Origin: Prorocentrum cordatum
Lineage: Eukaryota; Sar; Dinophyceae; Prorocentrales; Prorocentraceae
DNA length: 64,000 nt
NCBI GenBank assembly: GCA_963575745.1
Contig: CAUYUJ010018901.1
Coordinates: 128,688 to 192,687 of the forward strand
Direction of reading: 5' to 3'
The notes under the pieces were generated by a model that saw only the letters and a program-made list of their open reading frames with translations, was not told the origin of the DNA and made no database searches. Positions 1 to 64,000 of the stretch are shown here, piece by piece. The position numbers and the translations under genes were made by a program. The number at the start of each line of letters is the position of its first letter. Positions within the stretch are counted from its first letter, which is position 1.

Positions 1-560
1 CCAAGAACACGAAGTGGCCTACAATTGGCTCCGAGCATTCAAAATGTGGCCCGGGAGTGGTGTTCTGGGACACCCGAAGAACACTAAGTGGCTTACAGTT
101 GGCTTCGGGCATTCAAAATGTGGTCTGGGAATGGCGTTCTGGCAGCGCGAGAGCCCAGAAGTGGCGACAATTACAAAAATTAGATGACCCGCTCGGATTA
201 AAAACATGATCCGCGGGCCCCATAGGGAGGGGGCTCCCGCTTGAGACGTCCTCGCAATTCACTCACAAATATGGCCTGGGGATGGCGTTTTGGCAGCACG
301 AGTCCAAATGTGGCGACAATGACAGAAATTAGATGACCCGCTCGGATTAAAAACATGATCCGCGGGCCCCATAGGGAGGGGGCTCCCGCTTGAGACTTCC
401 GCGCAATTCACTCACAAATGTGGCCTGGGAATGGCGTCCTGGCCGCACGAGAGCCCAAACAATTGCGACAATTACAGGAATTGGATGACCCGCTCGGATT
501 AGTAACGTGATCCGCGGGCCCCATAGGGAGGGGGCTCCCGTTTGAGACTTCCTCGCAAAT
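1..560. repeat. Tandem repeat, about 150-bp unit (three copies) plus two 74-bp units
   Basis: The block GATGACCCGCTCGG followed by a shared GGGCCCCATAGGG segment recurs at 183, 332 and 484, giving periods of 149 and 152 bp. The first 150 bp hold two related shorter units that begin AGAACAC at 4 and 78 (period 74). Copies differ by a few percent. No coding capacity is seen; open frames here are repeat artefacts. Confidence 0.85.
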
Positions 561-574
561 CACTCACAGACGGG

Positions 575-790
575 GCCCAAGGCGAGTGAATGAGTGAAAG
601 ACTCACTGACTGACTGACTGACTGACTGACTGACTGACTGGTGATGATGACGATGATCGTCACACTCTCTCACGCGCACACTCATCACCATCATCATATG
701 TGAGTGTTGATGAATCAGTGAGTGAATGAGTGAGTGAGTGTGTGTGAGGGATGATGAGTGAATGAGTGAGGAATGAGTGATGATGATGAT
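575..790. repeat. Microsatellites: (ACTG)n, ATG/ATC and GAGT-type runs
   Basis: A pure (ACTG)n run covers about 603-640. It is followed by mixed GATGAT/CATCAT and GAGTGAGTG runs to about 790. Confidence 0.85.
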
Positions 791-849
791 GGTGGGTTCC
801 TGTTCCTGCGCGGGGTGTCCGGAGAAAACAAGAACCCCACTTTGGATGT

Positions 850-1330
850 GGGGAACAACAGCAACCACGAGAATAACACATGTGCATCGCCGCGGTAGCC
901 ACAGAAGTATTTGCTGGCGCCGTAGTAGTAGCTTGAGCATTTCTAGATTAGTAATAGCAACAGCCGCAACGATCATTAAAACACTGCGCATAGTGGAAGT
1001 AGCCTCCACAATAAGTGATGTTGAAATTGTGATCGCACTAGTAGTTGTAGTTGCATTGGAACCAGTAGCAGTAATGGTAACGATTGTAACCCATGGGAAT
1101 AAGAATAGTAGCATCAGCAATAACAAGTGTGGATGTAGTAACAATGATAGTAGCAGTTGTTGTAATATCAGCACCCGTAACCACAGCAATAACGATAACA
1201 ACACATGGGAATACCACTTGTTGTAGCACTGGGGACAGCAGCGGGAACGGTAGAGACAAATAGGAGTAGTAGCAGCTGCTATGGTTGTGGATGTTGTAGT
1301 AGTAGTTATTGTAAAAATTCCTTGGGACCC
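850..1330. repeat. Degenerate trinucleotide tract (GTA/AAT/AAC-like)
   Basis: A long stretch dominated by imperfect AGT, GTA, AAT and AAC triplets. It keeps frames open on both strands but shows no recognisable domain. A similar tract lies at 55.2-55.6 kb. Nothing is recognised in 1331-1435. Confidence 0.6.
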
Positions 1331-1435
1331 CCGAGAGTTCCTCAGGACAAAAGTCATCAGAAAGATTCAGAAGGATTACCACTCGGAGTGGTCCAAAGAT
1401 TCTCCAGGAGTCCTCAGAAATAAGTCGACGGATTA

Positions 1436-1745
1436 CCACTCGGACATCTACGAAAACTCCGAGCCGAAAAGCCGATCAACCGATAAACTGGTAAACCGAC
1501 AAGCCGATACAGTGGCAAACGGAGAAAAGTACCGATAGACCGATAAACCGATAAACTGACAAAGCCCTACTGCGCTGATATTCGGACACGATTGCGATGA
1601 ATCGGTTGATCGGTTGATCGGTATATGTGCAAATCGACCGATGAACCGATATAACCATATCGGCTTATCGGTCGATCTGCCGATATACCGATCAACTGAA
1701 ATAGTTGATCGGTTTATCGGTTGATCGGCTTATCGGTTTCATTTT
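1436..1745. repeat. ACCGATAAAC-type minisatellite in both orientations
   Basis: Short units such as ACCGATAAAC dominate to about 1560. From about 1600 the reverse complement (GGTTGATCGG, GTTTATCGG) appears, and the orientation alternates again near 1640 and 1690. The array can therefore fold back on itself. Confidence 0.7.
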
Positions 1746-1764
1746 CAGGTCCTGCGGCTGCCAT

Positions 1765-1897
1765 CCCTATAGGCCTATAACCCTATAGCCCTCTTGCCCA
1801 TTAGCGCAATAGCCCTGTAGCCCAAATGGCCCTATATCCCTATAGCCATATAGCCCTATAGCCCTACAGTTCTATAGCCCTATAGCCCTAACAGAAA
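1765..1897. repeat. CCCTATAGC minisatellite
   Basis: Imperfect 8- to 10-bp units built on CCCTATAG repeat through the interval. The unit is not the plant-type TTTAGGG telomere repeat that dinoflagellates use. Confidence 0.75.
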
Positions 1898-1924
1898 TTC
1901 GGAGTCAGGCTTTTCTCCGGTATG

Positions 1925-2660
1925 ATTTGAGAGGACCCCAGATCGGGACAGAATTGTGTCAGGGGATCGGGGCCAGGATTGCCTGGGCGGGTTGGTGTTT
2001 AATTGAGAGGACGCCAGATAGGGACAGAATTGTGTCAGGGGGCAGGGGTCAGGCCAGGGCAGGGGGCGTGTTGTATCCCCCAGAGGATACCAGATCGGGA
2101 CAGAATTGTGTCAGACTGCTGGGGGCCAGGCCAGGCAGAAGGGTTGTTATTTGTTTAAGAAGACACCAGATCGGGATAGAATTGTGTCGGGGGTCTTGGG
2201 CCACACATCCCTGGGGCTTGTTTATTCATTAAGAAAAACCATATCGGGGCGAACTGTGGACCGGGGCCAGGCCGGCCTGGAGACGTGTTGTTTGTTTGTA
2301 AGACACCAGATCGGGACAGAATTGTGTCAGGGGCCGCGGGGCCAGGCCTGGCAAAGGTGAGCTGTTGTTTCATTAAAAACCAGTTCTTAAAAAATTGTGT
2401 CATGGAGCCGGGCACAGGCCAAGAGGGAAATGTGTGTTTGTGTAAGACGACACCAAATCAGGACAGAACTGTGTCAGGGGACAGGGGCCCACCCAGGCAG
2501 GGGCGAGTTGGTGCTTGAACAATAACATACCAGATCGGAACTAGATTGTCCCAGGGAACCGAACCCAGCCTGCCCCGGGGATGTGTTGTTTGTCTAGAAT
2601 GGACACCACATCGGGGCAGAATTGTGCCAGGGGGCTGGGGCCAGGCCTGCCCGGGGGGTA
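1925..2660. repeat. Tandem repeat, about 75-bp unit, ten diverged copies
   Basis: The core CCAGATCGGGACAGAATTG, or close variants, recurs near 1935, 2014, 2091, 2166, 2236, 2307, 2384, 2454, 2531 and 2607. Each is followed by a GGGGCCAGGCC-like stretch. Copies are well diverged, so the array is old. Confidence 0.85.
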
Positions 2661-2663
2661 ATA

Positions 2664-2720
2664 CATTTATATATATATATATACACTAGAACCACGCGCA
2701 CGCTGCGCGCGCGCTTAGGT
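2664..2720. repeat. (TA)n and (CG)n runs
   Basis: A short (TA)n tract at about 2670-2685 is followed by a CG-alternating run at about 2695-2715. Between 2721 and about 3130 no gene or repeat is recognised. Confidence 0.7.
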
Positions 2721-3139
2721 TCTAGCACCCCCCAGACCTTGACAAGCTCACAGATGCACGCGTGCACGTAAACACAAATTGCTCTCACATGAAGTGAAGA
2801 GGTAGCAATCGCGCGGACCGAACAGAATCGGAATTCTGACAAGTATACACAGAGACGCATGCAATGCGAATCCGTATGACATGATCGTGGAAATGTCATG
2901 CAGTGGCTATGCAACGTATTGCAACTCAACGCAAACTACTGCAAGGATAAATGAAGCACAAATGACATGCAACGCAACGCTCTGCACATCAAAATTTGGA
3001 GCGGCCATTGGGATGTCGGCTCGTGCGATCGTTGATCCATCTTGTGCCACTCTGGGGCTTCTCTAAACGCTCGTTGTTCGGGTGTTGCGCGGCGTCGGCC
3101 GGAACTTCTCTTGGGGCCCTATCGTGGCTGAGTCGGGGC

Positions 3140-3590
3140 TGTCCTGGGGTGTGTGGGGGCCCAAGACGGCCCCAAACGCCCCGACTGCTCAAAGATCGCC
3201 CCAAAACGCCCTATGTGGCGTCCAGATGGCCCAAGAGGCCCCCCAGGTGTTCCAAGACGCCTCGAATATGCCTCCCAACAGGACCTGAAGAGGCACAACA
3301 CATTAATATGCCTCCCAACAGGACCTGAAGAGGCACAACACATTGATTTGCCCTCGACATTTCAAAGATTATGGCGTTCCCGAAGTCCCAGAGAACCCCA
3401 TGACGGCCCCAAAAGTGGCCCAAGAGAAGGAACACAAATCACAAATCGTAGCGTTCCGCCCCAAGAGGCCCCCAGGAGGCCCCAAGAGGCACCCCAGAGG
3501 CCCCAAAAGGCTGCAAGAAACCCCCAAGAGACCCCACAGCGACCCCACGAGGCTCCAAAACTGCCACCAGAAGGAGTCCGCGATGCAACA
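3140..3590. repeat. CCAAGAGGCCCC satellite, fold-back family, locus 1
   Basis: Imperfect 11- to 24-bp units built on CCAAGAGGCCCC run through the region. Inside is a 40-bp unit present twice (AATATGCCTCCC at 3265 and 3305). The same family occurs at 23.4-24.3, 56.5-57.1 and 63.2-63.8 kb. It lies just downstream of the last visible exon of the minus-strand gene at 3.7-5.1 kb. At 63 kb the family lies within an intron, so this copy may be intronic too. Confidence 0.75.
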
Positions 3591-3671
3591 GAGAATCAGG
3601 AGACTCATCTGAACGCTTCCTGCCGTGCTCGGAAAAGCACCCCGACAACAACGATATCAAACATTCGTCGC

Positions 3672-5075
3672 TCAATTGGGGTCGGCGGCAGAGGCGGCAG
3701 CCTTTAGATACTCTCTGAGAAAACGATCCACATACATTTGTACATTCGTCTCTGTTACTTGAAGTCGCTGTAAGCTTCCACCTCTAACCTGTTTCACCTC
3801 ATTTGCTAGCGACGCGTTCCCCATCAAAGCAAGCTCTGACAAATTGTCTAGAATGCAGATTGGCGCGCTGGGAGGAAATCGGCATGCCAAGACCTCAGTA
3901 TTATATAGCCAATCGAATGGCAACGGTTGCTGGCACGTTCCCCTGCTCGCTCTGCTGCACATCCAGTTATTGCCGCTCATGGAGGGGCCTATAACGAGGG
4001 TGCGATTCAACGCGGCCGCCAGAATGTGATAAGTAGCCAGGGCGAGTCGCTGGTTTGTCAGGCCTTGGGACACCTGGCCGAAAAGAAACCGAGGGCGATA
4101 TTTGACTGGAAGCTTGAACAACGGGCCGCAACGAAGCGCGCCGCTAGACTCGCAAAGGAAAGTCAAGTTCATTCCCCAGCCCGCTTCAGAATCGTCCTTG
4201 CGCCGCGCACACACCTGGAAGCCATCCGCCTCGACCACGAAACTGTCGACCGACTCCGAGAAGTCCGTGTTTGTCCGGCTCCCCTTGTCTGCGGCTTCGG
4301 CCCGGCAATGGACAGGCACGGGAAGCATGACGCACTTCCGCGGCTCTTTGCTGGGTCCAATCCGCACCTCCACTTTCCGTGCCTGTGCCGCACTCCTGGC
4401 GGCGAAATAGCTGCTGTCCAAAAAAGCCTCGGCCGCCAAGGACGCCCGCTCCGTCGCAGGAACGGACGCAGGCCTCGCAACGCTGTTGCCCGACATTGGC
4501 GCTGACGTCAGTTCTGCCGCCAGAGCGGCTGTTGACCCCGACGCGAATGATGGAACGGACGCCAACCCTGCGGAGCTATTGCCTGACAACGGAGCAGACG
4601 ATTGCTCTTGTTTTCCAAAAAACGTTTGCACGCCGCTAGATTCGCAAAAGAAAATCAAGTTCATTCCCCAGCCCGCTTCAGCAGCGTCCTTGCGCCGCAC
4701 ACAAACCTGGAAACCATCCGCCTCGACCACGAAACTGTCGACCGACTCCGAAAAGTCCGTGTTTGTCCGGCTCCCCTTGTCTGCGGCTTCGGCCCGGCAA
4801 TGGACAGGCACGGGAAGCATGACGCACTTCCGCGGCTCTTTGCTGGGTCCAATCCGCACCTCCACTTTCTGCGCCGATGCCATGCTCCTGTTGTCGACAG
4901 CACTGCCCTTTAGAAAAGCCTCGGGCGCCTCAGTCGTGGGAGCGGATGCTGGCCCCGCATCGCTGCTGCCCGACACTGATGCCGCACTGGGCTGGTGAAG
5001 TTTCAGATCTTCAAAATACGGGTTTGTCGCCGCAAAGAGCAGCAGCGCGAGCAATAAGAAAAACAACGCACGCAT
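3672..5075 (-). CDS. Secretory type II membrane protein with O-fucosyltransferase-like N-terminal region (probably 3' incomplete)
   Basis: The chosen ATG (5075) opens a protein of about 467 residues. It starts with a hydrophobic signal-anchor (MRALFFLLLALLLFAA), typical of Golgi glycosyltransferases. A low-complexity Ser/Ala/Pro stem then carries two almost identical modules of about 80 residues, each beginning KVEVRIGPS. The last 110 residues contain GQVSQGLTNQRLALA and LNRTLVIGP. These match the start of GDP-fucose O-fucosyltransferase folds, where a G-x-x-x-N-Q-R motif sits in the donor-binding part. The family domain is usually about 300 residues, so this reading is cut short. A GTATCT donor at 3711 would give an intron into the adjacent satellite. 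The frame is open upstream of the ATG, but the SL relic at 5159-5177 marks an old mRNA 5' end and fits this start. Function is inferred from the motif alone. Confidence 0.6.
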   Translation of the reverse strand: MRALFFLLLALLLFAATNPYFEDLKLHQPSAASVSGSSDAGPASAPTTEAPEAFLKGSAVDNRSMASAQKVEVRIGPSKEPRKCVMLPVPVHCRAEAADKGSRTNTDFSESVDSFVVEADGFQVCVRRKDAAEAGWGMNLIFFCESSGVQTFFGKQEQSSAPLSGNSSAGLASVPSFASGSTAALAAELTSAPMSGNSVARPASVPATERASLAAEAFLDSSYFAARSAAQARKVEVRIGPSKEPRKCVMLPVPVHCRAEAADKGSRTNTDFSESVDSFVVEADGFQVCARRKDDSEAGWGMNLTFLCESSGALRCGPLFKLPVKYRPRFLFGQVSQGLTNQRLALATYHILAAALNRTLVIGPSMSGNNWMCSRASRGTCQQPLPFDWLYNTEVLACRFPPSAPICILDNLSELALMGNASLANEVKQVRGGSLQRLQVTETNVQMYVDRFLREYLKAAASAADPN

Positions 5076-5158
5076 TGTTGGGTAACTTGATGCGGGACGC
5101 GGCGTGAGGGCGGCCGGGCGCCATGGCGTTGGCTTCCAAGCCAACATGAGGGACTGAT

Positions 5159-5177
5159 CTTGAGCCAAAACGGCGAC
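5159..5177 (-). other. Spliced-leader relic upstream of the fucosyltransferase-like gene
   Basis: The minus strand reads GCCGTTTTGGCTCAAG, which matches 15 of 16 bases at the 3' end of the dinoflagellate spliced leader (GCCATTTTGGCTCAAG). It lies 84 bp upstream of the ATG at 5075, in the right orientation. In dinoflagellates such relics are known as marks of trans-spliced mRNAs copied back into the genome. Confidence 0.7.
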
Positions 5178-5765
5178 CTGCTTTCGACGCACAGCCCGGC
5201 CAAGCAAGAGTAAGAGCCGGTGCGGCAATCAGGGACTACAAACTGGGATTACGAGTGAGCTCTTGCCGTGACGACGCCGGAATCGGTTTCTGACATCGCC
5301 TGGAACGACGTTCAACACTGAACGACGACCCTCAGCCCTCAACCAGAAGAGCGACCTCCCATGCATCAGCCGGCACTGTGGACCACACCGCACTGCCACC
5401 AACCTTGAACGACCTCTGCCCTCGCAGGTCCCCAGAAGCTGTCGACCCCATTGTGAGGGGGGAAACATCGATCTAGAATCGGCGATACTTCGCCGATAGA
5501 TCCGCGACAGGCCCACGTACCTGGGCGGGGTGGGCTCTCGGACCCCTGTCGGCGATCAGTGGGCGATCGCAGGCCGATGCGCCACCCCCTGAGCCCCTCC
5601 CATCCTAGCTTGGCGGCGCGCAGAGAGGGGGGAGTGGGAAGGGGGAAGGCTTCTTGGAAGGACACTGCTTCTGAGTAGGCGCCGGCCTTGCATCCCTGCT
5701 TTTCCTCCTCCTCCTCCTCCTCCTCTTCCTCCTCCTCCTCCTCCTCCTCCTCCACCTCCTCCCAT
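5178..5765. other. No gene recognised; contains a (CCT)n tract
   Basis: Nothing coding is supported in 5178-5690. A (CCT)n polypyrimidine run covers about 5701-5762. It is followed by T8 at about 5766-5773, which may be the A-tail of the minus-strand LINE that starts here. Confidence 0.5.
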
Positions 5766-5880
5766 TTTTTTTGCGGTTTGCGGTCAGAGCTGGTAGCGCT
5801 GGGGTCAGCGCCGCTCGATGTCCTGCCACAACTTGCGCATTGCCGTTTCGCAATCCCAGGAGCTCCGACAGAGGGGGGCA

Positions 5881-6790
5881 CTACAGGCACAGCTTTACTA
5901 TGTCCTGCACTCCTCTTAGGAGCTGAGTCGCTGCACAGAGCGCCGCGGACGTGATAGAGGTATGGAGGGGGAGGGGGAAGGAGTGAAAAGCAACATCTTC
6001 ATACCACTGCTGGGCACAATATGGAGGAAAAGAAGAGCCTGGAAGGACACTACTCACGTACACGTCACATACCCATCCTGCACCAACTCCTTCAGTCGAG
6101 ACACCCCCGTCAAAGGCACCTCGAATCCCCGATATTGTGATAGTCTTCTGTTGACATGCTTTGATAAAACTCAAATCGAAGACTCGTTCCTGTCGTCCCC
6201 TCCTCGCATTCCAAGTCATCCGATCCGCCCTTGTGTTGCCTTCTCTGCACACCCATTTCCAGATATCATGGCCTGCGCTCGGTGGGATAATCCCCGATGT
6301 CGTTGTAAGAAGATATAGCAAGTTAGATACATCCGCAACTTCATTCATATAAGTAAGACTTTTAGTGTTATACATGCCAGTCAGCCAATTCACAACCACA
6401 TGAGAGTCCCCACTTAACTCCATAGAAACATAACCTGGATAAAATTCCCAAATGGACGGCCTTTTTTCGCATATTGTTGCCAATCTCCTGGAGGTCTCAA
6501 TGTTCTTGGGGTGCAAGGGGTCCGTGGACATCTCCTCGTCCTCCTCTTTCCTCACATGTATGTTGTTGTTTTAGAGCACGAAATACGGGAACATCTGCTC
6601 GTAGTTTTCAAGCTCTCGGAGCGCCTGACAGCAGAATTCTGCCCATCCTTTTCTCCGACCACTCAAGATGGCCTCTCCACCAGAACTCACCTCCCACGGA
6701 TTCGAAGATGCTAGCCCAGGAGTGGAAAGCCAGACGATGAGCACCGTTGAGAGAGCGTGATCCACCGCCGCTTTACTGTGGAAAATTGCC
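5881..6790 (-). pseudogene. LINE RNase H region (one C-terminal half followed by a second N-terminal half)
   Basis: The first part resembles the C-terminal half of an RNase H, with GDSHVVVNWL and then REGNTRADRMTWNARRG. The second part resembles the N-terminal half of another RNase H, with GAFDGG, GAGWVCD and a helix AALCAATQLL. Upstream in the same frame, a conserved-looking segment (6790-6576, ending EQMFPYFVL) is separated by one TAA at about 6573. The domain therefore belongs to the LINE reading frame and was split by a nonsense mutation. Alternation of two RNase H halves may be normal for this family or may reflect a rearrangement. Confidence 0.6.
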
Positions 6791-6794
6791 AACC

Positions 6795-7862
6795 TTTTCC
6801 TCCCGAACCCGGGGGTCTCCCCCCCCCCCTTCCGAAAATCCCCCCCCCCCCTGCCGAACCCCTCCCCCCCTCCCCCCCCCCCCTCCTCCCGGAAAAAACG
6901 CTCCCCCATTCCTAACCCACTCCCCCCCCCCCCTCCCCCGAAAACCGGGGGGGTCACTACCGGTTCGAACCCCTCCCCCCCCCCACCCCTCCGGATCCGG
7001 AAAACCGGGGGGGGGTCACTACCGGTTGGACCCTCCCCCCCCCCCGCGAAAACCGGAGGGGGGCCACTACCGGTTCGACCCCCCCCCCACGCACCGCCAG
7101 CAAACGACTCCCGGTCCCTACCACCGCTCGCATCACATCCCCCACTGTTGTTCCCAGCACCACTGTCCTCACCACCACTGTCCCCACTGGTTCCACCACC
7201 GTCCCTATTGTCCCCACCAATGCCCCCACCACTGTCGCACTGTCCCCACTGTTCCCACAACTGTTCCCACCACGGTTCCACTCTCCCCACTGTCTCCACG
7301 GACCCAACCACTGCCTATCCCCACTGTCCCCACTGTCCCACTGACTCCTCCGCTGTCCCACTGAGCTGTCCCACTGTTTCCACCACTGTCCCCACTGTCC
7401 CCACCACTGTCCCCACTGTACCTCTGTCCCATTGTCCCACCGCCGTCCTCGCCACCGCCTTTACCAGTGTCCCCACCACCATTGTACCCTCCACTGTCCC
7501 AGTACTTCCACCTCATTCCCACTGTCCCCACACCACTGTCCCCACCACCACCGTTCCCATCACTGTCCACTGTCCCCCCTGTTCCCACCATTGTCCCCAC
7601 CACTGTCCCCACCGCTACCGTCCCCACCACTGTCCCACTGTCCCCCCACTGTCCCCACCACTGTCCGCACCCCCACTCGGTTTTCGAAGGGGGGGGGGGG
7701 TTCGAACCGGCAGTGACCCCCCCCCCCTTTCATGATGAGCTGGGGGGGGGGGAGGGGTTCGAACCGGCAGTGACCCCCCTCAGTTTTCCGGAGGGGGGGG
7801 GGGGGAGGGGTTCGAACCGGTAGTGACCCCCCCCGGTTTTCCGCCAGCAGCGAAAGACCACG
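6795..7862. repeat. GC-rich minisatellite with inverted flanks inserted in the LINE
   Basis: The left part (about 6800-7090) repeats a unit of about 50 bp: GGAAAACCGGGGGG, GTCACTACCGGTTCGAAC, then a C-run. The right part (about 7670-7862) carries the reverse complement (GGTTCGAACCGGCAGTGAC, then CCGGTTTTCC). Between them, 7100-7670 is a CCCCACTGTCCCCACCA minisatellite. The LINE frame resumes on both sides, so this is an insertion or expansion within the element. Long open frames here are translation of low-complexity DNA. Confidence 0.75.
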
Positions 7863-8525
7863 CTCTTTCGCACCGTTCGAACGACCGCCACTGCGACTGA
7901 TCTCACGAGCTTGCTGGGTTCCAAGATACTCGATAAACATGTCCAACGCCTGCGTCCAAGCAACATTTCCCACGAGCATCAGAGTACGAGCCTGCAGGTG
8001 TGCGTTGAGGATTGCCGACTTCTCCGTCTTCAGGGCTCGCGGAGCAGGCTTGTGATCAAGATTTTCTTTTAGCCTCTGAGTGTTGCCTGAGAGTTGGGTC
8101 CTCGTTTTCTTCAGACCCGCACATTGGGTTGGGCCCCCCTCATCTTGACGTCTCCTTTTGGCGCCCTGTCTTCCCTCCTCCTTCGCCTCCTGCATCATCC
8201 TCGTATGTCGTTGTCGCCGATTCTCTGGCATTGGGGCCTCCTCCTCCAACTCCTCCTGCATGCTGTTGATGCGTGGGGACGTGGAAGCGGTAGAAGGGCA
8301 GGGTAAAAGGGGTGGAGGTGGTGGAAGTACATGACATAGGGAATCCGATATATCCTTCGCCCACTCCCACTGTTTGCGAAGTACTCTTTGAACGAGACTC
8401 TCTCGCCCTGTCCGATGAAGCAACGCTCTCCCTGCTCGGATCCTACGCGTCATCAAAAGAGTCAAGTTTTCATCCCGTCGTTTCGACCGCCACGACATTT
8501 TGGCCAATACCCCCCCCACCCCTTG
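7863..8525 (-). pseudogene. LINE post-reverse-transcriptase region
   Basis: A minus-strand frame begins at about 8519 (WRSKRRDENLTLLMTRRI) and ends against the minisatellite insertion (QALDMFIEYLGTQQAR, then ERGLSLLAE). The Lys/Arg-rich middle (KRRRQDEGG) resembles connectors between RT and RNase H in long LINE proteins. No catalytic motif can be named. Assignment rests on position and frame between the RT and RNase H parts. Confidence 0.45.
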
Positions 8526-8661
8526 CGCGAATGAACTCGAGGCTGTTGGACTCTATCGCGGCCCCTTCGATGCCATAGAGAAAGCACGCTTGCACACGAC
8601 TACAGCATCGAACAATATTTTTGCTGAGCGGCAGGGACCGATCATAGTAGTAGCTTTTATC

Positions 8662-9800
8662 TCACCAGAGTGTTTTCTCAGCTAGCTCCCACCTGTGATG
8701 TATGTCATCATGTTCCCGAAAACGTTTGTCTATCCTGACCCCCAAGACGTCCATGACTTGCACGCGCGGTAATTCAACAGATGGATATATGTTGTCAACA
8801 ACCAAGCTACCCTCAACATCTGGCGATACAGTGTTCATATACATGAGTGACTCCTTTTTCCAATCAAAGCCGTGTCGCATCAGCGCTGTCGTCATCTCTG
8901 TGATCATTATCTCCAGCTGGTCATCCGAAACTGCAAAAAGAAATACGTTGTCAGCCCACAACATGTTAATAATTTCCCAGTCGTTTGGCGCTCCAACTGT
9001 TCCCAGAGGGCACCCCAGGTCACGTTCAAACCATCCAGCACACACCGGCTCAAAAATCATGATGCTGACGAGGACCCACAACATTGGGGCTTCGATCGAT
9101 CCAGTTCTGATACAACTTTCCCAAGGAATATGGGGCGTCTCGATCTCCTGAAAACGAAGTGTGGTCATGTTATTGGCATATCCGTCGAGCACTGCATATG
9201 CCAAATTTGGGTTGACATTGGAAAACTGCATAGCCTCTGCCGCGCAAGGCATGGTGAAATTGTCGAAGGCTCTGGCGACATCAAGCGACGCCCAAGACAG
9301 CGAGTACGATTTGCCCCACATGGCCGCGTGCCTCACAAGGTTCTTGAGGCCACTCGTCACCTCATGGGTTCTCCTTCCAGGCATGAATCCATATAATTGA
9401 CAGTGCTTATGGCTATCAATCGATCTGACATGCCTTTCCAAAAGCTGTGCTAGACAACTGCTATACCACTTGCGGAATACACTTAGAAGTACAATGGCTC
9501 CTGTTTCTGCGAAACAAAGGGCCCATTCATTTTGGGGAGTAACGTGACGCAAAGCATTCTCCATTCTTGAGAAGTGACAGATCTCCTGGCCAAGAGCTTG
9601 TGAAAGGCTTGTAATATTATACACAGAGATGTCCAAGGTAAAGCTTTGAGCAGAGATGCACCGATACCGTCCACTCCCACTGCCCTCCCCATATTTAATC
9701 TCGCCCTGGCCCGAAGCAATAGCCCCATGGTAATCGGATTTCCACAGAGAGATGTAGCCTCGGCCTCCTGGAGTAACTTCCGACCACACTCATCATTGGC
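8662..9800 (-). pseudogene. LINE reverse transcriptase
   Basis: The RT palm is recognisable: YGFMPGRRTHEVT (region before motif A), ASLDVARAFDNF (motif A, catalytic Asp), RTGSIEAPMLWVLV (motif B region) and INMLWADNVFLFA (motif C). Motif C reads WADN instead of the usual YADD or FADD. The upstream piece with LLPKMNGPF lies in another frame (9728-9483), showing a frameshift at about 9490-9500. This copy is not translatable as one protein. Confidence 0.75.
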
Positions 9801-9830
9801 AATCTTCTGGGAGCTGTCCGCGCATCGGTT

Positions 9831-11182
9831 TCACCCATGCTGTTGGAGTGCCCTTTCCCAAGCTATCCGATCCTCCGTTTTGACACCATCAACCATGACG
9901 TGCGTGATGTGCTTACGTGTCTTCTTTCCGCCCCTAACTTTGAACTGGACCTGGCGACTGCGATAATGTCGTCGTACTTTGTTCCAAATCCGTCGACTCT
10001 GCCGAAACTCCTCAATCGTGATCTCCCCCCTCTTCCATTGTTTGTGTTTTTGGTAGCGTTGATTCCTCACCTCCACCTCCTCCTTGGTCATCGATGGGGG
10101 CCTCAGGGGGTCATGTTGGAGCCCTTCAGGAAACGATGATGCTGTTCTCCTGATAGCCTGTGCCTGGGCCCCAACATCGGTCTCGTCCTCAATGGAAATC
10201 ACGTCCTCCTCCTCTCCTCCTGCAAACGGGTGAGATGTGGGAGCTAGGGCATGATCAAGACGCCATGCCACAACCTTCTCCATCCCTGGCGGCACTCTCC
10301 ACTTGGCAAAGGAAGGAATAGCTGGCACCGCCTCTCGAGATCTCATCTTACTCAATTGGGGCACATTCATTTCCAACAACTTGTGGTCACTCAAGAGCGT
10401 GACGGGCGTATCCGATGGTACGTTACATGGTAGAATCCAATGCTTAAAAACAACAAGATGCGGCCAACGACGCGGGATGGCTAAATAATCGCACACGTGC
10501 TCATATCCATGTTGTGAACGCCACGCACATGCACTCACATCCGCCCGAGATCCCTTTCGACCCCCAAAGGTGCTGGTGACCTGGAGTCTCTTGGCGCCCA
10601 TAGTGGTACACAGAGCGCCCGCCATACAAGTTCTGATAGCGCGCTTTTGCTCGTCATGCCCCCCCGTCGAGGAGCCTCAGAGCCCAAGGTAGCTTCCCCA
10701 GACACCTGGAAACCGTTCATGACCGAGTTACGAAAAGCTTCCACATTCGCATCCATCGAGATAATCACATGCTTGATCCCGAACTCCTTCTTAAGGCCCT
10801 GGACGGATAACGCCATACTAAGTAGGAGCTGCTGATACCACGCTACTGTTTCCCGCTGCGTTTCCCAGTTTCCAGAAAAATCGAAAGTATATTTGCGTGG
10901 TAAGTAGAAAGATACAAAGAGGAAGCCCTGGAAGACACAGATGACGAAACGTTCTCCAGGTTGATGTTTGCGAAAGGGTGGCAACAACTGTTTGCCCGCG
11001 GCAACCCCTGCCTTCCCCGCATTACAACGGAAGATATGATACGACGTATCAGTATCAACAACCTCTTCCTGCATGAATTGGCATTCTTGGAGTCCAATGA
11101 CGCCCGACCCCATGCCAGTGAAACGTTTGAAAACTGCGGCAGCCTGACGCGTCCCAAGCCGCCTAACATTCCAGCCTGCCAC
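9831..11182 (-). pseudogene. LINE apurinic-type endonuclease domain and linker
   Basis: The first frame (11182-10535) has AGWNVRRLGTRQ, GVIGLQECQF and VIISMDANVE, matching the N, E and D motifs of endonuclease/exonuclease-phosphatase folds. It passes by frameshift at about 10620 into a second frame (10625-9831), which has DYLAIPRRW and the terminal TLLSDHKLLEM with its S-D-H triad. A basic linker (KTRKHITHVMVDG) leads to the RT. The Glu, Asp and Ser-Asp-His positions are kept, but the frameshift breaks the protein. Confidence 0.7.
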
Positions 11183-11407
11183 GCGGCAGCCTGGGCACCC
11201 CTACTCCGGCCTGTTGCTCGTTGCCTGGAGCTCCTGTGCGTTAATCGAGCTGTCGGCTTTCGCAATCTCCGAGGCTGTGAGCTTCCATCCATCTCCTCGC
11301 GTCCAGACTCCAAAGCATACCTCATGTGCTCTCTGCATCTGCGGGCGTGCGCACGCCCAGCTCAATGTACCCCCACCGCGCTCAACCCTGCACTGTTCCG
11401 TTGGTAC

Positions 11408-12525
11408 TTATTTCATACTGTGAAACATCGCCGTAAGCTTCTTACCTGCTCGAACTTGTGGTTCTTTCCACGGAGGATTTTCAACTTCCAAAGTTAAACG
11501 TTGGTCGATCCTGGTTCCCAAGGAATCCTCACTGCGTAATATCACGTCTTTGTTTTGAATAGCTTCCCACCACTCCCCCTGCACCTCCCACGCAGTGTTT
11601 TTGGATACTCCTGGCTTGGAAAAGATCTCAATATGATAAACTCCATCACGTCGGTGGTTGGCTCCAGAAGTCGCGATGCGATCGAAGATCTTAACCTCCT
11701 CACTCTCGTGATGTCCAGAAATGTCATTGATGAGTACTTTCACCGTCTGCTCTGTATTATCCAGAAGCAGGTTTCGACCAGTACGTCCAACCACCTGTCT
11801 CGGATCACCTGTAGCCCATCCCTTAAGAATAATCCATCCTGGCGTATGCTCTGGGCGAACAATATTCCAGTGTTGTCAATACCTTTTCGACTCCCAGCAT
11901 CAGAGGGCGGTCCAGAAGCGCCTGCCCTAGTACTGGCCCCATGGAGGACACGTGCTGGATCAAGATTATGATTCTGAAGCTTTGTGATGGCCTGCTTCTG
12001 CTCTAACTGTTTACGTTTCATCTCCTCCACATCCCTGGCGACGTTATTCAACGAGTCCCTGACAGGAGAAACCTCCTCCCGAACTAATGCACGTGTTCCT
12101 TCTTTGAAATTCTCGAGTTTGGATTCCATCGTTCTGGTCTGATTGGAAAACATCGTAGTCAGGATATATTTGAGTCCCTCCCCAACGGCAAGATCAGCAT
12201 CCTGAGGGCCCTGTGCTGGCGGTGGCGGCGGCGGGGCCGCCTTCCTGGAAGGCGGGGACGGGCGACCAACACCTGGATCGCATGCTGCTGATGACTTGGC
12301 CTGCACTGGCGGTCCTGGTTTAACAGCTGTCGATGAGGCTGCACTGGGGTCCGTGGGCACCTGCTCTTTTGGGCCTCCAGGGGCTGGGGCTGGACGGAAG
12401 CCTCCAGGGCCCCCTCGCCAGGCCTCTCCCTCACGAGAACCTGTTGCACCTCCTCCTCCAACTCCTCTAGCTTCCTCACCACGTAAACCTGCACCATCCA
12501 CCTCCATACCTGCTCCTGCTGCCAT
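11408..12525 (-). pseudogene. LINE N-terminal region with coiled coil
   Basis: The ATG at 12525 starts a Gly/Ala/Pro-rich region. A predicted coiled coil follows (MESKLENFKEGTRALVREEV, then NNVARDVEEMKRKQLEQKQ), as found upstream of the endonuclease in long LINE proteins. The frame shifts near 11790 (VLVETCFWI against VVGRTGRNLLL) and continues to 11408. Another ATG at 12569 in a different frame gives a shorter alternative that I consider less likely. Confidence 0.5.
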
Positions 12526-12569
12526 TCTGCTGAGATGAACCCCCGACCTGCTTCCTCCATACCCTCCAT

Positions 12570-12703
12570 GTGGAAGGTTCGGACGTCAAAAGCGCAACAT
12601 TATGTCCCACTGTGTCCGTTTATGTCTTGTTTGTCTTCAAATGTATTGATATGTCTTGCATGTCGTCAAATGTCTTGATATGTCCTGTAGTTGGGTCAAA
12701 AAC

Positions 12704-12734
<31 letters not shown>
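12570..12734. repeat. Flank of element 1: 29-bp duplicated unit and (CAT)n tract
   Basis: Two imperfect copies of a unit containing TCAAATGTATTGATATGTC lie at about 12630-12690. They are followed by a (CAT)n run at about 12703-12734 that directly abuts the B2 repeat of element 1. Confidence 0.7.
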
Positions 12735-12825
12735 GACGATTTACTCGGCCAATAGAATGATATCCCAAAGCGATTCATCACAGGCTTGCCACCAAACAGC
12801 ATAGAAGTCCACTGCTCTATGTCCC
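12735..12825. repeat. Element 1 repeat B2 (91 bp)
   Basis: Matches 12960-13050 with about four mismatches over 91 bp. Its outer (left) end abuts (CAT)n. Confidence 0.85.
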
Positions 12826-12842
12826 AGGGCGGGTCGGGTCGG

Positions 12843-12959
12843 GAACAACAGAAGGCTATGAGCACGGGACGGGCGAGGCACGCGATGCTCCTGCGACCTT
12901 CCCCCTACTCGTGTCACTGTACGGCCCCCGTGTCGTCATTACTGTGCACGCACTCTCAT
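12843..12959. repeat. Element 1 repeat A2 (117 bp)
   Basis: Lies between the two B copies. It matches 50342-50458 with about one mismatch over 117 bp (starting GAACAACAGAAGG, ending CACTCTCAT). Such near identity suggests recent activity of the family. Confidence 0.85.
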
Positions 12960-13050
12960 GACGATTTACTCGGCCAATAGAATGATATCCCAAAGCGATT
13001 CATCACAGGCTTGCCACCAAGCAGCATAGAATTATACTGCTCTATGTCCC
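12960..13050. repeat. Element 1 repeat B1 (91 bp)
   Basis: Directly joins A2; the junction reads CTCAT then GACGATTTAC. A minus-strand frame can be read through it, but as it is duplicated I treat it as repeat rather than gene. Confidence 0.85.
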
Positions 13051-13169
13051 CAATCACCATCAAGAGGTCCCGAATCACAGAGATGTTTTGGCCTCGGGCG
13101 GGTACGGGAGGAAGAGGCCGTTCCTGGATGGGCGGTCGTCCGTGCCACCGAACTCGCAACGTGCTTCTG

Positions 13170-13890
13170 GGCCCACAGGGATCTGAAGGTGCCGGCGATA
13201 GCAGCGCAGAGACGAGGTGGGTAATGTTTAGCACGGTCGGTCTTCCATCCAGTCGTTTCTTTTCCTTCAAGATGTTCGTGGGGTTTTCCTGACCTAGAGC
13301 ATATGCCCGATTTGCCCACATCTTCGGTTCAGGAAAGAGTCGTCGAGATCTGAGGACATCAAGATGGCGGTCCGCTTCCTGAAGTCAGTCCCGAACTGGC
13401 ACTGGTCGAAAACAACAGACTTAGCGAACTTGGATTCTGCGATGTGCTTCAAAAACGGGACGAGCCAGAGCATAGAAGAGGCGGGGTTCTCGATCATGAA
13501 CGGTACTCCATATCGAATAGCTTGCCGAACGAGTTTGCAGGTTGCTTTAGCGAGCCGGTTGCCTTCGAAACAGACTTGCTTATCTAGATCCGAGAGGTTG
13601 GAAAAGCCCCAGATACACCCAGGAGAACGAACAGCACTCGGCATAGGTGAGGAGGGAGGTGCTCTTCTGGCTATACTGAATGAGCGGCATGGCGTAGCCG
13701 CGAATATCCACTGCACGCGGCCCGAGCTGATCAACTTCAGAAGTGCCTTCATCACTCCCGGCGCAAAAATGTCGATCTCAAGCTCGAGCTCTATCTCTAG
13801 CGACGAGATGCCACACCTCGCCACCGCCTTGCCGACTCCCTCGGAACCAGCGAAGATGTCGAGGAAGATGTCGCCTCGCTCCAGCCAGGC
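13170..13890 (-). pseudogene. Cytosine-methyltransferase-like domain of element 1
   Basis: A Rossmann-type start (FLDIFAGSEGVGKAVAR) resembles the SAM-binding motif I of C5 methyltransferases. AATPCRSFSIARR resembles the Pro-Cys catalytic motif IV, MIENPASSMLW resembles motif VI, and FDQCQFGTDFRKRT resembles motif VIII. The end of the domain (GKPHEHLEG, then YPPRLCAAIAG) lies in another frame from about 13310, so the reading is broken. It sits after the recombinase. C5-type methyltransferases in retrotransposons, including dinoflagellate ones, are known; whether this one methylates DNA is not shown. Confidence 0.6.
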
Positions 13891-14830
13891 GGTCGGGGCG
13901 CGCTCACCGTGCCGAGGAAGGTGTCTCCAAGGTGCGCCGTGCAGAGCCTGAGGTACTCCTGGACGCTGTCGTCTAGGCCCACGAGCAGGGAGTTGACCTT
14001 GCTGGACTTCTCGTACCTGATGAGAGAGCTCATGCTGGCCCAGCGCCCGCGACGCTGGACCCACCTGAGACCTCCTGCCCGTGATGACGTCCCACGACGG
14101 GCCTGCGCGCCGAAGGCTGTAGGGGGCGATCCCCAGGCCCTCGAGCCGGCACACCTTCAGCGCCTTCGCGATCATGGCCCCGAGCTCCGCCTGCGTGAAG
14201 CCCCACAGCGGGTCGCTCGCCCCCTTCCCCTGGCGGTACAGCTCGAAGAAGTGGCCGAGGAACTGCAGGTTCTCGTGGTCCATCGTCACGTTGTCGTCGT
14301 AGACGCCCGTCTTGGTGGGGTCTCCGTTGCTGTCCGAAGGCCCCGGGATCAGCGACCACTTCTGGTACTCTGGCCAGTAGCCAAGCGCGGGTGGGACGAC
14401 GTCCCGAACGCGGAGCCCACACAACTCCCCTGGCCGCAAGTAGGCGCTCAGCGCGACCAGCACGGCCACCGCCATGTCCGTGCGGCCCAGGAGGTGGAGC
14501 GCCACAGCCAGGCCACAGATCGTTGGGTATGGGGGCGGCAGGCGACCCAGCGCGGGCCTCCGGCGTCCCCAAGCCTTCAAGCACCTCTCGAACCTGGCCA
14601 GCGGCTTGGTGTTGGGCCGCTTCAGGTTCGGGTAGTAGAGGGGCACAGCGGCCTTCAGCTTCTCGCCATCGTGCTTCTTCCTGCCCTCGAGATACGCCTC
14701 GTCCGCCCAGTCCAGGAGGGCCGTCTCCAGCGAGTCCAGGGTGCTGACGTTCAAGCCCTAGCGGCGGGCGTACTCGTAGAACTCCTCGATCCGCCTGTGG
14801 CAATCCTCGACCTGGACGGGCCTCGCAGCG
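13891..14830 (-). pseudogene. Tyrosine recombinase of element 1
   Basis: The core contains AYLRPGELCGLRVRDV, with the first catalytic Arg, and later APYSLRRAGPSWD, the position of the H-x-x-R box. The final segment (MSSLIRYEKSSKVN, with the candidate nucleophile Tyr) is in another frame after a shift near 14090-14035. The N-terminal SAM-like part is separated by one in-frame TAG at 14758-14760 (EFYEYARR, stop, GLNVSTLD). All parts of a phage-type integrase fold are present, but this copy is inactive as it stands. Confidence 0.65.
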
Positions 14831-15089
14831 ATGCTCTCGAGGTAGGAGAGGCCTCCGCTGCTGGCCGAGCGCCGGGCGGCAGCCAGCCCCTGTGGCGACT
14901 GGCCGCCCTCCAGTGGCACAGCTTCGCGCACTCGAAGGTCGGGGCGATCCAGATGCATCACTGGCGCCGCCTCGACCCGCTGCGCCACGTTGCGTGTCGC
15001 GATGCCTGTCGCCACTCTGCGTCTCGCCGCAGGCGCCCTCGACAACGCGCCCGCCATCAGGATGAGGGAGCCCAGGGAGGACGCCATGC

Positions 15090-15700
15090 ATGGCCCAGAG
15101 CAGCAGCTGCAGGTTCCCAAAGCCGCGAAGGTCGATCAGCAGGATTGACCCCGGACGGGATCCAGCGGCACTGTACCCGCAGCCCAGTGGCGAGCTGCAG
15201 CGCGGCCATCTGACGAAGCTGGCCGAGGAGGGCTGGATCGCGACAGCGGCCTCTCTGCATGGCCAGCGCGAGTGACATATTGTCCACCAGCATGAGCACC
15301 TTGCTGTGCCGCCAGCGCCCGCAGCGAACCACGTGCTTGAGGCCGAGCTTGGCGCCTCTCGCCTCCTTGACGTGAATGGCCCCCTCGTGGCAGCCGCAGG
15401 GACGCTTGGCGACCACGGCCCACTTCGAGTCTCTGACCGAGGTGGGCGCAACGTCGGGAAAGTTCCCGATGCAAGCCAGGCGCCCTCGCTGACGCCCGCC
15501 ATGAAATTGCCGCCCCTGTCGATCGGAGGGTCGGCGTGGTCGTATCCCGCCAAGGCGATCTCACGGTGCTTGCGCAGCGGGTCCTTCTTGAACCTCCAGC
15601 GCTCGTCGTAGCTGCCAGTGATTCGTATATCTCGAGAGTCCCACTCAGCAGCACAGACGCCCAGCCCAGTATCGCAAGCATCCGTCGTCGGCGTGGACCA
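15090..15700 (-). pseudogene. RNase H-like domain of element 1
   Basis: The N-terminal half (TDACDTGLGVCAAEW, then GYDHADPPID) is in one frame. The C-terminal half (HVKEARGAKLGLKHVVR, LMLVDNMSLALA, RWIPSGVNPADRPSR) is in another, with the switch near 15400. The D, E, D and N-x-A-D positions of retroelement RNase H can be followed. It lies between RT and recombinase, as expected for YR elements. Confidence 0.6.
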
Positions 15701-17276
15701 GCGGCAGGATGGCAGCGGCGATGAGGAGCTCCCTCTTGACGCTCGGCCAGAGGTTCTCTGGCCCCCCTCCGGCAGCCTCGGCAAAGGCGAAGGAGGCCGC
15801 GATGCAGGACAGGCAAGGGCGTCGAAGCAAGAAAGCGAAGCAGAGGTGCCCAAGCATGGCTCGCATCTCCCTCCCAGTGCAGCGCCCGCGTCGTACAAGA
15901 GCATGTAGCCCAGCGTACAGTCGCCACGCCCTGGCGGAGGATAGCCTGACCACCTTCTTGTCCCCATCGAGGTGCACTCCCACGATGTCCAAAGAAGTGC
16001 TGACCTGCTCGATCTCATGCACGTGAAAGCCTGCTTGCCGAATGCCTTCGAGAGCCTGACGGCGCGTGGCCTCAACCTCGGCCTTGTCGCAGCCGAAGAC
16101 CCCGAAGTTGTCGACGCATGCCAACTGAACAGGTCCCCCCTCAAGCGAAGGAGGAGGTGTGCCGTCACGAAGAAGGCGAGCTGGAGGAAGACCAGCCCGC
16201 CGCAGGAGCCCCTCATGGACGAGTTGGGCCGCCCACATTGCCCACGAAAAGCCCATCGGTAGTGACTGCAGAGCCGGGTAGATGAGCTCGCTGGGACCAA
16301 CCTTGATACCATTGATGCTCTCCACCCCCACAGCCGAGGCACGGACCGCTGGTAGTGCAAAATACTGAGAGAATTCCTCATCGATCCTGAGCTCGTGGAA
16401 GTAGTCCTTGATATCGAAGCTGGCCGAGAAGATGGTCTGGTCAGAGGCGCACTCAAGACGGCTGAGCGAGTCGCCAGTAGCAGGCTGTATTGAATCTGGG
16501 ATGTCAAATCGTATGTTGGTCCTTCGTACATCGCATATAAGTCGTAATTCACCACTCTTATTGTGAACAAAGAACAAGCCCACCTTTTCCTTGTAGGTTC
16601 GAGTCCAGCGCACCAGTCCCCTGTCACGCAGATCCCGACAAAAACCCTCCCACTTCGCAGGCTGTGCCTCCAGCACTGGGTCAAAGTAAAGATTGGGCAG
16701 TCCCTCGCTCTTGATACGCAATGCATACTCCTCGTCACTGAGAAGGATGGTGTCGCGAAACCGCTTAAGCTTGTGCGACGCGTCCGAGGGCAGAACGCTG
16801 TAGATGTCCACCCCGTGCAGGTCGCGGCTCGGCAGAAATACTGAAGCCGAACCAAACGGTGCAATGTTCCCGGCACACTCGCTGTCACCATAGCGGGTGT
16901 CTGTACGCAGAAGCGCCGCGAGGGCTTCTTGCGGGGCGGGTCTCTCCTTAGGCAAGGGCACAGTTTCAACCGCTTCACGGGCCGGGGCAGCAGCAGCACG
17001 CGCCTGCTCACCACCAGGGCCGCTGGGCGACTTGTCACCGACGCCCCCGAGCTCGTTGAGACCCCAAATAATCTCGTCGGCGCGCCTGTCGATCCAGGCA
17101 CGGCGACAAATACGTTGTTGAACTCCACGACTTAGTGAGCTACGAGGGCCTCCCCCATCATGATGTCGAGGCAGGGGTAGAAGGTCACGCTGCCGACCGT
17201 CTGCCATGCCTTGGTCAAAAACTCGTCGCAGCCCTCGCAGAAGACAGCGACTCGGCGGCGGCCCGAGTCGGGCCAC
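15701..17276 (-). CDS. Reverse transcriptase of element 1
   Basis: A single open frame of about 540 codons holds an RT palm. KEKVGLFFVHNKSGELRLIC precedes FSASFDIKDYFHELRI (motif A), PMGFSWAMWAAQLVHE is motif B, and QLACVDNFGVFG is motif C. The catalytic box reads V-D-N rather than V-D-D, which I recall as common in dinoflagellate RTs of this type. The N-terminal part (DRRADEIIWGLNELGG) shares no recognisable fold. No ATG is required if this part was made as a Gag-Pol fusion; the frame start near 17276 follows directly on the Gag-like stop. The next domain needs a frame change near 15690. Confidence 0.7.
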
Positions 17277-17300
17277 GAAAATCGAAATACCGCGGGGCGG

Positions 17301-18394
17301 CTAGCCCTTCCTCGCAAGGGCCGCCTCCTCGCGGGCCTTGCGTCGTTCCTTCTGGATCGCAGCCTCGCCTTGGAGCTGCAACGCCACGTGCGAGGTGAGC
17401 TGCGGCGCCACGGCCGCGACCTTCCTGCCGAGGCCTTGGAAGTGCTCGCTCCCATCGAACCGCGGCGCCTTCGGGTTGGACGTGTACGCCTCCTCCAACA
17501 GCTGAACCCTCCTCGACAGGATCTCGAAGGAGGCGAGGGCAGACACGTCCAGTTGATCATATGTGAGCGCTGTTTCAAGAATCTCCATGAGACTGCCATG
17601 CTCGTGATTGACTCTGTCGTTGTCCGGCACATGGGCGTCTCGCATCCACTTCTCGGTCCTGGTGCGCGGCACGCTCCCCTGGTCTCTGATGAACTTGCAC
17701 AGCCAGAGCGTCGCCCTCGGGCCGACCACCGGGAAGTCGTCGAACCGCGGCTCCTCCAGCAGCCCGACGGCATTCGTGTAGGCCCTGAACCTCTGGCCCA
17801 TCTGATCGTACAGCACGGGCAGCACTCGGGCGTCAGAAGACTTGAGCGGCGCTGCAGCCGCCGCCCCGTCTCCAATCGCCTGAGGTCCGAGGCCAGCTCC
17901 TGGCAGACCTGCCCCAGAAGCTCGGACCACCGCCTGCTCGAGCTCGCCCTTCCTCGAGACCAACACATTCTTCTTGTTGCCGACCGCGATGCTCTCCAGC
18001 ACGAGGGTGGCCGCCCCGAGCTTGACCAGCGCGAACTTGCCCATGACGATGGCAGTGGCGTCCACGCTCCAGTCGGACCCGATGGAGGGCGCCCCCGGCT
18101 GGCCGTCGTTGGCCGCCACGATCCACTGCGTGCCAGGGGCGGGGCCGCCTCCGGGCGCCACCGCGGCCCCCACGGCTGCTCCAGCCCCCGGGATGGCGGC
18201 GCCTCCACCCACGGCGGCGAGCGGCACGGCAGGCGGGGCGGCCAGGCCGTCGGCCGCGGGAGCCGCGCCCACGTCTGCCACCAGAGCCCCGGCCCCGGCG
18301 CCGGCGGCGGCGGGCGGCGGCCCAGCCGGCAGGCCCGTGTCGGCGGCCCAGCCATGCTGACCCACCCGATCACGCACAGCACCAGACTCAGCAT
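17301..18394 (-). CDS. Gag-like protein of element 1
   Basis: About 350 residues in one frame: an Ala/Gly/Pro-rich start, then a globular part with RFRAYTNAVGLLEEPRF, VVGPRATLWLCKFI and ILETALTYDQLDVSAL, then a basic C-end (KERRKAREEAALARKG). I recognise it as a family that precedes RT in dinoflagellate retroelements; its biochemical role is unknown. No good ATG opens this frame. An ATG at 18394 in the next frame starts a hydrophobic segment (MLSLVLCVIGWVSMAG), so one frame shift near 18350 may separate a membrane segment from the body. Confidence 0.5.
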
Positions 18395-18496
18395 CAGCAG
18401 CGTCGTCGTCGATGCCCAGCCCAGCCCTATGAAAGTCGGAGTTACGGGGGGGGGTCGGGCCCCCCTGCCGAAATGGCTAGGTCGCCGGCAATGGTT

Positions 18497-18511
18497 TTGA
18501 GCCAAAACGGC
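18497..18511 (-). other. Spliced-leader relic at the 5' end of element 1
   Basis: The plus strand reads TTGAGCCAAAACGGC; its reverse complement matches the SL 3' part except for one A to G change. The same changed base occurs in the relic at 5159-5177. It lies about 100 bp before the candidate ATG at 18394 in the correct orientation. Confidence 0.65.
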
Positions 18512-18674
18512 AATATCTACTTTTCTTGCTCGCCGCGGGCTCGTATTTGCCCAAGTTTCACACGCGCAGGTTTGGAAAAGAGCTAACTTGACGGTTTTCG
18601 CCATCAACAGAAAGCAATAACAGCGCGCGGGCCCCAAACGAGCAATTATCAAGGCGACTCGTGCGAAGCCGCGA

Positions 18675-19090
18675 TGTTTTGTGGGGGGGCGAAACCATGG
18701 AAGGCGAGGCGTGGGTGGAAGGGAGGCCCACGGGAGGCCATTGCATAGCGCGCTGGCCTACGAGGGGCCGAACCACTACAACAGTCTACGGCGCCTCCGG
18801 CCAATGGGGCGAGAGGCCGTGGGACGCCATGGGAGGCCAATGGGCGCCATGGGGAACCACTGGAAGCCGCAGGAGGTCCAGCAACGACGGCCGACCCCAG
18901 CACTCAAGGCCACTGGGGCGGGAACCCGGAGGATGCCATTGAAGGCCACGGGGCAACGCAGAGGACCACAGGAGTCCGCCAAGCGAAAACTGACCCCGGC
19001 ACCCAATGCCATTGGACGAGAGACCCTAGAAATGCATAAGAGGCCATAGGATGCCACATGGGGCCGTTGAAGGCCACGCAGCAAGCGCCG
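18675..19090. repeat. Degenerate minisatellite built on GGCCATTGGG/CCATGGGAGGCC
   Basis: Imperfect units around AGGCCAATGGG and CCATGGG recur through the interval. No coding content is supported. Confidence 0.55.
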
Positions 19091-20042
19091 CCTCCAGTTT
19101 CCGCGGCCCGATCCTCGGAACGCCATTCGAAAAAATGAAATGCAAGCTCTGGTTGAAGCAAAAAAACAAACAATGAGCATCACATCGAAAGTAGCACATA
19201 TCATTAACGGGCAAGGCAATGGGGAAGGACAAACAATCACGCGTTCACGGGGCCCGGGTTATGGACGAACGGCGGACGAAACCAGCTTGTTAGAATCGAG
19301 CTGCGAATGAAACAACAGCGAAACCATCGTGGCAACACGCCGCAGCGGAGCAACCAGATAATCCCAGACTTGCCCGAATTCCGCGGGGTGCCGAGCTGGT
19401 GCAACTGGAGGCTCCAAGATGGCCCACTGGAGGCTCCAAGATGGCCCCAACGCGATCAAAATAAATATTCGCCTGTGCTTGGGGGGCGGCAACAAAGGCG
19501 CAGCCCTAGATACACAAAGTTCGCACTGTGACCGATTTGGGAAAGCAAATCAACTGCCCAAGGATTGCATGATAACGCTCCCAACGGCGGCAGCCCAATG
19601 GATATTTTTGCGAACGCACCAGCTGCGATCCCAAGTTTCTCGCGCTCGGCCAGCGGAGAATGGTGCCCCGCAGAGGCCGCCGTAACCCTGCCTGGCGAAA
19701 CGCACCCCCTTCGGCAGTGCAACTCCTGCTCTCTATGAGCACCCGCGTTGCACTGAGCTACCACCCTGGCGCCGTACGCCACTGGGCTACAGCCGCGCAC
19801 AAAATAAGACGGAAACGATCCACGACATAAGGGCGAGGGAAAGCGAGATATAATGAAGGAGACTGCGAGGATAGGGGGGGAAGCGGGAGACGGGGCGGAG
19901 AGGGGGGGCAAGGACGCAAGACCCGATCGAACCACCCAACACGGCATGCGCATAACAGTAAAAGCACGCATGATAAATGCGGGGTCGCATCATCGGCACG
20001 CGCGCGAAAAACGGCGGCGCTCTGTCCACAGCGGCGCTGTGT
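19091..20042. other. No gene recognised
   Basis: Moderately GC-rich DNA downstream of the minus-strand gene at 20-23 kb, perhaps partly its 3' untranslated region. A short duplication GAGGCTCCAAGATGGCCC lies at about 19409-19447. Two tRNA box-A-like words near 19770 lack a matching box B. Confidence 0.4.
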
Positions 20043-20360
20043 CTACGCCGAGGAGATGCCGCGCAAGAACTGACTCCACTCCATCCTGGCGCCCTGCTGC
20101 AGACCCGGGTAGGCCTCCAACATCTGAGCAACGAAACTCTTGACCCTGTCATCCTCGCCGGCGTGGCACGGAGAAATCGACTTACGGAAGTATGAACAGC
20201 CCGCACTGCCGACGAGGGACGCAACCATCGATCCACTCGGGATGATGAGAACATCGCCTGGCTGAGCCGTCAACATGAAGCCTTTGCCCTCGGGCATGCT
20301 CTTCGCGAGCTCGCCCCCATCGACCGTTGGCAATTGGGTTGCCCACTCCTTGAAATTCAC
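20043..20360 (-). CDS. Last exon of a multi-exon gene: cupin-like C-terminal domain
   Basis: The exon follows a plausible acceptor (GGTTCCCAG, then GTGAATTTC at 20360) and ends at a TAG (20043-20045). Its product of about 105 residues contains FKEWATQLPTVDGGELAK and AQPGDVLIIPSGSMVA. The G-D-x-x-x-x-P-S-G pattern resembles the turn of cupin/JmjC-like folds, but metal ligands cannot be assigned. The frame joins less clearly to the upstream exon: the obvious GTAAAT donor at about 20730 leaves the phase unresolved. The family seems dinoflagellate-specific; function unknown. Confidence 0.45.
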   Translation of the reverse strand: MNFKEWATQLPTVDGGELAKSMPEGKGFMLTAQPGDVLIIPSGSMVASLVGSAGCSYFRKSISPCHAGEDDRVKSFVAQMLEAYPGLQQGARMEWSQFLRGISSA

Positions 20361-20735
20361 CTGGGAACCAAATCCGTTCCACGCACGAGGATCTCAGGGG
20401 ACAATTTCGTTAACAAGCCATTCCTGGGGGAGTTCACAGGTGCAGTGGGAGGCTGCAGAGGAGGAGAGGGAGTCGGTGAGCACATTATCCATACACGTGT
20501 CGTAACACACACACACACACGTACACATACACACGTACACACACCGACGAGGAGGAAAGGGAAGAGGAGGATGAGGAGGATGAGGAGAAGGAGGGGGGCG
20601 AGGATAAGGAGAAGGAAGGCGACGAGGCGGACTGGATGGGAAGATCGGGAGACGAGGGCGGGAGGATGAGCGGCATGAGCAGGAGAGGGGGCGAAGAGGA
20701 GCAGCAACAACGACGGCTGGGAAGTGCATTTACGT
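20361..20735 (-). other. Probable intron with (CA)n and GGA-rich tracts
   Basis: Lies between two coding parts of the minus-strand gene. It holds an ACAC/CGTACACA run at about 20500-20542 and a GAGGAGGATGAGG-type tract to about 20700. On the coding strand it has a GTAAAT start and an AG end. Confidence 0.4.
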
Positions 20736-22031
20736 TTTGACGGTTTGTACCGAAGGGTCGGCGGGGACCGGAATGCCCCCGAGGAGCTCGGACCCGTCGG
20801 TGTAGATGCGGATCTCGCTGCGCCCGAATGGCAATGGGGCTACCCCATGGCAGTCGCCCTTCTTGGCAACGCACTGGAACTGGTAAACGGTAGACAACAT
20901 GTCCGCATGGCCTGCTTCTCTGCCCAGATCGCGGCGTCGTCCTTGCTCTTGATCTCCCGGCGAATCGGCATCGCGAAACCCACAGGCGGCACTGTACCAA
21001 TGAACTGCTGCTGTCCTGAGCCCGTCAGGGACGTCGCCATCCACTCCATGAACTTTTTATGCGACTTGATGTCTTGGACCACCTTCACCAGGGACTCGCC
21101 GCGCGCGAGGCGCGCGCACACGTGGGGCCCCCACACGCTCAAGGCGCCCTTCACGTTGACGGCGCCGCCGTCGCCGAAGGCAATGGCCAAAGCACGCGAC
21201 AACTTACTGTCCGAACCGCCCTCGTTAATGCTCATGGCCGCCTGGAGCTTGCTGGCCTTGGCGGTCTTCTTGTCCGCCTTGGTCCTCTGGGCAAGGGCGG
21301 TCTTCAACCTAGCAATGGATTTGGAGAGCTTGCGGGGGGTGGAACTCTCCGCGGCGACGCTCTTCTCGACCTGCTTCAGAGCCGCCTTGAAGGCCTCGTA
21401 GGGGCCCCCAGACGCCAAGATGTCCTTCAGGGACTGGCCTGCAATGATGTTGCCCATCGACTTCTGGGCATCATCGGTCCACGCGCCGAGACCGAGGTGC
21501 AGCGTAGAGGCCTCCTTGACCATGTCTTTGAACGGATCCTCCATCTTTGACCATGTCTTTGAACGCTAGGGAACTCGACCGTCCGCACGTGCGTCAGGAG
21601 CTGATCCGACGACAGCTCCAAAGCCTCAGCTTGCCCCTGCATTGTAAGCTTCGCCTTCGCGATCTGCTGCCGCATCTTCAGCAACAGGTCGGCGTGGTCG
21701 GTGCTCTTCTCCTCGGCTGGAACTTCCACGCCCTCGGCCTCCACCTCGCACTGCATCATGAAGTCGTTCAAGTTCTTCTGCAAGCGCTCCACCTCTTCCA
21801 TGCCAACCATCGTCCCGTCCATTGCAAGCCACGGCTGGTCCAAGGGCATGTCCATGACCGCCCCTTCCACGAACTGTTCCGGCACGTGGCCGTCAGCGTC
21901 TTGAGGGGCGAACTCGGCCATGGACGGGGCCGGGGGAGCACGGGCGATGAAGCTGTCCAAGACATCCGCTGCGCGCCCAGCTGCCTCCGTGTCATCGCAC
22001 GAATGAACTGCCTTGGAGGCCGCAGAGGCTA
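20736..22031 (-). CDS. Middle exons of the multi-exon gene: helical, coiled-coil-rich region
   Basis: The segment starting at about 22031 (SKAVHSCDDTEAAGRAADVL) is helical and leads to VERLQKNLNDFMMQCEVEAE and RQQIAKAKLTMQGQAEAL, likely coiled coil. A second frame from 21544 (DPFKDMVKEASTLHLGLGAW, later LARGESLVKVVQDIKSHKK) continues to about 20905. A third part (YQFQCVAKKGDCHGVAP, then SELLGGIPVPADPSVQTV) ends at the donor near 20730. Frame changes near 21550 and 20905 may be short introns or lesions. At 21517 and 21548 a 16-bp repeat (GACCATGTCTTTGAAC) marks a 31-bp duplication at the first change. No enzyme motif is seen. Confidence 0.45.
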
Positions 22032-22317
22032 ACGCATAAATATATATATATATATATACATATGTATATAACATGCAACGTATTCTCCTACATTGCATAT
22101 GCGTGTATACCTGTTTATGCGCGTGTTAATATACTCGGCTGCGTGAATGCGTTGCATGGCTTTTCCAATAACGTATTTACTTATATTGGCAGCGGTCCAG
22201 TGCCAAAAACGAGGCCATCCCTCGGAAAGGTCGGCCTTGAGCAACGCGTTCGGCCGCCGCAGTCAGCAACCGACCGACGCTGCCCCAGGGAAAGAGAAGG
22301 GCCGTACTGTAAAATAC
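22032..22317 (-). other. Probable intron 1 with (TA)n
   Basis: A (TA)n tract lies at 22037-22062. Coding-strand borders GTGTGG and GTTAG are consistent with splicing. No separate gene is recognised. Confidence 0.4.
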
Positions 22318-23201
22318 GCCCTCCCCACACCCTCATCCCAGGTAGCCTCCATCCGCACTGCATGCCCAACCTCCGTGAAGCTCTCGTCCATGACACCCTG
22401 GTACTCGGCCATGTGCCACATGTTGTCGATGAGCTTCATCTTGTAAGACTTGTCCATGCACCGTCGTCGCCACTCCTGCTTGGCGCTCTCGGCGGTGTAG
22501 CCTTCAATCATGAGGTCGCGCTTCACGATGTGCCATGGCTTCCAATGCAAAAGCTTCCCCGGACGCTCGCCCTTCTTTTTCTCGTCGGCCTCCGTGGCCT
22601 TGAGTCTCTTATTCTGCGCCCTCTTCTGGGCCAGAGAAAGTTTCGAGGTGATAGCCTTTTTGCCTTTGAACCAGTCCTTCCTCTCATTCTCCTCCATCCC
22701 GTTGAACCACACCTGCAGCGAACGGTTGGTCTTCCACCTACGGGTCAAGTCTTTGTAGTGCCCATTACAATCATTGCAGTCGCACGGGAGGCCCATGGCG
22801 AACTTCTTCTTGTCCTGAGTGGTCTTGGCGATGGTCTCATCGGTCAGAGGGTCGTCGCACTTTGGGCACTCAAGCTGCATGGCGCCAGCATCGCGTGCCT
22901 CGGCGTCCTCGGGCAGGCTTCGCTTCGCGGCCTGCGGCTGAACCTGCAAGCACGGCGCGGGAGCCGTGCCCGGAGTGGGTGGCGCCCCTGCCGCGCCCTC
23001 AGGCGTGGCGGCCCCGCCAGAGCCGACAACAAACGCCTCTGCCAAGGCCCCAGGGGCCACGGCCCCCAAGGTGGCAGGGACCTCCATTCCGCTGGGATCG
23101 CCAGCGGCTGGCATTATCGTAGCACCTGGGGGGCTCGTTGCTGCGGGCGCAGCGCTGATCCAAAGACCGCCGAAATAGATTTGACCGCCAATAGCTACCA
23201 T
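22318..23201 (-). CDS. First exon of the multi-exon gene: Cys-rich, zinc-binding-like N-terminal region
   Basis: The ATG at 23201 begins MVAIGGQIYFGGLW, followed by an Ala/Pro-rich region. A Cys cluster comes next, with LECPKCDDPL and then MGLPCDCNDCNGHYKDLTRR, suggesting one zinc-binding unit. The rest is basic and helical (KKAITSKLSLAQKRAQNKRL; WHIVKRDLMIEGYTAESAK). A GTGTGG donor near 22317 (after TGGGATGAGG) would end the exon; the following 290 bp with (TA)n would be intron 1, ending at GCGTTAG (22032). I recall related Cys-rich proteins as a multigene family of dinoflagellates with unknown function. The start is uncertain, since later ATGs exist. Confidence 0.45.
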
Positions 23202-23379
23202 CTGCACTGCCGCCACCAAGCTCAGGTGTGATGAGCCTCCGCTCTCTACTCGAATGCCTGCCCATAACAAGACAAATAAGGAAAGCGAAGAGGAGATTGG
23301 AGGAGGGACGAGAAGACGGAGGAGGAGGGGAAGGGAGTTGATGAAGGCTTGTCCTTCGGACGAGAGGGCCACCCAAACA

Positions 23380-24290
23380 GCCCCTGAGAGACTTCCAAAA
23401 TGGCCCCGAGGGCGCCCTCTGAGGCCCCTCCGAGGGCCCTAGCCAGAGTCCAAGAGGGCCCCGAGAGAGACTTCCAAAATGGCCCCGAGGGCGCCCTCTG
23501 AGGCCCCTCCGAGGGCCCTAGCCAGAGTCCAAGAGGGCCCCGAGAAGGCTCCAAGAGGCTCCAAGAAGGCCCCAAGAGGGCCCCAAGAGGGCTCCAAAAA
23601 GAGGCACACTCGTGCATTTACTTTGTGCCTCCTTGGGGGGCCCTCTTGAGGCCGTCTCGGGGCTCTCCTCTTGGGCCCCTGCGGGGGCCTTGGGAAGTGT
23701 CCAAGAGGGCTCCGAGAAAGCTCCAAGAGGCTCCAAGAGCGCCCCAAGAGGGCCCCAAGAGGGCCCCAAGATCGGTCACGCGAGAAAGGCTTCGCGTGAC
23801 CGCTCTTGGGGGCCTCTTGGAGCCGTCTCGGAGCTCTGTTGGGTCCCCCCAGGGGCCCTGGGAAGGGTCCCAGAAGCTCCAAGAGGCTTCAAGAGGGTCC
23901 CAACAGGGCCTCAAGCGGGCGCCAAGTGGGGGCCCACGAGGGCCCCCAACAGAATCATACAAAGGGACTCGGTTATGATTCTGTTGGGGGTTGTTCAAGC
24001 GGCAATCCGAGGGCCCTCTTGGGCCCCTTCTTGGGGCCCTGTGAGGCCCCTCCGAAAACCCTGCCAAGAGTCCAAGAGGGCCCCGAGAAGGCTCCGAGAG
24101 GCTCCAAGAAGGCCCCAAGAGGGCCCCAAGAGGGCCCCAAAAAGAGGCACACTCGTGCATCTACTTTGTGCCTCTTTGGGGGGCCCTCTTGGGGCCGTCT
24201 CGGGGCTCTCTTGGGCCCCTGCGGGGGCCTTGGGAAGGGTCCAAGAGGGCTCCGAGAAAGCTCCAAGAGGCTCCAAGAGGCCCCAGGGCA
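23380..24290. repeat. GGCCC/AAGAG fold-back satellite, locus 2, with four palindromic cores
   Basis: CCAAGAGGGCCCC units run in one direction, meet a short unique palindrome, then run in the reverse direction (GGGGCCCTCTTGG). Cores lie near 23612 (GAGGCACACTCG with TTTGTGCCTC), 23785 (GGTCACGCGA with TCGCGTGACC), 23965 (CAACAGAATCATA with TATGATTCTGTTG) and 24152 (like the first). A segment of about 79 bp is duplicated head to tail at 23391 and 23470. The first and fourth cores with flanks are direct repeats about 540 bp apart. Long open frames in this region are repeat artefacts. Confidence 0.8.
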
Positions 24291-24354
24291 CAATGGCTGG
24301 GCTGGCAATCCTTCTCAGCGAGCCCTGGAGCCCCCGGTCGGGGCTTCAAGCCCG

Positions 24355-24680
24355 CCCGATCCTCCTCCCCCCCCTCCTCCATCTGCTCCCCCTCCTCATC
24401 CTCCTCCGACACCTCTTGCATACCCTGGGAAGCCACACGTGCAATTAACCAAATGGGTTCCCCCCGCCTTGGAAGGGCACGCCGCTCCAGCCGGCGTTAA
24501 AACTGTTAAAGCAGTCCCCGGCGTTAAAATTGCTAAAGCAGTTTTGGCCCCCTCATCCTTCTCCTCCTCCTCCTCCTCCTCCTCCTCCTCCTCCTCCTTC
24601 CCCTCTTCCTCCACCTCCTCCTCACCCTCCTCTTCTTCCTCCTCCTCCTCCTCCTCCTCCCCCTCCCCACCTCCGTCCTA
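24355..24680. repeat. (CCT)n polypyrimidine tracts
   Basis: Two runs of CCTCCT/TCCTCC, about 24355-24420 and 24556-24675, are separated by a short GC-rich spacer with a duplicated GTTAAAA(C/T)TG(T/C)TAAAGCAGT motif. Confidence 0.8.
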
Positions 24681-24829
24681 CCATGAGGAGGTTAGCTTCT
24701 CTCGTGGGCGTTTCCCACGCGGATCCAAAAACGTCTATACCCGTGATAGACAGTTGATGAAGCATGAGAAGGCTCGACAAGGCGTCCACCCATCGCCGGC
24801 GGACCTCGCTGCTGGCCAGGCCCCCCCGG

Positions 24830-25262
24830 ACGAAAACGAATGAGGGCGAAGCGAAAGCGGACGAAACGAAAGCGGGCGACACGAGAGCGGGCGAAACGAC
24901 GGAGGACGAAACGAAACGAAAGCAGACGAAATGGAAAAGCGGACGAAACGAAAGAGGGCGAAACGAAAGAGAACGGCACAACAGCGGACGAAACGAAAGA
25001 GGACGAAACGAAAGAGGACGAAACGAAAGAGGACGAAACGAAAGAAGACGAACTAGACGAATACGAGAGGGAAGCGGGCAAAACGAAAAGGACGAAACGA
25101 CAGAGGACGAAACGAACGAAACGAAACAAGGCAACGAAACGAAAGCGGACGGAACGACAGCGGGCGAAAATAATGACAACGAAAGAAGACGAAACGAAAC
25201 GGGACGAACGGAAAACTACGAAACGAAAGAGAACAAAACGATTGTTGACGAAACGGAATAGG
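24830..25262. repeat. GACGAAACGAAAGAG purine-rich minisatellite
   Basis: Units of 10 to 15 bp built on GAGGACGAAACGAAA repeat throughout. Plus-strand frames give Lys/Glu/Asp/Thr-rich peptides that I regard as repeat translation. Similar purine-rich DNA lies on the far side of element 2 (from 40982). Confidence 0.8.
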
Positions 25263-25484
25263 TCGTCGCTGGCGGGCCTCGCCGCTGGCCAAGCCTCGGT
25301 GGCGGGCGACGCCACGGGCTGACCAACGCGACAGCGCCCGCGCGCCGGCCAGTCCACAGTTCCACCCGATAGCGGGGAAGACTCAGAGGAGGTAAAAAGT
25401 GGAAGACGAGGAGGACGAGGAAAGACGGAGAGAAGGTGCGATAGGACGAGGAAGACACCGAGGACGACGAGGCAGCACGAGGAG

Positions 25485-25697
25485 AAGTTAAGTGGGATAC
25501 GCGTACACTCAACGGAGGGAGAGGAGGAGAGGAGGGGACGAGAGAGGGACCAGGACAGGGCGAGGGTATTTACATGGCAGCGTGGCGACGCGCATCTCCA
25601 CCTGGGCGTGGGCCCTGACGGCTCACGCCCGACGCGAGCGCGTGGGCCCTGACGGACCGCGTGCTCGCGCTCTGGCACGCCTGCGGCCGCATGGCCA
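25485..25697. repeat. Element 2 repeat B2 (213 bp)
   Basis: Begins AAGTTAAGTGGGATACG and matches 25836-26048 at an offset of 351 bp with about three mismatches. Its left edge is the outer 3' end of the element. Confidence 0.9.
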
Positions 25698-25731
25698 ACG
25701 CAGGCGTCTGGGAGCAAAGCGGGGTGGGTGG

Positions 25732-25837
25732 GCACCCGCGCGTCGGCCTGAGCCGAACGCTACGGACCCAAAATGGCGACCTGAGCCCACACCCCCTCCC
25801 ACTTAACCTGCAGTCTACAACCAATCAGACTATACAA
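25732..25837. repeat. Element 2 repeat A2 (106 bp) with SL-like words
   Basis: Matches 40875-40980 at 103 of 106 positions. The interval 25748-25780 carries the tandem spliced-leader-like words also seen in A1 (here GTCGCCATTTTGG on the minus strand). Confidence 0.9.
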
Positions 25838-26048
25838 GTTAAGTGGGATACGCGTGCACTCAACGGAGGGAGAGGAGGAGAGGAGGGGACGAGAGAGGGA
25901 CCAGGACAGGGCGAGGGTATTTTCATGGCAGCGTGGCGACGCGCATCTCCACCTGGGCGTGGGCCCTGACGGCTCACGCCCGACGCGAGCGCGTGGGCCC
26001 TGACGGACCGCGCGCTCGCGCTCTGGCACGCCTGCGGCCGCATGGCCA
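25836..26048. repeat. Element 2 repeat B1 (213 bp)
   Basis: Joins A2 with a two-base overlap (AA). On the right it borders the unique GC-rich segment 26049-26523, in which no gene is recognised. Confidence 0.9.
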
Positions 26049-26523
26049 TGAGAAGAGAGAACGCAGCCGCGCGCGCGGGGACGCCCAGCCCGAAGTGCGA
26101 GGGCGGACCCTGAGGCCGCAAGGACCTCGCGCGCGCGGCCACTTGCCTGCAACCTTGAGGCCTTCCGCGCCCCGCGCACCCAGAGCGCGGGCGCGGCGCG
26201 TGCGCGAAGCGCGCAAAAGAACAAGAAAAGAGCGGCGCCTGATGCGCAGGGCGCAGAGCGCAAGCGTGGCCCCGCCCGCACGGCGCGCAGGACGCGCAGC
26301 GCGGTCGGGTCCAGGAAGCGCGCGACGTGCGCGCCAAGTTCAAAAACCTCTCACTCACGGGCCTGGCCCGAGTAGCGGTCCGCCTCGATGGGCCGCCGTC
26401 TGCAGCCCGCAGCCCGCGATGCCGCGGGCGCTGGCGTCGGGATGTGGGGTGCTCCACGCCTAGATGGATGGCGTGTTCCCCTGACGGTCGCGGCTCTCGT
26501 CGCCGCTGCGGTCTCCGCCGCGC

Positions 26524-28668
26524 TCACTGTGATCCCGGGGGGCTGCCACCATCGCCGCCCCTCGACGCGCGACCGCCCGCGCTGGGCCTGTCACGCTCAC
26601 TCCGGCCGCGGCTGCCCTGGTCGCCCTTGGAGTGGCCGCCCTTGCCGCTCTTGTCGCCCTTGCCGCCGTTCTTGGCGCCCTTGGCGGCCTTGCCGGAGTG
26701 CTTGCCCTTGATCTTGCCTCCCTTGCCGCCCTTGTCGCCTGCGCCCTTGCCACGCCAGGCTGGGGTCCCACCCCCGCCAGCGGCAGCCTCCGCAGCGGCC
26801 GCCGCAGCACGCCTCCGCTTTTTCTCCTGCTCGTACCAGCCGCCGCGGGGAGCGCGAAGCTGCCCAGCGTGCTTCCCGGTCTTGCGCCGCCCGCGGCCGG
26901 GGGGGGGGTCGCCGCGCCGCGCCCACGCTGGGTCCCGCGCCAGGCTGCGGCTGGGCGACCTCTCGCGCTTGGGCCGGTTGCGGCTGGGCGACCTCTCGCG
27001 CTTGGGCCAGCTGAGGTCGCCTGGCGGGCGGTCCCCCTCAGCCCCCGCGCCCGCGGCACCCGTGCTGGGGCGCTCTCCGTGGCCGGCACTGGGGCCCGGC
27101 GCCTCCCGCGCGGTGTGGCCGCTCTGCCGGGCCTTCTCCACCACCGTCTTGGGTTTGCCGAAGGCGACGCGGCAAGCCTCGCAGTAGCTCACGTCGCACC
27201 CCTTGCAGTGCCACCGCAGGGCTCCGCTGTTAGCTCCGCCCGCGGGGCACATTTCGCAACCCCAACCGTCTCCCGGGTCAAAGGAGCTCCAGCGCATCTT
27301 GAGAGCGCACGTCGGGCAGGCAGGCGGCTGGATGGTCGGGCCATCCTCCCCGTCGCTGCCTGGGTCAGGGCCGCGAGGCCGGCTCGCCCACTCCGTGACC
27401 ACCGTGCACGGGTCCGTCTTGTAGAACCGATAGTTCGACCTCATGCACTCCCGCGCGCGCTTTGCATCAGCGCGGCGCTGGAACTCCACGAGCACACACG
27501 GCTCCCGCTTGTGGCGGTGGTCGTACAGGAAGGCGATGTGCTTGACGACCCCAAAGGGCACGACCACCTGCCTGACCACCTCGGCGTCGACGTGGTGCGG
27601 CACCCGCTCGATGCGGATGATGGACTCGCCCTCGTCGTGCTGGTCACTGGGCTGCTGCTGGGCGCTCTGGCGCTGCTCCTCCTTGCGCCTGCGGCGGCTC
27701 CTCGAGCGCGGCTGGCGCTGGGGCGGACCGTCCCCCGCGCCTGGCGTCGCCGTCTCCTCCACCTCAGTCTTCACCTCGAAGGACCGCGGCGGCGCCCCCC
27801 CGCTCTTGGGCTTCAGGACGGCCTCGCGCTTCACGACGTCGGCCCTCGGAGGTGCGCCCCCCGTCTTGGGCTTCAGGACGGCCTCCTCCTCCCGTCCCCT
27901 GCGCCCGCGATCGCGAGGCTCATCGCGCTCGCGATCGCGGCGCCTCGCGCGCGAGGGCGAGCGCACGGGCGCAGGGCGCCTCTCACGCTTGCGGACCTCC
28001 TCGGCGAGGCGCTCCTGCCCCGGGGAGCGCGGGGGCCGTGGGCGCTCCGCTGGAGCGCCTTTGCTCTGGCGCCGCGCTGCAGCCTGGATGGCCGCTCGCG
28101 CCAGCGCCGCGGTCACGGCGTCCTCGCCCGGGTCGAGCACCGGGGCTGGGGTCGACCCCCCCTCGCCCCTGCTCGAGGCGTCCTCCACGTCGGTGAGCTC
28201 CACGACCGCCTCCGCGTCCACCGTGCGCATCATGTCGAGCAGCCCCCTGTTGTTCTTGCAGAGCTCGCGGAGCCCCGGCATGGGCTGCCCCTGGAACTGG
28301 GCCAAGGCGAGCGCCAGCTTGGCCGCCCGGCGCTGGACCTTGATATTCGGCCCCGCGCCCACTCCCCACGCGCCCCGCTTGCCGTCGACGAGCACCAGCT
28401 GGCCGTGGCCCTCGCTCGCCCCCGCGGCCAGGCAAGCCGCCGCGATGCACGGGGCTGCTTCGTGGTCGTGGTTGACCACCTCGACGAGGTCCTCGCTGTC
28501 CAGCTCGTCCACCACCGTATACAGGATGTTGTGGGCGGCACTCCGGAGCTCGTCCGACAGCGCGGCCCACGAGACGACGACGCCGAGGGGGTTCACCGCC
28601 ATGATGCTGTAGTCATGGCAGCGCGCCTTGCTCTGGTCCGGGGCCACCAGGCCCACCAGGAAGCCCAT
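26524..28668 (-). CDS. Putative RNA-binding protein (RRM plus Cys-rich zinc ribbon, SR-like tails) inside element 2
   Basis: The ATG at 28668 gives about 714 residues. Residues 1-150 include VDGKRGAWGVGAGPNIKVQ and RRAAKLALALA, like the end of a double-stranded-RNA-binding fold. A charged SR-type linker follows (RRRDRERDEPRDRGRRG). Residues about 349-425 form an RRM-like unit (SIIRIERVPHHVDAEVVRQV; CVLVEFQRRADAKRARECM). Residues 451-499 hold four C-x-x-C pairs, enough for two zinc ions. The C end repeats KRERSPSR and finishes in a GKGGK-rich tail. The frame is open further upstream and merges with the recombinase C-terminus, so a fusion or readthrough is possible. Its place between recombinase and B1 makes it cargo or a third gene of the element. 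Composition resembles a splicing or mRNA-binding host protein; that role is inferred. Confidence 0.6.
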   Translation of the reverse strand: MGFLVGLVAPDQSKARCHDYSIMAVNPLGVVVSWAALSDELRSAAHNILYTVVDELDSEDLVEVVNHDHEAAPCIAAACLAAGASEGHGQLVLVDGKRGAWGVGAGPNIKVQRRAAKLALALAQFQGQPMPGLRELCKNNRGLLDMMRTVDAEAVVELTDVEDASSRGEGGSTPAPVLDPGEDAVTAALARAAIQAAARRQSKGAPAERPRPPRSPGQERLAEEVRKRERRPAPVRSPSRARRRDRERDEPRDRGRRGREEEAVLKPKTGGAPPRADVVKREAVLKPKSGGAPPRSFEVKTEVEETATPGAGDGPPQRQPRSRSRRRRKEEQRQSAQQQPSDQHDEGESIIRIERVPHHVDAEVVRQVVVPFGVVKHIAFLYDHRHKREPCVLVEFQRRADAKRARECMRSNYRFYKTDPCTVVTEWASRPRGPDPGSDGEDGPTIQPPACPTCALKMRWSSFDPGDGWGCEMCPAGGANSGALRWHCKGCDVSYCEACRVAFGKPKTVVEKARQSGHTAREAPGPSAGHGERPSTGAAGAGAEGDRPPGDLSWPKRERSPSRNRPKRERSPSRSLARDPAWARRGDPPPGRGRRKTGKHAGQLRAPRGGWYEQEKKRRRAAAAAAEAAAGGGGTPAWRGKGAGDKGGKGGKIKGKHSGKAAKGAKNGGKGDKSGKGGHSKGDQGSRGRSERDRPSAGGRASRGGDGGSPPGSQ

Positions 28669-29199
28669 GATGCACGCTGCCGAAGCGCGGGGCGGAGGCG
28701 CGGCTGGCGCGCGGGGCTGGGGTGCGCGCGCTGCTCGCGCGCCTCGCTCTGGAGTGGGAGACGGCTGCGGATGAGAGGACCAAGAGGAGGTGGGCGTGCC
28801 TGGGGCGATCGGGGGCAGCGGCGAATAGGGACTCGAGGGCGAGAGGTCCACCGGGATGCCCCCGCAACGCGAAGCCCCCGCCCCGAACCAAACACCTGTA
28901 GGACCCGCCTGCTGCTTCCCAACACGCCCGCTAACTCCTCGCCCTGGCTCGTATCTCACCGGCCCCCCCTCTCCTTCCCCCTCCATTTTTGACCCTGCTC
29001 GCGCCGGAGGGCGCGCCCAGGGGGGGCGCCCGGGCGCCCAGGCCGGGCGCTCCGAGGGCCTCAGGTCGCTCCCAAACGGGGGCGGGTCACTCCCGGCCAA
29101 CCGGTCGGGGCGGGCGCTGGCCGTGACGCCGCCATCGCCGCGGGCGTCCGGGGCCAGTAAGGCGTGGCCTTCCGCCATGCCTCGGGCGAATGGAGCCTG

Positions 29200-30148
29200 A
29201 CGCCGATGGTCCTCCCAGAGGTATCCATGGAAGGCGTCCGTGGACCACCTCCCGAACCTCTTGACCGCTTCCAGGTCGCGACAGGCGTGGTACAACGCCG
29301 TCGCGCCCCCGATGCGCAGGGAGTGGGATCCCATCTGGCCTGCGTCCACGCCGCAGGCGGCAGCCGCGAGTTGGAGGAGCCCCTGCACCTCCTCCCGCAT
29401 AATCGGGTGGCCATCGGGCCGGCGGAACAGGGAGCCCCGCCTCGGTTCCTCGTCCAAACCGGTCCGGCAGCTCCCTCTGGAGGTCGGCCAGTGCGTCCAC
29501 GACACACAACTCCACCCCCGAACGGTAATGGTTGCGTACGCAACCTGCGTTAAACTGGTCCGTCTTGGACGACGTGATCGTCAACACTACCTCGTCGCAG
29601 TCGCTGAGCCATGCGCTGGGCGCACCCCCGCGCAGCCCCTGCACGTCCTGCCCACGCACCACCCGTCCCATGCTCTAGGAGCGGTCCTCCTGGACCAAAT
29701 ACTCCGACGCGCGGGGCATGAAGAAGTACCCCGTCATGAGCGCCGCCCATAGGATGGTCGCCTCTCGGCGCGTGGCCGTTCCGTGGGCGAACAAGTACTC
29801 GCGGAGCCAGCGCAACATCCGGGGCGTGGCCGGCAGCTTCCGCTTCGCCTTTCCGTCCCAGCGGCGGAGTCCCTCGATCGTGGTCCAGAGCCGGCGCCGA
29901 TCGGAGGTCACATCCCCAAGCCCTGCCAGGGTATGGGCATACCGAATGGCGAACAGGCGCTGGCGGATGGTCGTGGCCCGCCTCTTCATCACCTTGTACA
30001 GGTACACGACATACCGGATGAGGTCATCCTCATCCGTAAGGCGGGCGTCCCGAGTCTCCCCCTGGAGGTACGGGCTCCGGCCTCGGAGCCTCCGCCAGAG
30101 TACCCAGTTACGCCACCCGGCGCTGTAGTTGGCCCGCGTCCCTTCGGC
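29200..30148 (-). pseudogene. Tyrosine recombinase of element 2 (one stop, one frameshift)
   Basis: The N-terminal SAM-like part (AEGTRANYSAGWRNWVLWRR; YVVYLYKVMKRRATTIRQR) starts near 30148. The first catalytic Arg lies in FFMPRASEYL. A TAG follows at 29675-29677, after which the same frame continues (GRVVRGQDVQGLRGG, then LTITSSKTDQFNAGC). A frame change near 29470 leads to LFRRPDGHPIMREEVQGLL, then SHSLRIGGATALYHACRD (H-x-x-R box, His near 29325) and STDAFHGYLWED (Tyr nucleophile near 29223). All R, H-x-x-R and Y positions are kept, so only two lesions separate this from an intact enzyme. Confidence 0.75.
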
Positions 30149-31606
30149 AAGCTTGGCCAGCATCGCCTCGGTGGCGGTCGCATCCAGCTCGCGAGGGTCG
30201 GTGAGTTCACCCTGAACCCCTTTCGGGGCGCCCCCGCCGGCGTACCGCCAGGCTGCGGGGTTCACCAGCGCGGGGGCAGGGGCACTGCGGGTACGCCGGC
30301 GGGTCTTGCGCGGGGGGCGCGCCTCGCCTCCCGCGCCGTCCGTGGCGCTCGGCCTGGGCATCCCCGCGCCTTCCTGGGCAGCGAAGGTCACCGCCCCGAC
30401 CCGCTCCCCGCCTGCCCCGTCCTCCCCTGCCGCGGAGGACCGAGCGGTAGCAGGGGGGTCGAGCTGGTCCGCCAACCGAGCAGTGTCGTCCGTCGTCTTC
30501 CCCGCCTCCAGCGCAGCCTTCAACGGCCCGCTTGGGCGGTCGGGGGCCTGAAGCCAAGCCTTTAGCCACAGCTTAACCATCTCGTCGTTAGCGAGTCGGC
30601 CGTAGTCGGGTCCGACGCCAGCGCGCGCCCCGGGTGCCTCGCCTGCGCTTGCTGCCTCCACGGCCTGCCTCAGCAGACGCTCCGCCCACTGGAGCACCGA
30701 GCGGGCCGTGCGGCGCGGGAGTGCACGGGCGGCCTGCCGCATGCGCTCGGCGATCGGCATAACTCCAAGGCCCAGGACATCCCACAGCTCCGCCGCGCCC
30801 CCCTGTGCGCACCAGATTTCTTTCGGGTGCAGGGCTCGCACGGTCCAGCCGCCCTCGGACCCTTCCAGGATCAGGGTGTTCGCATAGCCCTTCAACGGGT
30901 CGGGCTTCGCCCGTGCCGTATGGCAGGGCCCGCGCGGATCATGAATCACCACGCGCTGGGCCCGCCCGCCTCCCGCGGGTTGCCATGTGCCGCGCGGCCA
31001 GGGCATCATGCGATCCCCCGTCGTCGAGATCCGGGGGTCCACGAGCAAGGTGCCGCTGTTGAGGTCCAGGCGAAGCTCATCCAGCGGTGGCCGCCCTGCC
31101 TCTCTCCAGAGCTGGCAGAGGCCGCGTGGCTCCACGCAGGGCTGCCCCAGGGGGGGCATGAGGCTCGGCGCCCGAACCCGTTCTCCGCAACCCCAAACCT
31201 GGACCGCCCGCGCGCGTGCCGTGACGTCGCCGAAGTGTGTGCACAGAAGGCGCGTCTCCGGGGAGAGCGCTACATCGCCGAGGCGCCGCAAGCGCGCACC
31301 CGGCCGCGCTGCGGCGTAGTTGACGGGGGCGTCGAGCAACACGGCCAGCGGCCGGGTGGTGATCAGTAGACGCTCCAGGCCCGCCGCCTCGCGTCCACCG
31401 GGGTCCTCCGATAGTGACGCGCACAGCCAACGGATCCGCGGTGCCTCAGCGGGGTCCTTGGGGTGGTCGCCGTCGTCCGGGTCCCATCGGTCACCGACAT
31501 CCCACGGCGCCAGCAGCGCCGACCCGCCGAGGCTCTCCCATGCCTCCCCGAAGGGGGGCCACGCGGTTCCCACCTCCAGCAGCCGCGTCCCCGACTTGCA
31601 GGGGGG
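30149..31606 (-). CDS. Element 2 frame D, N-terminal part: methyltransferase-like region before the recombinase
   Basis: The frame opens after a G6 run at 31601-31606 (C6 on the coding strand), where it takes over from the RT/RNase H frame. LLEVGTAWPPFGEAWESLGG could be a SAM-binding loop. LLCTHFGDVTARARAVQVWG resembles the Q-x-F-G-x-x-R-x-R stretch of C5 methyltransferases. LHPKEIWCAQGGAAELWD with MRQAARALPRRTARSVL resembles their C-terminal motifs IX-X. Catalytic Pro-Cys is not evident, so this may be a degenerate or split domain. A Pro/Ala-rich linker (residues about 400-500) joins it to the recombinase in the same frame. Confidence 0.45.
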
Positions 31607-34014
31607 CGTAGCGTGGTGGGGCCTCCCGGGCTCCCTTGACTTGGAGTGCAGCCGCGCGCCAGGGCCCATCGTCTCCTGGCATCCGCAGCTCGCGCTGGGC
31701 GGCCTCCTCCACCAGCTCGCCCCACGGTGCTGCCGGCGACAACTCGGTCCATCCGGCCTCCGCCATCCGCTGGCGCACCTCCTCCACCGCGGCTCGAGTC
31801 ACGAAGTCGGCCAGCTCGTTCTGGTAAGTCCGTAAGTAGAGTCCGTCCAGGACCCGGAACTTGTACCGTAGCTCCAGCATGGCCAGGACTCGAAGCAGGT
31901 GGCGCGCCACCGCGTTCCGTGCCCGGCGGCGTCGCAGCCAGCGGCTGACATTGCTGTTGTCAGTGACGTACGGCAATAGAAGCTGGAACCAGTCCGGGCC
32001 CTTCTCGGCCGCCAGGGCTATCAGGCACAGGAGTTCGACCACCGCGATGATCTCCCCCCCCCCCTGCCAGGTGACCCCGGGGGCGGAGCGGAGCGTCTCC
32101 AGGTAGGGAGCCGCCTCCGCCACGATGTACTCGCGCGAGGACCAGTCCAGCGCGCCGATCCGATCTAGGGTGGCATCGCCTCCCAGCCATCGCAGCTTGC
32201 CGAGCGCCCCCGGAAGTGCGAGGGCCTCGCGAAGGCCTAGCAGGCCCTCGAAGGAGGTCTCGAAGTTACCCTCGACAGGCATCTCAAAGCAGACGCGCAG
32301 CCAGTCCAGGGTCTGGTGCCAGTCGTCCCACGCAGCCTCTACCTGCTCGGGGTCGCCCGGCGGGTGGACGTAGGCCTGGCCTGGGTCGCCCGACAGCATC
32401 CGGTGGACCGCTGGGATCTCCAGGCTCAGGGCTGGAGCTGCGCAGGCGCAGAACTGGCCGAGCCCACTTAGCTCCCTCGCGGTTCGCAGCCGTACCATGC
32501 GGCAGCCGAAGCTCAGCTCCGGCTCCGCCAGGAGGAAACGCATCTTCATGGCCTTGGGCTCCGGGAGTCCCACTCGCTCGCACTCGAAGTCCATGCTGAA
32601 CCCCCAGATAATCTGAGTGGTGGAGGGCTCCCCCTCGGCGCCCCTCTTGCTGACGTTCACCGCTTCGGACCCGAATACCTCACGTATGGAAGCATCCAGT
32701 GCGTCGCAGGCCATCCATGGTCGGACCCCGATGTCGGGCTCCACCACCACAGGATCATCCATAAGCCACTCCGAGTGGAGGTGGGTGGTGTCGTGCCAGT
32801 GCGGCTCCCCAGGCCGATAGCTCTCGTGGAGCTCCCTCGCCGCCAGGGCGAGCATCATGTAATTGCCTGGGGCTCCTGTCCACCCAAACACCATGGCTAG
32901 GTAAACGACTCTGACGTCCCCCTCGATGCCAGCGTGGGCCCCCGGTAGTGAAGTGCCGAAGTCCCCGACGTCCGCCGGGGCGATGTCCAGCCACTTGAAG
33001 GCCCGCGAGACGTCCCGCTTGGCGCAGAGAAGGCGCGCTCCGGGATGGCGCGCGCGGTGCCATACCGCCGTCCTCGCCACTTGCCGATGGCGTGGCTGGA
33101 CGGCAGGCGGGTGGTCGCGCTTGTGTGTGGCGGCGTTGGCCGAGAGCATCGCGTGGATCATACGCCCTTCGGACGATAGGGTTCTGTCCGGTAGCTGCTT
33201 TGGGACCCTCCCCAGGGGGGCTTCCACCAGCTCCGTCAAAAATCCCTCTGCCGCCTGGGAAGCCACCAAGACGATCCCCCAGGTCACATCCGCCCATACC
33301 TTCTGGTAGGCCTCGTCGATGTGGGCTCGCACGCCGGGGTACGGCTGGGCTCGCTCGCGCCTCCGTGGCGCGCCCCGCCGCGCGGATGCTCCCCCTTCCG
33401 CCAGCTCCCGGACGTGCTCGAAGTGCTCTCGGCTTAAACACCGCCGCACCTTGTCCCCCAGGACACCACGAAGAGGGTTGCCCAGGCGCTCGTGGCGCGC
33501 GCGCCTAAGCAGCGCGGCCGCCTCCTTCAGGGACCCCGTCCGTTGGAGGAGCCGATCCCCCAGACCCACCAGGGTCCGCATGGCTTCGGGGTCATACTCA
33601 GGGTGCTCCGTGCAGAAGGTCAGGTAGACCGTGGCCAGCTCCGCCGGGCTGCACCCGTCGAGGTCCTCCGCGATATCTCTGGCCGGGTCCTCGCAAGGGG
33701 GTCGAGGCTTGCCCGCACTCACCTCCCCCTGTGTCTCGCCCAACGGGGGCTTAGGAAGCCCCGCCAATGCTCGGTGCATGGCTGGGCTGAGCCTACCGCA
33801 TTTTGAGCCGTCCCCTGAAGCCTGTAGGCGCTCGATTCCAATGAAGTCGACGCCCTGCAGGCGCCCGGGCGCCTCCGCCCGGGCGAAATTGGGGGACGCC
33901 CCCGGGCCATCCCCCCATATAGGCGCCAACTGCCGACGCAGTTGGCTCACCGACCAGCGGTGATAGGCACCCTTCAATACCTTAAGCTTGCCCACGCAAT
34001 GCAAAGCCGGGGGG
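31607..34014 (-). CDS. Reverse transcriptase / RNase H of element 2
   Basis: About 800 residues in one frame. The RT palm shows LLCAKRDVSRAFKWLDI (motif A, Asp near 33011), LAMVFGWTGAPGNYMML (motif B) and HSEWLMDDPVVVEP (motif C, intact M-D-D). An RNase H-like domain follows about 270 residues later: VTDNSNVSRWLRRRRARN, then RTYQNELADFVTRAA. The N-terminal 270 residues are helical and unassigned. The frame is entered through a change at a G6 run (34009-34014) and left through a change at another (31601-31606), so it was probably one polyprotein with its neighbours. Sequence errors or small indels at these runs are the likely cause. Confidence 0.7.
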
Positions 34015-37000
34015 CCCAAACCTGCGCCTCCTTGGTGCGCTTAATGCCCGAGCCAGGCACGCGATCTTTCAGCTCGACGTGGTGGTGGTCACGGGGGCAT
34101 CGTCGCGCCAACAACAGAGCGGGCAGGCACAGCCGGGGGCTGACGAGCCACCAGCTGCCCTTGCGATAGCGGCTCTCTGGCGCATCGGACGGGGCCTTAC
34201 CCCAGGCGCACATGTGGATCGGGACGATCATGGCCCCGGTCGCTCGACGCAGCTCGTGCATTGGGGCCTGGTCCCAGATCTTGGGGTAGCGGCCCGAAGG
34301 GCAGGAGGACTCGATGAGAAACTCCTTGCCGGCGTCGTGTAGGATGCGGCAGGTGTCGCACGTGAACTGGGTGTGGCTGTTACCAACGAGCTCGAACTCC
34401 TTGGAGCCGTCCCCCTCGGGGTGCTCCCACGTGCGGGTTCCCTGCGGGGTCCCGCCAGGCTGGGTCATGAGCCCGAGGTCGGTGCACGAGCCACACGGGG
34501 TACCCCAGCACCAGACGTTGGCCACATCTGGGCCCATGGGGGTCCGTGCGGCCTCCTGTAGGCGCGCGCGAACAGCCGGGTCGAGGGTGTCGTGATCCGG
34601 CCGTGGGCCGGACTCTCGGAGAGGGTCGTCGTAGTATTCGATCGGCTCCAGCACCCGGATGCCCTCGGCTCGAAGCGCGGCCGACCAGTTTCCCGACCCG
34701 GCGTACACCTCCTGGGCGATCAGACCGTACGCGAACGCGGGGTCGTGTCGAATTGGCATCGCGTTCGCTTCCAGGAGGCGTGCCTGGACGTCGGCTGGAT
34801 GTTCCCCGAACGAGGCTGGCGCGCGTCCCACTGCGCGGCCCGCCCGACCTTCCGCTGCCTTGCAGTGGGTGCAGGGCGCGCTCTTGCCTGGGACGGTGGG
34901 TTCGACGTCTGGACCTTCGTCGAGCATCTCGCGCCAGCCGACACTCACGATCTCGCGGGACAGGCGTCCTGCGTGCCCCCAGCGCTGGCCTAGGGCCGCC
35001 GCCTCCGCGTGGGAGCGTGGGCGCAAGACGCGCATGTGGCCACGCCAGATCAGGAGCGGAATAACTTGATCCTCCGCGCCGACACCCGTCCCCATTAGGT
35101 GGTCTACGCATAGGCGCCCACTGCCGTTGACACGGTGCACCTGGAGCGTGACGGCGTCGAGGTCGGTGACGGGGCATGCTGCTAGGCAGCGATAGTCCTT
35201 GTCGTGGTGTGGATGCACCGCGTCATGGACGTAGGAGCGGACATCGGCCTCCATGGCCGTGATCCACGGTGGGGAGTCGCCCAGGGCACGAAGTGCCTCG
35301 TGGGCCTCCTCCCATAGTGCATGGCGATACGTCGCGGCCAACTGCTGCACCGCGTCCGAGCTGGGCTCGCCCGCGCCCTCGCCCGCGCGTAGCAGGAGCA
35401 CCCCAGCAGCCACGTGCAGTAGCAGGCACTGCCGCTCCTCGGTGTCGCCCACCTCCAGGCCCATCGCCTGGCCCATCTCCTCTGTAGGGCTGAGGCGGTC
35501 CCGGTAGTCGAGGAAGTCCCACTGGATGCGAGTGTCCCCGTCCCAGAAGGCATAGGACCCGCGGCCTATCAGCCCGTCGGCGTCCCAGGCAACCGGGCCG
35601 ACCTCGGCCCCGCCCTCGGTGACGTATCCTGCGGCGCAGCTAAGCGCCTCATGCAGGTCGGCTGCCTCACTGCTGAGTCCCCGATGGCCTCGGTCCACGG
35701 CTTCCTCGAGGGCCCGCTCCACGGTGAGTCGCTCCCCGCGCAGGCGCGCCCCCAAGACGCGCCCGCGCACGTGGCTCTGCAAGTACTCGCTGGCCCCCTT
35801 CAGAGGCGCGAAGATGCCCTCGGATTCAAGCTCCTGCATGAGCTTGAGGCGAAGCTCCGGCCCATCACCCGCGGGCTGGGCGTCCCAAGTGGCCGCCGCA
35901 CGCGGGCAGTCGCGGTCCTCGAGCCATCCGAAGTCGGGACCCTTAACCGCTTCCCGGAGGTCGGATTCCATCGCGGTAAGCTGGAGCGCAGCGTAGTCGT
36001 CCGGGACCTGCCCCGGGCCCGGGTCGCCCGCCGCTCGCGAGCCGCTACCACGGCCACGGCCCTTTTCCTTCTGGGAGTCAGGGGCAGCAGGGGGCGACGT
36101 GTCCTCGCCGACCTTCTCGGCCTCGGCTGCCTTGGCTTGCGAGCGCAGCTGCGCAATCATCCCATCCACCTGTTTGGGGTCGATCCGGGGCGTCCAAGGG
36201 AGCCCCCCGCGCCTCGTGAGCTGCATGACTACCGTGTAATCCAATCCGCGCGTTGACTTGATGGGGTCATGGGAGTTAGGGCAGTCGCAAGCCTTCCGCG
36301 AGCAGCCCATGTGCGTGGTGGCCCCCCAGCAGATAGGGACATTGTCCTTATTGCGGGGCGCATGCGCCACGGAGCGCGTACGCTCCTGGCGTGTTAACTC
36401 CTTGCCCGCTGGGTACGCCCTCTTGGGGGCTGTCCCCGCTGGGGCCCCGGTGCCCGCCTTGGGCCCCGCCTTCGGCTGGGGCCCAGCCCCCGCCTTGGGC
36501 CTGTCATCACCCTGCGCCGTGGGCCGGGGCTCGCCCATTTCCTCGCCCCCTCCTGCCTTTGGCGGTCGCTTCGTGAGGTGGGCGTTCAGCTGCCCATTGA
36601 GGAGGCGCGTGAGCGCGGCCTTACGCCGGGGCACGACTACCTGCTGGTAGTAGGCATTCGGGTCCCCGAGGTCGAACGTTCGGGGCAAGTCGTAGCCGTT
36701 CTCCGGCATGAGCAGGATGTACTTGATGTCCTCCCTCCTTGGGTTCTCGGTGTCGAGCTCCCGGCAGAGCCGACGCCTGAGCTCCCGTAGCTCCTCGACC
36801 CAGGTGCTCCGGAGCTCTTCCCACAGATCCTTGACCCAATGGTCTGGGAACTCCGAGGGATCCCTCTCGAAGACCGCCTCCAAGAACCCTAGCGACCACC
36901 GACGCTCCGCCCCGTGTGCGACCCCTACGATCGACTCGAACATCTGGATCTCGCACCAGGCCCTCTTGAACCAGGTCGCCATGTGGGTGGCGGGCCGCTG

Positions 37001-37832
37001 GTGGGGCTCCAGTTTGTCGTCCACAGGGAGCCTGTAGCCGTCGAAGTCCTCGTCGCGCGCGGGGATGCAGTCGTCCACTGCCAGGCCCCTCGTGATCGGC
37101 GAGGGCAGGGGGTCGTGTGGGCCCGTCCCGAAGGCGAGCGCCGCGTAGCCGTGCGCCACGCGGTTGGTAACCAGGCAGGGAAACCCGATCGTCTTGAGCG
37201 TGCTCTTGGAGTGCGCACACATGCGCTTGAGGGAGTCGAACAGATCCTTCCCCGTGATCCCCTCGCAGGCCTCAACCACGAAGGTGTTGCATCCCCTGGC
37301 TATGTAAAGATCCAGTTCCTCGTCTCGACCGATCCCCGCCCGGGTGCCCCGGGCCTTCTTGTCGCCCTCGGTGGCCCGCGCCTGCCGCTCGGCGGCGAGG
37401 ACGTGGCGTTCGGTGAGGCGGTTCTGGCGATCCAGGCGCTCTATGATCTGGGCTTCGGCCTCGGCTGTAATCCCGCCCAGGGCCCCCGCCGCCCCGGCGT
37501 CGTCCGGACCACCGGCTCGCTCCCCACCCAGGCCGCCCCCGTGGGGCGTCTGGCCAGTGAGGTGCCCAAGGACCGAAGGTCCGTCGAGGAGCGGGTCGGT
37601 CCCGCGAGCGGGCCCCCCGCGTCCATCGCGTGCCAGTAGGTCCCGATCGCCCAGCAAGCCACGACGTGGGCCCGTGGGTTGGACGGGGGGCATGGCCCCG
37701 AAGAGCTCGCGACGGGGTGCCTGCCTCGGGCTGGGACCCCGTCCCCGCGCCGAGCGGCTCCGCGAGCCCTCGAGTGAGAGGCTGCCCTGCAGGGGAACCT
37801 TGTCGCTGGCCGCAGCACGCTCTCGCGCGCGC
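34015..37832 (-). CDS. Element 2 frame B: Gag-like, CCCH finger and cytosine-methyltransferase-like domain
   Basis: About 1270 residues. The first 430 form a Gag-like helical region (DRQNRLTERHVLAAERQARA; MATWFKRAWCEIQMFESIVG). A CCCH-type knuckle lies at residues about 506-526 (ICWGATTHMGCSRKACDCPN, then SH), spaced C-x8-C-x6-C-x3-H, suited to RNA binding. Near the C end (34710-34130) are EVYAGSGNWSAALRAEG (motif I-like), VWCWGTPCGSCTDLGLM (Pro-Cys motif IV-like), KEFLIESSCPSGRYPKIWD (motif VI-like) and YRKGSWWLVSPR (motif VIII-like). The layout resembles a C5 methyltransferase lacking some parts. It lies between Gag and RT, whereas element 1 has its methyltransferase-like domain after the recombinase. 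Confidence 0.55.
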
Positions 37833-40802
37833 TTCCAGCTGCGCATCCTCCAAATCCGCCAGGGCGCGCTCCAGATCGGGCCCCCGGGGGCCCGCCGCTG
37901 CCACCTGTGCGACTCTCCGCCGCAGCTGCCGGTCCGCCTGATGAAGCGGAATCCCGAGCAGGTCCGCGGTCATACCTAGTGCGCTGAGGGACGCCGCTTG
38001 GCCCCCTCGTCCCTTGAGATCCTCGGCTCGTAAGGTATCCATAAATATTTCGAAGGGACCGGGCTCCTCAGCACCCTCGCTCACGCCGGCGGCGGCCGCT
38101 GCCAAGCGTGGCGGAGCCGCCACGGGGGCTGGGCGGGGCAAGCCCTCCATCCCGGGCGCAGGTTGCGCCCCCTGCGCGCCGCCCCGCCGGTGGTGGCCGA
38201 GCGTGCGTACCGGGTCGTGCTGCAGCTGCTGGCGTTCCGTGCTCGTCAGGTAGCGCCGCCTCCAGCCGCTCGCGCTTTCCACGCCCACACCGCCCCACTG
38301 CTCCTGGCGTAGCATCGCCAGCAGATCCTGCGGGATGTGGTGGGCGATGACACGCAACCCCACTTCCCGCGCGCCTTGGGGGACCTCGTACAGCAGCCGA
38401 TTGATCCAATCTATCGGGTAGCGCCCGTCCTCCAGCGGAGGGGGATGCCGCGCGACCTCGCTGGCCGGGACCTCCACCCTGACGCCCTCGAGGCTGGTCC
38501 CGATGATAAGTCGGGCGTCCCCGCCAGTCCCCCGTGCGTCGAGCCCCTCGCATTCTCCCAGTAGAATGTACCAAGGACTCGCCGGGGGCGCGCCATACGC
38601 CTCCTCGGCTCCCCGAGGGTCGCCCGGGAGTATCGGGCAGACCTTCAAGAGAATGGGCTCCTGAAGCCACCCGTGATGGGCGATCCGATCGCCCGGGGCT
38701 CCGCGGTCGGCGGACCGCGAGCGTTCGCTGGCCCTTGCTTCCGCGGAGCGCGAACGACGCGGCTGCGGCCCAGAGGCTAGAGCCTGCACCCCCGAGGGCT
38801 CAACATCGACGGATGGGGCCACGGCGGGCGGTGGTGGTGCAGCGGGCGGGGGGTAGACCGGCCCGGGCGCTACGCCAACCCCATCGGCGGCATGCGCGGT
38901 CCAATCGCGCGCCCTGGCGGGGCTTGGAGCCCGCACTCGCATGCGACGGCGCAGACCCCCGAGGATCCCTGGTTGGACCGTCGCTTCGACGCGCACGGTG
39001 CGGCCCTCGTCCCGTCGGAGATGTTCCCCGCACATCGGGCCCCCCCCACAGCTACCCTTCGCCATGCGGAGGCAAGTGGGGGGGCTGCATTTGCGGCCGA
39101 TCACGGTAGACCGATACTTCTGCGCATGGTGGGCGCAGAGGTGCACCTGTGCATTGAGACAATGCCCCGGCCTTGGGACATCCGACACCTCTGCATCCTC
39201 CTGTAGCAGAACAGTCGCCTCCTGCATCCCTCGGTCGCCGCACCCCTCCGGCTGGAGGGGGCGTGCGCAACCTGCGAGCTGCACCCCAACTTGTGCGGCT
39301 TGGCAGGGGCGCTCCTCCGCCTCCACCTCGCTCTCCGAATCGATGTCCAGGCGGCGGCAGCCCGTGGCGTCGGCGATGTAGCGGGGCTCCGGCCGGCCCC
39401 GGCACAGCCATCCAAGTACCGACCAGGGCAAGCAGAGCAGCCACTTGATGACCCCGATTACCTTCCGGAGTCCCACGCCGACTGCCCGGCATGCTGTGGC
39501 CTTACCGTGCTCAGCCAAGTCCACGATCTGTGTGTGGTCGATGGCCGCGTACTGGTCGACATGCATGGGGTGCGCCACTGGGCAGGAGGCGCACTCGACG
39601 GCACGGCATAGATGCACGTTACCTGTCTCCTCGAGGTTCAGCCGCCACTTACGACTGGTGCACCCCAGAACCTGCCCGATCTTGATGTTGAGTCCGTGGC
39701 GGTCCAGTCGATACCGGTCCGCGAAGTTGCAGCTGATGCGGGCCACCTGCCCGTGCTTGCGCAGGAGCACGTGGTTGCATGCCCGATTGGTTCCCCGGCC
39801 GCGGACCCCCTTTGTGTAGAACTCCGTTTCCACCACGCCGCCCAAGCCCAGCCCGCGCCAGCGCACCAGCAGGGGAGTCGGAGGGGGCGGGGGGAGATGG
39901 GCGCCGGGCCCATCGCCTCCGCGTCGCTGGCAGCACTGGGTAATCTGGTACCACGCCCAGCGGAGCCCCCCGGCTGCCCACAGCATAGGCTGGGCTGCGG
40001 TGTTGACGATGAAGGCCAGGGCACCCAACACGAACGTGAAGATGCCCAGGGCGAAGCAAAGGACCGCGGTCTCCCACCAGTAACCGAGCATCTTGACGCC
40101 CAGTCGATCGATGGCGGATCCAACCCAGCCGCCGCTCGTGCGGATCGTGCCAGTGTGGTCGGGGGAGCTCACCCACGCACCGTAGCCCACGAACTCGAAG
40201 ACCCAGGCTGCGAATCCCCAACCGGGACCTGGCCCCGCCTCCGGGGGCGGGGTAGGTGGCGGCGGTGGCGGTGGGGGCGCGCTCCGGCCAGCCCACCAAT
40301 GGGGCAGGTGCGGAACCCAACCGCTCCACCCCCAATATCCGTCCAGCCCGCGCGGCTGGTCAGGCTCGCCATCGCCCGTCCGGTTTCCCGGGGCGGATGG
40401 CTGCCCAGGCGCGCCCGGGGGCTCGTCGTTCCTTCCGTATGCCGGCGTAGCCGGGCTGCCCGTGGGCTCGCCCTTGCCTACGCGCCCGATGCCCGCAGGT
40501 GTGGTCGTTGTAGTCGACCCTGACCGCGGCGGCGCGGGGGCGCCTGGCGCCCGCGGGGGCTTGGCCTGCGGCCCTCGCCCCTTTCCCCCTGCAGGCGCAG
40601 GCTTGGCGGGCGGTCCTCGCCCCTTGCCTTGCCCTCCACCGCCTGTCGGCAGGGCTGACGGCCCGGGCAGGGCTGACGGCGTCGGCGCTGGGACCTCATT
40701 CCCCCCGCGTCCGAATGGCAGCCAGCTCAGTGCCCCTTGGACCGTGAAAGCACCGCCCATAACCAGGATCATCAGGTGCGCTCCCAGGAAGCCCACAGCC
40801 AT
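37824..40802 (-). CDS. Element 2 frame A: Pro-rich, membrane-spanning Gag N-terminal protein
   Basis: ATG at 40802, about 72 bp downstream of A1, opens a frame of about 990 codons before the frame switch at 37824-37832. A hydrophobic N-terminus (MAVGFLGAHLMILVMGGAF) resembles a signal peptide. A Pro/Gly-rich region and a strong membrane segment follow (WETAVLCFALGIFTFVLGAL). A Cys/His cluster lies further on (HCLNAQVHLCAHHAQKY; GGGPMCGEHLR), possibly zinc-binding. The C part contains FEIFMDTLRAEDLKGRGG and QADRQLRRRVAQVAAAG. Predicted membrane segments are odd for Gag but recur in dinoflagellate retroelements I recall, including the 50-kb fragment here. Function unknown. Confidence 0.55.
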
Positions 40803-40874
40803 GGCACCACAGCAGCGCCCCCTAGTCCGCGGACTAGCACGGCTGTGGTTATGGCCGCCCCGCGGCCCCCCGGA

Positions 40875-40980
40875 GCACCCGCGCGTCGGTCTGAGCCGAA
40901 CGCTACGGACCCAAAATGGCTACCTGAGCCCACACCCCCTCCCACTTAACCTGCAGTCTGCAACCAATCAGACTATACAA
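40875..40980. repeat. Element 2 repeat A1 (106 bp), 5' end of the element
   Basis: Matches A2 (25732-25837) at 103 of 106 positions. Reading on the minus strand, it starts TTGTATAGTCTGATTGG and lies immediately upstream of the first frame, so it probably holds promoter or 5' leader sequence. Confidence 0.9.
40891..40923 (-). other. Tandem spliced-leader relics inside A1
   Basis: The minus strand has GTAGCCATTTTGG (40923-40911), 13 of 13 identical to the SL core. Right after it comes TCCGTAGCGTTCGGCTCAG (40909-40891), which keeps both ends of a diverged second SL. The A2 copy at 25748-25780 has the same layout with one more change. Confidence 0.65.
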
Positions 40981-40981
40981 A

Positions 40982-41110
40982 ACGAGAGAGGACGAAATGG
41001 CCGAGGAGGAGGAACACGCGGGAGAACGTGGAAGACGACGAGGAGGAGGGCGAGGAAGAGGAGGCAAGGCAAGGTAAGGCACGCAATGGGGCCGATGCTG
41101 CATCTGCTAT
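40982..41110. repeat. Purine-rich GAGGACGAAA/GAGGAG tract flanking element 2
   Basis: Starts directly outside A1 (AACGAGAGAGGACGAAATGG) and resembles the purine-rich DNA left of B2. The two flanks are consistent with one original purine-rich target. Confidence 0.6.
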
Positions 41111-41224
41111 TAGCGCATGTGGGTGAGACAAACGGGGAGGCCCTGCGAATGAATATGGGAGCGGACCGGGGGGCAGCAGCCCCGCGCGTGGCCAAGGATT
41201 CGGACTGGCGGGGGGGAGCACACA

Positions 41225-41620
41225 GGCGCGGACAGGCCTTCACCAGCTCGTTGCAGCCACTCACACGCACTACCAGGCGCTCAACTATAAGGCGCGCGGT
41301 GACGCTCCCAGGCACTCGCCAGGCAGTTGCTTACAGACGCTCACAAGCGCTATCGCGCGGGCGCTCTCAGGCGCGCAACGGCGCTCACAGGCACTGCCGG
41401 GCAGGCGCTCAAAGGCGCGCGGCGGCGCTCGCAGGCATGTCAAGGAACTCCCGACCTGCTGGGGAAGCCTGCAGGCGGTTGGATGCGCCGACGGGCATCC
41501 CCAGGCGGCAACATGTGATCGTACGGACTGGTGGGAACGCCCGCAGGCGTCCCGGCGCTCACAGGCTGTCACAGTAGCTCACAGATGCGCGCAGGCACAC
41601 GGGCGCGCGCTGTCACCGCC
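41225..41620. repeat. GCGCTCACAGGC-type degenerate minisatellite
   Basis: Units such as GGCGCTCACAGGC recur imperfectly through the interval. No gene is supported. Confidence 0.6.
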
Positions 41621-41679
41621 ATCTGCGGACCTCGTGGCCCTCATTCGCACGCAGGACACACAAGGGGCGCCCGCCGGAC

Positions 41680-41850
41680 GCGAATCCACAAGAATCCGCA
41701 AGAATCCGCGAGAATCCGCGACGACCTCCTGGCCGAAACGCAAGCGAATCCACAAGAATCCGCAAGAATCCGCGAGAATCCGCGACGACCTCCTGGCGGA
41801 AACGCAAGCGAATCCACAAGAATCCGCAAGAATCCGCGAGCGATTTCTTG
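41680..41850. repeat. 64-bp tandem repeat, 2.7 copies
   Basis: GCGAATCCACAAGAATCCGC begins at 41680, 41744 and 41808. Inside each unit the shorter word AGAATCCGC is itself repeated. Confidence 0.85.
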
Positions 41851-41947
41851 GGAATGACGCCAGGGGCGCCGAAGGGAGTCCGCATGGGCCCCGGCGCCAC
41901 CCGAACCTTGATTTTTTCTCTGAGAGCACGCGCACAGCCTAAGACAA

Positions 41948-42751
41948 TCAAGGAAGCCCCTGGATCTCCAAGAACCGCGCCTCGACATCGCCCGGGTCGG
42001 GGACCCCGGCGAGATGCGCGGCCTTGTTGGCGCAAGAAGGCCCGATGGCCTCCCACGCGGCCAACCAGGCAGCGGCCCGCTGCGGGCTGCCCCCATGGTC
42101 GGCCACGAAGACGTCTTTCTCGCACCGGGGGCCGTGGAGACCCGTGCATCTACACACGCAGAGGGCTCTGCGTTTCCCACTCGAGTGCGTGCAGTTGTCG
42201 AAATGCACTTTGAGGCCGTCCTTCATGACCACCGCCGGGATGGCAAAGGTCGGCACTGCGTGCGCGGCATCTGCGCCAGCCAGCCAGTCCTCTGGGACGG
42301 CGGCCACCGCCGGCTGGTCGCAGAGGGCCGCAGGGGCCTCCACCTCGTCGCCCACGCGGCCATCCTCCAGCGCCAACGCGGCCTCGCCAGCAGGAAGCAC
42401 TGGAGGGAGCAATCCGGCGGCGATGGCGAGGAAGTGTTTGTTGGCGTAGCGCGGGAAGTCGCCCTTCTCGTGAAGCCCCGCGAGGTCCTCCAATGCCAGC
42501 AAGCACTTGTAATAGCCATCGCACTGCCTCGCCCGGATGCCGTCCAACCCTTTCGCCAGAATGCCCTGCACGCCCTCAAGGGCCCTCAAGAAGGAGGATT
42601 GGTAAGTCAAGGCGCCCCGGCCGACAAGGCGCCTGCTCGTCGCAGTGTGCTCTGCCAGCTGCTCATCACTCAAAGCCCACCCTTGGCGAATCAAATCGCA
42701 GAGCAGTTGGGGTTTGTTCGTTGCCTGCGACACCAGCCTTTCGATCAACAT
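41948..42751 (-). CDS. DDE-transposase-like gene, C-terminal exon
   Basis: About 265 residues ending at TGA (41948-41950). The helical N part (RLVGRGALTYQSSFLRALEG; CDGYYKCLLALEDLAGLHEK) leads to KVHFDNCTHSSGKRRALCVC, a segment I recall from the C end of a large dinoflagellate protein family. C, H and D residues are frequent (RCTGLHGPRCEKDVFVADHG), possibly metal-binding. I take it as the last exon of the same transcription unit as the exons up to 48374; the junction to the exon upstream is not resolved. Confidence 0.45.
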   Translation of the reverse strand: MLIERLVSQATNKPQLLCDLIRQGWALSDEQLAEHTATSRRLVGRGALTYQSSFLRALEGVQGILAKGLDGIRARQCDGYYKCLLALEDLAGLHEKGDFPRYANKHFLAIAAGLLPPVLPAGEAALALEDGRVGDEVEAPAALCDQPAVAAVPEDWLAGADAAHAVPTFAIPAVVMKDGLKVHFDNCTHSSGKRRALCVCRCTGLHGPRCEKDVFVADHGGSPQRAAAWLAAWEAIGPSCANKAAHLAGVPDPGDVEARFLEIQGLP

Positions 42752-42852
42752 TGAACGGAGGCCGGAATCGAAGCAACCAAGACTTCAGTTCACAGTGCAA
42801 GCCTGGACACCTGGAGCAGGCGTTGCACATGCATAACCGCGTCTCGCGTGCT

Positions 42853-43917
42853 TCAATGCCGTGCCAACGCGTCCATATATGATGGGAGGCCGATCTCGCC
42901 GCCTGTCTCTCGAGTGATATTCGGCATCACCTCCTCCCTGCGCGCCACCTTGGTCGGCGTCCAAACCAAAGCATCAGGGCTGAGCTTCACCATCCGCTCG
43001 CCGAAGTCATCCACGGCCTCCTGGAGCATGCCCAAGTCGATCATGATGTTGAGGGTGTGCAAGTCATATGTCTCCATCGACAGACATGACACCCATTGGT
43101 CCACGACTTCGATATTGGCGCCATGGACACAACGGCAGAAATTAGCCATGATGCCTTTCGTCCTGAGGGCCAGGGCACCGTCACTCGCAGGCACGCCGAT
43201 GCCTGCTTCCAAGTCCGGCTGTGAAACTATGGGAACGTCATCCTGACGCGCTGGCATCATCGCGCCCAGAGTGTCCAGGCGCGCGGTCAGATCCTCCCTC
43301 AACTCAGGCCGCGCGGCCTTCATAACAATGCGCCACCTGAAGATCTTACCGATGTCCGCAAGCGCGCAAAAGTTGGCCAAGTCAACATCGTGTGGACTCG
43401 CTGCCGTCTCCGTGAGGTGCACGGCCTTGTACTCAGGCAAAGCGCTCCGGACTTCCAGCCTCTGCAGCCGAATGCACCACTTGTTATTCTCTGCGTCCAA
43501 GGACGCCGCGAGCTTTCGATTCTCGGGCCTCGCTTCAAGCACTCTCACGAAAGCCAAATCCTGCGGCTGTTGCCAATCGACATTTGGAGCGTTGCAAGCT
43601 GCCGCGATGTCGTCAGCCAGAGCGTGCAAACTACCTGGGAGAGCAGCCCTGGCAGCCCTGCCGAGCATCTCTGCAGGCACGCTCCACAAACACTCCGGTT
43701 GAGAGAGATGATCTTTCATGAACTGCACCATCATCGTAGCTGAAGGCCCGAGCGGCGGACTGTCGCTCGGTTTGGTGCAAAGGGCAAGGTCATCCACGAC
43801 TTGCTTGTGCAAAGACACCTCGCAAACAACGCCCCTAAACTGCGCCTCCGAAGAATACAAGAACAAATGTTCCCGGATCAGCTGGGCCTTGGCACGGTTA
43901 TCAATCGAAAGGGACAT
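42853..43917 (-). CDS. DDE-transposase-like gene, exon with no recognised domain
   Basis: The frame from about 43917 (MSLSIDNRAKAQLIREHLFL) to 42853 encodes about 354 helical residues, for example MMVQFMKDHLSQPECLW and LANFCALADIGKIFRWRI. It remains open upstream to 44073, where a polypurine tract starts on the coding strand. A GTAAGT word at about 43950 on the coding strand may be a donor, so the true exon border is uncertain. No motif suggests an enzyme. Confidence 0.45.
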   Translation of the reverse strand: MSLSIDNRAKAQLIREHLFLYSSEAQFRGVVCEVSLHKQVVDDLALCTKPSDSPPLGPSATMMVQFMKDHLSQPECLWSVPAEMLGRAARAALPGSLHALADDIAAACNAPNVDWQQPQDLAFVRVLEARPENRKLAASLDAENNKWCIRLQRLEVRSALPEYKAVHLTETAASPHDVDLANFCALADIGKIFRWRIVMKAARPELREDLTARLDTLGAMMPARQDDVPIVSQPDLEAGIGVPASDGALALRTKGIMANFCRCVHGANIEVVDQWVSCLSMETYDLHTLNIMIDLGMLQEAVDDFGERMVKLSPDALVWTPTKVARREEVMPNITRETGGEIGLPSYMDALARH

Positions 43918-44039
43918 AACGAATCTTCGGCTTTGGCCCGTCTGAGACTTACACGCGAACAATGGGGATACGATCGATGCCGTCGCCAGTCCAATACTTT
44001 CGAACGACCCCGTACGCTTGTCCACATGGGGGTGGCAGG

Positions 44040-44379
44040 GGGGGATTCTCCTCCTCCTCCTCCACCTCCTCATCCCTCCTCCTCCTCCTCCTCGTCCTCC
44101 TCCTCCTCCTCCTCCTCCTCCTCCTCCTCCTCGTCCTCCTCCTCGTCCTCCTCCTCGTCCTCCTCCTCGTCCTCCTCGGCCTCCTCCTCCTCCTCCTCCT
44201 CCTCCTCCTCCTCCTCCCCCTCCTCTCAGTCCTCCTCCTCCGTACTCCTCCTCCTCCTCCTCCTCCTCCTCCTCCTCCTCAGTCCTCCTCCTCAGTCCTC
44301 CTCCTCGTCCTCCTCGGCCTCCTCCTCCTCCTCCTCCTCCTCCTCGTCATCCTCTTCTTCCTCCTCTCCTACTCCGTGC
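44040..44379. repeat. (CCT)n tract, probable intron of the DDE-like gene
   Basis: Almost pure CCT/CCTCGT repeats (GGA on the coding strand). Long Ser-, Pro- or Leu-rich frames on the plus strand are repeat translation. Confidence 0.75.
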
Positions 44380-44640
44380 ACCAGTCCAAGCTGGCCTGGC
44401 AGCTGCACTTGAACCACGCCGTGTTTGACGATTTACGGTGCAATCTCGATATGCACTTCGTGTTCCAAGCCACCTCTCGGCCAATATACATCATCTCTGA
44501 ACAACGCGATTCATTACCACACCGCTTCCAAGAGGTATTCCGTGACATACGCACCTTGCCGCGGCAATGCCCGTTCGCGCCAGAGACTGAATCGATTGAC
44601 CAGCACACATGTTTGGACCACATCAGGCATGCAACCGTTC
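44380..44640 (-). CDS. DDE-transposase-like gene, small middle exon (tentative)
   Basis: Between two polypyrimidine tracts a non-repetitive segment encodes CLMWSKHVCWSIDSVSG, MMYIGREVAWNTKCISRL and NTAWFKCSCQASLDWC on the minus strand. Cys and Trp are frequent and codon use looks ordinary, unlike the flanking repeats. A GT donor (GACTG, then GTGCACGG) lies at its 3' end. It fits as an exon between the 45.4-47.2 kb and 42.9-43.9 kb exons, but its phase was not verified. Confidence 0.4.
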
Positions 44641-44654
44641 CTTGGATGATTTTT

Positions 44655-45438
44655 TTCGCTCGAAGAAATGCCCCCATCCTCCTCCTCCCCCCACTCCCCT
44701 CCTCAGCCACCTCCCCCACCTCCTCCTTTTATCTCGAGCCTTGCTCCCCCGCGCTCGCGTCGATAGTCCTGCCCCTCCCTCCCCATTCCCCTCCTCCTCC
44801 CTCGTCCCCCCTCTCTTCCTCTCCCCCCCCCCCCCCGCCCTCGGAACGCAGCGACACAAGCCGACCTTAGCACCCAGGCAATATGGAGCGGGAGGCCATA
44901 GGATGGCATGGGAAGCCACAGGGACCCAGACAACAACGATCCACAGCGCTGGAGACTTTGGACCCTCCGCCACATTCTCCCCCTCCTCGCCCGCCCAGCT
45001 CCCACCCCTCCCCGCCCTCCTCGACTTGGCCCCTCCTTTTCCCGAGTGGTTTATGAGCTCCGACGAACGCAAAGCCGAAGACGCGCAAACCTCGACGCCC
45101 ATTTTGACTGCACGGCGGCACCGTTAAAGTAGACACCCTCCACCTTGCAGGAGGCAAACACCCATTGCAAACACAAACTAATAGTGCTATTGTGTATGCA
45201 CGTTGCTGTTGTTAGGGCATGGGCTTGCTGCATGTAGCTTGGGGTGACCTATGCTCTGCATGGTTGTTCAGCGCGGCTGGGCGGAAGGATTGCGTGCCCT
45301 GTGGTTGTGAATGTGTTGCTGTGCGCGCTCACTGCAATTTACCTTCACACGCGACTGTCTGAAATGAGCCGGGCCGCAGGGGCGGGGGCAGAAGGCACGA
45401 GGGTGGGCCCGCGGGCGAGTGGACGGCAAAACGTATCA
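44655..45438. other. Probable intron: C-rich and CCT tracts, then unique DNA
   Basis: Polypyrimidine runs occupy about 44660-44850 and 44980-45030. The unique part 45130-45438 shows nothing recognisable. Confidence 0.4.
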
Positions 45439-47172
45439 TCACATTGGGACAAGAAACCTCAACCTCGGCGGCGTGACGAACTCGAGCAAACCCCTGGCGA
45501 GGTTCCGCTTCCGGTAGGTCGCGACGGCGAAGGCGAAGAACCGAGGGGCATCCAACATCTCGAGCAACTCCTTCCGTTTGACCCTGGAGTTTATCAAAGA
45601 AGGGAGTCGCGATGCGACCTTCTTCCCATGATGGTGGACCCGGGAGTGGACAGCCTCAACTTTCCGAGTAATCAAGGAAGCAAGTGCGTACTGCAGTAGC
45701 TCAGCGTGGGCTGTGGCCCCCAGTCCTCCACCAGCGGCGAATCTTTCCAACTCGATTCGCCTGGGGTTCGTCTCGCCCACAAGCATGAAAGATGTCACCC
45801 TGTGTAACTTATGGGCGTCGCCCCGTCCTACAATGGCATCCCGCTCCTGAACGCACTCTCGACAAATCTCACGGGCGCGCTCAATAGGCTCGCCGAGAAG
45901 AACGTGGCTCAGAACACCTAGCATTTTGAAGGGCAGCCACAGAAGGTACTGCATCTTGAGAGTCCAACTGGCAATGATTTTGGTCTTCAACTCGTCCAAA
46001 AGGTTCACCAGGATGCCGCGCAGCTCCGCGGTGCAACTCTCGGACGCCAGGAAATTCCTGTACGACTTTGCGCCTGCGCCTCGCACTAACTTCAACAAAG
46101 GGTCGAGCCCATGGGTGACGAGCTCCACTGCCCTTCGACCGCTCCACGGACACGATTTCGCAGCTTGTCTGCACTTTGCCAGCCTGCTCCTAAAGGAATC
46201 GGGATTGCCGCGGCCACGCTCGAGTAAGTGTTCGTGGCATCGGCAACCCTCCAAGCAACCCACGGCGCGCTTGATGGCACTGCACAACGATTGGAGGGCC
46301 AGCGCGACCCCATGCAGTTTGTTGCAACTCATTGCGCTGTGGAGCCGAACCGCGGTATCACTGTCTTTTTTGCTCCATTTCAAATCGCCCAGAAAAGGTT
46401 CCAGCTTAAATGTGGACTGCAAAGGCTGTATCAACGGCACCAAGCAATCTAGAAAGTTAGACAAATACTCCCACTTCCAATTGAAATTCTGATTGATGGA
46501 CCACGCCTCGAAACTCATCCTCTGGGGGTGCCCTCTCAAGCACACCTCGACGAGCCGGCATCGCAGGTCCCTGTTTGACAAGAAAGCCGCAATCGAAACA
46601 AAATGGCCCCCTACCTCTTTCCAGCAATCAGTTTCTGTGACAGCAGCCTCCAAGCTGTTGAAAATCACATGTAAACAATCTGCGAAAAATAACGTCCGAG
46701 GTAACAGGAAAGCCATGATCATAGAATTCGTGGGGGCCTGGCCAACAAGCTGTCCACTCAAAGCTAATTCGTGAACCTCCGCGGTGTTCTGAAAGTTCTC
46801 GGAATACATACAAGCTGAATCGACTACGTCCTGCTCCACGCCTTGGTCAGAAGTGCACGTACGAACCTGCATCCTCGCCGCCTGGAACTTAGCCCACGCG
46901 CCAGTTTCCAAGCCCAGCATGTGATGCAGTGCGAGACTCTTGTACGCAACCCCTGCCCGCCCACGACCGAGCGTCACAAAAGGAAGGTGCCTAGACCTGA
47001 AATTGCCACAGATGGGGAGGTTGACCAATGCGCCTGCAGGCGTGCCCGCCGGGTATTCCAACCGATCCTGGAGGAAGTAGTCATGGAGAAACATGGCGGT
47101 ACGTATATCCGAATTCCGGGAATCCGGACTGCGGCGGGCACTGGGGTTCTCACACTTCTCAGCCCCCATATC
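45439..47172 (-). CDS. DDE-transposase-like gene, catalytic-core exon
   Basis: This exon follows the intron 47378-47173 in phase 0 and encodes about 577 residues. VRTCTSDQGVEQDVVD has the T-S-D-x-G-x-E form, which I take as a second catalytic Asp. ADCLHVIFNSLEAAVTETDC follows it. Later come MSFEAWSINQNFNWKWEYL, KIIASWTLKMQYLLWLPFKM and SLITRKVEAVHSRVHHHGKK. The general layout matches a repeated dinoflagellate family that I regard as an RNase-H-fold (DDE) transposase relative. The third acidic residue cannot be fixed by eye. The frame ends with TGA at 45439; a GAG-GTTGAG donor just before suggests the last residues are intronic. Confidence 0.5.
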   Translation of the reverse strand, partial: DMGAEKCENPSARRSPDSRNSDIRTAMFLHDYFLQDRLEYPAGTPAGALVNLPICGNFRSRHLPFVTLGRGRAGVAYKSLALHHMLGLETGAWAKFQAARMQVRTCTSDQGVEQDVVDSACMYSENFQNTAEVHELALSGQLVGQAPTNSMIMAFLLPRTLFFADCLHVIFNSLEAAVTETDCWKEVGGHFVSIAAFLSNRDLRCRLVEVCLRGHPQRMSFEAWSINQNFNWKWEYLSNFLDCLVPLIQPLQSTFKLEPFLGDLKWSKKDSDTAVRLHSAMSCNKLHGVALALQSLCSAIKRAVGCLEGCRCHEHLLERGRGNPDSFRSRLAKCRQAAKSCPWSGRRAVELVTHGLDPLLKLVRGAGAKSYRNFLASESCTAELRGILVNLLDELKTKIIASWTLKMQYLLWLPFKMLGVLSHVLLGEPIERAREICRECVQERDAIVGRGDAHKLHRVTSFMLVGETNPRRIELERFAAGGGLGATAHAELLQYALASLITRKVEAVHSRVHHHGKKVASRLPSLINSRVKRKELLEMLDAPRFFAFAVATYRKRNLARGLLEFVTPPRLRFLVPM

Positions 47173-47378
47173 CTGAACACGCGGCAGGGGCATAGGATTC
47201 TCACCGCCGTGCGCCCCCCAGGTCCTGATACCAGCGTCGCAGCGACGGCAAATCTTTTCGTCCCCCCAATTCCTCCGCCCTATTCAGCCCCTCCTTCCTC
47301 CTGCTCTTCCCGCTCTTCCTTCCCCACGTCCCTGCTCCTCCTCCTCCTCCAAATCCTCTCTTCGCCAATGGTTCTAAC
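47173..47378 (-). other. Intron of the DDE-like gene (206 bp, GT-AG, phase 0)
   Basis: The coding strand reads CCCAAG, then GTTAGAACC as donor, and GTGTTCAG, then GATATGGGG as acceptor. Joining them keeps the frame: HTPK continues as DMGAEKCENP. The intron holds a GGA-rich tract at about 47280-47345. Confidence 0.6.
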
Positions 47379-48374
47379 CTTGGGAGTGTGCGTGGGTTTG
47401 AGGTTTGATAGATGATGGGCCCCAGGCTCCTCTACTACGGCGAAATAATTGAAACCCAGCTGCGGGCTTGAATCTGCCATCCAATGGCGACTGTATGACG
47501 TGCTCGATATGGCGTGCCTCTGGAAATGCAAATCTATCAAGTTGACCTTGTATTCGACGGCCTCCATGCAGGTCAGGCCAGGCAGCCAGAGCTCGCCGGA
47601 ATCGATCATGCGCTGGATTGCCGCGAACTGCTCGGGCTCAATCGCGAGCCGCATGGCTCTCAAAATCGTTGCCTTCAAGGAGAGGCCACTGGAGCGCACG
47701 GAGCTCAGGAGTAACCACGCACGCAGCAAAACATCTGGGTTGAAGGAGAACTGCCCGCCGCGCCCACGAGGCTGCGTGGTCTGTCGCAGACGCAAAACGC
47801 CCACGTCGGCAACAACCTCCGATTCAGGGGCAGCGGCACCCACTGCTTCAAGTGTCGACGCGGGCGTTTCTACGCCCATCGCCAAGCAGTAAGATGCAGG
47901 CGCAATGATGCATGGCATGTCCAAGTGACCTCTCCAAACGGAGGCAACGCTGGCATGTATCTTGAAACACTTGCACCAGTCGTGCAGGTCACATGCGTTG
48001 AGGGTGTTTTTCACGACTTGGGTCTTCTTTGGGAAGGCGACATTTGCAGTAGCCAGATCAACGTTGGGTGTGAAGGTCCACCTGGGGTCGATCTGGAGCA
48101 ACCTGAAGTCCTCAATCTGCCATGCCAGTAGGTCGGGATCTTGGAACACGCGCCGCTGGACTTCTATTGCCCTCGCATACGTCTCCGGGCCAAGCCGTTG
48201 AACCGACGTCAACCTCGCAGCACCGAGAACTCGCAAAACCTTATCGTCCTGATGGACGATCAACACCTGCTGGGGCAAAGCGTTTTTGCGCTTACGCTTC
48301 TCGCCCCCATGGGCCGGAGGACGCCGCCCAATGGGGCACTGGTGCACATCAGGCAATCCGATATCGATATCCAT
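47379..48374 (-). CDS. DDE-transposase-like gene, N-terminal exon
   Basis: ATG at 48374 (CCATGG on the minus strand is CCCATGG, a good context) opens 332 codons to the splice donor at 47379. A basic stretch (GGEKRKRKNALPQQ) could be a nuclear localisation signal. Middle helices (LSSVRSSGLSLKATILRAMR) precede SRHWMADSSPQLGFNYFAVV. The A-D-S-S-P-Q motif supplies the first candidate catalytic Asp of the DDE-like core. The first exon of the mRNA may lie further upstream. Nothing in 48480-48880 is recognised as promoter or SL relic. Confidence 0.5.
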
Positions 48375-48879
48375 GGGACGGCCCTGGTGCCAGACGTTTC
48401 GAACCAGAGCACTGCCGCTGCTACACTTCAGGGCACGCGTGACAGGCTGCTGGCAGGCTTACGCTTACAGGCGTGCTTAAATTGATGCAAAGATGCAATG
48501 ATGCAATGCTGCTGGTGCATTGTTGTTTGTCCTAGTTGCTCGCGTTTTTCACCAGTCCGCCGACCCCTCTGGGGTGATATGCGCGTGAGATACTGTTCCA
48601 GTCTCATTTCGATGCCACGCGGGCTGTGATCGAAATAGTTGCGCGATGCCCGTCCGACAGCCCCCATGTGCCAAGCGCCTGATGATGCTTGCGGCTTTGG
48701 GGGCCCGGCCCGCTTCCCCGAAAACCATTCGCCCAGGTCCGTTGCCTCACACAGAACTGTAGCCCACCATGCAATGAAAAACCCTGGACCGATCGATTCG
48801 GGCTGCCACGCCTGCCCAACCGAAGTCCGCCCTCGCCCGCCCGTTTCGCCATCGCCCTCCCACCCATCCTTCGTATATT

Positions 48880-49135
48880 GCCCATCCCTCCTCCTCATCC
48901 TCCTCTGCCTCCTCTACCTCCTCCTCTTCCTCCTCCTCCTTCCACTCCTCGTCATCACCCTCACCCCATCTTCCCCCTCCTCCTCCTCCTCCTGCCGGCG
49001 TTCCTCCTCCCCCGCCCCCTCCTCCGCCTTCTTCTTCTCTTTCTCCACCTACTGCTCCAACTCCTCCTCCTCCTCCTCCTCCTCCTCCTCCTCCTCCCCC
49101 TCCTCCTCCTCCTCCTCCTCCTTCTCCTATTCGTC
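48880..49135. repeat. (CCT)n/(CTC)n polypyrimidine tract
   Basis: Nearly continuous CCT/CTC repeats with a few interruptions. Open frames on both strands here are artefacts. From 49136 to 49600 no gene is recognised; a GAGAGAGTGAGCGAG run lies at about 49355-49385. Confidence 0.8.
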
Positions 49136-49609
49136 CCCTTCATTATCCCCTTCTTCTCCCCACCTTCCGGTTTCTGTACCCACTTTTTCCGCGTTCCAAA
49201 TCGCACTCCTGCCCCGGCACTCAGGTTGGACTTTTGCTCGCGCCCCCGCCCTGCCCCCCCCAGTCCTTTTTCCCCCCGGTGCGAACCGGAAAGCGTTCGG
49301 GTCCGAAAGCACTGACGGGCGCAGGCTCGGCGGCCCGTCTGCCCGGAAAGACGGGGGGAGAGAGAGTGAGCGAGAAGGAGAGAGGGAATTACATGAGGGG
49401 GGCGATGGAGAATGGGATGCACTCCTATACGTATACATGGAGATGTAGATTTTATAGATATCGGCTTTGCACGAGGCGGGCGCACTCAACTCCGCGGTGC
49501 GCCATCGCGACTGAAACGTGCCCGGAGGCAAAACAGCTAACAATGAGCGCCCGATCGTTCGGCATCGTGCCGACGACGCGCCCGAGGGCCCCCGCAGCCG
49601 AAACCTACC

Positions 49610-50296
49610 TTTTGACGGCCCGACCCCCCCCGCAACTCCGACCCTCATACCCAGCCCTCTCCATCTGGGCGGTCGCGATCCGGTCGTCGAAGATCCGTCA
49701 CCACTCCGCCGCCGTGTGCAGCTGGCCGAGCGGCGGGAACCTGTGCAGCAGAGCGTTGGCCGGGATCGCCGGCGGAACGGACCCTTGCAGGCACGGCTTG
49801 CCTCCGAGGGCCCGGATGTCCTCTGGATAGACATCGCCATCACGAGTGACGATGACCCACGTCGTCCCCCGCACCTTGCAGAGCAGGAGGCGCTCGTGCC
49901 AGTGCGCCTCCCCGCCCCCGTACCACACCAGAATCAAGCGACCTGGGGCGATCGGCTTCGAATCGGCCATGCACCGCCCGGCGAAGCCCCGAGCCGAACA
50001 AGGCCCCAGCGCAGCAGCCCGTCGCCAGCCCGAAGAGGCCCGCGACCACCACCGCGACGATCCACCACCTGCTGAGGTCGGGCGCCGCCTTCGGGCAGCT
50101 GACCTCCGGACAGCTCGGGCAGGCCGCGCCCCCGAGCGTGCAGGGCGGGCACTGCAGGGCACGCCAGGCTGGGAGAGCAGGTGCAGTCGGGGCACACCTG
50201 CGCGGTCTGCCCAGCCCACACCAGGCTCGCGGTGCCCGCCGTCCGCAGCGTCTCCCGCGCAGCTTCCAGCACAGCGTCCGACAGCCACTTGGGCAT
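49610..50296 (-). pseudogene. 5' fragment of a retroelement: membrane-spanning Gag N-terminus
   Basis: ATG at 50296 starts MPKWLSDAVLEAARETLRTA and a Cys-rich stretch (VCPDCTCSPSLACP). After a shift near 50150 the next frame gives CPPCTLGGAACPSCPEVSCP and a membrane segment (WWIVAVVVAGLFGLATGCCA). A second shift near 49990 leads to ADSKPIAPGRLILVWYGGGE, VRGTTWVIVTRDGDVYPED and QLHTAAEW. A TGA at 49698-49700 replaces an expected Trp codon, and the frame goes on (RIFDDRIATAQMERAGYEG) to about 49610. I recognise this order from the start of dinoflagellate retroelement polyproteins. The rest of the element is missing. Its A repeat (50342-50458) lies just upstream. Confidence 0.55.
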
Positions 50297-50341
50297 GCAC
50301 GGGCTGGCGCGGCGGCGGCGGGCGGCGCGCGCGAACCTCCT

Positions 50342-50458
50342 GAACAACAGAAGGCTATGAGCACGGGACGGGCGAGGCACGCGATGCTCCTGCTACCTTC
50401 CCCCTACTCGTGTCACTGTACGGCCCCCGTGTCGTCATTACTGTGCACGCACTCTCAT
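50342..50458. repeat. A repeat of an element-1-family retroelement
   Basis: 117 bp, about one mismatch from A2 of element 1 (12843-12959). It lies immediately upstream of the minus-strand Gag fragment, where an A1 repeat is expected. Its outer end runs straight into (CAT)n. Confidence 0.85.
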
Positions 50459-50524
50459 CATCATCATCATCACCATCATCACCATCACCACCATCATCAT
50501 CATCATCATCATCATCAGCAGCAG

Positions 50525-50556
<32 letters not shown>

Positions 50557-50725
50557 GTGTCATGATCATTATCATCACCATCAGTGCCATCACAATTATC
50601 AGTATCAACTTCATCACCCTCATCATCATCATCGTCATCATCACGTCTCCCTCGAACCATCATCGGTGTCATCACCATTACCATCACCATCATCGTCATA
50701 ATCAGCATCACCATCATGATAATGA
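50456..50725. repeat. Long (CAT/ATC)n microsatellite
   Basis: Imperfect CAT, CAC and CAG triplets extend for about 270 bp. Poly-His or poly-Met/Asp frames are artefacts. Confidence 0.85.
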
Positions 50726-51623
50726 TGGTCATGATGGGCATGAGGATGATCGGGATGAACAGCATGAGAAGTTTGGCCCAAATCCTCACCGTGCCAGCGT
50801 ACCCGATCCCACGACCGTGGCACTTCCCTTATTTTCGAGGCCAACCCCTTCCCCCATGGACGCCACGTGGGTGGCACGCCCCGCCCAACTCGACGGACAC
50901 GTTTTTCGTCATGGATACGATCAAGCTGGAAGGCATTGTCTGGATCATTCCAGGCGGCAGAAGTTTGGAACTCGGCTTCGAGGGGCCGCCTGGCCTCTCG
51001 GAGATCACGTGCCTGGTCTTCAGGTGGGGCCATGCATGCGGCTACCCATGGCCGCCCAGGGCATACTTAAACGGTGGGCCGCGTCTCCCCGTAAGATCCG
51101 TGTGAGGGGTGCGCCGAAAGTTTGCATCTAGATCTTACCCCATGCCCCAGGTGCCACGTGTACGAACGCATGGCCAGGACCCAGTACTTCATCACCTGGT
51201 GAAGGTAGGGTGGCAAAAACAAAAAATCAAACAAACCATCGTGGCCGAGTGGCCGAGGCGAGAGAGCAACTCCAAGCGACCGAACGGCTCCTCCACCTCA
51301 AGCTCCTCCTCCTCGTTCTTTCATGCTGCAACCCTCCCTTCTCCTCCCTCCTCCTTCCTCCTTCTTCCTCATTCCTCTATTCTCCCTCCTTTCACCCCTC
51401 CCCTATCCTACTCATCATTTTTTCTTCTCCATCCTCATTCCTCCGCATCCCTTCCCCACTGCAGGTTCCCTCTTGTCCTCTCTCACCATTCATGCTCCTC
51501 CCTCCTCCTTCCTCCTCCACTTACCTATCTCATCATTCCTCCTCCTCCTCCTCCTCGATCGGCTCGAACGGTTCCAGAGGCTGCCCTGCCCTCGTACCCC
51601 CGCAGGGGCTTCAGAGTTCCGCG
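50726..51623. other. Mostly unassigned; polypyrimidine tract at 51296-51555
   Basis: The stretch 50790-51210 is non-repetitive and keeps open frames on both strands (plus: DTIKLEGIVWIIPGGRSLEL; ends 51105), but nothing is recognised. A GAAG-GTAGGG word at 51203 followed by 250 bp of CTCC-rich DNA could be a plus-strand intron leading to the small frame at 51624. This is conjecture. Confidence 0.3.
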
Positions 51624-51860
51624 ATGGCGGACATCCAGGGCCGCATCAGCAAAGCGATTAAGGAGATCGTGGGCACAAAGACTGACGGCGACCTCATCTC
51701 GTGGAACACCCACGGGAGCAAACGCACACGAAGATTGGCTACATACTTGCTCGAGACGGGGCAATGGAGGCTCATACGCAGGCTCCAGGAGATCAGCCCG
51801 ACCCTCCGGTTCGACATCGGAGACTTAGAGATTGGGACGTTCGGGGTGCCACGGGTTTAA
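51624..51860 (+). CDS. Small hypothetical protein or exon, 78 residues
   Basis: ATG at 51624 (GCGATGGCGG) to TAA at 51858. The product begins MADIQGRISKAIKEIVGTKT and is helical and basic, with SKRTRRLATYLLETGQWRLI. It is not repeat-derived, unlike its surroundings, which is the main reason to list it. It may be the last exon of a plus-strand gene whose intron is the CTCC-rich tract upstream. No family is recognised. Confidence 0.3.
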   Translation: MADIQGRISKAIKEIVGTKTDGDLISWNTHGSKRTRRLATYLLETGQWRLIRRLQEISPTLRFDIGDLEIGTFGVPRV

Positions 51861-52145
51861 ACATACCCCAGGAGGAGGAGGAGGAGGAGGAGGAAGGTGA
51901 AAATAGGCAGGAAAATTTAAAAGGCTGCCGCCTCTGCCGCCGACCCCAAATGAGGCCTTGTGTTGCGTTTGTTTTCAGTGTCGCTGCGAGCGGTTCCCGC
52001 AACAGCGGGGAAGTGAGGAGGGCGGTTTTCATGTTGAGTAAGTGACGACGCGGGCAGCGCTGCAGCGGGAACGCGATACGGAACGAGCGGGTGCCGGGGT
52101 GGACGGCGCTTGTGTATGTGTGGGCGCGTTTGTGTGCGATCGTGT

Positions 52146-52160
52146 TTTTTCTCCTCTCTC

Positions 52161-52194
<34 letters not shown>

Positions 52195-52200
52195 CTTTTT
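52146..52200. repeat. (CT)n microsatellite
   Basis: Nearly pure CT/TC repeat followed by T-rich sequence. Confidence 0.85.
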
Positions 52201-52215
52201 CATTTTTTTCTCTCT

Positions 52216-52912
52216 CAGAACAGAGGCTCCATGGGGTGGGGATGCCGGGGCCAGGAGGGGGGCATCGGTAGGTTTTGGGCGAGAAATCGCAGGGTGGGAA
52301 ACCCAAGAACAGAGGCTCCATGGGGTGGGGATGCCGGGGCCAGGAGGGGGGCATCGGTAGGTTTTGGGCGAGAAATCGTAGGTCGGGGGGCCCCAAGAAC
52401 AGAGGCTCCATGGGGTGGGGATGCCGGGGCCAGGAGGGGGTATCGGTAGGTTTTGGGCGAGAAATCGTAGGGTGGGGGGTCCCAAGAACAGAGGCTCCAT
52501 GGGATGGGGATGCCGGGGCCAGGAGGGGAGCGTCGGTAGGTTTTGGGCGAGAAATCGTGGGGTGAGGAGCTCCACGAATAGAGGCTCCATGGCGTGGGGA
52601 TGCGGGGCCAGGAGGGGGGTATCGGTAGGTTTTGAGCGAGAAACCGTAGGGTGGGAATCCCAAGAACAAAGGCTCCATGGGGTGGGCATTCCGGGCCTGG
52701 GCGAGAAATCGTAGGGTGGGGGGGGCCCAAGAACAGAGGCTCCATGGCGTGGGGATGCCGGGGCCAGGAGGGGGGCATCGGTAAGTTTTGGGCGAGAAAT
52801 CGTAGGGTGGAGGGGGCCCCAAGAACAAAGGCTCCATGGGGTGTGGATGCCGGGGCCAGGAGGGGGGCGTCGGTAGGGCTTGGTTGACAAATCGTAGGGC
52901 GGGGGCCCTGGC
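52216..52912. repeat. Minisatellite with about 89-bp unit, eight copies
   Basis: CAAGAACAGAGGCTCCATGG, or a variant, starts units near 52217, 52306, 52396, 52485, 52574, 52663, 52730 and 52821. Each contains TCGGTAGGTTTTGGGCGAG. The seventh is shortened. Long Trp/Gly/Arg-rich or Pro-rich frames are repeat translation. Confidence 0.9.
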
Positions 52913-52974
52913 AGGTGCGCAACCGTTGTTGGAGAAGTTCGAAGCACGTGAAAAAGTTGCTCGCGAAAGCCCGT

Positions 52975-53260
52975 TTGACAGAAATGTTTAAAAAATGGTG
53001 GGTTTCCTACAAATCCGCAAGAGCGCGCGGGATGAATTTTTAATACTTTTTTTTGAAAAACAATTGTTTTTTTTTTTTTTTTGATGTTTTTATGTTAAAA
53101 TCGCTACGAACACTAAGGTTTTGGAAGGATTTCGTCTTGCGCGCGCGAATGTCCACTTTACCTTATTTTTTGCAAGGGATTCTTGAAGTTTGGTTATGTT
53201 AGAACAAGAAATGTCATTTTATATTGTTTTTTGCAAGGGAAAGCGGGGGGGAACAAAACA
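52975..53260. other. AT-rich island
   Basis: T-runs of up to 15, with TTTTTAATACTTTTTTTTG and GTTTTTATGTTAAAATCG, contrast with the GC-rich surroundings. No gene is seen. From 53261 to 53690 the DNA is again GC-rich without a recognised gene; ATTATTCTTTAGAAATAATAAT-like sequence near 53370 is a small inverted repeat. Confidence 0.6.
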
Positions 53261-53689
53261 ATCGGATCCGGACCAACCCGTTTTGCCGGAGACTTCCTCA
53301 CGAAAATGATGAAAACATGGCTGCGGCCTAGGCGCGGCGAGGGGGCCGTGCACCAGGGGTCCCAACAATAATTATTCTTTAGAAATAATAATGTTCAACA
53401 GCAGTAACGGAAAGGCGTACACTCCGGCCCCGGGCAGGGCCGGAGCCTCCGGTGTCACTCCCCCGGTGGACGGGCGCACATTCCGGCCCCGTCCTGAGAC
53501 GCTGTGTGACGACAATTTCTCCGGCCTTGCGAGAGGCCATCAGCGGCGGTGTCGCGCCGCGGTGGGCAAACATACACTCCAGCCCTGTGTGCACCGTCAT
53601 CTGTTCTGTTCCCTCCACAGAAAACGCCCCCCCCGTGCGCTACCCCCTTCTCCGGCCCCGTGTGCAGCCAAGACACCCTCAGGGACCCT

Positions 53690-54625
53690 CGCAACCCCTG
53701 ACGAAAGCTAAAGATTCCCTCAAGGACCCTCACGACGACGGCGGCGGCGGCGGCGGATCCCCAGGACATCCTCTATAGTGGATCCTCAGAAGTTCCTGAG
53801 GGACCCTCGGGAGCCCCATTCGGGAAAGCTCAAGGGAACCCCTTTCGGGAATCCTCCAGAATCCTGAGGATGTCGTCAAGAGCCCCTTAGGGAATCCCCA
53901 GGACCCCCTCGGGAATCCTCAGGAATCCGTAGGGGATCCTCAGGAACCCAGAAGGAATCCTCAGGACCCCCTAAAGAATTTCCAGGACCCCCATAGGGGA
54001 TCCGCAGGAATCCCTAGGGAACCCTCAAGGATGCCTAGGGAATCTTCAAAGGAACCCCATCGGGAATCCTCCAGAACCCCTTAGGGACTCCGAAAGACCC
54101 CCCAGGGCATCCTCAGGAATCCCGATGGAATCACGGAATCCTCAGGAGCCCTTAGAGGGAATCCCCAGGAATCTTTAAAGAACCCCCAGGAATCCCGAGG
54201 GAATCCTCAGGAATCCTTAGAGCATCCCCAGGAGCCCCGAGGGCATCCTCAGGACCCCTTGGGGGGAGGAGGGGGGGTGAGGTCCTCAGGACCCCTTAGG
54301 GGATCCTCAGGAACCCCTGGGGAGCTCTCAGGAGCCCCTAAGGATAAGGAATAATGAGGAATCCTGAAGGGTACCCTGCGGGAATCCTGAGGAACCATGG
54401 GGAATCCCAATGAGTCCGTAGGCGTCCTGAGGAGACATGGTGGATCCTGAGGAATCCTGAAGTGTCCTGAGGAATCCTTGGGGGTCCTGAAGAATTCGAA
54501 GATATGTTGAATACTCCTCAGGAGCCCAACGGAATCCTGAGAAAGAACCCCATGGGGAGATTTTGAAGAATCATTTGGGATCCCAAGGATTACTGGGGGA
54601 TCCTGTCGGGGATCTTCTGACCTGG
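53690..54625. repeat. AATCCTCAGGA minisatellite that changes orientation near 54340
   Basis: To about 54330, imperfect units of GGAATCCTCAGGA(CCCC) run one way. From about 54345 units read GAGGAATCCTGA, the reverse complement arrangement. From 54626 to 54835 GC-rich DNA includes CCCGGGTC twice; no gene is seen. Confidence 0.75.
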
Positions 54626-54839
54626 GCCAATCCAACCCGGGTCAGGGGGGAACAAAAAAATTGAAATACATGAAACAAATGCAGCGCAGGTCTTCGCAAA
54701 CCCGGGTCGGCCAATATGCGCGGCCGCCTCGCGGCCACGAGCGGCTCGCTAACCCGGGTCAGCCAGAGGGGGTCTTCACAGGATCCTGCAGGATCCGGTG
54801 CCCTGACTGACCCCCGTTTGCACCGACCCCCGTCTCTTG

Positions 54840-55060
54840 AGCCCCGATCCTGAGGAATCTTGGGGACTCTGGAAGGAGCCTGAGGAATCTTGGAAGATCT
54901 TGAAGAATCCTCGGGGGTCCCGCGGAATGGCTCCTGAGGGATCCCGAGAAATCCTGGGGGGTCCTAGGGATTCCTTGGAGATCTTAGAGAGTCTGGAGGG
55001 GTCCACAGGAATCCAAAGGAATCTGAAAGAATTCGCGGAAATCTTGGGGAAACCTTTGGA
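54840..55060. repeat. Second block of the GAGGAATCTTGG minisatellite
   Basis: Units such as CTGAGGAATCTTGG continue the second orientation. A duplicated CCTTTCTCCGGCCCCGTGGG element lies at about 55080-55150. Confidence 0.65.
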
Positions 55061-55199
55061 AACGCGCCAGGACTGCCGACCCTTTCTCCGGCCCCGTGGG
55101 GCACCTTGCGCTGCCGCCCCAGTGACTACCCCTTCTCCGGCCCCGTGGGGCAAGCCCTCGGTTGCTGGAGCTTTGCTTACCCTTGAGGATAAGCACTTG

Positions 55200-55590
55200 A
55201 GTTCTGAGAGAAGAAGAAGATCTCAACAACAAGCCGGGGCCGGTGTCAACGCCTTACCGAACAGCAACAACAACAATAATCACACCAAGGACAACAACAA
55301 CAGCAACACTAGCAACACTAGGTATGACACGATTCCGAATAAGAGAAATCATAACCATAAAGACGATAGCGTTTAAAGAATTAGTAATATTGATACTAGT
55401 ACGAATGAGAGCGAGTATTGATAACACGAACAGTTCTTAACTTATGAGAACAACAAAAATAAGAAGAGTAACAATTATAATGGCACTATTTATCACAATA
55501 ATAGTAGTAAGGCGATTACGAATAACGAAATTAGTATTAGTAATAATAGCATAACAATACGACGAATAAGACGAGTAATCACCGTAAGAT
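55200..55590. repeat. Degenerate AAC/AAT/AGT trinucleotide tract
   Basis: AACAACAACAATAATC and AATAATAGTAGTAAGG are typical. It resembles the tract at 850-1330. From 55591 to 56420 no gene or repeat is recognised. Confidence 0.6.
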
Positions 55591-56423
55591 GAATGAAACA
55601 ATGCACATCTATGCAGAAGTTGATTCTCGGAGGTCCGCACGGATTTCTCGAGTCGGTGCTGGACTCCCCTCGCGGCGCCTCCAGCGCCGACCGTGACGCG
55701 CTCCGCGCGCAGTTTGAGGGGGGTCAGCGCCAACCCGAGAAATCCGCGTGGACGTCCGAACGTCTGCTTTCCTGCCGTGATATGATCCCATGTGTCCGCC
55801 CCAAGATACAAGGGCGGCAGGCCCCCTCCCGCGCTGAGGAGGAGTGAAGAAGAAGGGATGGAGAGACGGGGGGGGGGGGAGATGGACCCAGAGACGGGAT
55901 TTCACACCGATCGTTGAAAGTGTGTATTTCTGGATTCCCAGATCTGTTAGCCGCACTAAGGAATGTGGGAGGGGAGGAGGGATGAGGAAATCACGCAATG
56001 ACGAAGCGTCTTGGTCTTCCTGTTGGCCCACAAGGAAATGCTCTCACAACATGTTCTTTGTACGTTAGACACATGACGTTCTCAGAACGTTTCTGACTGA
56101 GACTGCAGTGTTTCAGCACATTGGCTGTGGATTCGAAGGAGACATGTTGCATGGTAGGCCAATGGGAGAACTGAGACGACCGGTCTCTGCTCCAGGATTG
56201 GGCGCTCGGCCCGCGGTGCAATAACAACGGAGCGGGGGGCAGCGGGGATTGCAGGAATGTGACCTAAAATGGCCCTGAAATCGTCGCCGTGGGCCCAAAA
56301 GGGTCCACCCCAGTCGTTTCAAGTTCCTAGAAGCTCGTCATCTGTAGTCGCTCGAGCTCGGGCGAAGGAAATTCGGGGCTCCTCCCACGGGGGCTATCCG
56401 TCGCTCGTCTCTGGCAGGTCAGT

Positions 56424-56435
56424 ATATATAGATAA

Positions 56436-56470
<35 letters not shown>

Positions 56471-56472
56471 CC
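56424..56472. repeat. (TA)n microsatellite
   Basis: TATATATATAGATAATATATA followed by a longer pure (TA)n. Confidence 0.9.
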
Positions 56473-56509
56473 CATTCAAATAAATTCGAATTAGGCCTTG
56501 TGGGTTTGC

Positions 56510-57135
56510 GTGGGCCCCCGGCTCCCCGAGCCTCCCGGGGGCTCCAAAACAGCACCGGAAGGCCCCCGGAGGGGTCCGAAACGGCGTCGGAGCTCCCCAG
56601 AAAAACCCAAGACGGCTTACGGAGGCCCCGAGACGACCCAAGACGGCTTTCAGGCGGCCCAAGATGTTCTCCAGACGGCCCCATACGCCCCAAAGACGCC
56701 CCCGGACGGCTCCGGGGGGGTCCGAGGGCTCCCCCAGGAGGGCTCCATCAAGCAAAAATGGCCACATTCCCTTCGTAAAATGTACATTTTCAATAGATTC
56801 GACATTTTCCTTTACGAGGTGTCCGAGACAGCCCCAGAGGCCTCCAAGATTGCCCAAGACGGCCCCCAAGAGGGCCCAAAGATGGCTCAGACGGCCCCAG
56901 GACGGCCCAAGGGGCGCCCAAGACGGCCCAAGAGGACCCCAAGAGGTGCCCAAAAGGGGCCCAAGAGAGCCCAAGATGGCCCCAAGGTGGCCCAAGTGGC
57001 GCCCAAGGTGGCCCAAGACGGCCCCAAGACGGCCCAAGAGGCGCCATACACGGCCCAAGAGGGCCCCGAGAAGCCCCCAAGAGGCCCAAAAGAGCCCCCA
57101 TAGAGCTCCCAAGCGGCCCCCTAGAGGCTTCAAAA
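56510..57135. repeat. CCAAGACGGCCCC satellite, fold-back family, locus 3
   Basis: Units such as GCCCAAGACGGCCC and CCCAAGAGG run through in one orientation, interrupted at about 56750-56830 by a non-repeat segment containing AAAATGTACATTTT. The 360-residue minus-strand frame over it is a repeat artefact. No gene is recognised from 57136 to 57545. Confidence 0.75.
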
Positions 57136-57549
57136 CTGCCTCCAAGAGAGAGGGGCGGACGAGAGACGAGAGGCCCTTCGCAGTCGCAAAAGAACAATGT
57201 TTTACACTCCCGTGGCCCTGGCGCTGCCCGTCTGCGCTCCCTATTTTGCCGCGACGCCGTTCCGACGCTTCCGACGCGGCCCGAGACGGCGGTTTGACCC
57301 GACCCGCTCCCGCGTCAGCCGCGATCCCGACGCATGTCTTCCAACGCTGCTCTGGCTTGGTCTCTTGAACTTTTGCCTCTTGCGAAGCTCGAACACTTCG
57401 GCCCCCGCTTCGGTGCATTGGCGGCGCTCAGTGGGGGAACAGCACCAGAACAAGCTTCACAGGATCTAGTAGCTGGCAGCGTCGCACAACCCAGCACTCG
57501 CAACCAAACTTCGATCCGCGCAACTCCGTGGATTTAATCCACGGGTCCA

Positions 57550-57550
<1 letters not shown>

Positions 57551-57583
<33 letters not shown>

Positions 57584-59452
57584 ATATATATATATATATA
57601 TGCTCAGCCCCCCCCCCCCAGCACCGTCCTCCAGCATGCGATCACTCCGATGATCCGCCTCCTCCTCCACCTCCTCCTACTCCTCCTTCTCCATCTCCTT
57701 TTCCTCGTCCTTGATCTCGTTATCCTCATCCTCCTGTTCCTTCGCCTCAGCCTACTCGCCAACCATAGCTCAGCGCCCCCACCTCCAAGCCATCCCTCCT
57801 CCTCATCCCCATCGCTCTCCTCCTCCTCCTCCTCCTCTCTCCTCCTCCTCCTCCTCCTACCCCTCACCCTGCTTCCTCTCCTCTTCCTCGTCCTTCTCCC
57901 CCTCATCACCCTCTTCGTTTTCCAGTTCTTGTGAGACCAGGTGTATGGTCAGACTCGCACTCACCATGCAGATGCAATCCGCGAAGCGAAATGTGGGTTT
58001 AGCGTCATCATAACAATTGCGCCTTCGGCGGCCGAAAATGCAACCGTCTCCGAGTGGTTGCGCCAGAGGTTGCGCCCTCGGCGGCTGAGAATGCAATATT
58101 CTTCTTTCGGCTGCAGTATATAAGTTGCGCCATCAGCGGCCGAGCGTACAGCCATGTCCCAGGAGCTATTTGTTGGGTTCTGCCATTTGTTGCGCCATCA
58201 GCGGCCGAGCGTACAGCCGAGTTGGGTTGTGCCATTTGTTGCGCCTGCGGCCGACAGGAGCAACACCACCTTCTGACGGATGTTTTACATGATGATGAGG
58301 AGAAGAATAATAAGGGAGAGAAGGCAGAAGGCGGGGGAGGAAAATGATGAGCACGGGAGGAGTAAGAATAAAAGGGGTCGGGCTAGCAGGGGGAGGACAA
58401 GGAGGGGCAGGAGGACGAAGAGGACGAGGGGGCTGAAGAGGGGGAGGAGGAGGAGGAGGAGGAGGGGGAGGAGGAGGAGGAGTAGGAGGAGGAGGAGGAG
58501 GAGGAGGAACAGCAGGGCAACAAAACACTTCTATTCACATGTTTTTCTTTTTTGTTTTTTTGGTCAGTGATACCACGAAACACTGCTATTCACAGGTTTA
58601 TTTGGTTTTTGTTGGTTTTCAGAGGTCTGCAAACTTCGCCGGCGATGGTCGGCGCCGATGAGCGCCAGAAAAACTTGTGAATAGCAGTGTTTGGTGGTTT
58701 GGCGGCGAGGAAACCTTGCTATTCACAGTTTTTTTTTTCTCTGGTTTTCTAGCTGAAGCAAAAAAATGTGAATAGCATGGTTTTCTCGCCACGATGCTAC
58801 GAAACCCTGCTATTCACATGTTTTTTTGGTTTTTCTGGTTTTCCAGCTGAAACCAACAAAAAAATGTGAATAGCAAGGTTTTCTCGCCACGATGCTACGA
58901 AACCCTGTTATTCACATGTTTTTTTTCAGGTTGTCACCGTCCACCAGCCTCCTGGCGAAGTTCGCAGACCTCTGAAAACCAAAAAAACAAAAAAACTGTG
59001 AATAGCAATCTTTCGTGGCATCACTGACCAAAACTACCAAAAACAACCTGTGAATAGCAGGGTTTCGTGGTAGATCTTCTCCCATAAGCTTCTTTGGAGG
59101 AGAAGCTAGAGGAAGAGGAGAAGGGGGAGGACGAAGAGAACGATGAGGAGAAGGAGGAGGAAGAGGAGGAGGAGGAGGAGGAGGAGGAGGAGGAGGAGGA
59201 GGAGGAGGAGGAGGGGGGAAATATGAACGGAGAAGGGTGATGAGCACGGGAGGAGTAAGAATAAAAGGGTCGGGCTAGCAGGGGAGGAACAGGGGGGCAG
59301 AGGAGGACGCGAGGAACGAGGGGCTGAAGAGGGGGGAGGATGAGGAGGAGGAGGAGGAGGAGGAGGGGAGGACCGGTGGTAGGAGGAGGAGGAACAGCAG
59401 GGCAACAAAACACTTCTATTCACATTTTTTTTGGTCAGTGATACCACGAAAC
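57551..59452. repeat. Giant palindrome, left arm (about 1.9 kb)
   Basis: Runs from (TA)n through ATGCTCAGCCCCCC, a CCT tract, a segment with TTGCGCCATCAGCGGCCGAG twice (61-bp unit, 58126 and 58187), a GGA tract, several CTATTCACA/TGTGAATAG hairpins and a second GGA tract, to GGTCAGTGATA. Each of these appears inverted in the right arm. Confidence 0.85.
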
Positions 59453-60525
59453 ACTGTTATTCACATGTTTTTTTGTTTTTTTTTTGGTTTTCAGAGGTGT
59501 GCAAACTTCGCCGGCGATGGTCGGCGCCGATGAGCGACAGAAAAACTTGTGAATAGCAGTGTTTGGTAATATCACTGACCAAAAAAACAAAAAAACATGT
59601 GAATAGAAGTGTTTTGTTGCCCTGCTGTTCCTCCTCCTCCTCCTCCTCCTCCTTCTCCTCCTCCTCCTCCTCCTCCTCCTCCTCCTCCTCCCCCTCTTCA
59701 GCCCACCTCGTCTCTTCGGCCTCCTGCCCCTCCTGTGTCCCTCCCCCTGCTACCCGACCCTTTTATTCTACTTCCTCCTCCCGTGCTCATATCACCCCTT
59801 CTCCGTTCATATTTCCCCCCCCTCCTCCTCCTCCTCCTCCTCCTCCTCCTCCTCTTCCTCCTCCTTCTCCTCATCGTTCTCTTCGTCCTCCCCATTCTCC
59901 TCTTCCTCTAGCTTCTCCTCCAAAGAAGCTTATGGGAGAAGATATACCACGAAACCCTGCTATTCACAGTTTTTTTTGTTTTTTTTGTCAGTGATGTCAC
60001 GAAACATTGCTATCTACAGTTTTTTGTGGGGGGGGTTTCAGAGGTCTGCGAACTTCGCCAGGAGGCTGGTGGACGGTGACAACCTGAAAAAACATGTGAA
60101 TAACAGGGTTTCGTAGCATCGTGCCGAGAAAACCTCGCTATTCACGTTTTTTTTTTTTTTTGTTTTTTTTTTTTTGGTTTTTTTGTTGTTTTTTTGGTTT
60201 CAGCTGGAAAGCCAGAAAAACCAACAAAAAAATGTGAATAGCAGGGTTTCGTAGCATCCTGGTGAGAAAACCATGCTATTCAAATTTTTTTTGGGTTTCA
60301 GCTAGAAAACCCAAACAAAAACAAACAAAAACTGTGAATAGCAGGGTTTCCTCGCCGCCAAACCACCAAACACTGCTATTCACAAGTTTTTCTGGCGCTC
60401 ATCGGCGCCGACCATCGCCGGCGAAGTTTGTAGACCTCTGAAAACCAAAATAACAAAAACAACACATGTGAATAGCAGTGTTTCGTGGTATCACTGACCA
60501 AAAACCCAAAAAAACATGTGAATAG
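58530..60525. repeat. Dispersed CTATTCACA/TGTGAATAG motif array
   Basis: About two dozen copies of GCTATTCACATG or its complement, mostly in opposed pairs around T-rich or A-rich stretches (GGTTTTTCTGGTTTTCCAGC), occur in both arms and the spacer of the palindrome. They are spaced 40-110 bp apart. Confidence 0.8.
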
Positions 60526-61445
60526 AAGTGTTTTGTTGCCCTGCTGTTCCTCCTCCTCCTCCTCCTCCTCCTCCTCCTCCTCCTCCTCCTCCTCCTCCTC
60601 CTCCCCCTCTTCAGCCCCCTCGTCCTCTTCGTCCTCCTGCCCCTCCGTGTCCTCCCCCTGCTAGCCCGACCCCTTTTATTCTTACTCCTCCCGTGCTCAT
60701 CATTTTCCTCCCCCGCCTTCTGCCTTCTCTCCCATATTATTCTTCTCCTCATCATCATGTAAAACATCCGTCAGAAGGTGGTGCTGCTCCTGTCGGCCGC
60801 AGGCGCAACAAATGGCACAACCCAACTCGGCTGTACGCTCGGCCGCTGATGGCGCAACAAATGGCAGAACCCAACAAATGGCTCCTGGGACATGGCTGTA
60901 CGCTCGGCCGCTGATGGCGCAACTTATATACTGCAGCCGAAAGAAGAATATTGCATTCTCAGCCGCCCAGGGCGCAACCTCTGGCGCAACCACTCGGAGA
61001 CGGTTGCATTTTCGGCCGCCGAAGGCGCAATTGTTATGATGACGCTAAACCCACATTTCGCTTCGCGGATTGCATCTGCATGGTGAGTGCGAGTCTGACC
61101 ATACACCTGGTCTCATAAGAACTGGAAAACGAAGAGGGTGATGAGGGGGAGAAGGACGAGGAAGAGGAGAGGAAGCAGGGTGAGGGGTAGGAGGAGGAGG
61201 AGGAGGAGGAGGAGGAGAGCGATGGGGATGAGGAGGAGGGATGGCTTGGAGGTGGGGGCGCTGAGCTATGGTTGGCGAGGAGGCTGGGGCGAAGGAACAG
61301 GAGGATGAGGATAACGAGATCAAGGACGAGGAAAAGGAGATGGGGAAGGAGGAGTAGGAGGAGGTGGAGGAGGCGGATCATCGGAGTGATCGCATGCTGG
61401 AGGACGGGGTGCTGGGGGGGGGGGCTGAGCATACATATATATAAT
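59568..61445. repeat. Giant palindrome, right arm
   Basis: Reverse complement of the left arm in the same overall order, from TATCACTGACC to GGGGCTGAGCATACATATA. Differences are scattered substitutions (for example AATAATAAGGGAG left against AATAATATGGGAG right) and repeat-length changes, so it is not an exact mirror. The central 115 bp (59453-59567) form a spacer that is itself a weaker inverted repeat (CACTGTTATTCACA with TGTGAATAGCAGTG). Confidence 0.85.
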
Positions 61446-61514
61446 ATTATATATGTACACGTACACACATGGATACACACACATACGCATCGTTCGTTCT
61501 GCATCGGTCCGTTG

Positions 61515-63016
61515 ATGTTACCACTTCTGGTAGATGGGTTGGGTGCGTTCCTGGGTATGCTTTGCTTGGCTGTGCAAGCTAAGTCCAAGCTGCCGGGGCC
61601 CCGCTTCGGGCTCTGGCTTAATCGAGTTCAGTGCCGGGGTGTTCAGAGCATGCGCAGGGTCATTGCAGTCGTTGCAAGTCTGGCTTCCACGCGGTTGCAG
61701 TGGCTCGGCCATGCAATCATCCAGCCTTCGCGCTGTATTGGCTCCAGAGGCTTCCTGGCTCACATTACTTTACACTACGTGCAGCTTCGGCCGAACTGCC
61801 TCCGTCTGTTCCAGTGCCTGTCCAAGCCACCCGCTGTCGGGATGGCGGCTCAGAAGGCACCCTGGGCCATGTGGTTGGCGGGGGTGTCTGATCACAGCAC
61901 AGCGGTAGCCGCAATGTCTCTCAAGGCCGACAGCGCCCTGGCGGCCCCAGAGGCAGCCGATAGAGCCGCTGCTCGGACGGCCTCCGTCGCCCTGCTGCCG
62001 GAGACTGGCATCTACATGCAGAAAGGAGGCGAGTTTGTGACGTGGGGTTCAGGGATGGACCCAGCATCGGGATCTGATGCGCAAGTGTGGTATATGCGCA
62101 AGTGCTCTGGAACTGACGCCGCTGCCTGTTTGGGCGACGGCAGCGCCTGGACGTCTACCACCAGTGCGCTGCTCTCGGGGGACGTGGTGGCGTGGCACAA
62201 CAAGCAATCAGGCCGTGTGTATGACTGTGCACATGGGGGGTGCACCGATAAGCCCTACCCGCCGCCGAGCGGACACTGGGGAACACCGTGCCGCATCATC
62301 AAGTTATCCAGTGGTTCAGCTGTCAGCGATGGTACTCCGATTTATTTAGGTGACGAGGTGTATTACTACGGTATGCAATCCAGTGTTTTCACGTCGTCTC
62401 ACATTATCGGCTGCGGAGATTCGTATTGCACTGGTTCGTCGTCAAATACAATCAGCGGGAACACGTTCAAGCTGTGTAGCTCCTACGAATGCGCCGACAC
62501 ATCCACGGCCAGCCCCACGTCCAGCCCCACGGCCAGCCCAACGGCCAGTCCGACTGCCAGCCCAACGGCCAGCCTCACGGCCAGCCCCACGGCCAGCCCG
62601 ACTGCCAGCCCAACGGCCAGTCCCACGGCCAGCCCGACGGCCAGTCCCACGGCCAGCCCGACGGCCAGCCCAACAGCCAGCCCCACGGCCAGCCCGACGG
62701 CCAGCCCAACGGCAAGCCCGACAGCCAGCCCTACGGCCAGTCCGACTGCCAGCCCTGGAGCTTCTGCCGTTGGCGATCCCCACCTGCAGAACATTTATGG
62801 TGAGCGGTTCGATTTGATGAAGCCCGGCGTGCATGTTCTGATCAACATCCCTCGTGGTGTGAGCGCTGACGCCGCACTGCTTCGCGTGCAGGCCGACGCG
62901 CGACGGCTAGGTGGACAATGCGCGGATATATACTTTCAAGAACTGAACGTCACCGGGTCTTGGGCGGAGGCACAACAAGTTGGAAGGCATCACTACAGCG
63001 TATCCACCTGGCCATG
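61515..63016 (+). CDS. Secreted or surface protein: signal peptide, Cys-rich module, TASP mucin-like linker, GDPHL domain (first exon)
   Basis: ATG at 61515 starts a hydrophobic leader (MLPLLVDGLGAFLGMLCLAV) with a fitting cleavage site at AVQA. A later ATG is possible, and the frame is open upstream into the palindrome. Residues about 165-330 form a Cys-containing module (ETGIYMQKGGEFVTWGSG; GCGDSYCTGSSSN). Residues about 331-415 are Thr-Ala-Ser-Pro repeats, likely O-glycosylated. From residue 420 comes GDPHLQNIYGERFDLMKPGV, then VLINIPRG and FQELNVTGSWAEAQQ. I recall this domain as repeated in dinoflagellate extracellular proteins; the GDPH start recalls von Willebrand type D. The exon ends at 63016 (phase 2) before a GCAAGT donor. 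Expected location: cell surface or secreted. Confidence 0.65.
62503..62760 (+). repeat. 12-bp coding repeat for Thr-Ala-Ser-Pro
   Basis: ACGGCCAGCCCC and close variants repeat about 21 times in frame. Changes are almost all silent (AGCCCC, AGCCCG, AGTCCC), so the peptide repeat is kept while the DNA diverges; two coding changes give SSP and ASL. Confidence 0.85.
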
Positions 63017-63898
63017 GCAAGTCCCGCCACCGTGCCAGCCCAGCACCTTGGGTGGCGACTGGCGTAGTGATGATGGTGGTGGTGTTGATGATGATTGCGA
63101 CGGCGACGACGACGGTGACGATGAAAAGGAGGATGAGGAGGAGAAGGAAGCAGGCCGTCACATGTGGCGCCTTAGGGCTCACTGAGCTCAACTGAGCCGT
63201 CTTAGGGCTGTCTGGGGCTCCTGCGGGGCAGTCTTGAGGGCCCCTTGGAGCCCTTTTGGGCTGTGTTCGGCCCTCTTGTGCAGTCTTGGGGCTCTCTTAG
63301 GCCGTCTTGGGGCCCTCTTGGCCGTCTGGAGGGTCTCTTGGGGCCGTTTGGGTCCCTACGGGGGCCCTCGTGGGTCTTCTTGATGCCGTCTTCGACGCTT
63401 TGCGGCTAATTTTGGAGCTCCTTTGGGCCTATTTGAGGCGATCTTGGAGGCCCCCTGGGCTGTATCAAGTTGGCGGAAGCCCCGAACGTGAGAATCCAAA
63501 TATCACCTAAGGGCAACCAAGGGTTTGTGCCTTTGGGGGTTTTCCGGAGGCTCCTCTTGGAGCCCTCTTGAGCGTGGGGCCTCTCTGAACTTTCTTGACG
63601 CCGTCTTGGGTCGTCATGGGAACATCTTGGAACCTCTGGAGCCATCTTGGGCCGTCTTATGGGCATGTTTGGCCGTCTTGGCGGCCTTGGTGGCCTTCTG
63701 GTCCGTTTTGGAAGCCTTGGAAAACCCCAGGTAGGCGCCATGGCCGCCCTGGGACCTCTGGGAGGAGGGGTGGTGCATGCGGTTGGGCGCTGCTCGAGGG
63801 GTGGAGGTTCCTTTAGAAGATTGCAGAAGCTCTGCCAGACAGCCCTTGTCCTTCTTCCACGCCTCAACGTGCATGGGGCACGGGGGTGGATCTCAAAG
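63017..63898 (+). other. Intron, 882 bp, GC-AG borders, holding fold-back satellite locus 4
   Basis: Donor GCAAGT at 63017 and acceptor TCTCAAAG ending 63898 restore phase: the split codon TG plus T gives Cys, then DVETPGWVTFGKVG. The intron has a GATGATGGTGG/GACGACG tract (about 63068-63150) and, at 63190-63760, GGCCCTCTTGG units of the same satellite family as loci 1-3. Confidence 0.65.
63190..63760. repeat. GGCCGTCTTGG satellite, fold-back family, locus 4 (intronic)
   Basis: Units such as CTTGGGGCCCTCTTGG run in one orientation through the intron. A short non-repeat segment (about 63480-63530, with CACCTAAGGGCAACCAAGGG) interrupts them. Confidence 0.75.
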
Positions 63899-64000
63899 TG
63901 ACGTCGAGACTCCGGGATGGGTCACTTTTGGCAAGGTCGGGCTCAAAGTCGTTCATGGACGCACGGGCAGTGGCCTCGCGTATCTGAATGTATACGTGAA
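63899..64000 (+). CDS. Second exon of the GDPHL-domain gene (continues beyond the window)
   Basis: Reads DVETPGWVTFGKVGLKVV, then HGRTGSGLAYLNVYVK, open to the window edge. FGKVxLKVVHGRT followed by YLNVYVK is the continuation I expect for this domain family after the segment in exon 1, which supports the splice proposed at 63016/63899. Confidence 0.65.

Follow-up and report, generated by a model that had tools for sequence, protein, structure and literature searches.

The window, a 64,000-nt stretch of Prorocentrum cordatum DNA, contains what we hold with high confidence to be a structurally complete copy, its coding frame decayed, of a high-copy DIRS-order tyrosine-recombinase retrotransposon family with split direct repeats. 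Three features place it in this order, namely a reverse transcriptase, a tyrosine recombinase with the R, HxxR and Y residues, and the absence of a target-site duplication. All features described here lie on the minus strand, and coordinates refer to the window. The element is ~15.5 kb long, has its ends at 40980 and 25487, and reads A1–coding region–B1–A2–B2. The A1 repeat (40875-40980) forms the 5' terminus, which starts with TTGTATAGTCTG and is supported by both the repeat comparison and the genome copies. The other three repeats were likewise delimited by comparison: B1 (25836-26048), A2 (25732-25837), which is the internal copy of A and abuts B1 with an overlap of 2 nt (TT), and B2 (25487-25697), the 3' terminus, which follows A2 after 34 nt in the window copy, ends with CACTTAAC and is also fixed by genome copies and an empty site. 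A1 and A2 are identical at 103 of 106 positions and B1 and B2 at 210 of 213, both pairs as direct repeats (15/106 and 53/213 in the reverse-complement controls), and the same pairs were recovered by an unprompted repeat search of the sequence. The repeat order and identities given in the first-pass annotation were thereby reproduced, and its description of a split-direct-repeat tyrosine-recombinase retroelement of this size stands; only its 3' end at 25485 is 2 nt too far, because genome copies end at CACTTAAC (25487). No inverted pairs of at least 40 nt were detected within 24500-42000, and the terminal repeats are direct, so the element does not have the DIRS1-like layout of inverted terminal repeats with an internal complementary region.

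Comparison with the 4.13-Gb host genome revealed that the element is a high-copy family, which has apparently been active recently. All 40 scored genome matches to the 3' end and all 40 to the 5' end reached at least 94%. For 15 of these 3' ends, that of the window copy among them, one of the scored 5' ends lies 14.5-16.5 kb away on the same strand. Five further complete copies have the identical arrangement. At 30 of 30 3' loci the match runs on past the B1-A2-B2 block into the coding region (1.5 kb examined per locus), one of these loci holding only about the last 190 nt of the coding region followed by other DNA, and all ten copies that were extended further carry at least 2.7 kb of the element. 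The linkage of the A and B repeats to the coding frames, on which the first-pass annotation had made its interpretation depend, is thus upheld. An empty site was also found, and it reveals an exact, clean insertion without target-site duplication; repeat paralogues and all five further complete copies likewise show no duplication. The flanks in the window hinted at an obligatory target duplication of 2 nt (TT), which was rejected because the 3' flanks of other copies open with many different dinucleotides and the empty site lacks a duplication. Microsatellites were also considered as preferred targets: 5 of 29 3' flanks (one of the 30 was dropped, its end not being found) are of microsatellite type, compared with 171 of 3000 60-mers drawn at random from the part of the window not occupied by the element, and with such small numbers we do not claim a preference.

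The coding region is a single polyprotein frame of ~4,775 aa (26460-40802), which starts with an ATG at 40802 and whose stop codon ends at 26460. The window copy carries six lesions in this frame, namely five frame changes and an in-frame stop at 29675-29677, and its reverse transcriptase, its recombinase R, and its recombinase HxxR and Y stand in three different frames. In other copies the reverse transcriptase and recombinase stretches lie in common open frames. Of the 69 genome copies that were scored, 15 keep at least 4,774 aa open, and every one of the 37 bins along the frame has a dN/dS below 1. The separate ORFs of the window are the debris of one frame. Apart from one PT repeat, no Pfam family matched the ten other long window ORFs at E 0.01. 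The earlier ORF-by-ORF reading overlooked the single frame, and the lesson is that a giant polyprotein can be hidden when one decayed copy is read in this way.

The enzymatic domains named in the first-pass annotation could all be located. The reverse transcriptase (32300-33680, bounds approximate) carries motif A as KRDVSRAF (33023-32991) and the claimed intact M-D-D within LMDD (motif C, 32774-32742), and its fold was confirmed by structure prediction. Relatives of it were not found in IMG/VR, and searching PDB sequences with the reverse transcriptase alignment gave no entry named as a reverse transcriptase among 32 matches at E values up to 10. RNase H (31794-32195) was assigned by its motifs GGDAT, VVELL, TDN and NELAD. 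The tyrosine recombinase (29026-30193) possesses all three expected elements, R (29731-29696), HxxR (29331-29299) and Y (29256-29215), which are also visible by eye in the relatives P0005 and P0012; PF00589 matches it at E 4e-4, below the gathering cut-off. An integrase-core family is missing among the Pfam matches and there is no target duplication, so the element does not conform to the LTR (Gypsy/Copia) type. The claimed methyltransferase-like domain (33989-34792) is supported as a predicted fold of C5-DNA-methyltransferase type, with motif I EVYAGSG from 34711, a catalytic-type PC (34504-34478), Glu (34321-34292) and RYRK (34174-34148); the predicted model has a pLDDT of 69.8, and the structural matches are of C5 type in a comparison that covers the listed families only. 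This domain is situated upstream of the reverse transcriptase, whereas the methyltransferase of PAT elements is situated downstream of RT/RH.

Outside the enzymes, a membrane-type region (40008-40802) with a hydrophobic N-terminus and a strongly hydrophobic segment, VLCFALGIFTFVLGALAFI (40064-40008), occupies the Gag position, and the claim of a membrane-spanning Gag is supported to this extent by hydropathy and by dN/dS values of 0.37, 0.14 and 0.08 in aa 0-450. None of the 7,979 candidates scored against residues 40-560 of the N-terminal ORF qualified as a homologue at E 0.001. A Cys/His cluster, CX8CX4CXCX3H (36269-36331), judged by eye and matching no family, is a putative Gag zinc motif. 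The C-terminal RNA-binding-type module (26460-28668) comprises an N-terminal part (28668-28300), an RRM (27621-27442) with an RRM_1 Pfam match above cut-off, a zinc-type cluster (27318-27172) and a Lys/Gly-rich tail; dN/dS is 0.23 and 0.19 in the bins holding the RRM and the zinc cluster, and 0.72 in the bin holding the N-terminal part.

The nearest described element, compared by description, is SymbioDIRS-Dnmt3 from Symbiodinium, and on balance we lean slightly towards the window element being a member of this dinoflagellate lineage. According to the accessible part of its description (PMC5890265), it is a DIRS element with A-coding-B-A-B repeats, a tyrosine recombinase, a cytosine methyltransferase in one ORF with the reverse transcriptase, and a divergent reverse transcriptase that aligns poorly to Pfam, features that the window element shares, the methyltransferase by its predicted fold. 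The best structural match of our predicted methyltransferase is DNMT3A, albeit tied with M.HhaI and M.HaeIII, and one reverse transcriptase relative (P0019) is named Symbiodinium microadriaticum, albeit only 32-38% identical. In contrast, SymbioDIRS-Dnmt3 encodes its recombinase in an ORF of its own, and PF00145 served to detect its DNMT (same source), while here the recombinase is in frame with the reverse transcriptase and Pfam searches gave no PF00145 match to the element. The candidate new clade proposed in the first-pass annotation is therefore half new, since a dinoflagellate DIRS of this repeat order with a cytosine methyltransferase is already on record; set apart by the descriptions are the single polyprotein, with an RRM/zinc tail as well as a membrane segment, and the stretch in the A repeats that resembles a spliced leader. 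KnitGypsy-Dnmt3, as outlined in the same source, also combines a retroelement polyprotein with a cytosine methyltransferase, but as an LTR Gypsy element it differs from the element described here, which has split direct repeats and encodes a tyrosine recombinase.

Assignment to PAT/Toc3-like DIRS elements appears unlikely to us, even though split direct repeats and a methyltransferase, the two PAT features in the available portion of the key (PMC4157794), are both present. DIRS-class methyltransferases known before 2018 are given as Dam-like (PMC5890265) and those of DIRS-like elements as downstream of RT/RH (PMC9210276), in excerpts that do not concern the PAT domain in particular, while ours is predicted to be of C5 type and precedes the reverse transcriptase. 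That it is a true Ngaro element which only gained extra domains seems quite improbable. The repeat order A1-ORFs-B1A2B2 is shared, with the internal repeats after the recombinase (PMC4157794, PMC8547959), and Ngaro from Cafeteria also has RT/RNase H and a YR with HxxR and Tyr, but in the portion of that report at hand it has separate ORFs (ORF1-3 in Ngaro, one frame here) and is ~6 kb long (PMC8547959). Moreover, the published key, as far as the sections available state, defines Ngaro as devoid of a methyltransferase domain (PMC4157794, PMC9210276), and because a domain of this fold is predicted here, the Ngaro membership claimed earlier was rejected. A tandem or assembly artefact, with unrelated repeats flanking a gene cluster, has nothing specific in its favor in this repeat-rich genome and is refuted by the five further complete copies, the exact empty site and the occurrence of the 15.5-kb unit on several contigs, each with different flanks.

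For the DIRS-order family preferred here, we propose that an RNA from A1 to B2 would be translated as one polyprotein and copied by the reverse transcriptase of the element. The internal B1-A2 block would template the B2-to-A1 junction and therefore allow a closed circle to form, in line with the model proposed for Ngaro and PAT, in which circle formation is templated by the internal repeat block; the recombinase would then insert the circle via strand exchange at the B/A junction. Repeat-annealing steps of the Ngaro/PAT model are mentioned in the part of PMC6681497 accessible to us. An 11-nt perfect inverted repeat, TCCCACTTAAC/GTTAAGTGGGA (25797-25848; arms 25848-25838 and 25807-25797), spans the B1-A2 junction, was matched by 0 of 2000 mononucleotide shuffles, and is possibly a recombinase site. 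The methyltransferase would probably act on the cDNA, the N-terminal segment would probably serve as a membrane anchor for the polyprotein, and the element RNA would probably be bound by the C-terminal RRM/zinc module. With so many nearly identical copies, a good share of which are open over the entire frame, three questions become testable: how trans-splicing dinoflagellates support RNA-copied mobile DNA, what role cytosine methyltransferases play within retroelements, and whether recombinase elements with split direct repeats pass through a circle in their cycle.

Dinoflagellate mRNAs are trans-spliced. Inside A1 we found a 13-nt exact match (40911-40923) to the dinoflagellate spliced leader core (GTAGCCATTTTGG), the only exact one in the window; the leader-like copy in A2 (25768-25780) has one mismatch, with the leader sequence taken from the accessible text of PMC12014239. 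A doubtful possibility is that the host spliced leader is used in replication and that, together with the membrane segment, a cDNA-marking methyltransferase and the RNA-binding tail in one ~4,775-aa polyprotein, it defines a new clade with a reverse transcription cycle adapted to trans-splicing. In that case trans-splicing may remove the 5' part of A1 from the element RNA; since the leader-like stretch lies within the A repeats, leader cDNA could anneal to the A2 copy, and the split-repeat layout would thereby restore the lost end. The difference between the exact A1 and the changed A2 in the window could suggest that A1 was refreshed by a new leader and A2 was not, which is not borne out, as the stretch is identical between A1 and A2 in all five further complete copies.

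The element runs from 40980 to 25487 on the minus strand, and its repeats were recovered at the places and with the identities first described: the two A copies (40875..40980 and 25732..25837) agree at 103 of 106 positions and the two B copies (25836..26048 and 25487..25697) at 210 of 213, both as direct repeats. Reverse-complement controls of the A and B pairs gave 15/106 and 53/213, and the same pairs were returned by an unprompted repeat search. B1 and A2 overlap by 2 nt, and a gap of 34 nt separates A2 from B2. Comparison with genome copies revealed CACTTAAC as the 3' end of the element, at window position 25487. Complete copies start with TTGTATAGTCTG, or a variant with one or two bases changed, and end with CTCACTTAAC, the window's end being CCCACTTAAC; the base two before GTATAG in the 5' ends read is T in 13 of 16, C in two and G in one.

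The host assembly was searched over 4,128,499,153 bases in 21,875 contigs. With the window itself counted in each match list, there are at least 40 places for the B1-A2-B2 block (40/40 scored places at ≥96% identity, from 679 first-look candidates), at least 40 for the 5' end (40/40 at ≥94%, from 653 candidates), and at least 69 for the RT (69/69 scored copies at ≥97% over all 639 residues, from 2,491 candidates). Among the matches listed, a same-strand 5' end is found 14.5-16.5 kb from 15 of the 40 3' ends, and 14.4-52.9 kb from six more. The linkage of repeats and coding frames claimed in the first-pass annotation is supported, as in all 30 fetched 3' loci (1.5 kb per locus) the match goes beyond the repeat block and enters coding sequence. 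In most of these loci the stretch from the stop codon to B1 is longer by about 100 bases or more, at element coordinates 14591-14637 (window about 26390-26344). Ten copies were fetched further, five of which are complete with A1 and one of which is interrupted by other DNA; in the other four (loci L032, L039, L044 and L045) the match ends short of A1 within the fetched span, which is unexpected under circle-based insertion. Besides, two loci on different contigs (L023 and L024) have an identical 32 nt of 3' flank, which suggests that the insertion was duplicated as part of a larger segment.

Exact duplications of 2-12 nt at the joint were sought in the flanks, and none was found in the five further complete copies (0/5), while TT could be common to both flanks of the window copy. 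For one copy an empty site was identified on another contig, which aligns with the joined flanks at 99% over 156 of 180 nt; there GATCT runs straight into CCCTGC, with the flanks meeting exactly and a 2-nt difference about 20 nt from the joint. The joined flanks of a second copy matched 40 listed places, 38 of which span the joint, although they cover no more than 15-23 nt of the 5' flank, along with 89-90 nt of the 3' flank; the remaining two are the copy's own flanks. The insertion is clean, of the kind made by a tyrosine recombinase and not by a DDE integrase. The junction of B1 with A2 reads CACTTAAC-TTGTATAG in all six complete copies, including that of the window. A circle joining the B2 and A1 ends of the same copy would match this junction identically in four of the six and with one base changed in two, and such a circle may form from the element ends. 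On either side of the window junction stand the arms of a perfect 11-nt inverted repeat, which 0 of 2000 shuffles reached; one of its 11 positions is unpaired in the five other complete copies.

In the window copy the reading is broken five times by a frame change and once by an in-frame stop, and the domains lie in different frames. Some of these breaks are absent elsewhere: one copy stays open from the region of the start codon as far as the recombinase domain, for about 3,684 aa. In others an open frame includes both the RT and the Arg box of the recombinase, or extends over 1,674 aa, beginning with RNase H and taking in the C-terminal module. Read from the sequences as they stand, the open frame around the RT has a median of 3,520 aa in the 69 scored copies (849 in the window copy) and reaches at least 4,774 aa in 15 of them, with exactly 4,775 in nine of those 15, in agreement with the 4,780 codons measured from ATG (40802) to stop (ending at 26460) in the window. 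In the polyprotein frame dN/dS is 0.08-0.72 in 37/37 bins of up to 150 aa; these ratios serve as a guide, because the copies are related, and hence not independent samples, and the references (three overlapping pieces) are single copies. In shifted frames, 17 of 74 values are below 1, the lowest being 0.42, and a shifted frame falls below the reading frame in two bins, one of them where a reference piece starts beside a frame break.

A1 contains GTAGCCATTTTGGGTC in sense orientation, 105-121 nt upstream of the start codon, which matches at 15 of 16 positions the dinoflagellate spliced leader, given as DCCGTAGCCATTTTGGCTCAAG in two reports (PMC12014239, PMC6050394). The 13-mer core of this stretch has a single exact match in the window, and nine at ≤2 mismatches versus 1.2 expected; 0 of 3000 A1 shuffles reach the score of the stretch. 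It is present in both A1 and A2 of the five further complete copies, and in A2 of the 30 loci it is exact in 27, singly changed in one and unmatched by the pattern in two; the window's A2 carries one change. Retroposed dinoflagellate genes carry leader relics (PMC6050394), which makes it plausible that the element RNA underwent trans-splicing at one time. Speaking against this, the element keeps GTAG and the CTCAAG end is missing, unlike the usual relic, CCATTTTGGCTCAAG (PMC12014239). We hypothesize that the leader-like stretch may help strand transfer.

The repeats and insertion of the element work like those of Ngaro. In the classification key of PMC4157794 and PMC9210276, however, Ngaro lacks a methyltransferase, and the element, with its predicted methyltransferase-like domain, does not fit that definition; PAT combines split repeats with a methyltransferase in the same key. 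Methyltransferases of DIRS-class elements are described as Dam-like (PMC5890265), and that of DIRS-like elements is located downstream of RT/RH (PMC9210276). Of the systems described so far, SymbioDIRS-Dnmt3 (PMC5890265) comes closest in the literature covered. Both have the same repeat order, a cytosine methyltransferase (here a predicted one) with the RT, and a divergent RT, whereas the recombinase is in a separate ORF there and within the polyprotein here. Relative to the literature covered, two features are new: the single polyprotein of about 4,775 aa, which includes the recombinase, a membrane-type segment and an RRM/zinc module, and the resemblance of part of each A repeat to the spliced leader. 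No report of Prorocentrum together with DIRS was found in the literature searched, whose coverage leaves out most subscription journals, and the words "retrotransposon" and "DIRS" are absent from the main text of the P. cordatum genome paper (PMC10666404).

The window has a G+C content of 60.8%. Long open frames of up to 1,033 aa are clustered at 14030-18757 on the minus strand, with no Pfam match at E 0.01. Low-complexity coding-like repeats of GPSEGP/GPREGSKRLQEGPK type occupy 22999-24500 on both strands; repeats of this kind look typical of dinoflagellate proteins. Just past the 3' end of the element, at 24819-25265, there is a long array of degenerate tandem repeats of about 15 nt (ACGAAACGAAAG type), and at 41675-41866 a 64-nt tandem repeat (CGAATCCACAAGAATCCG...) runs through two complete units and part of a third.
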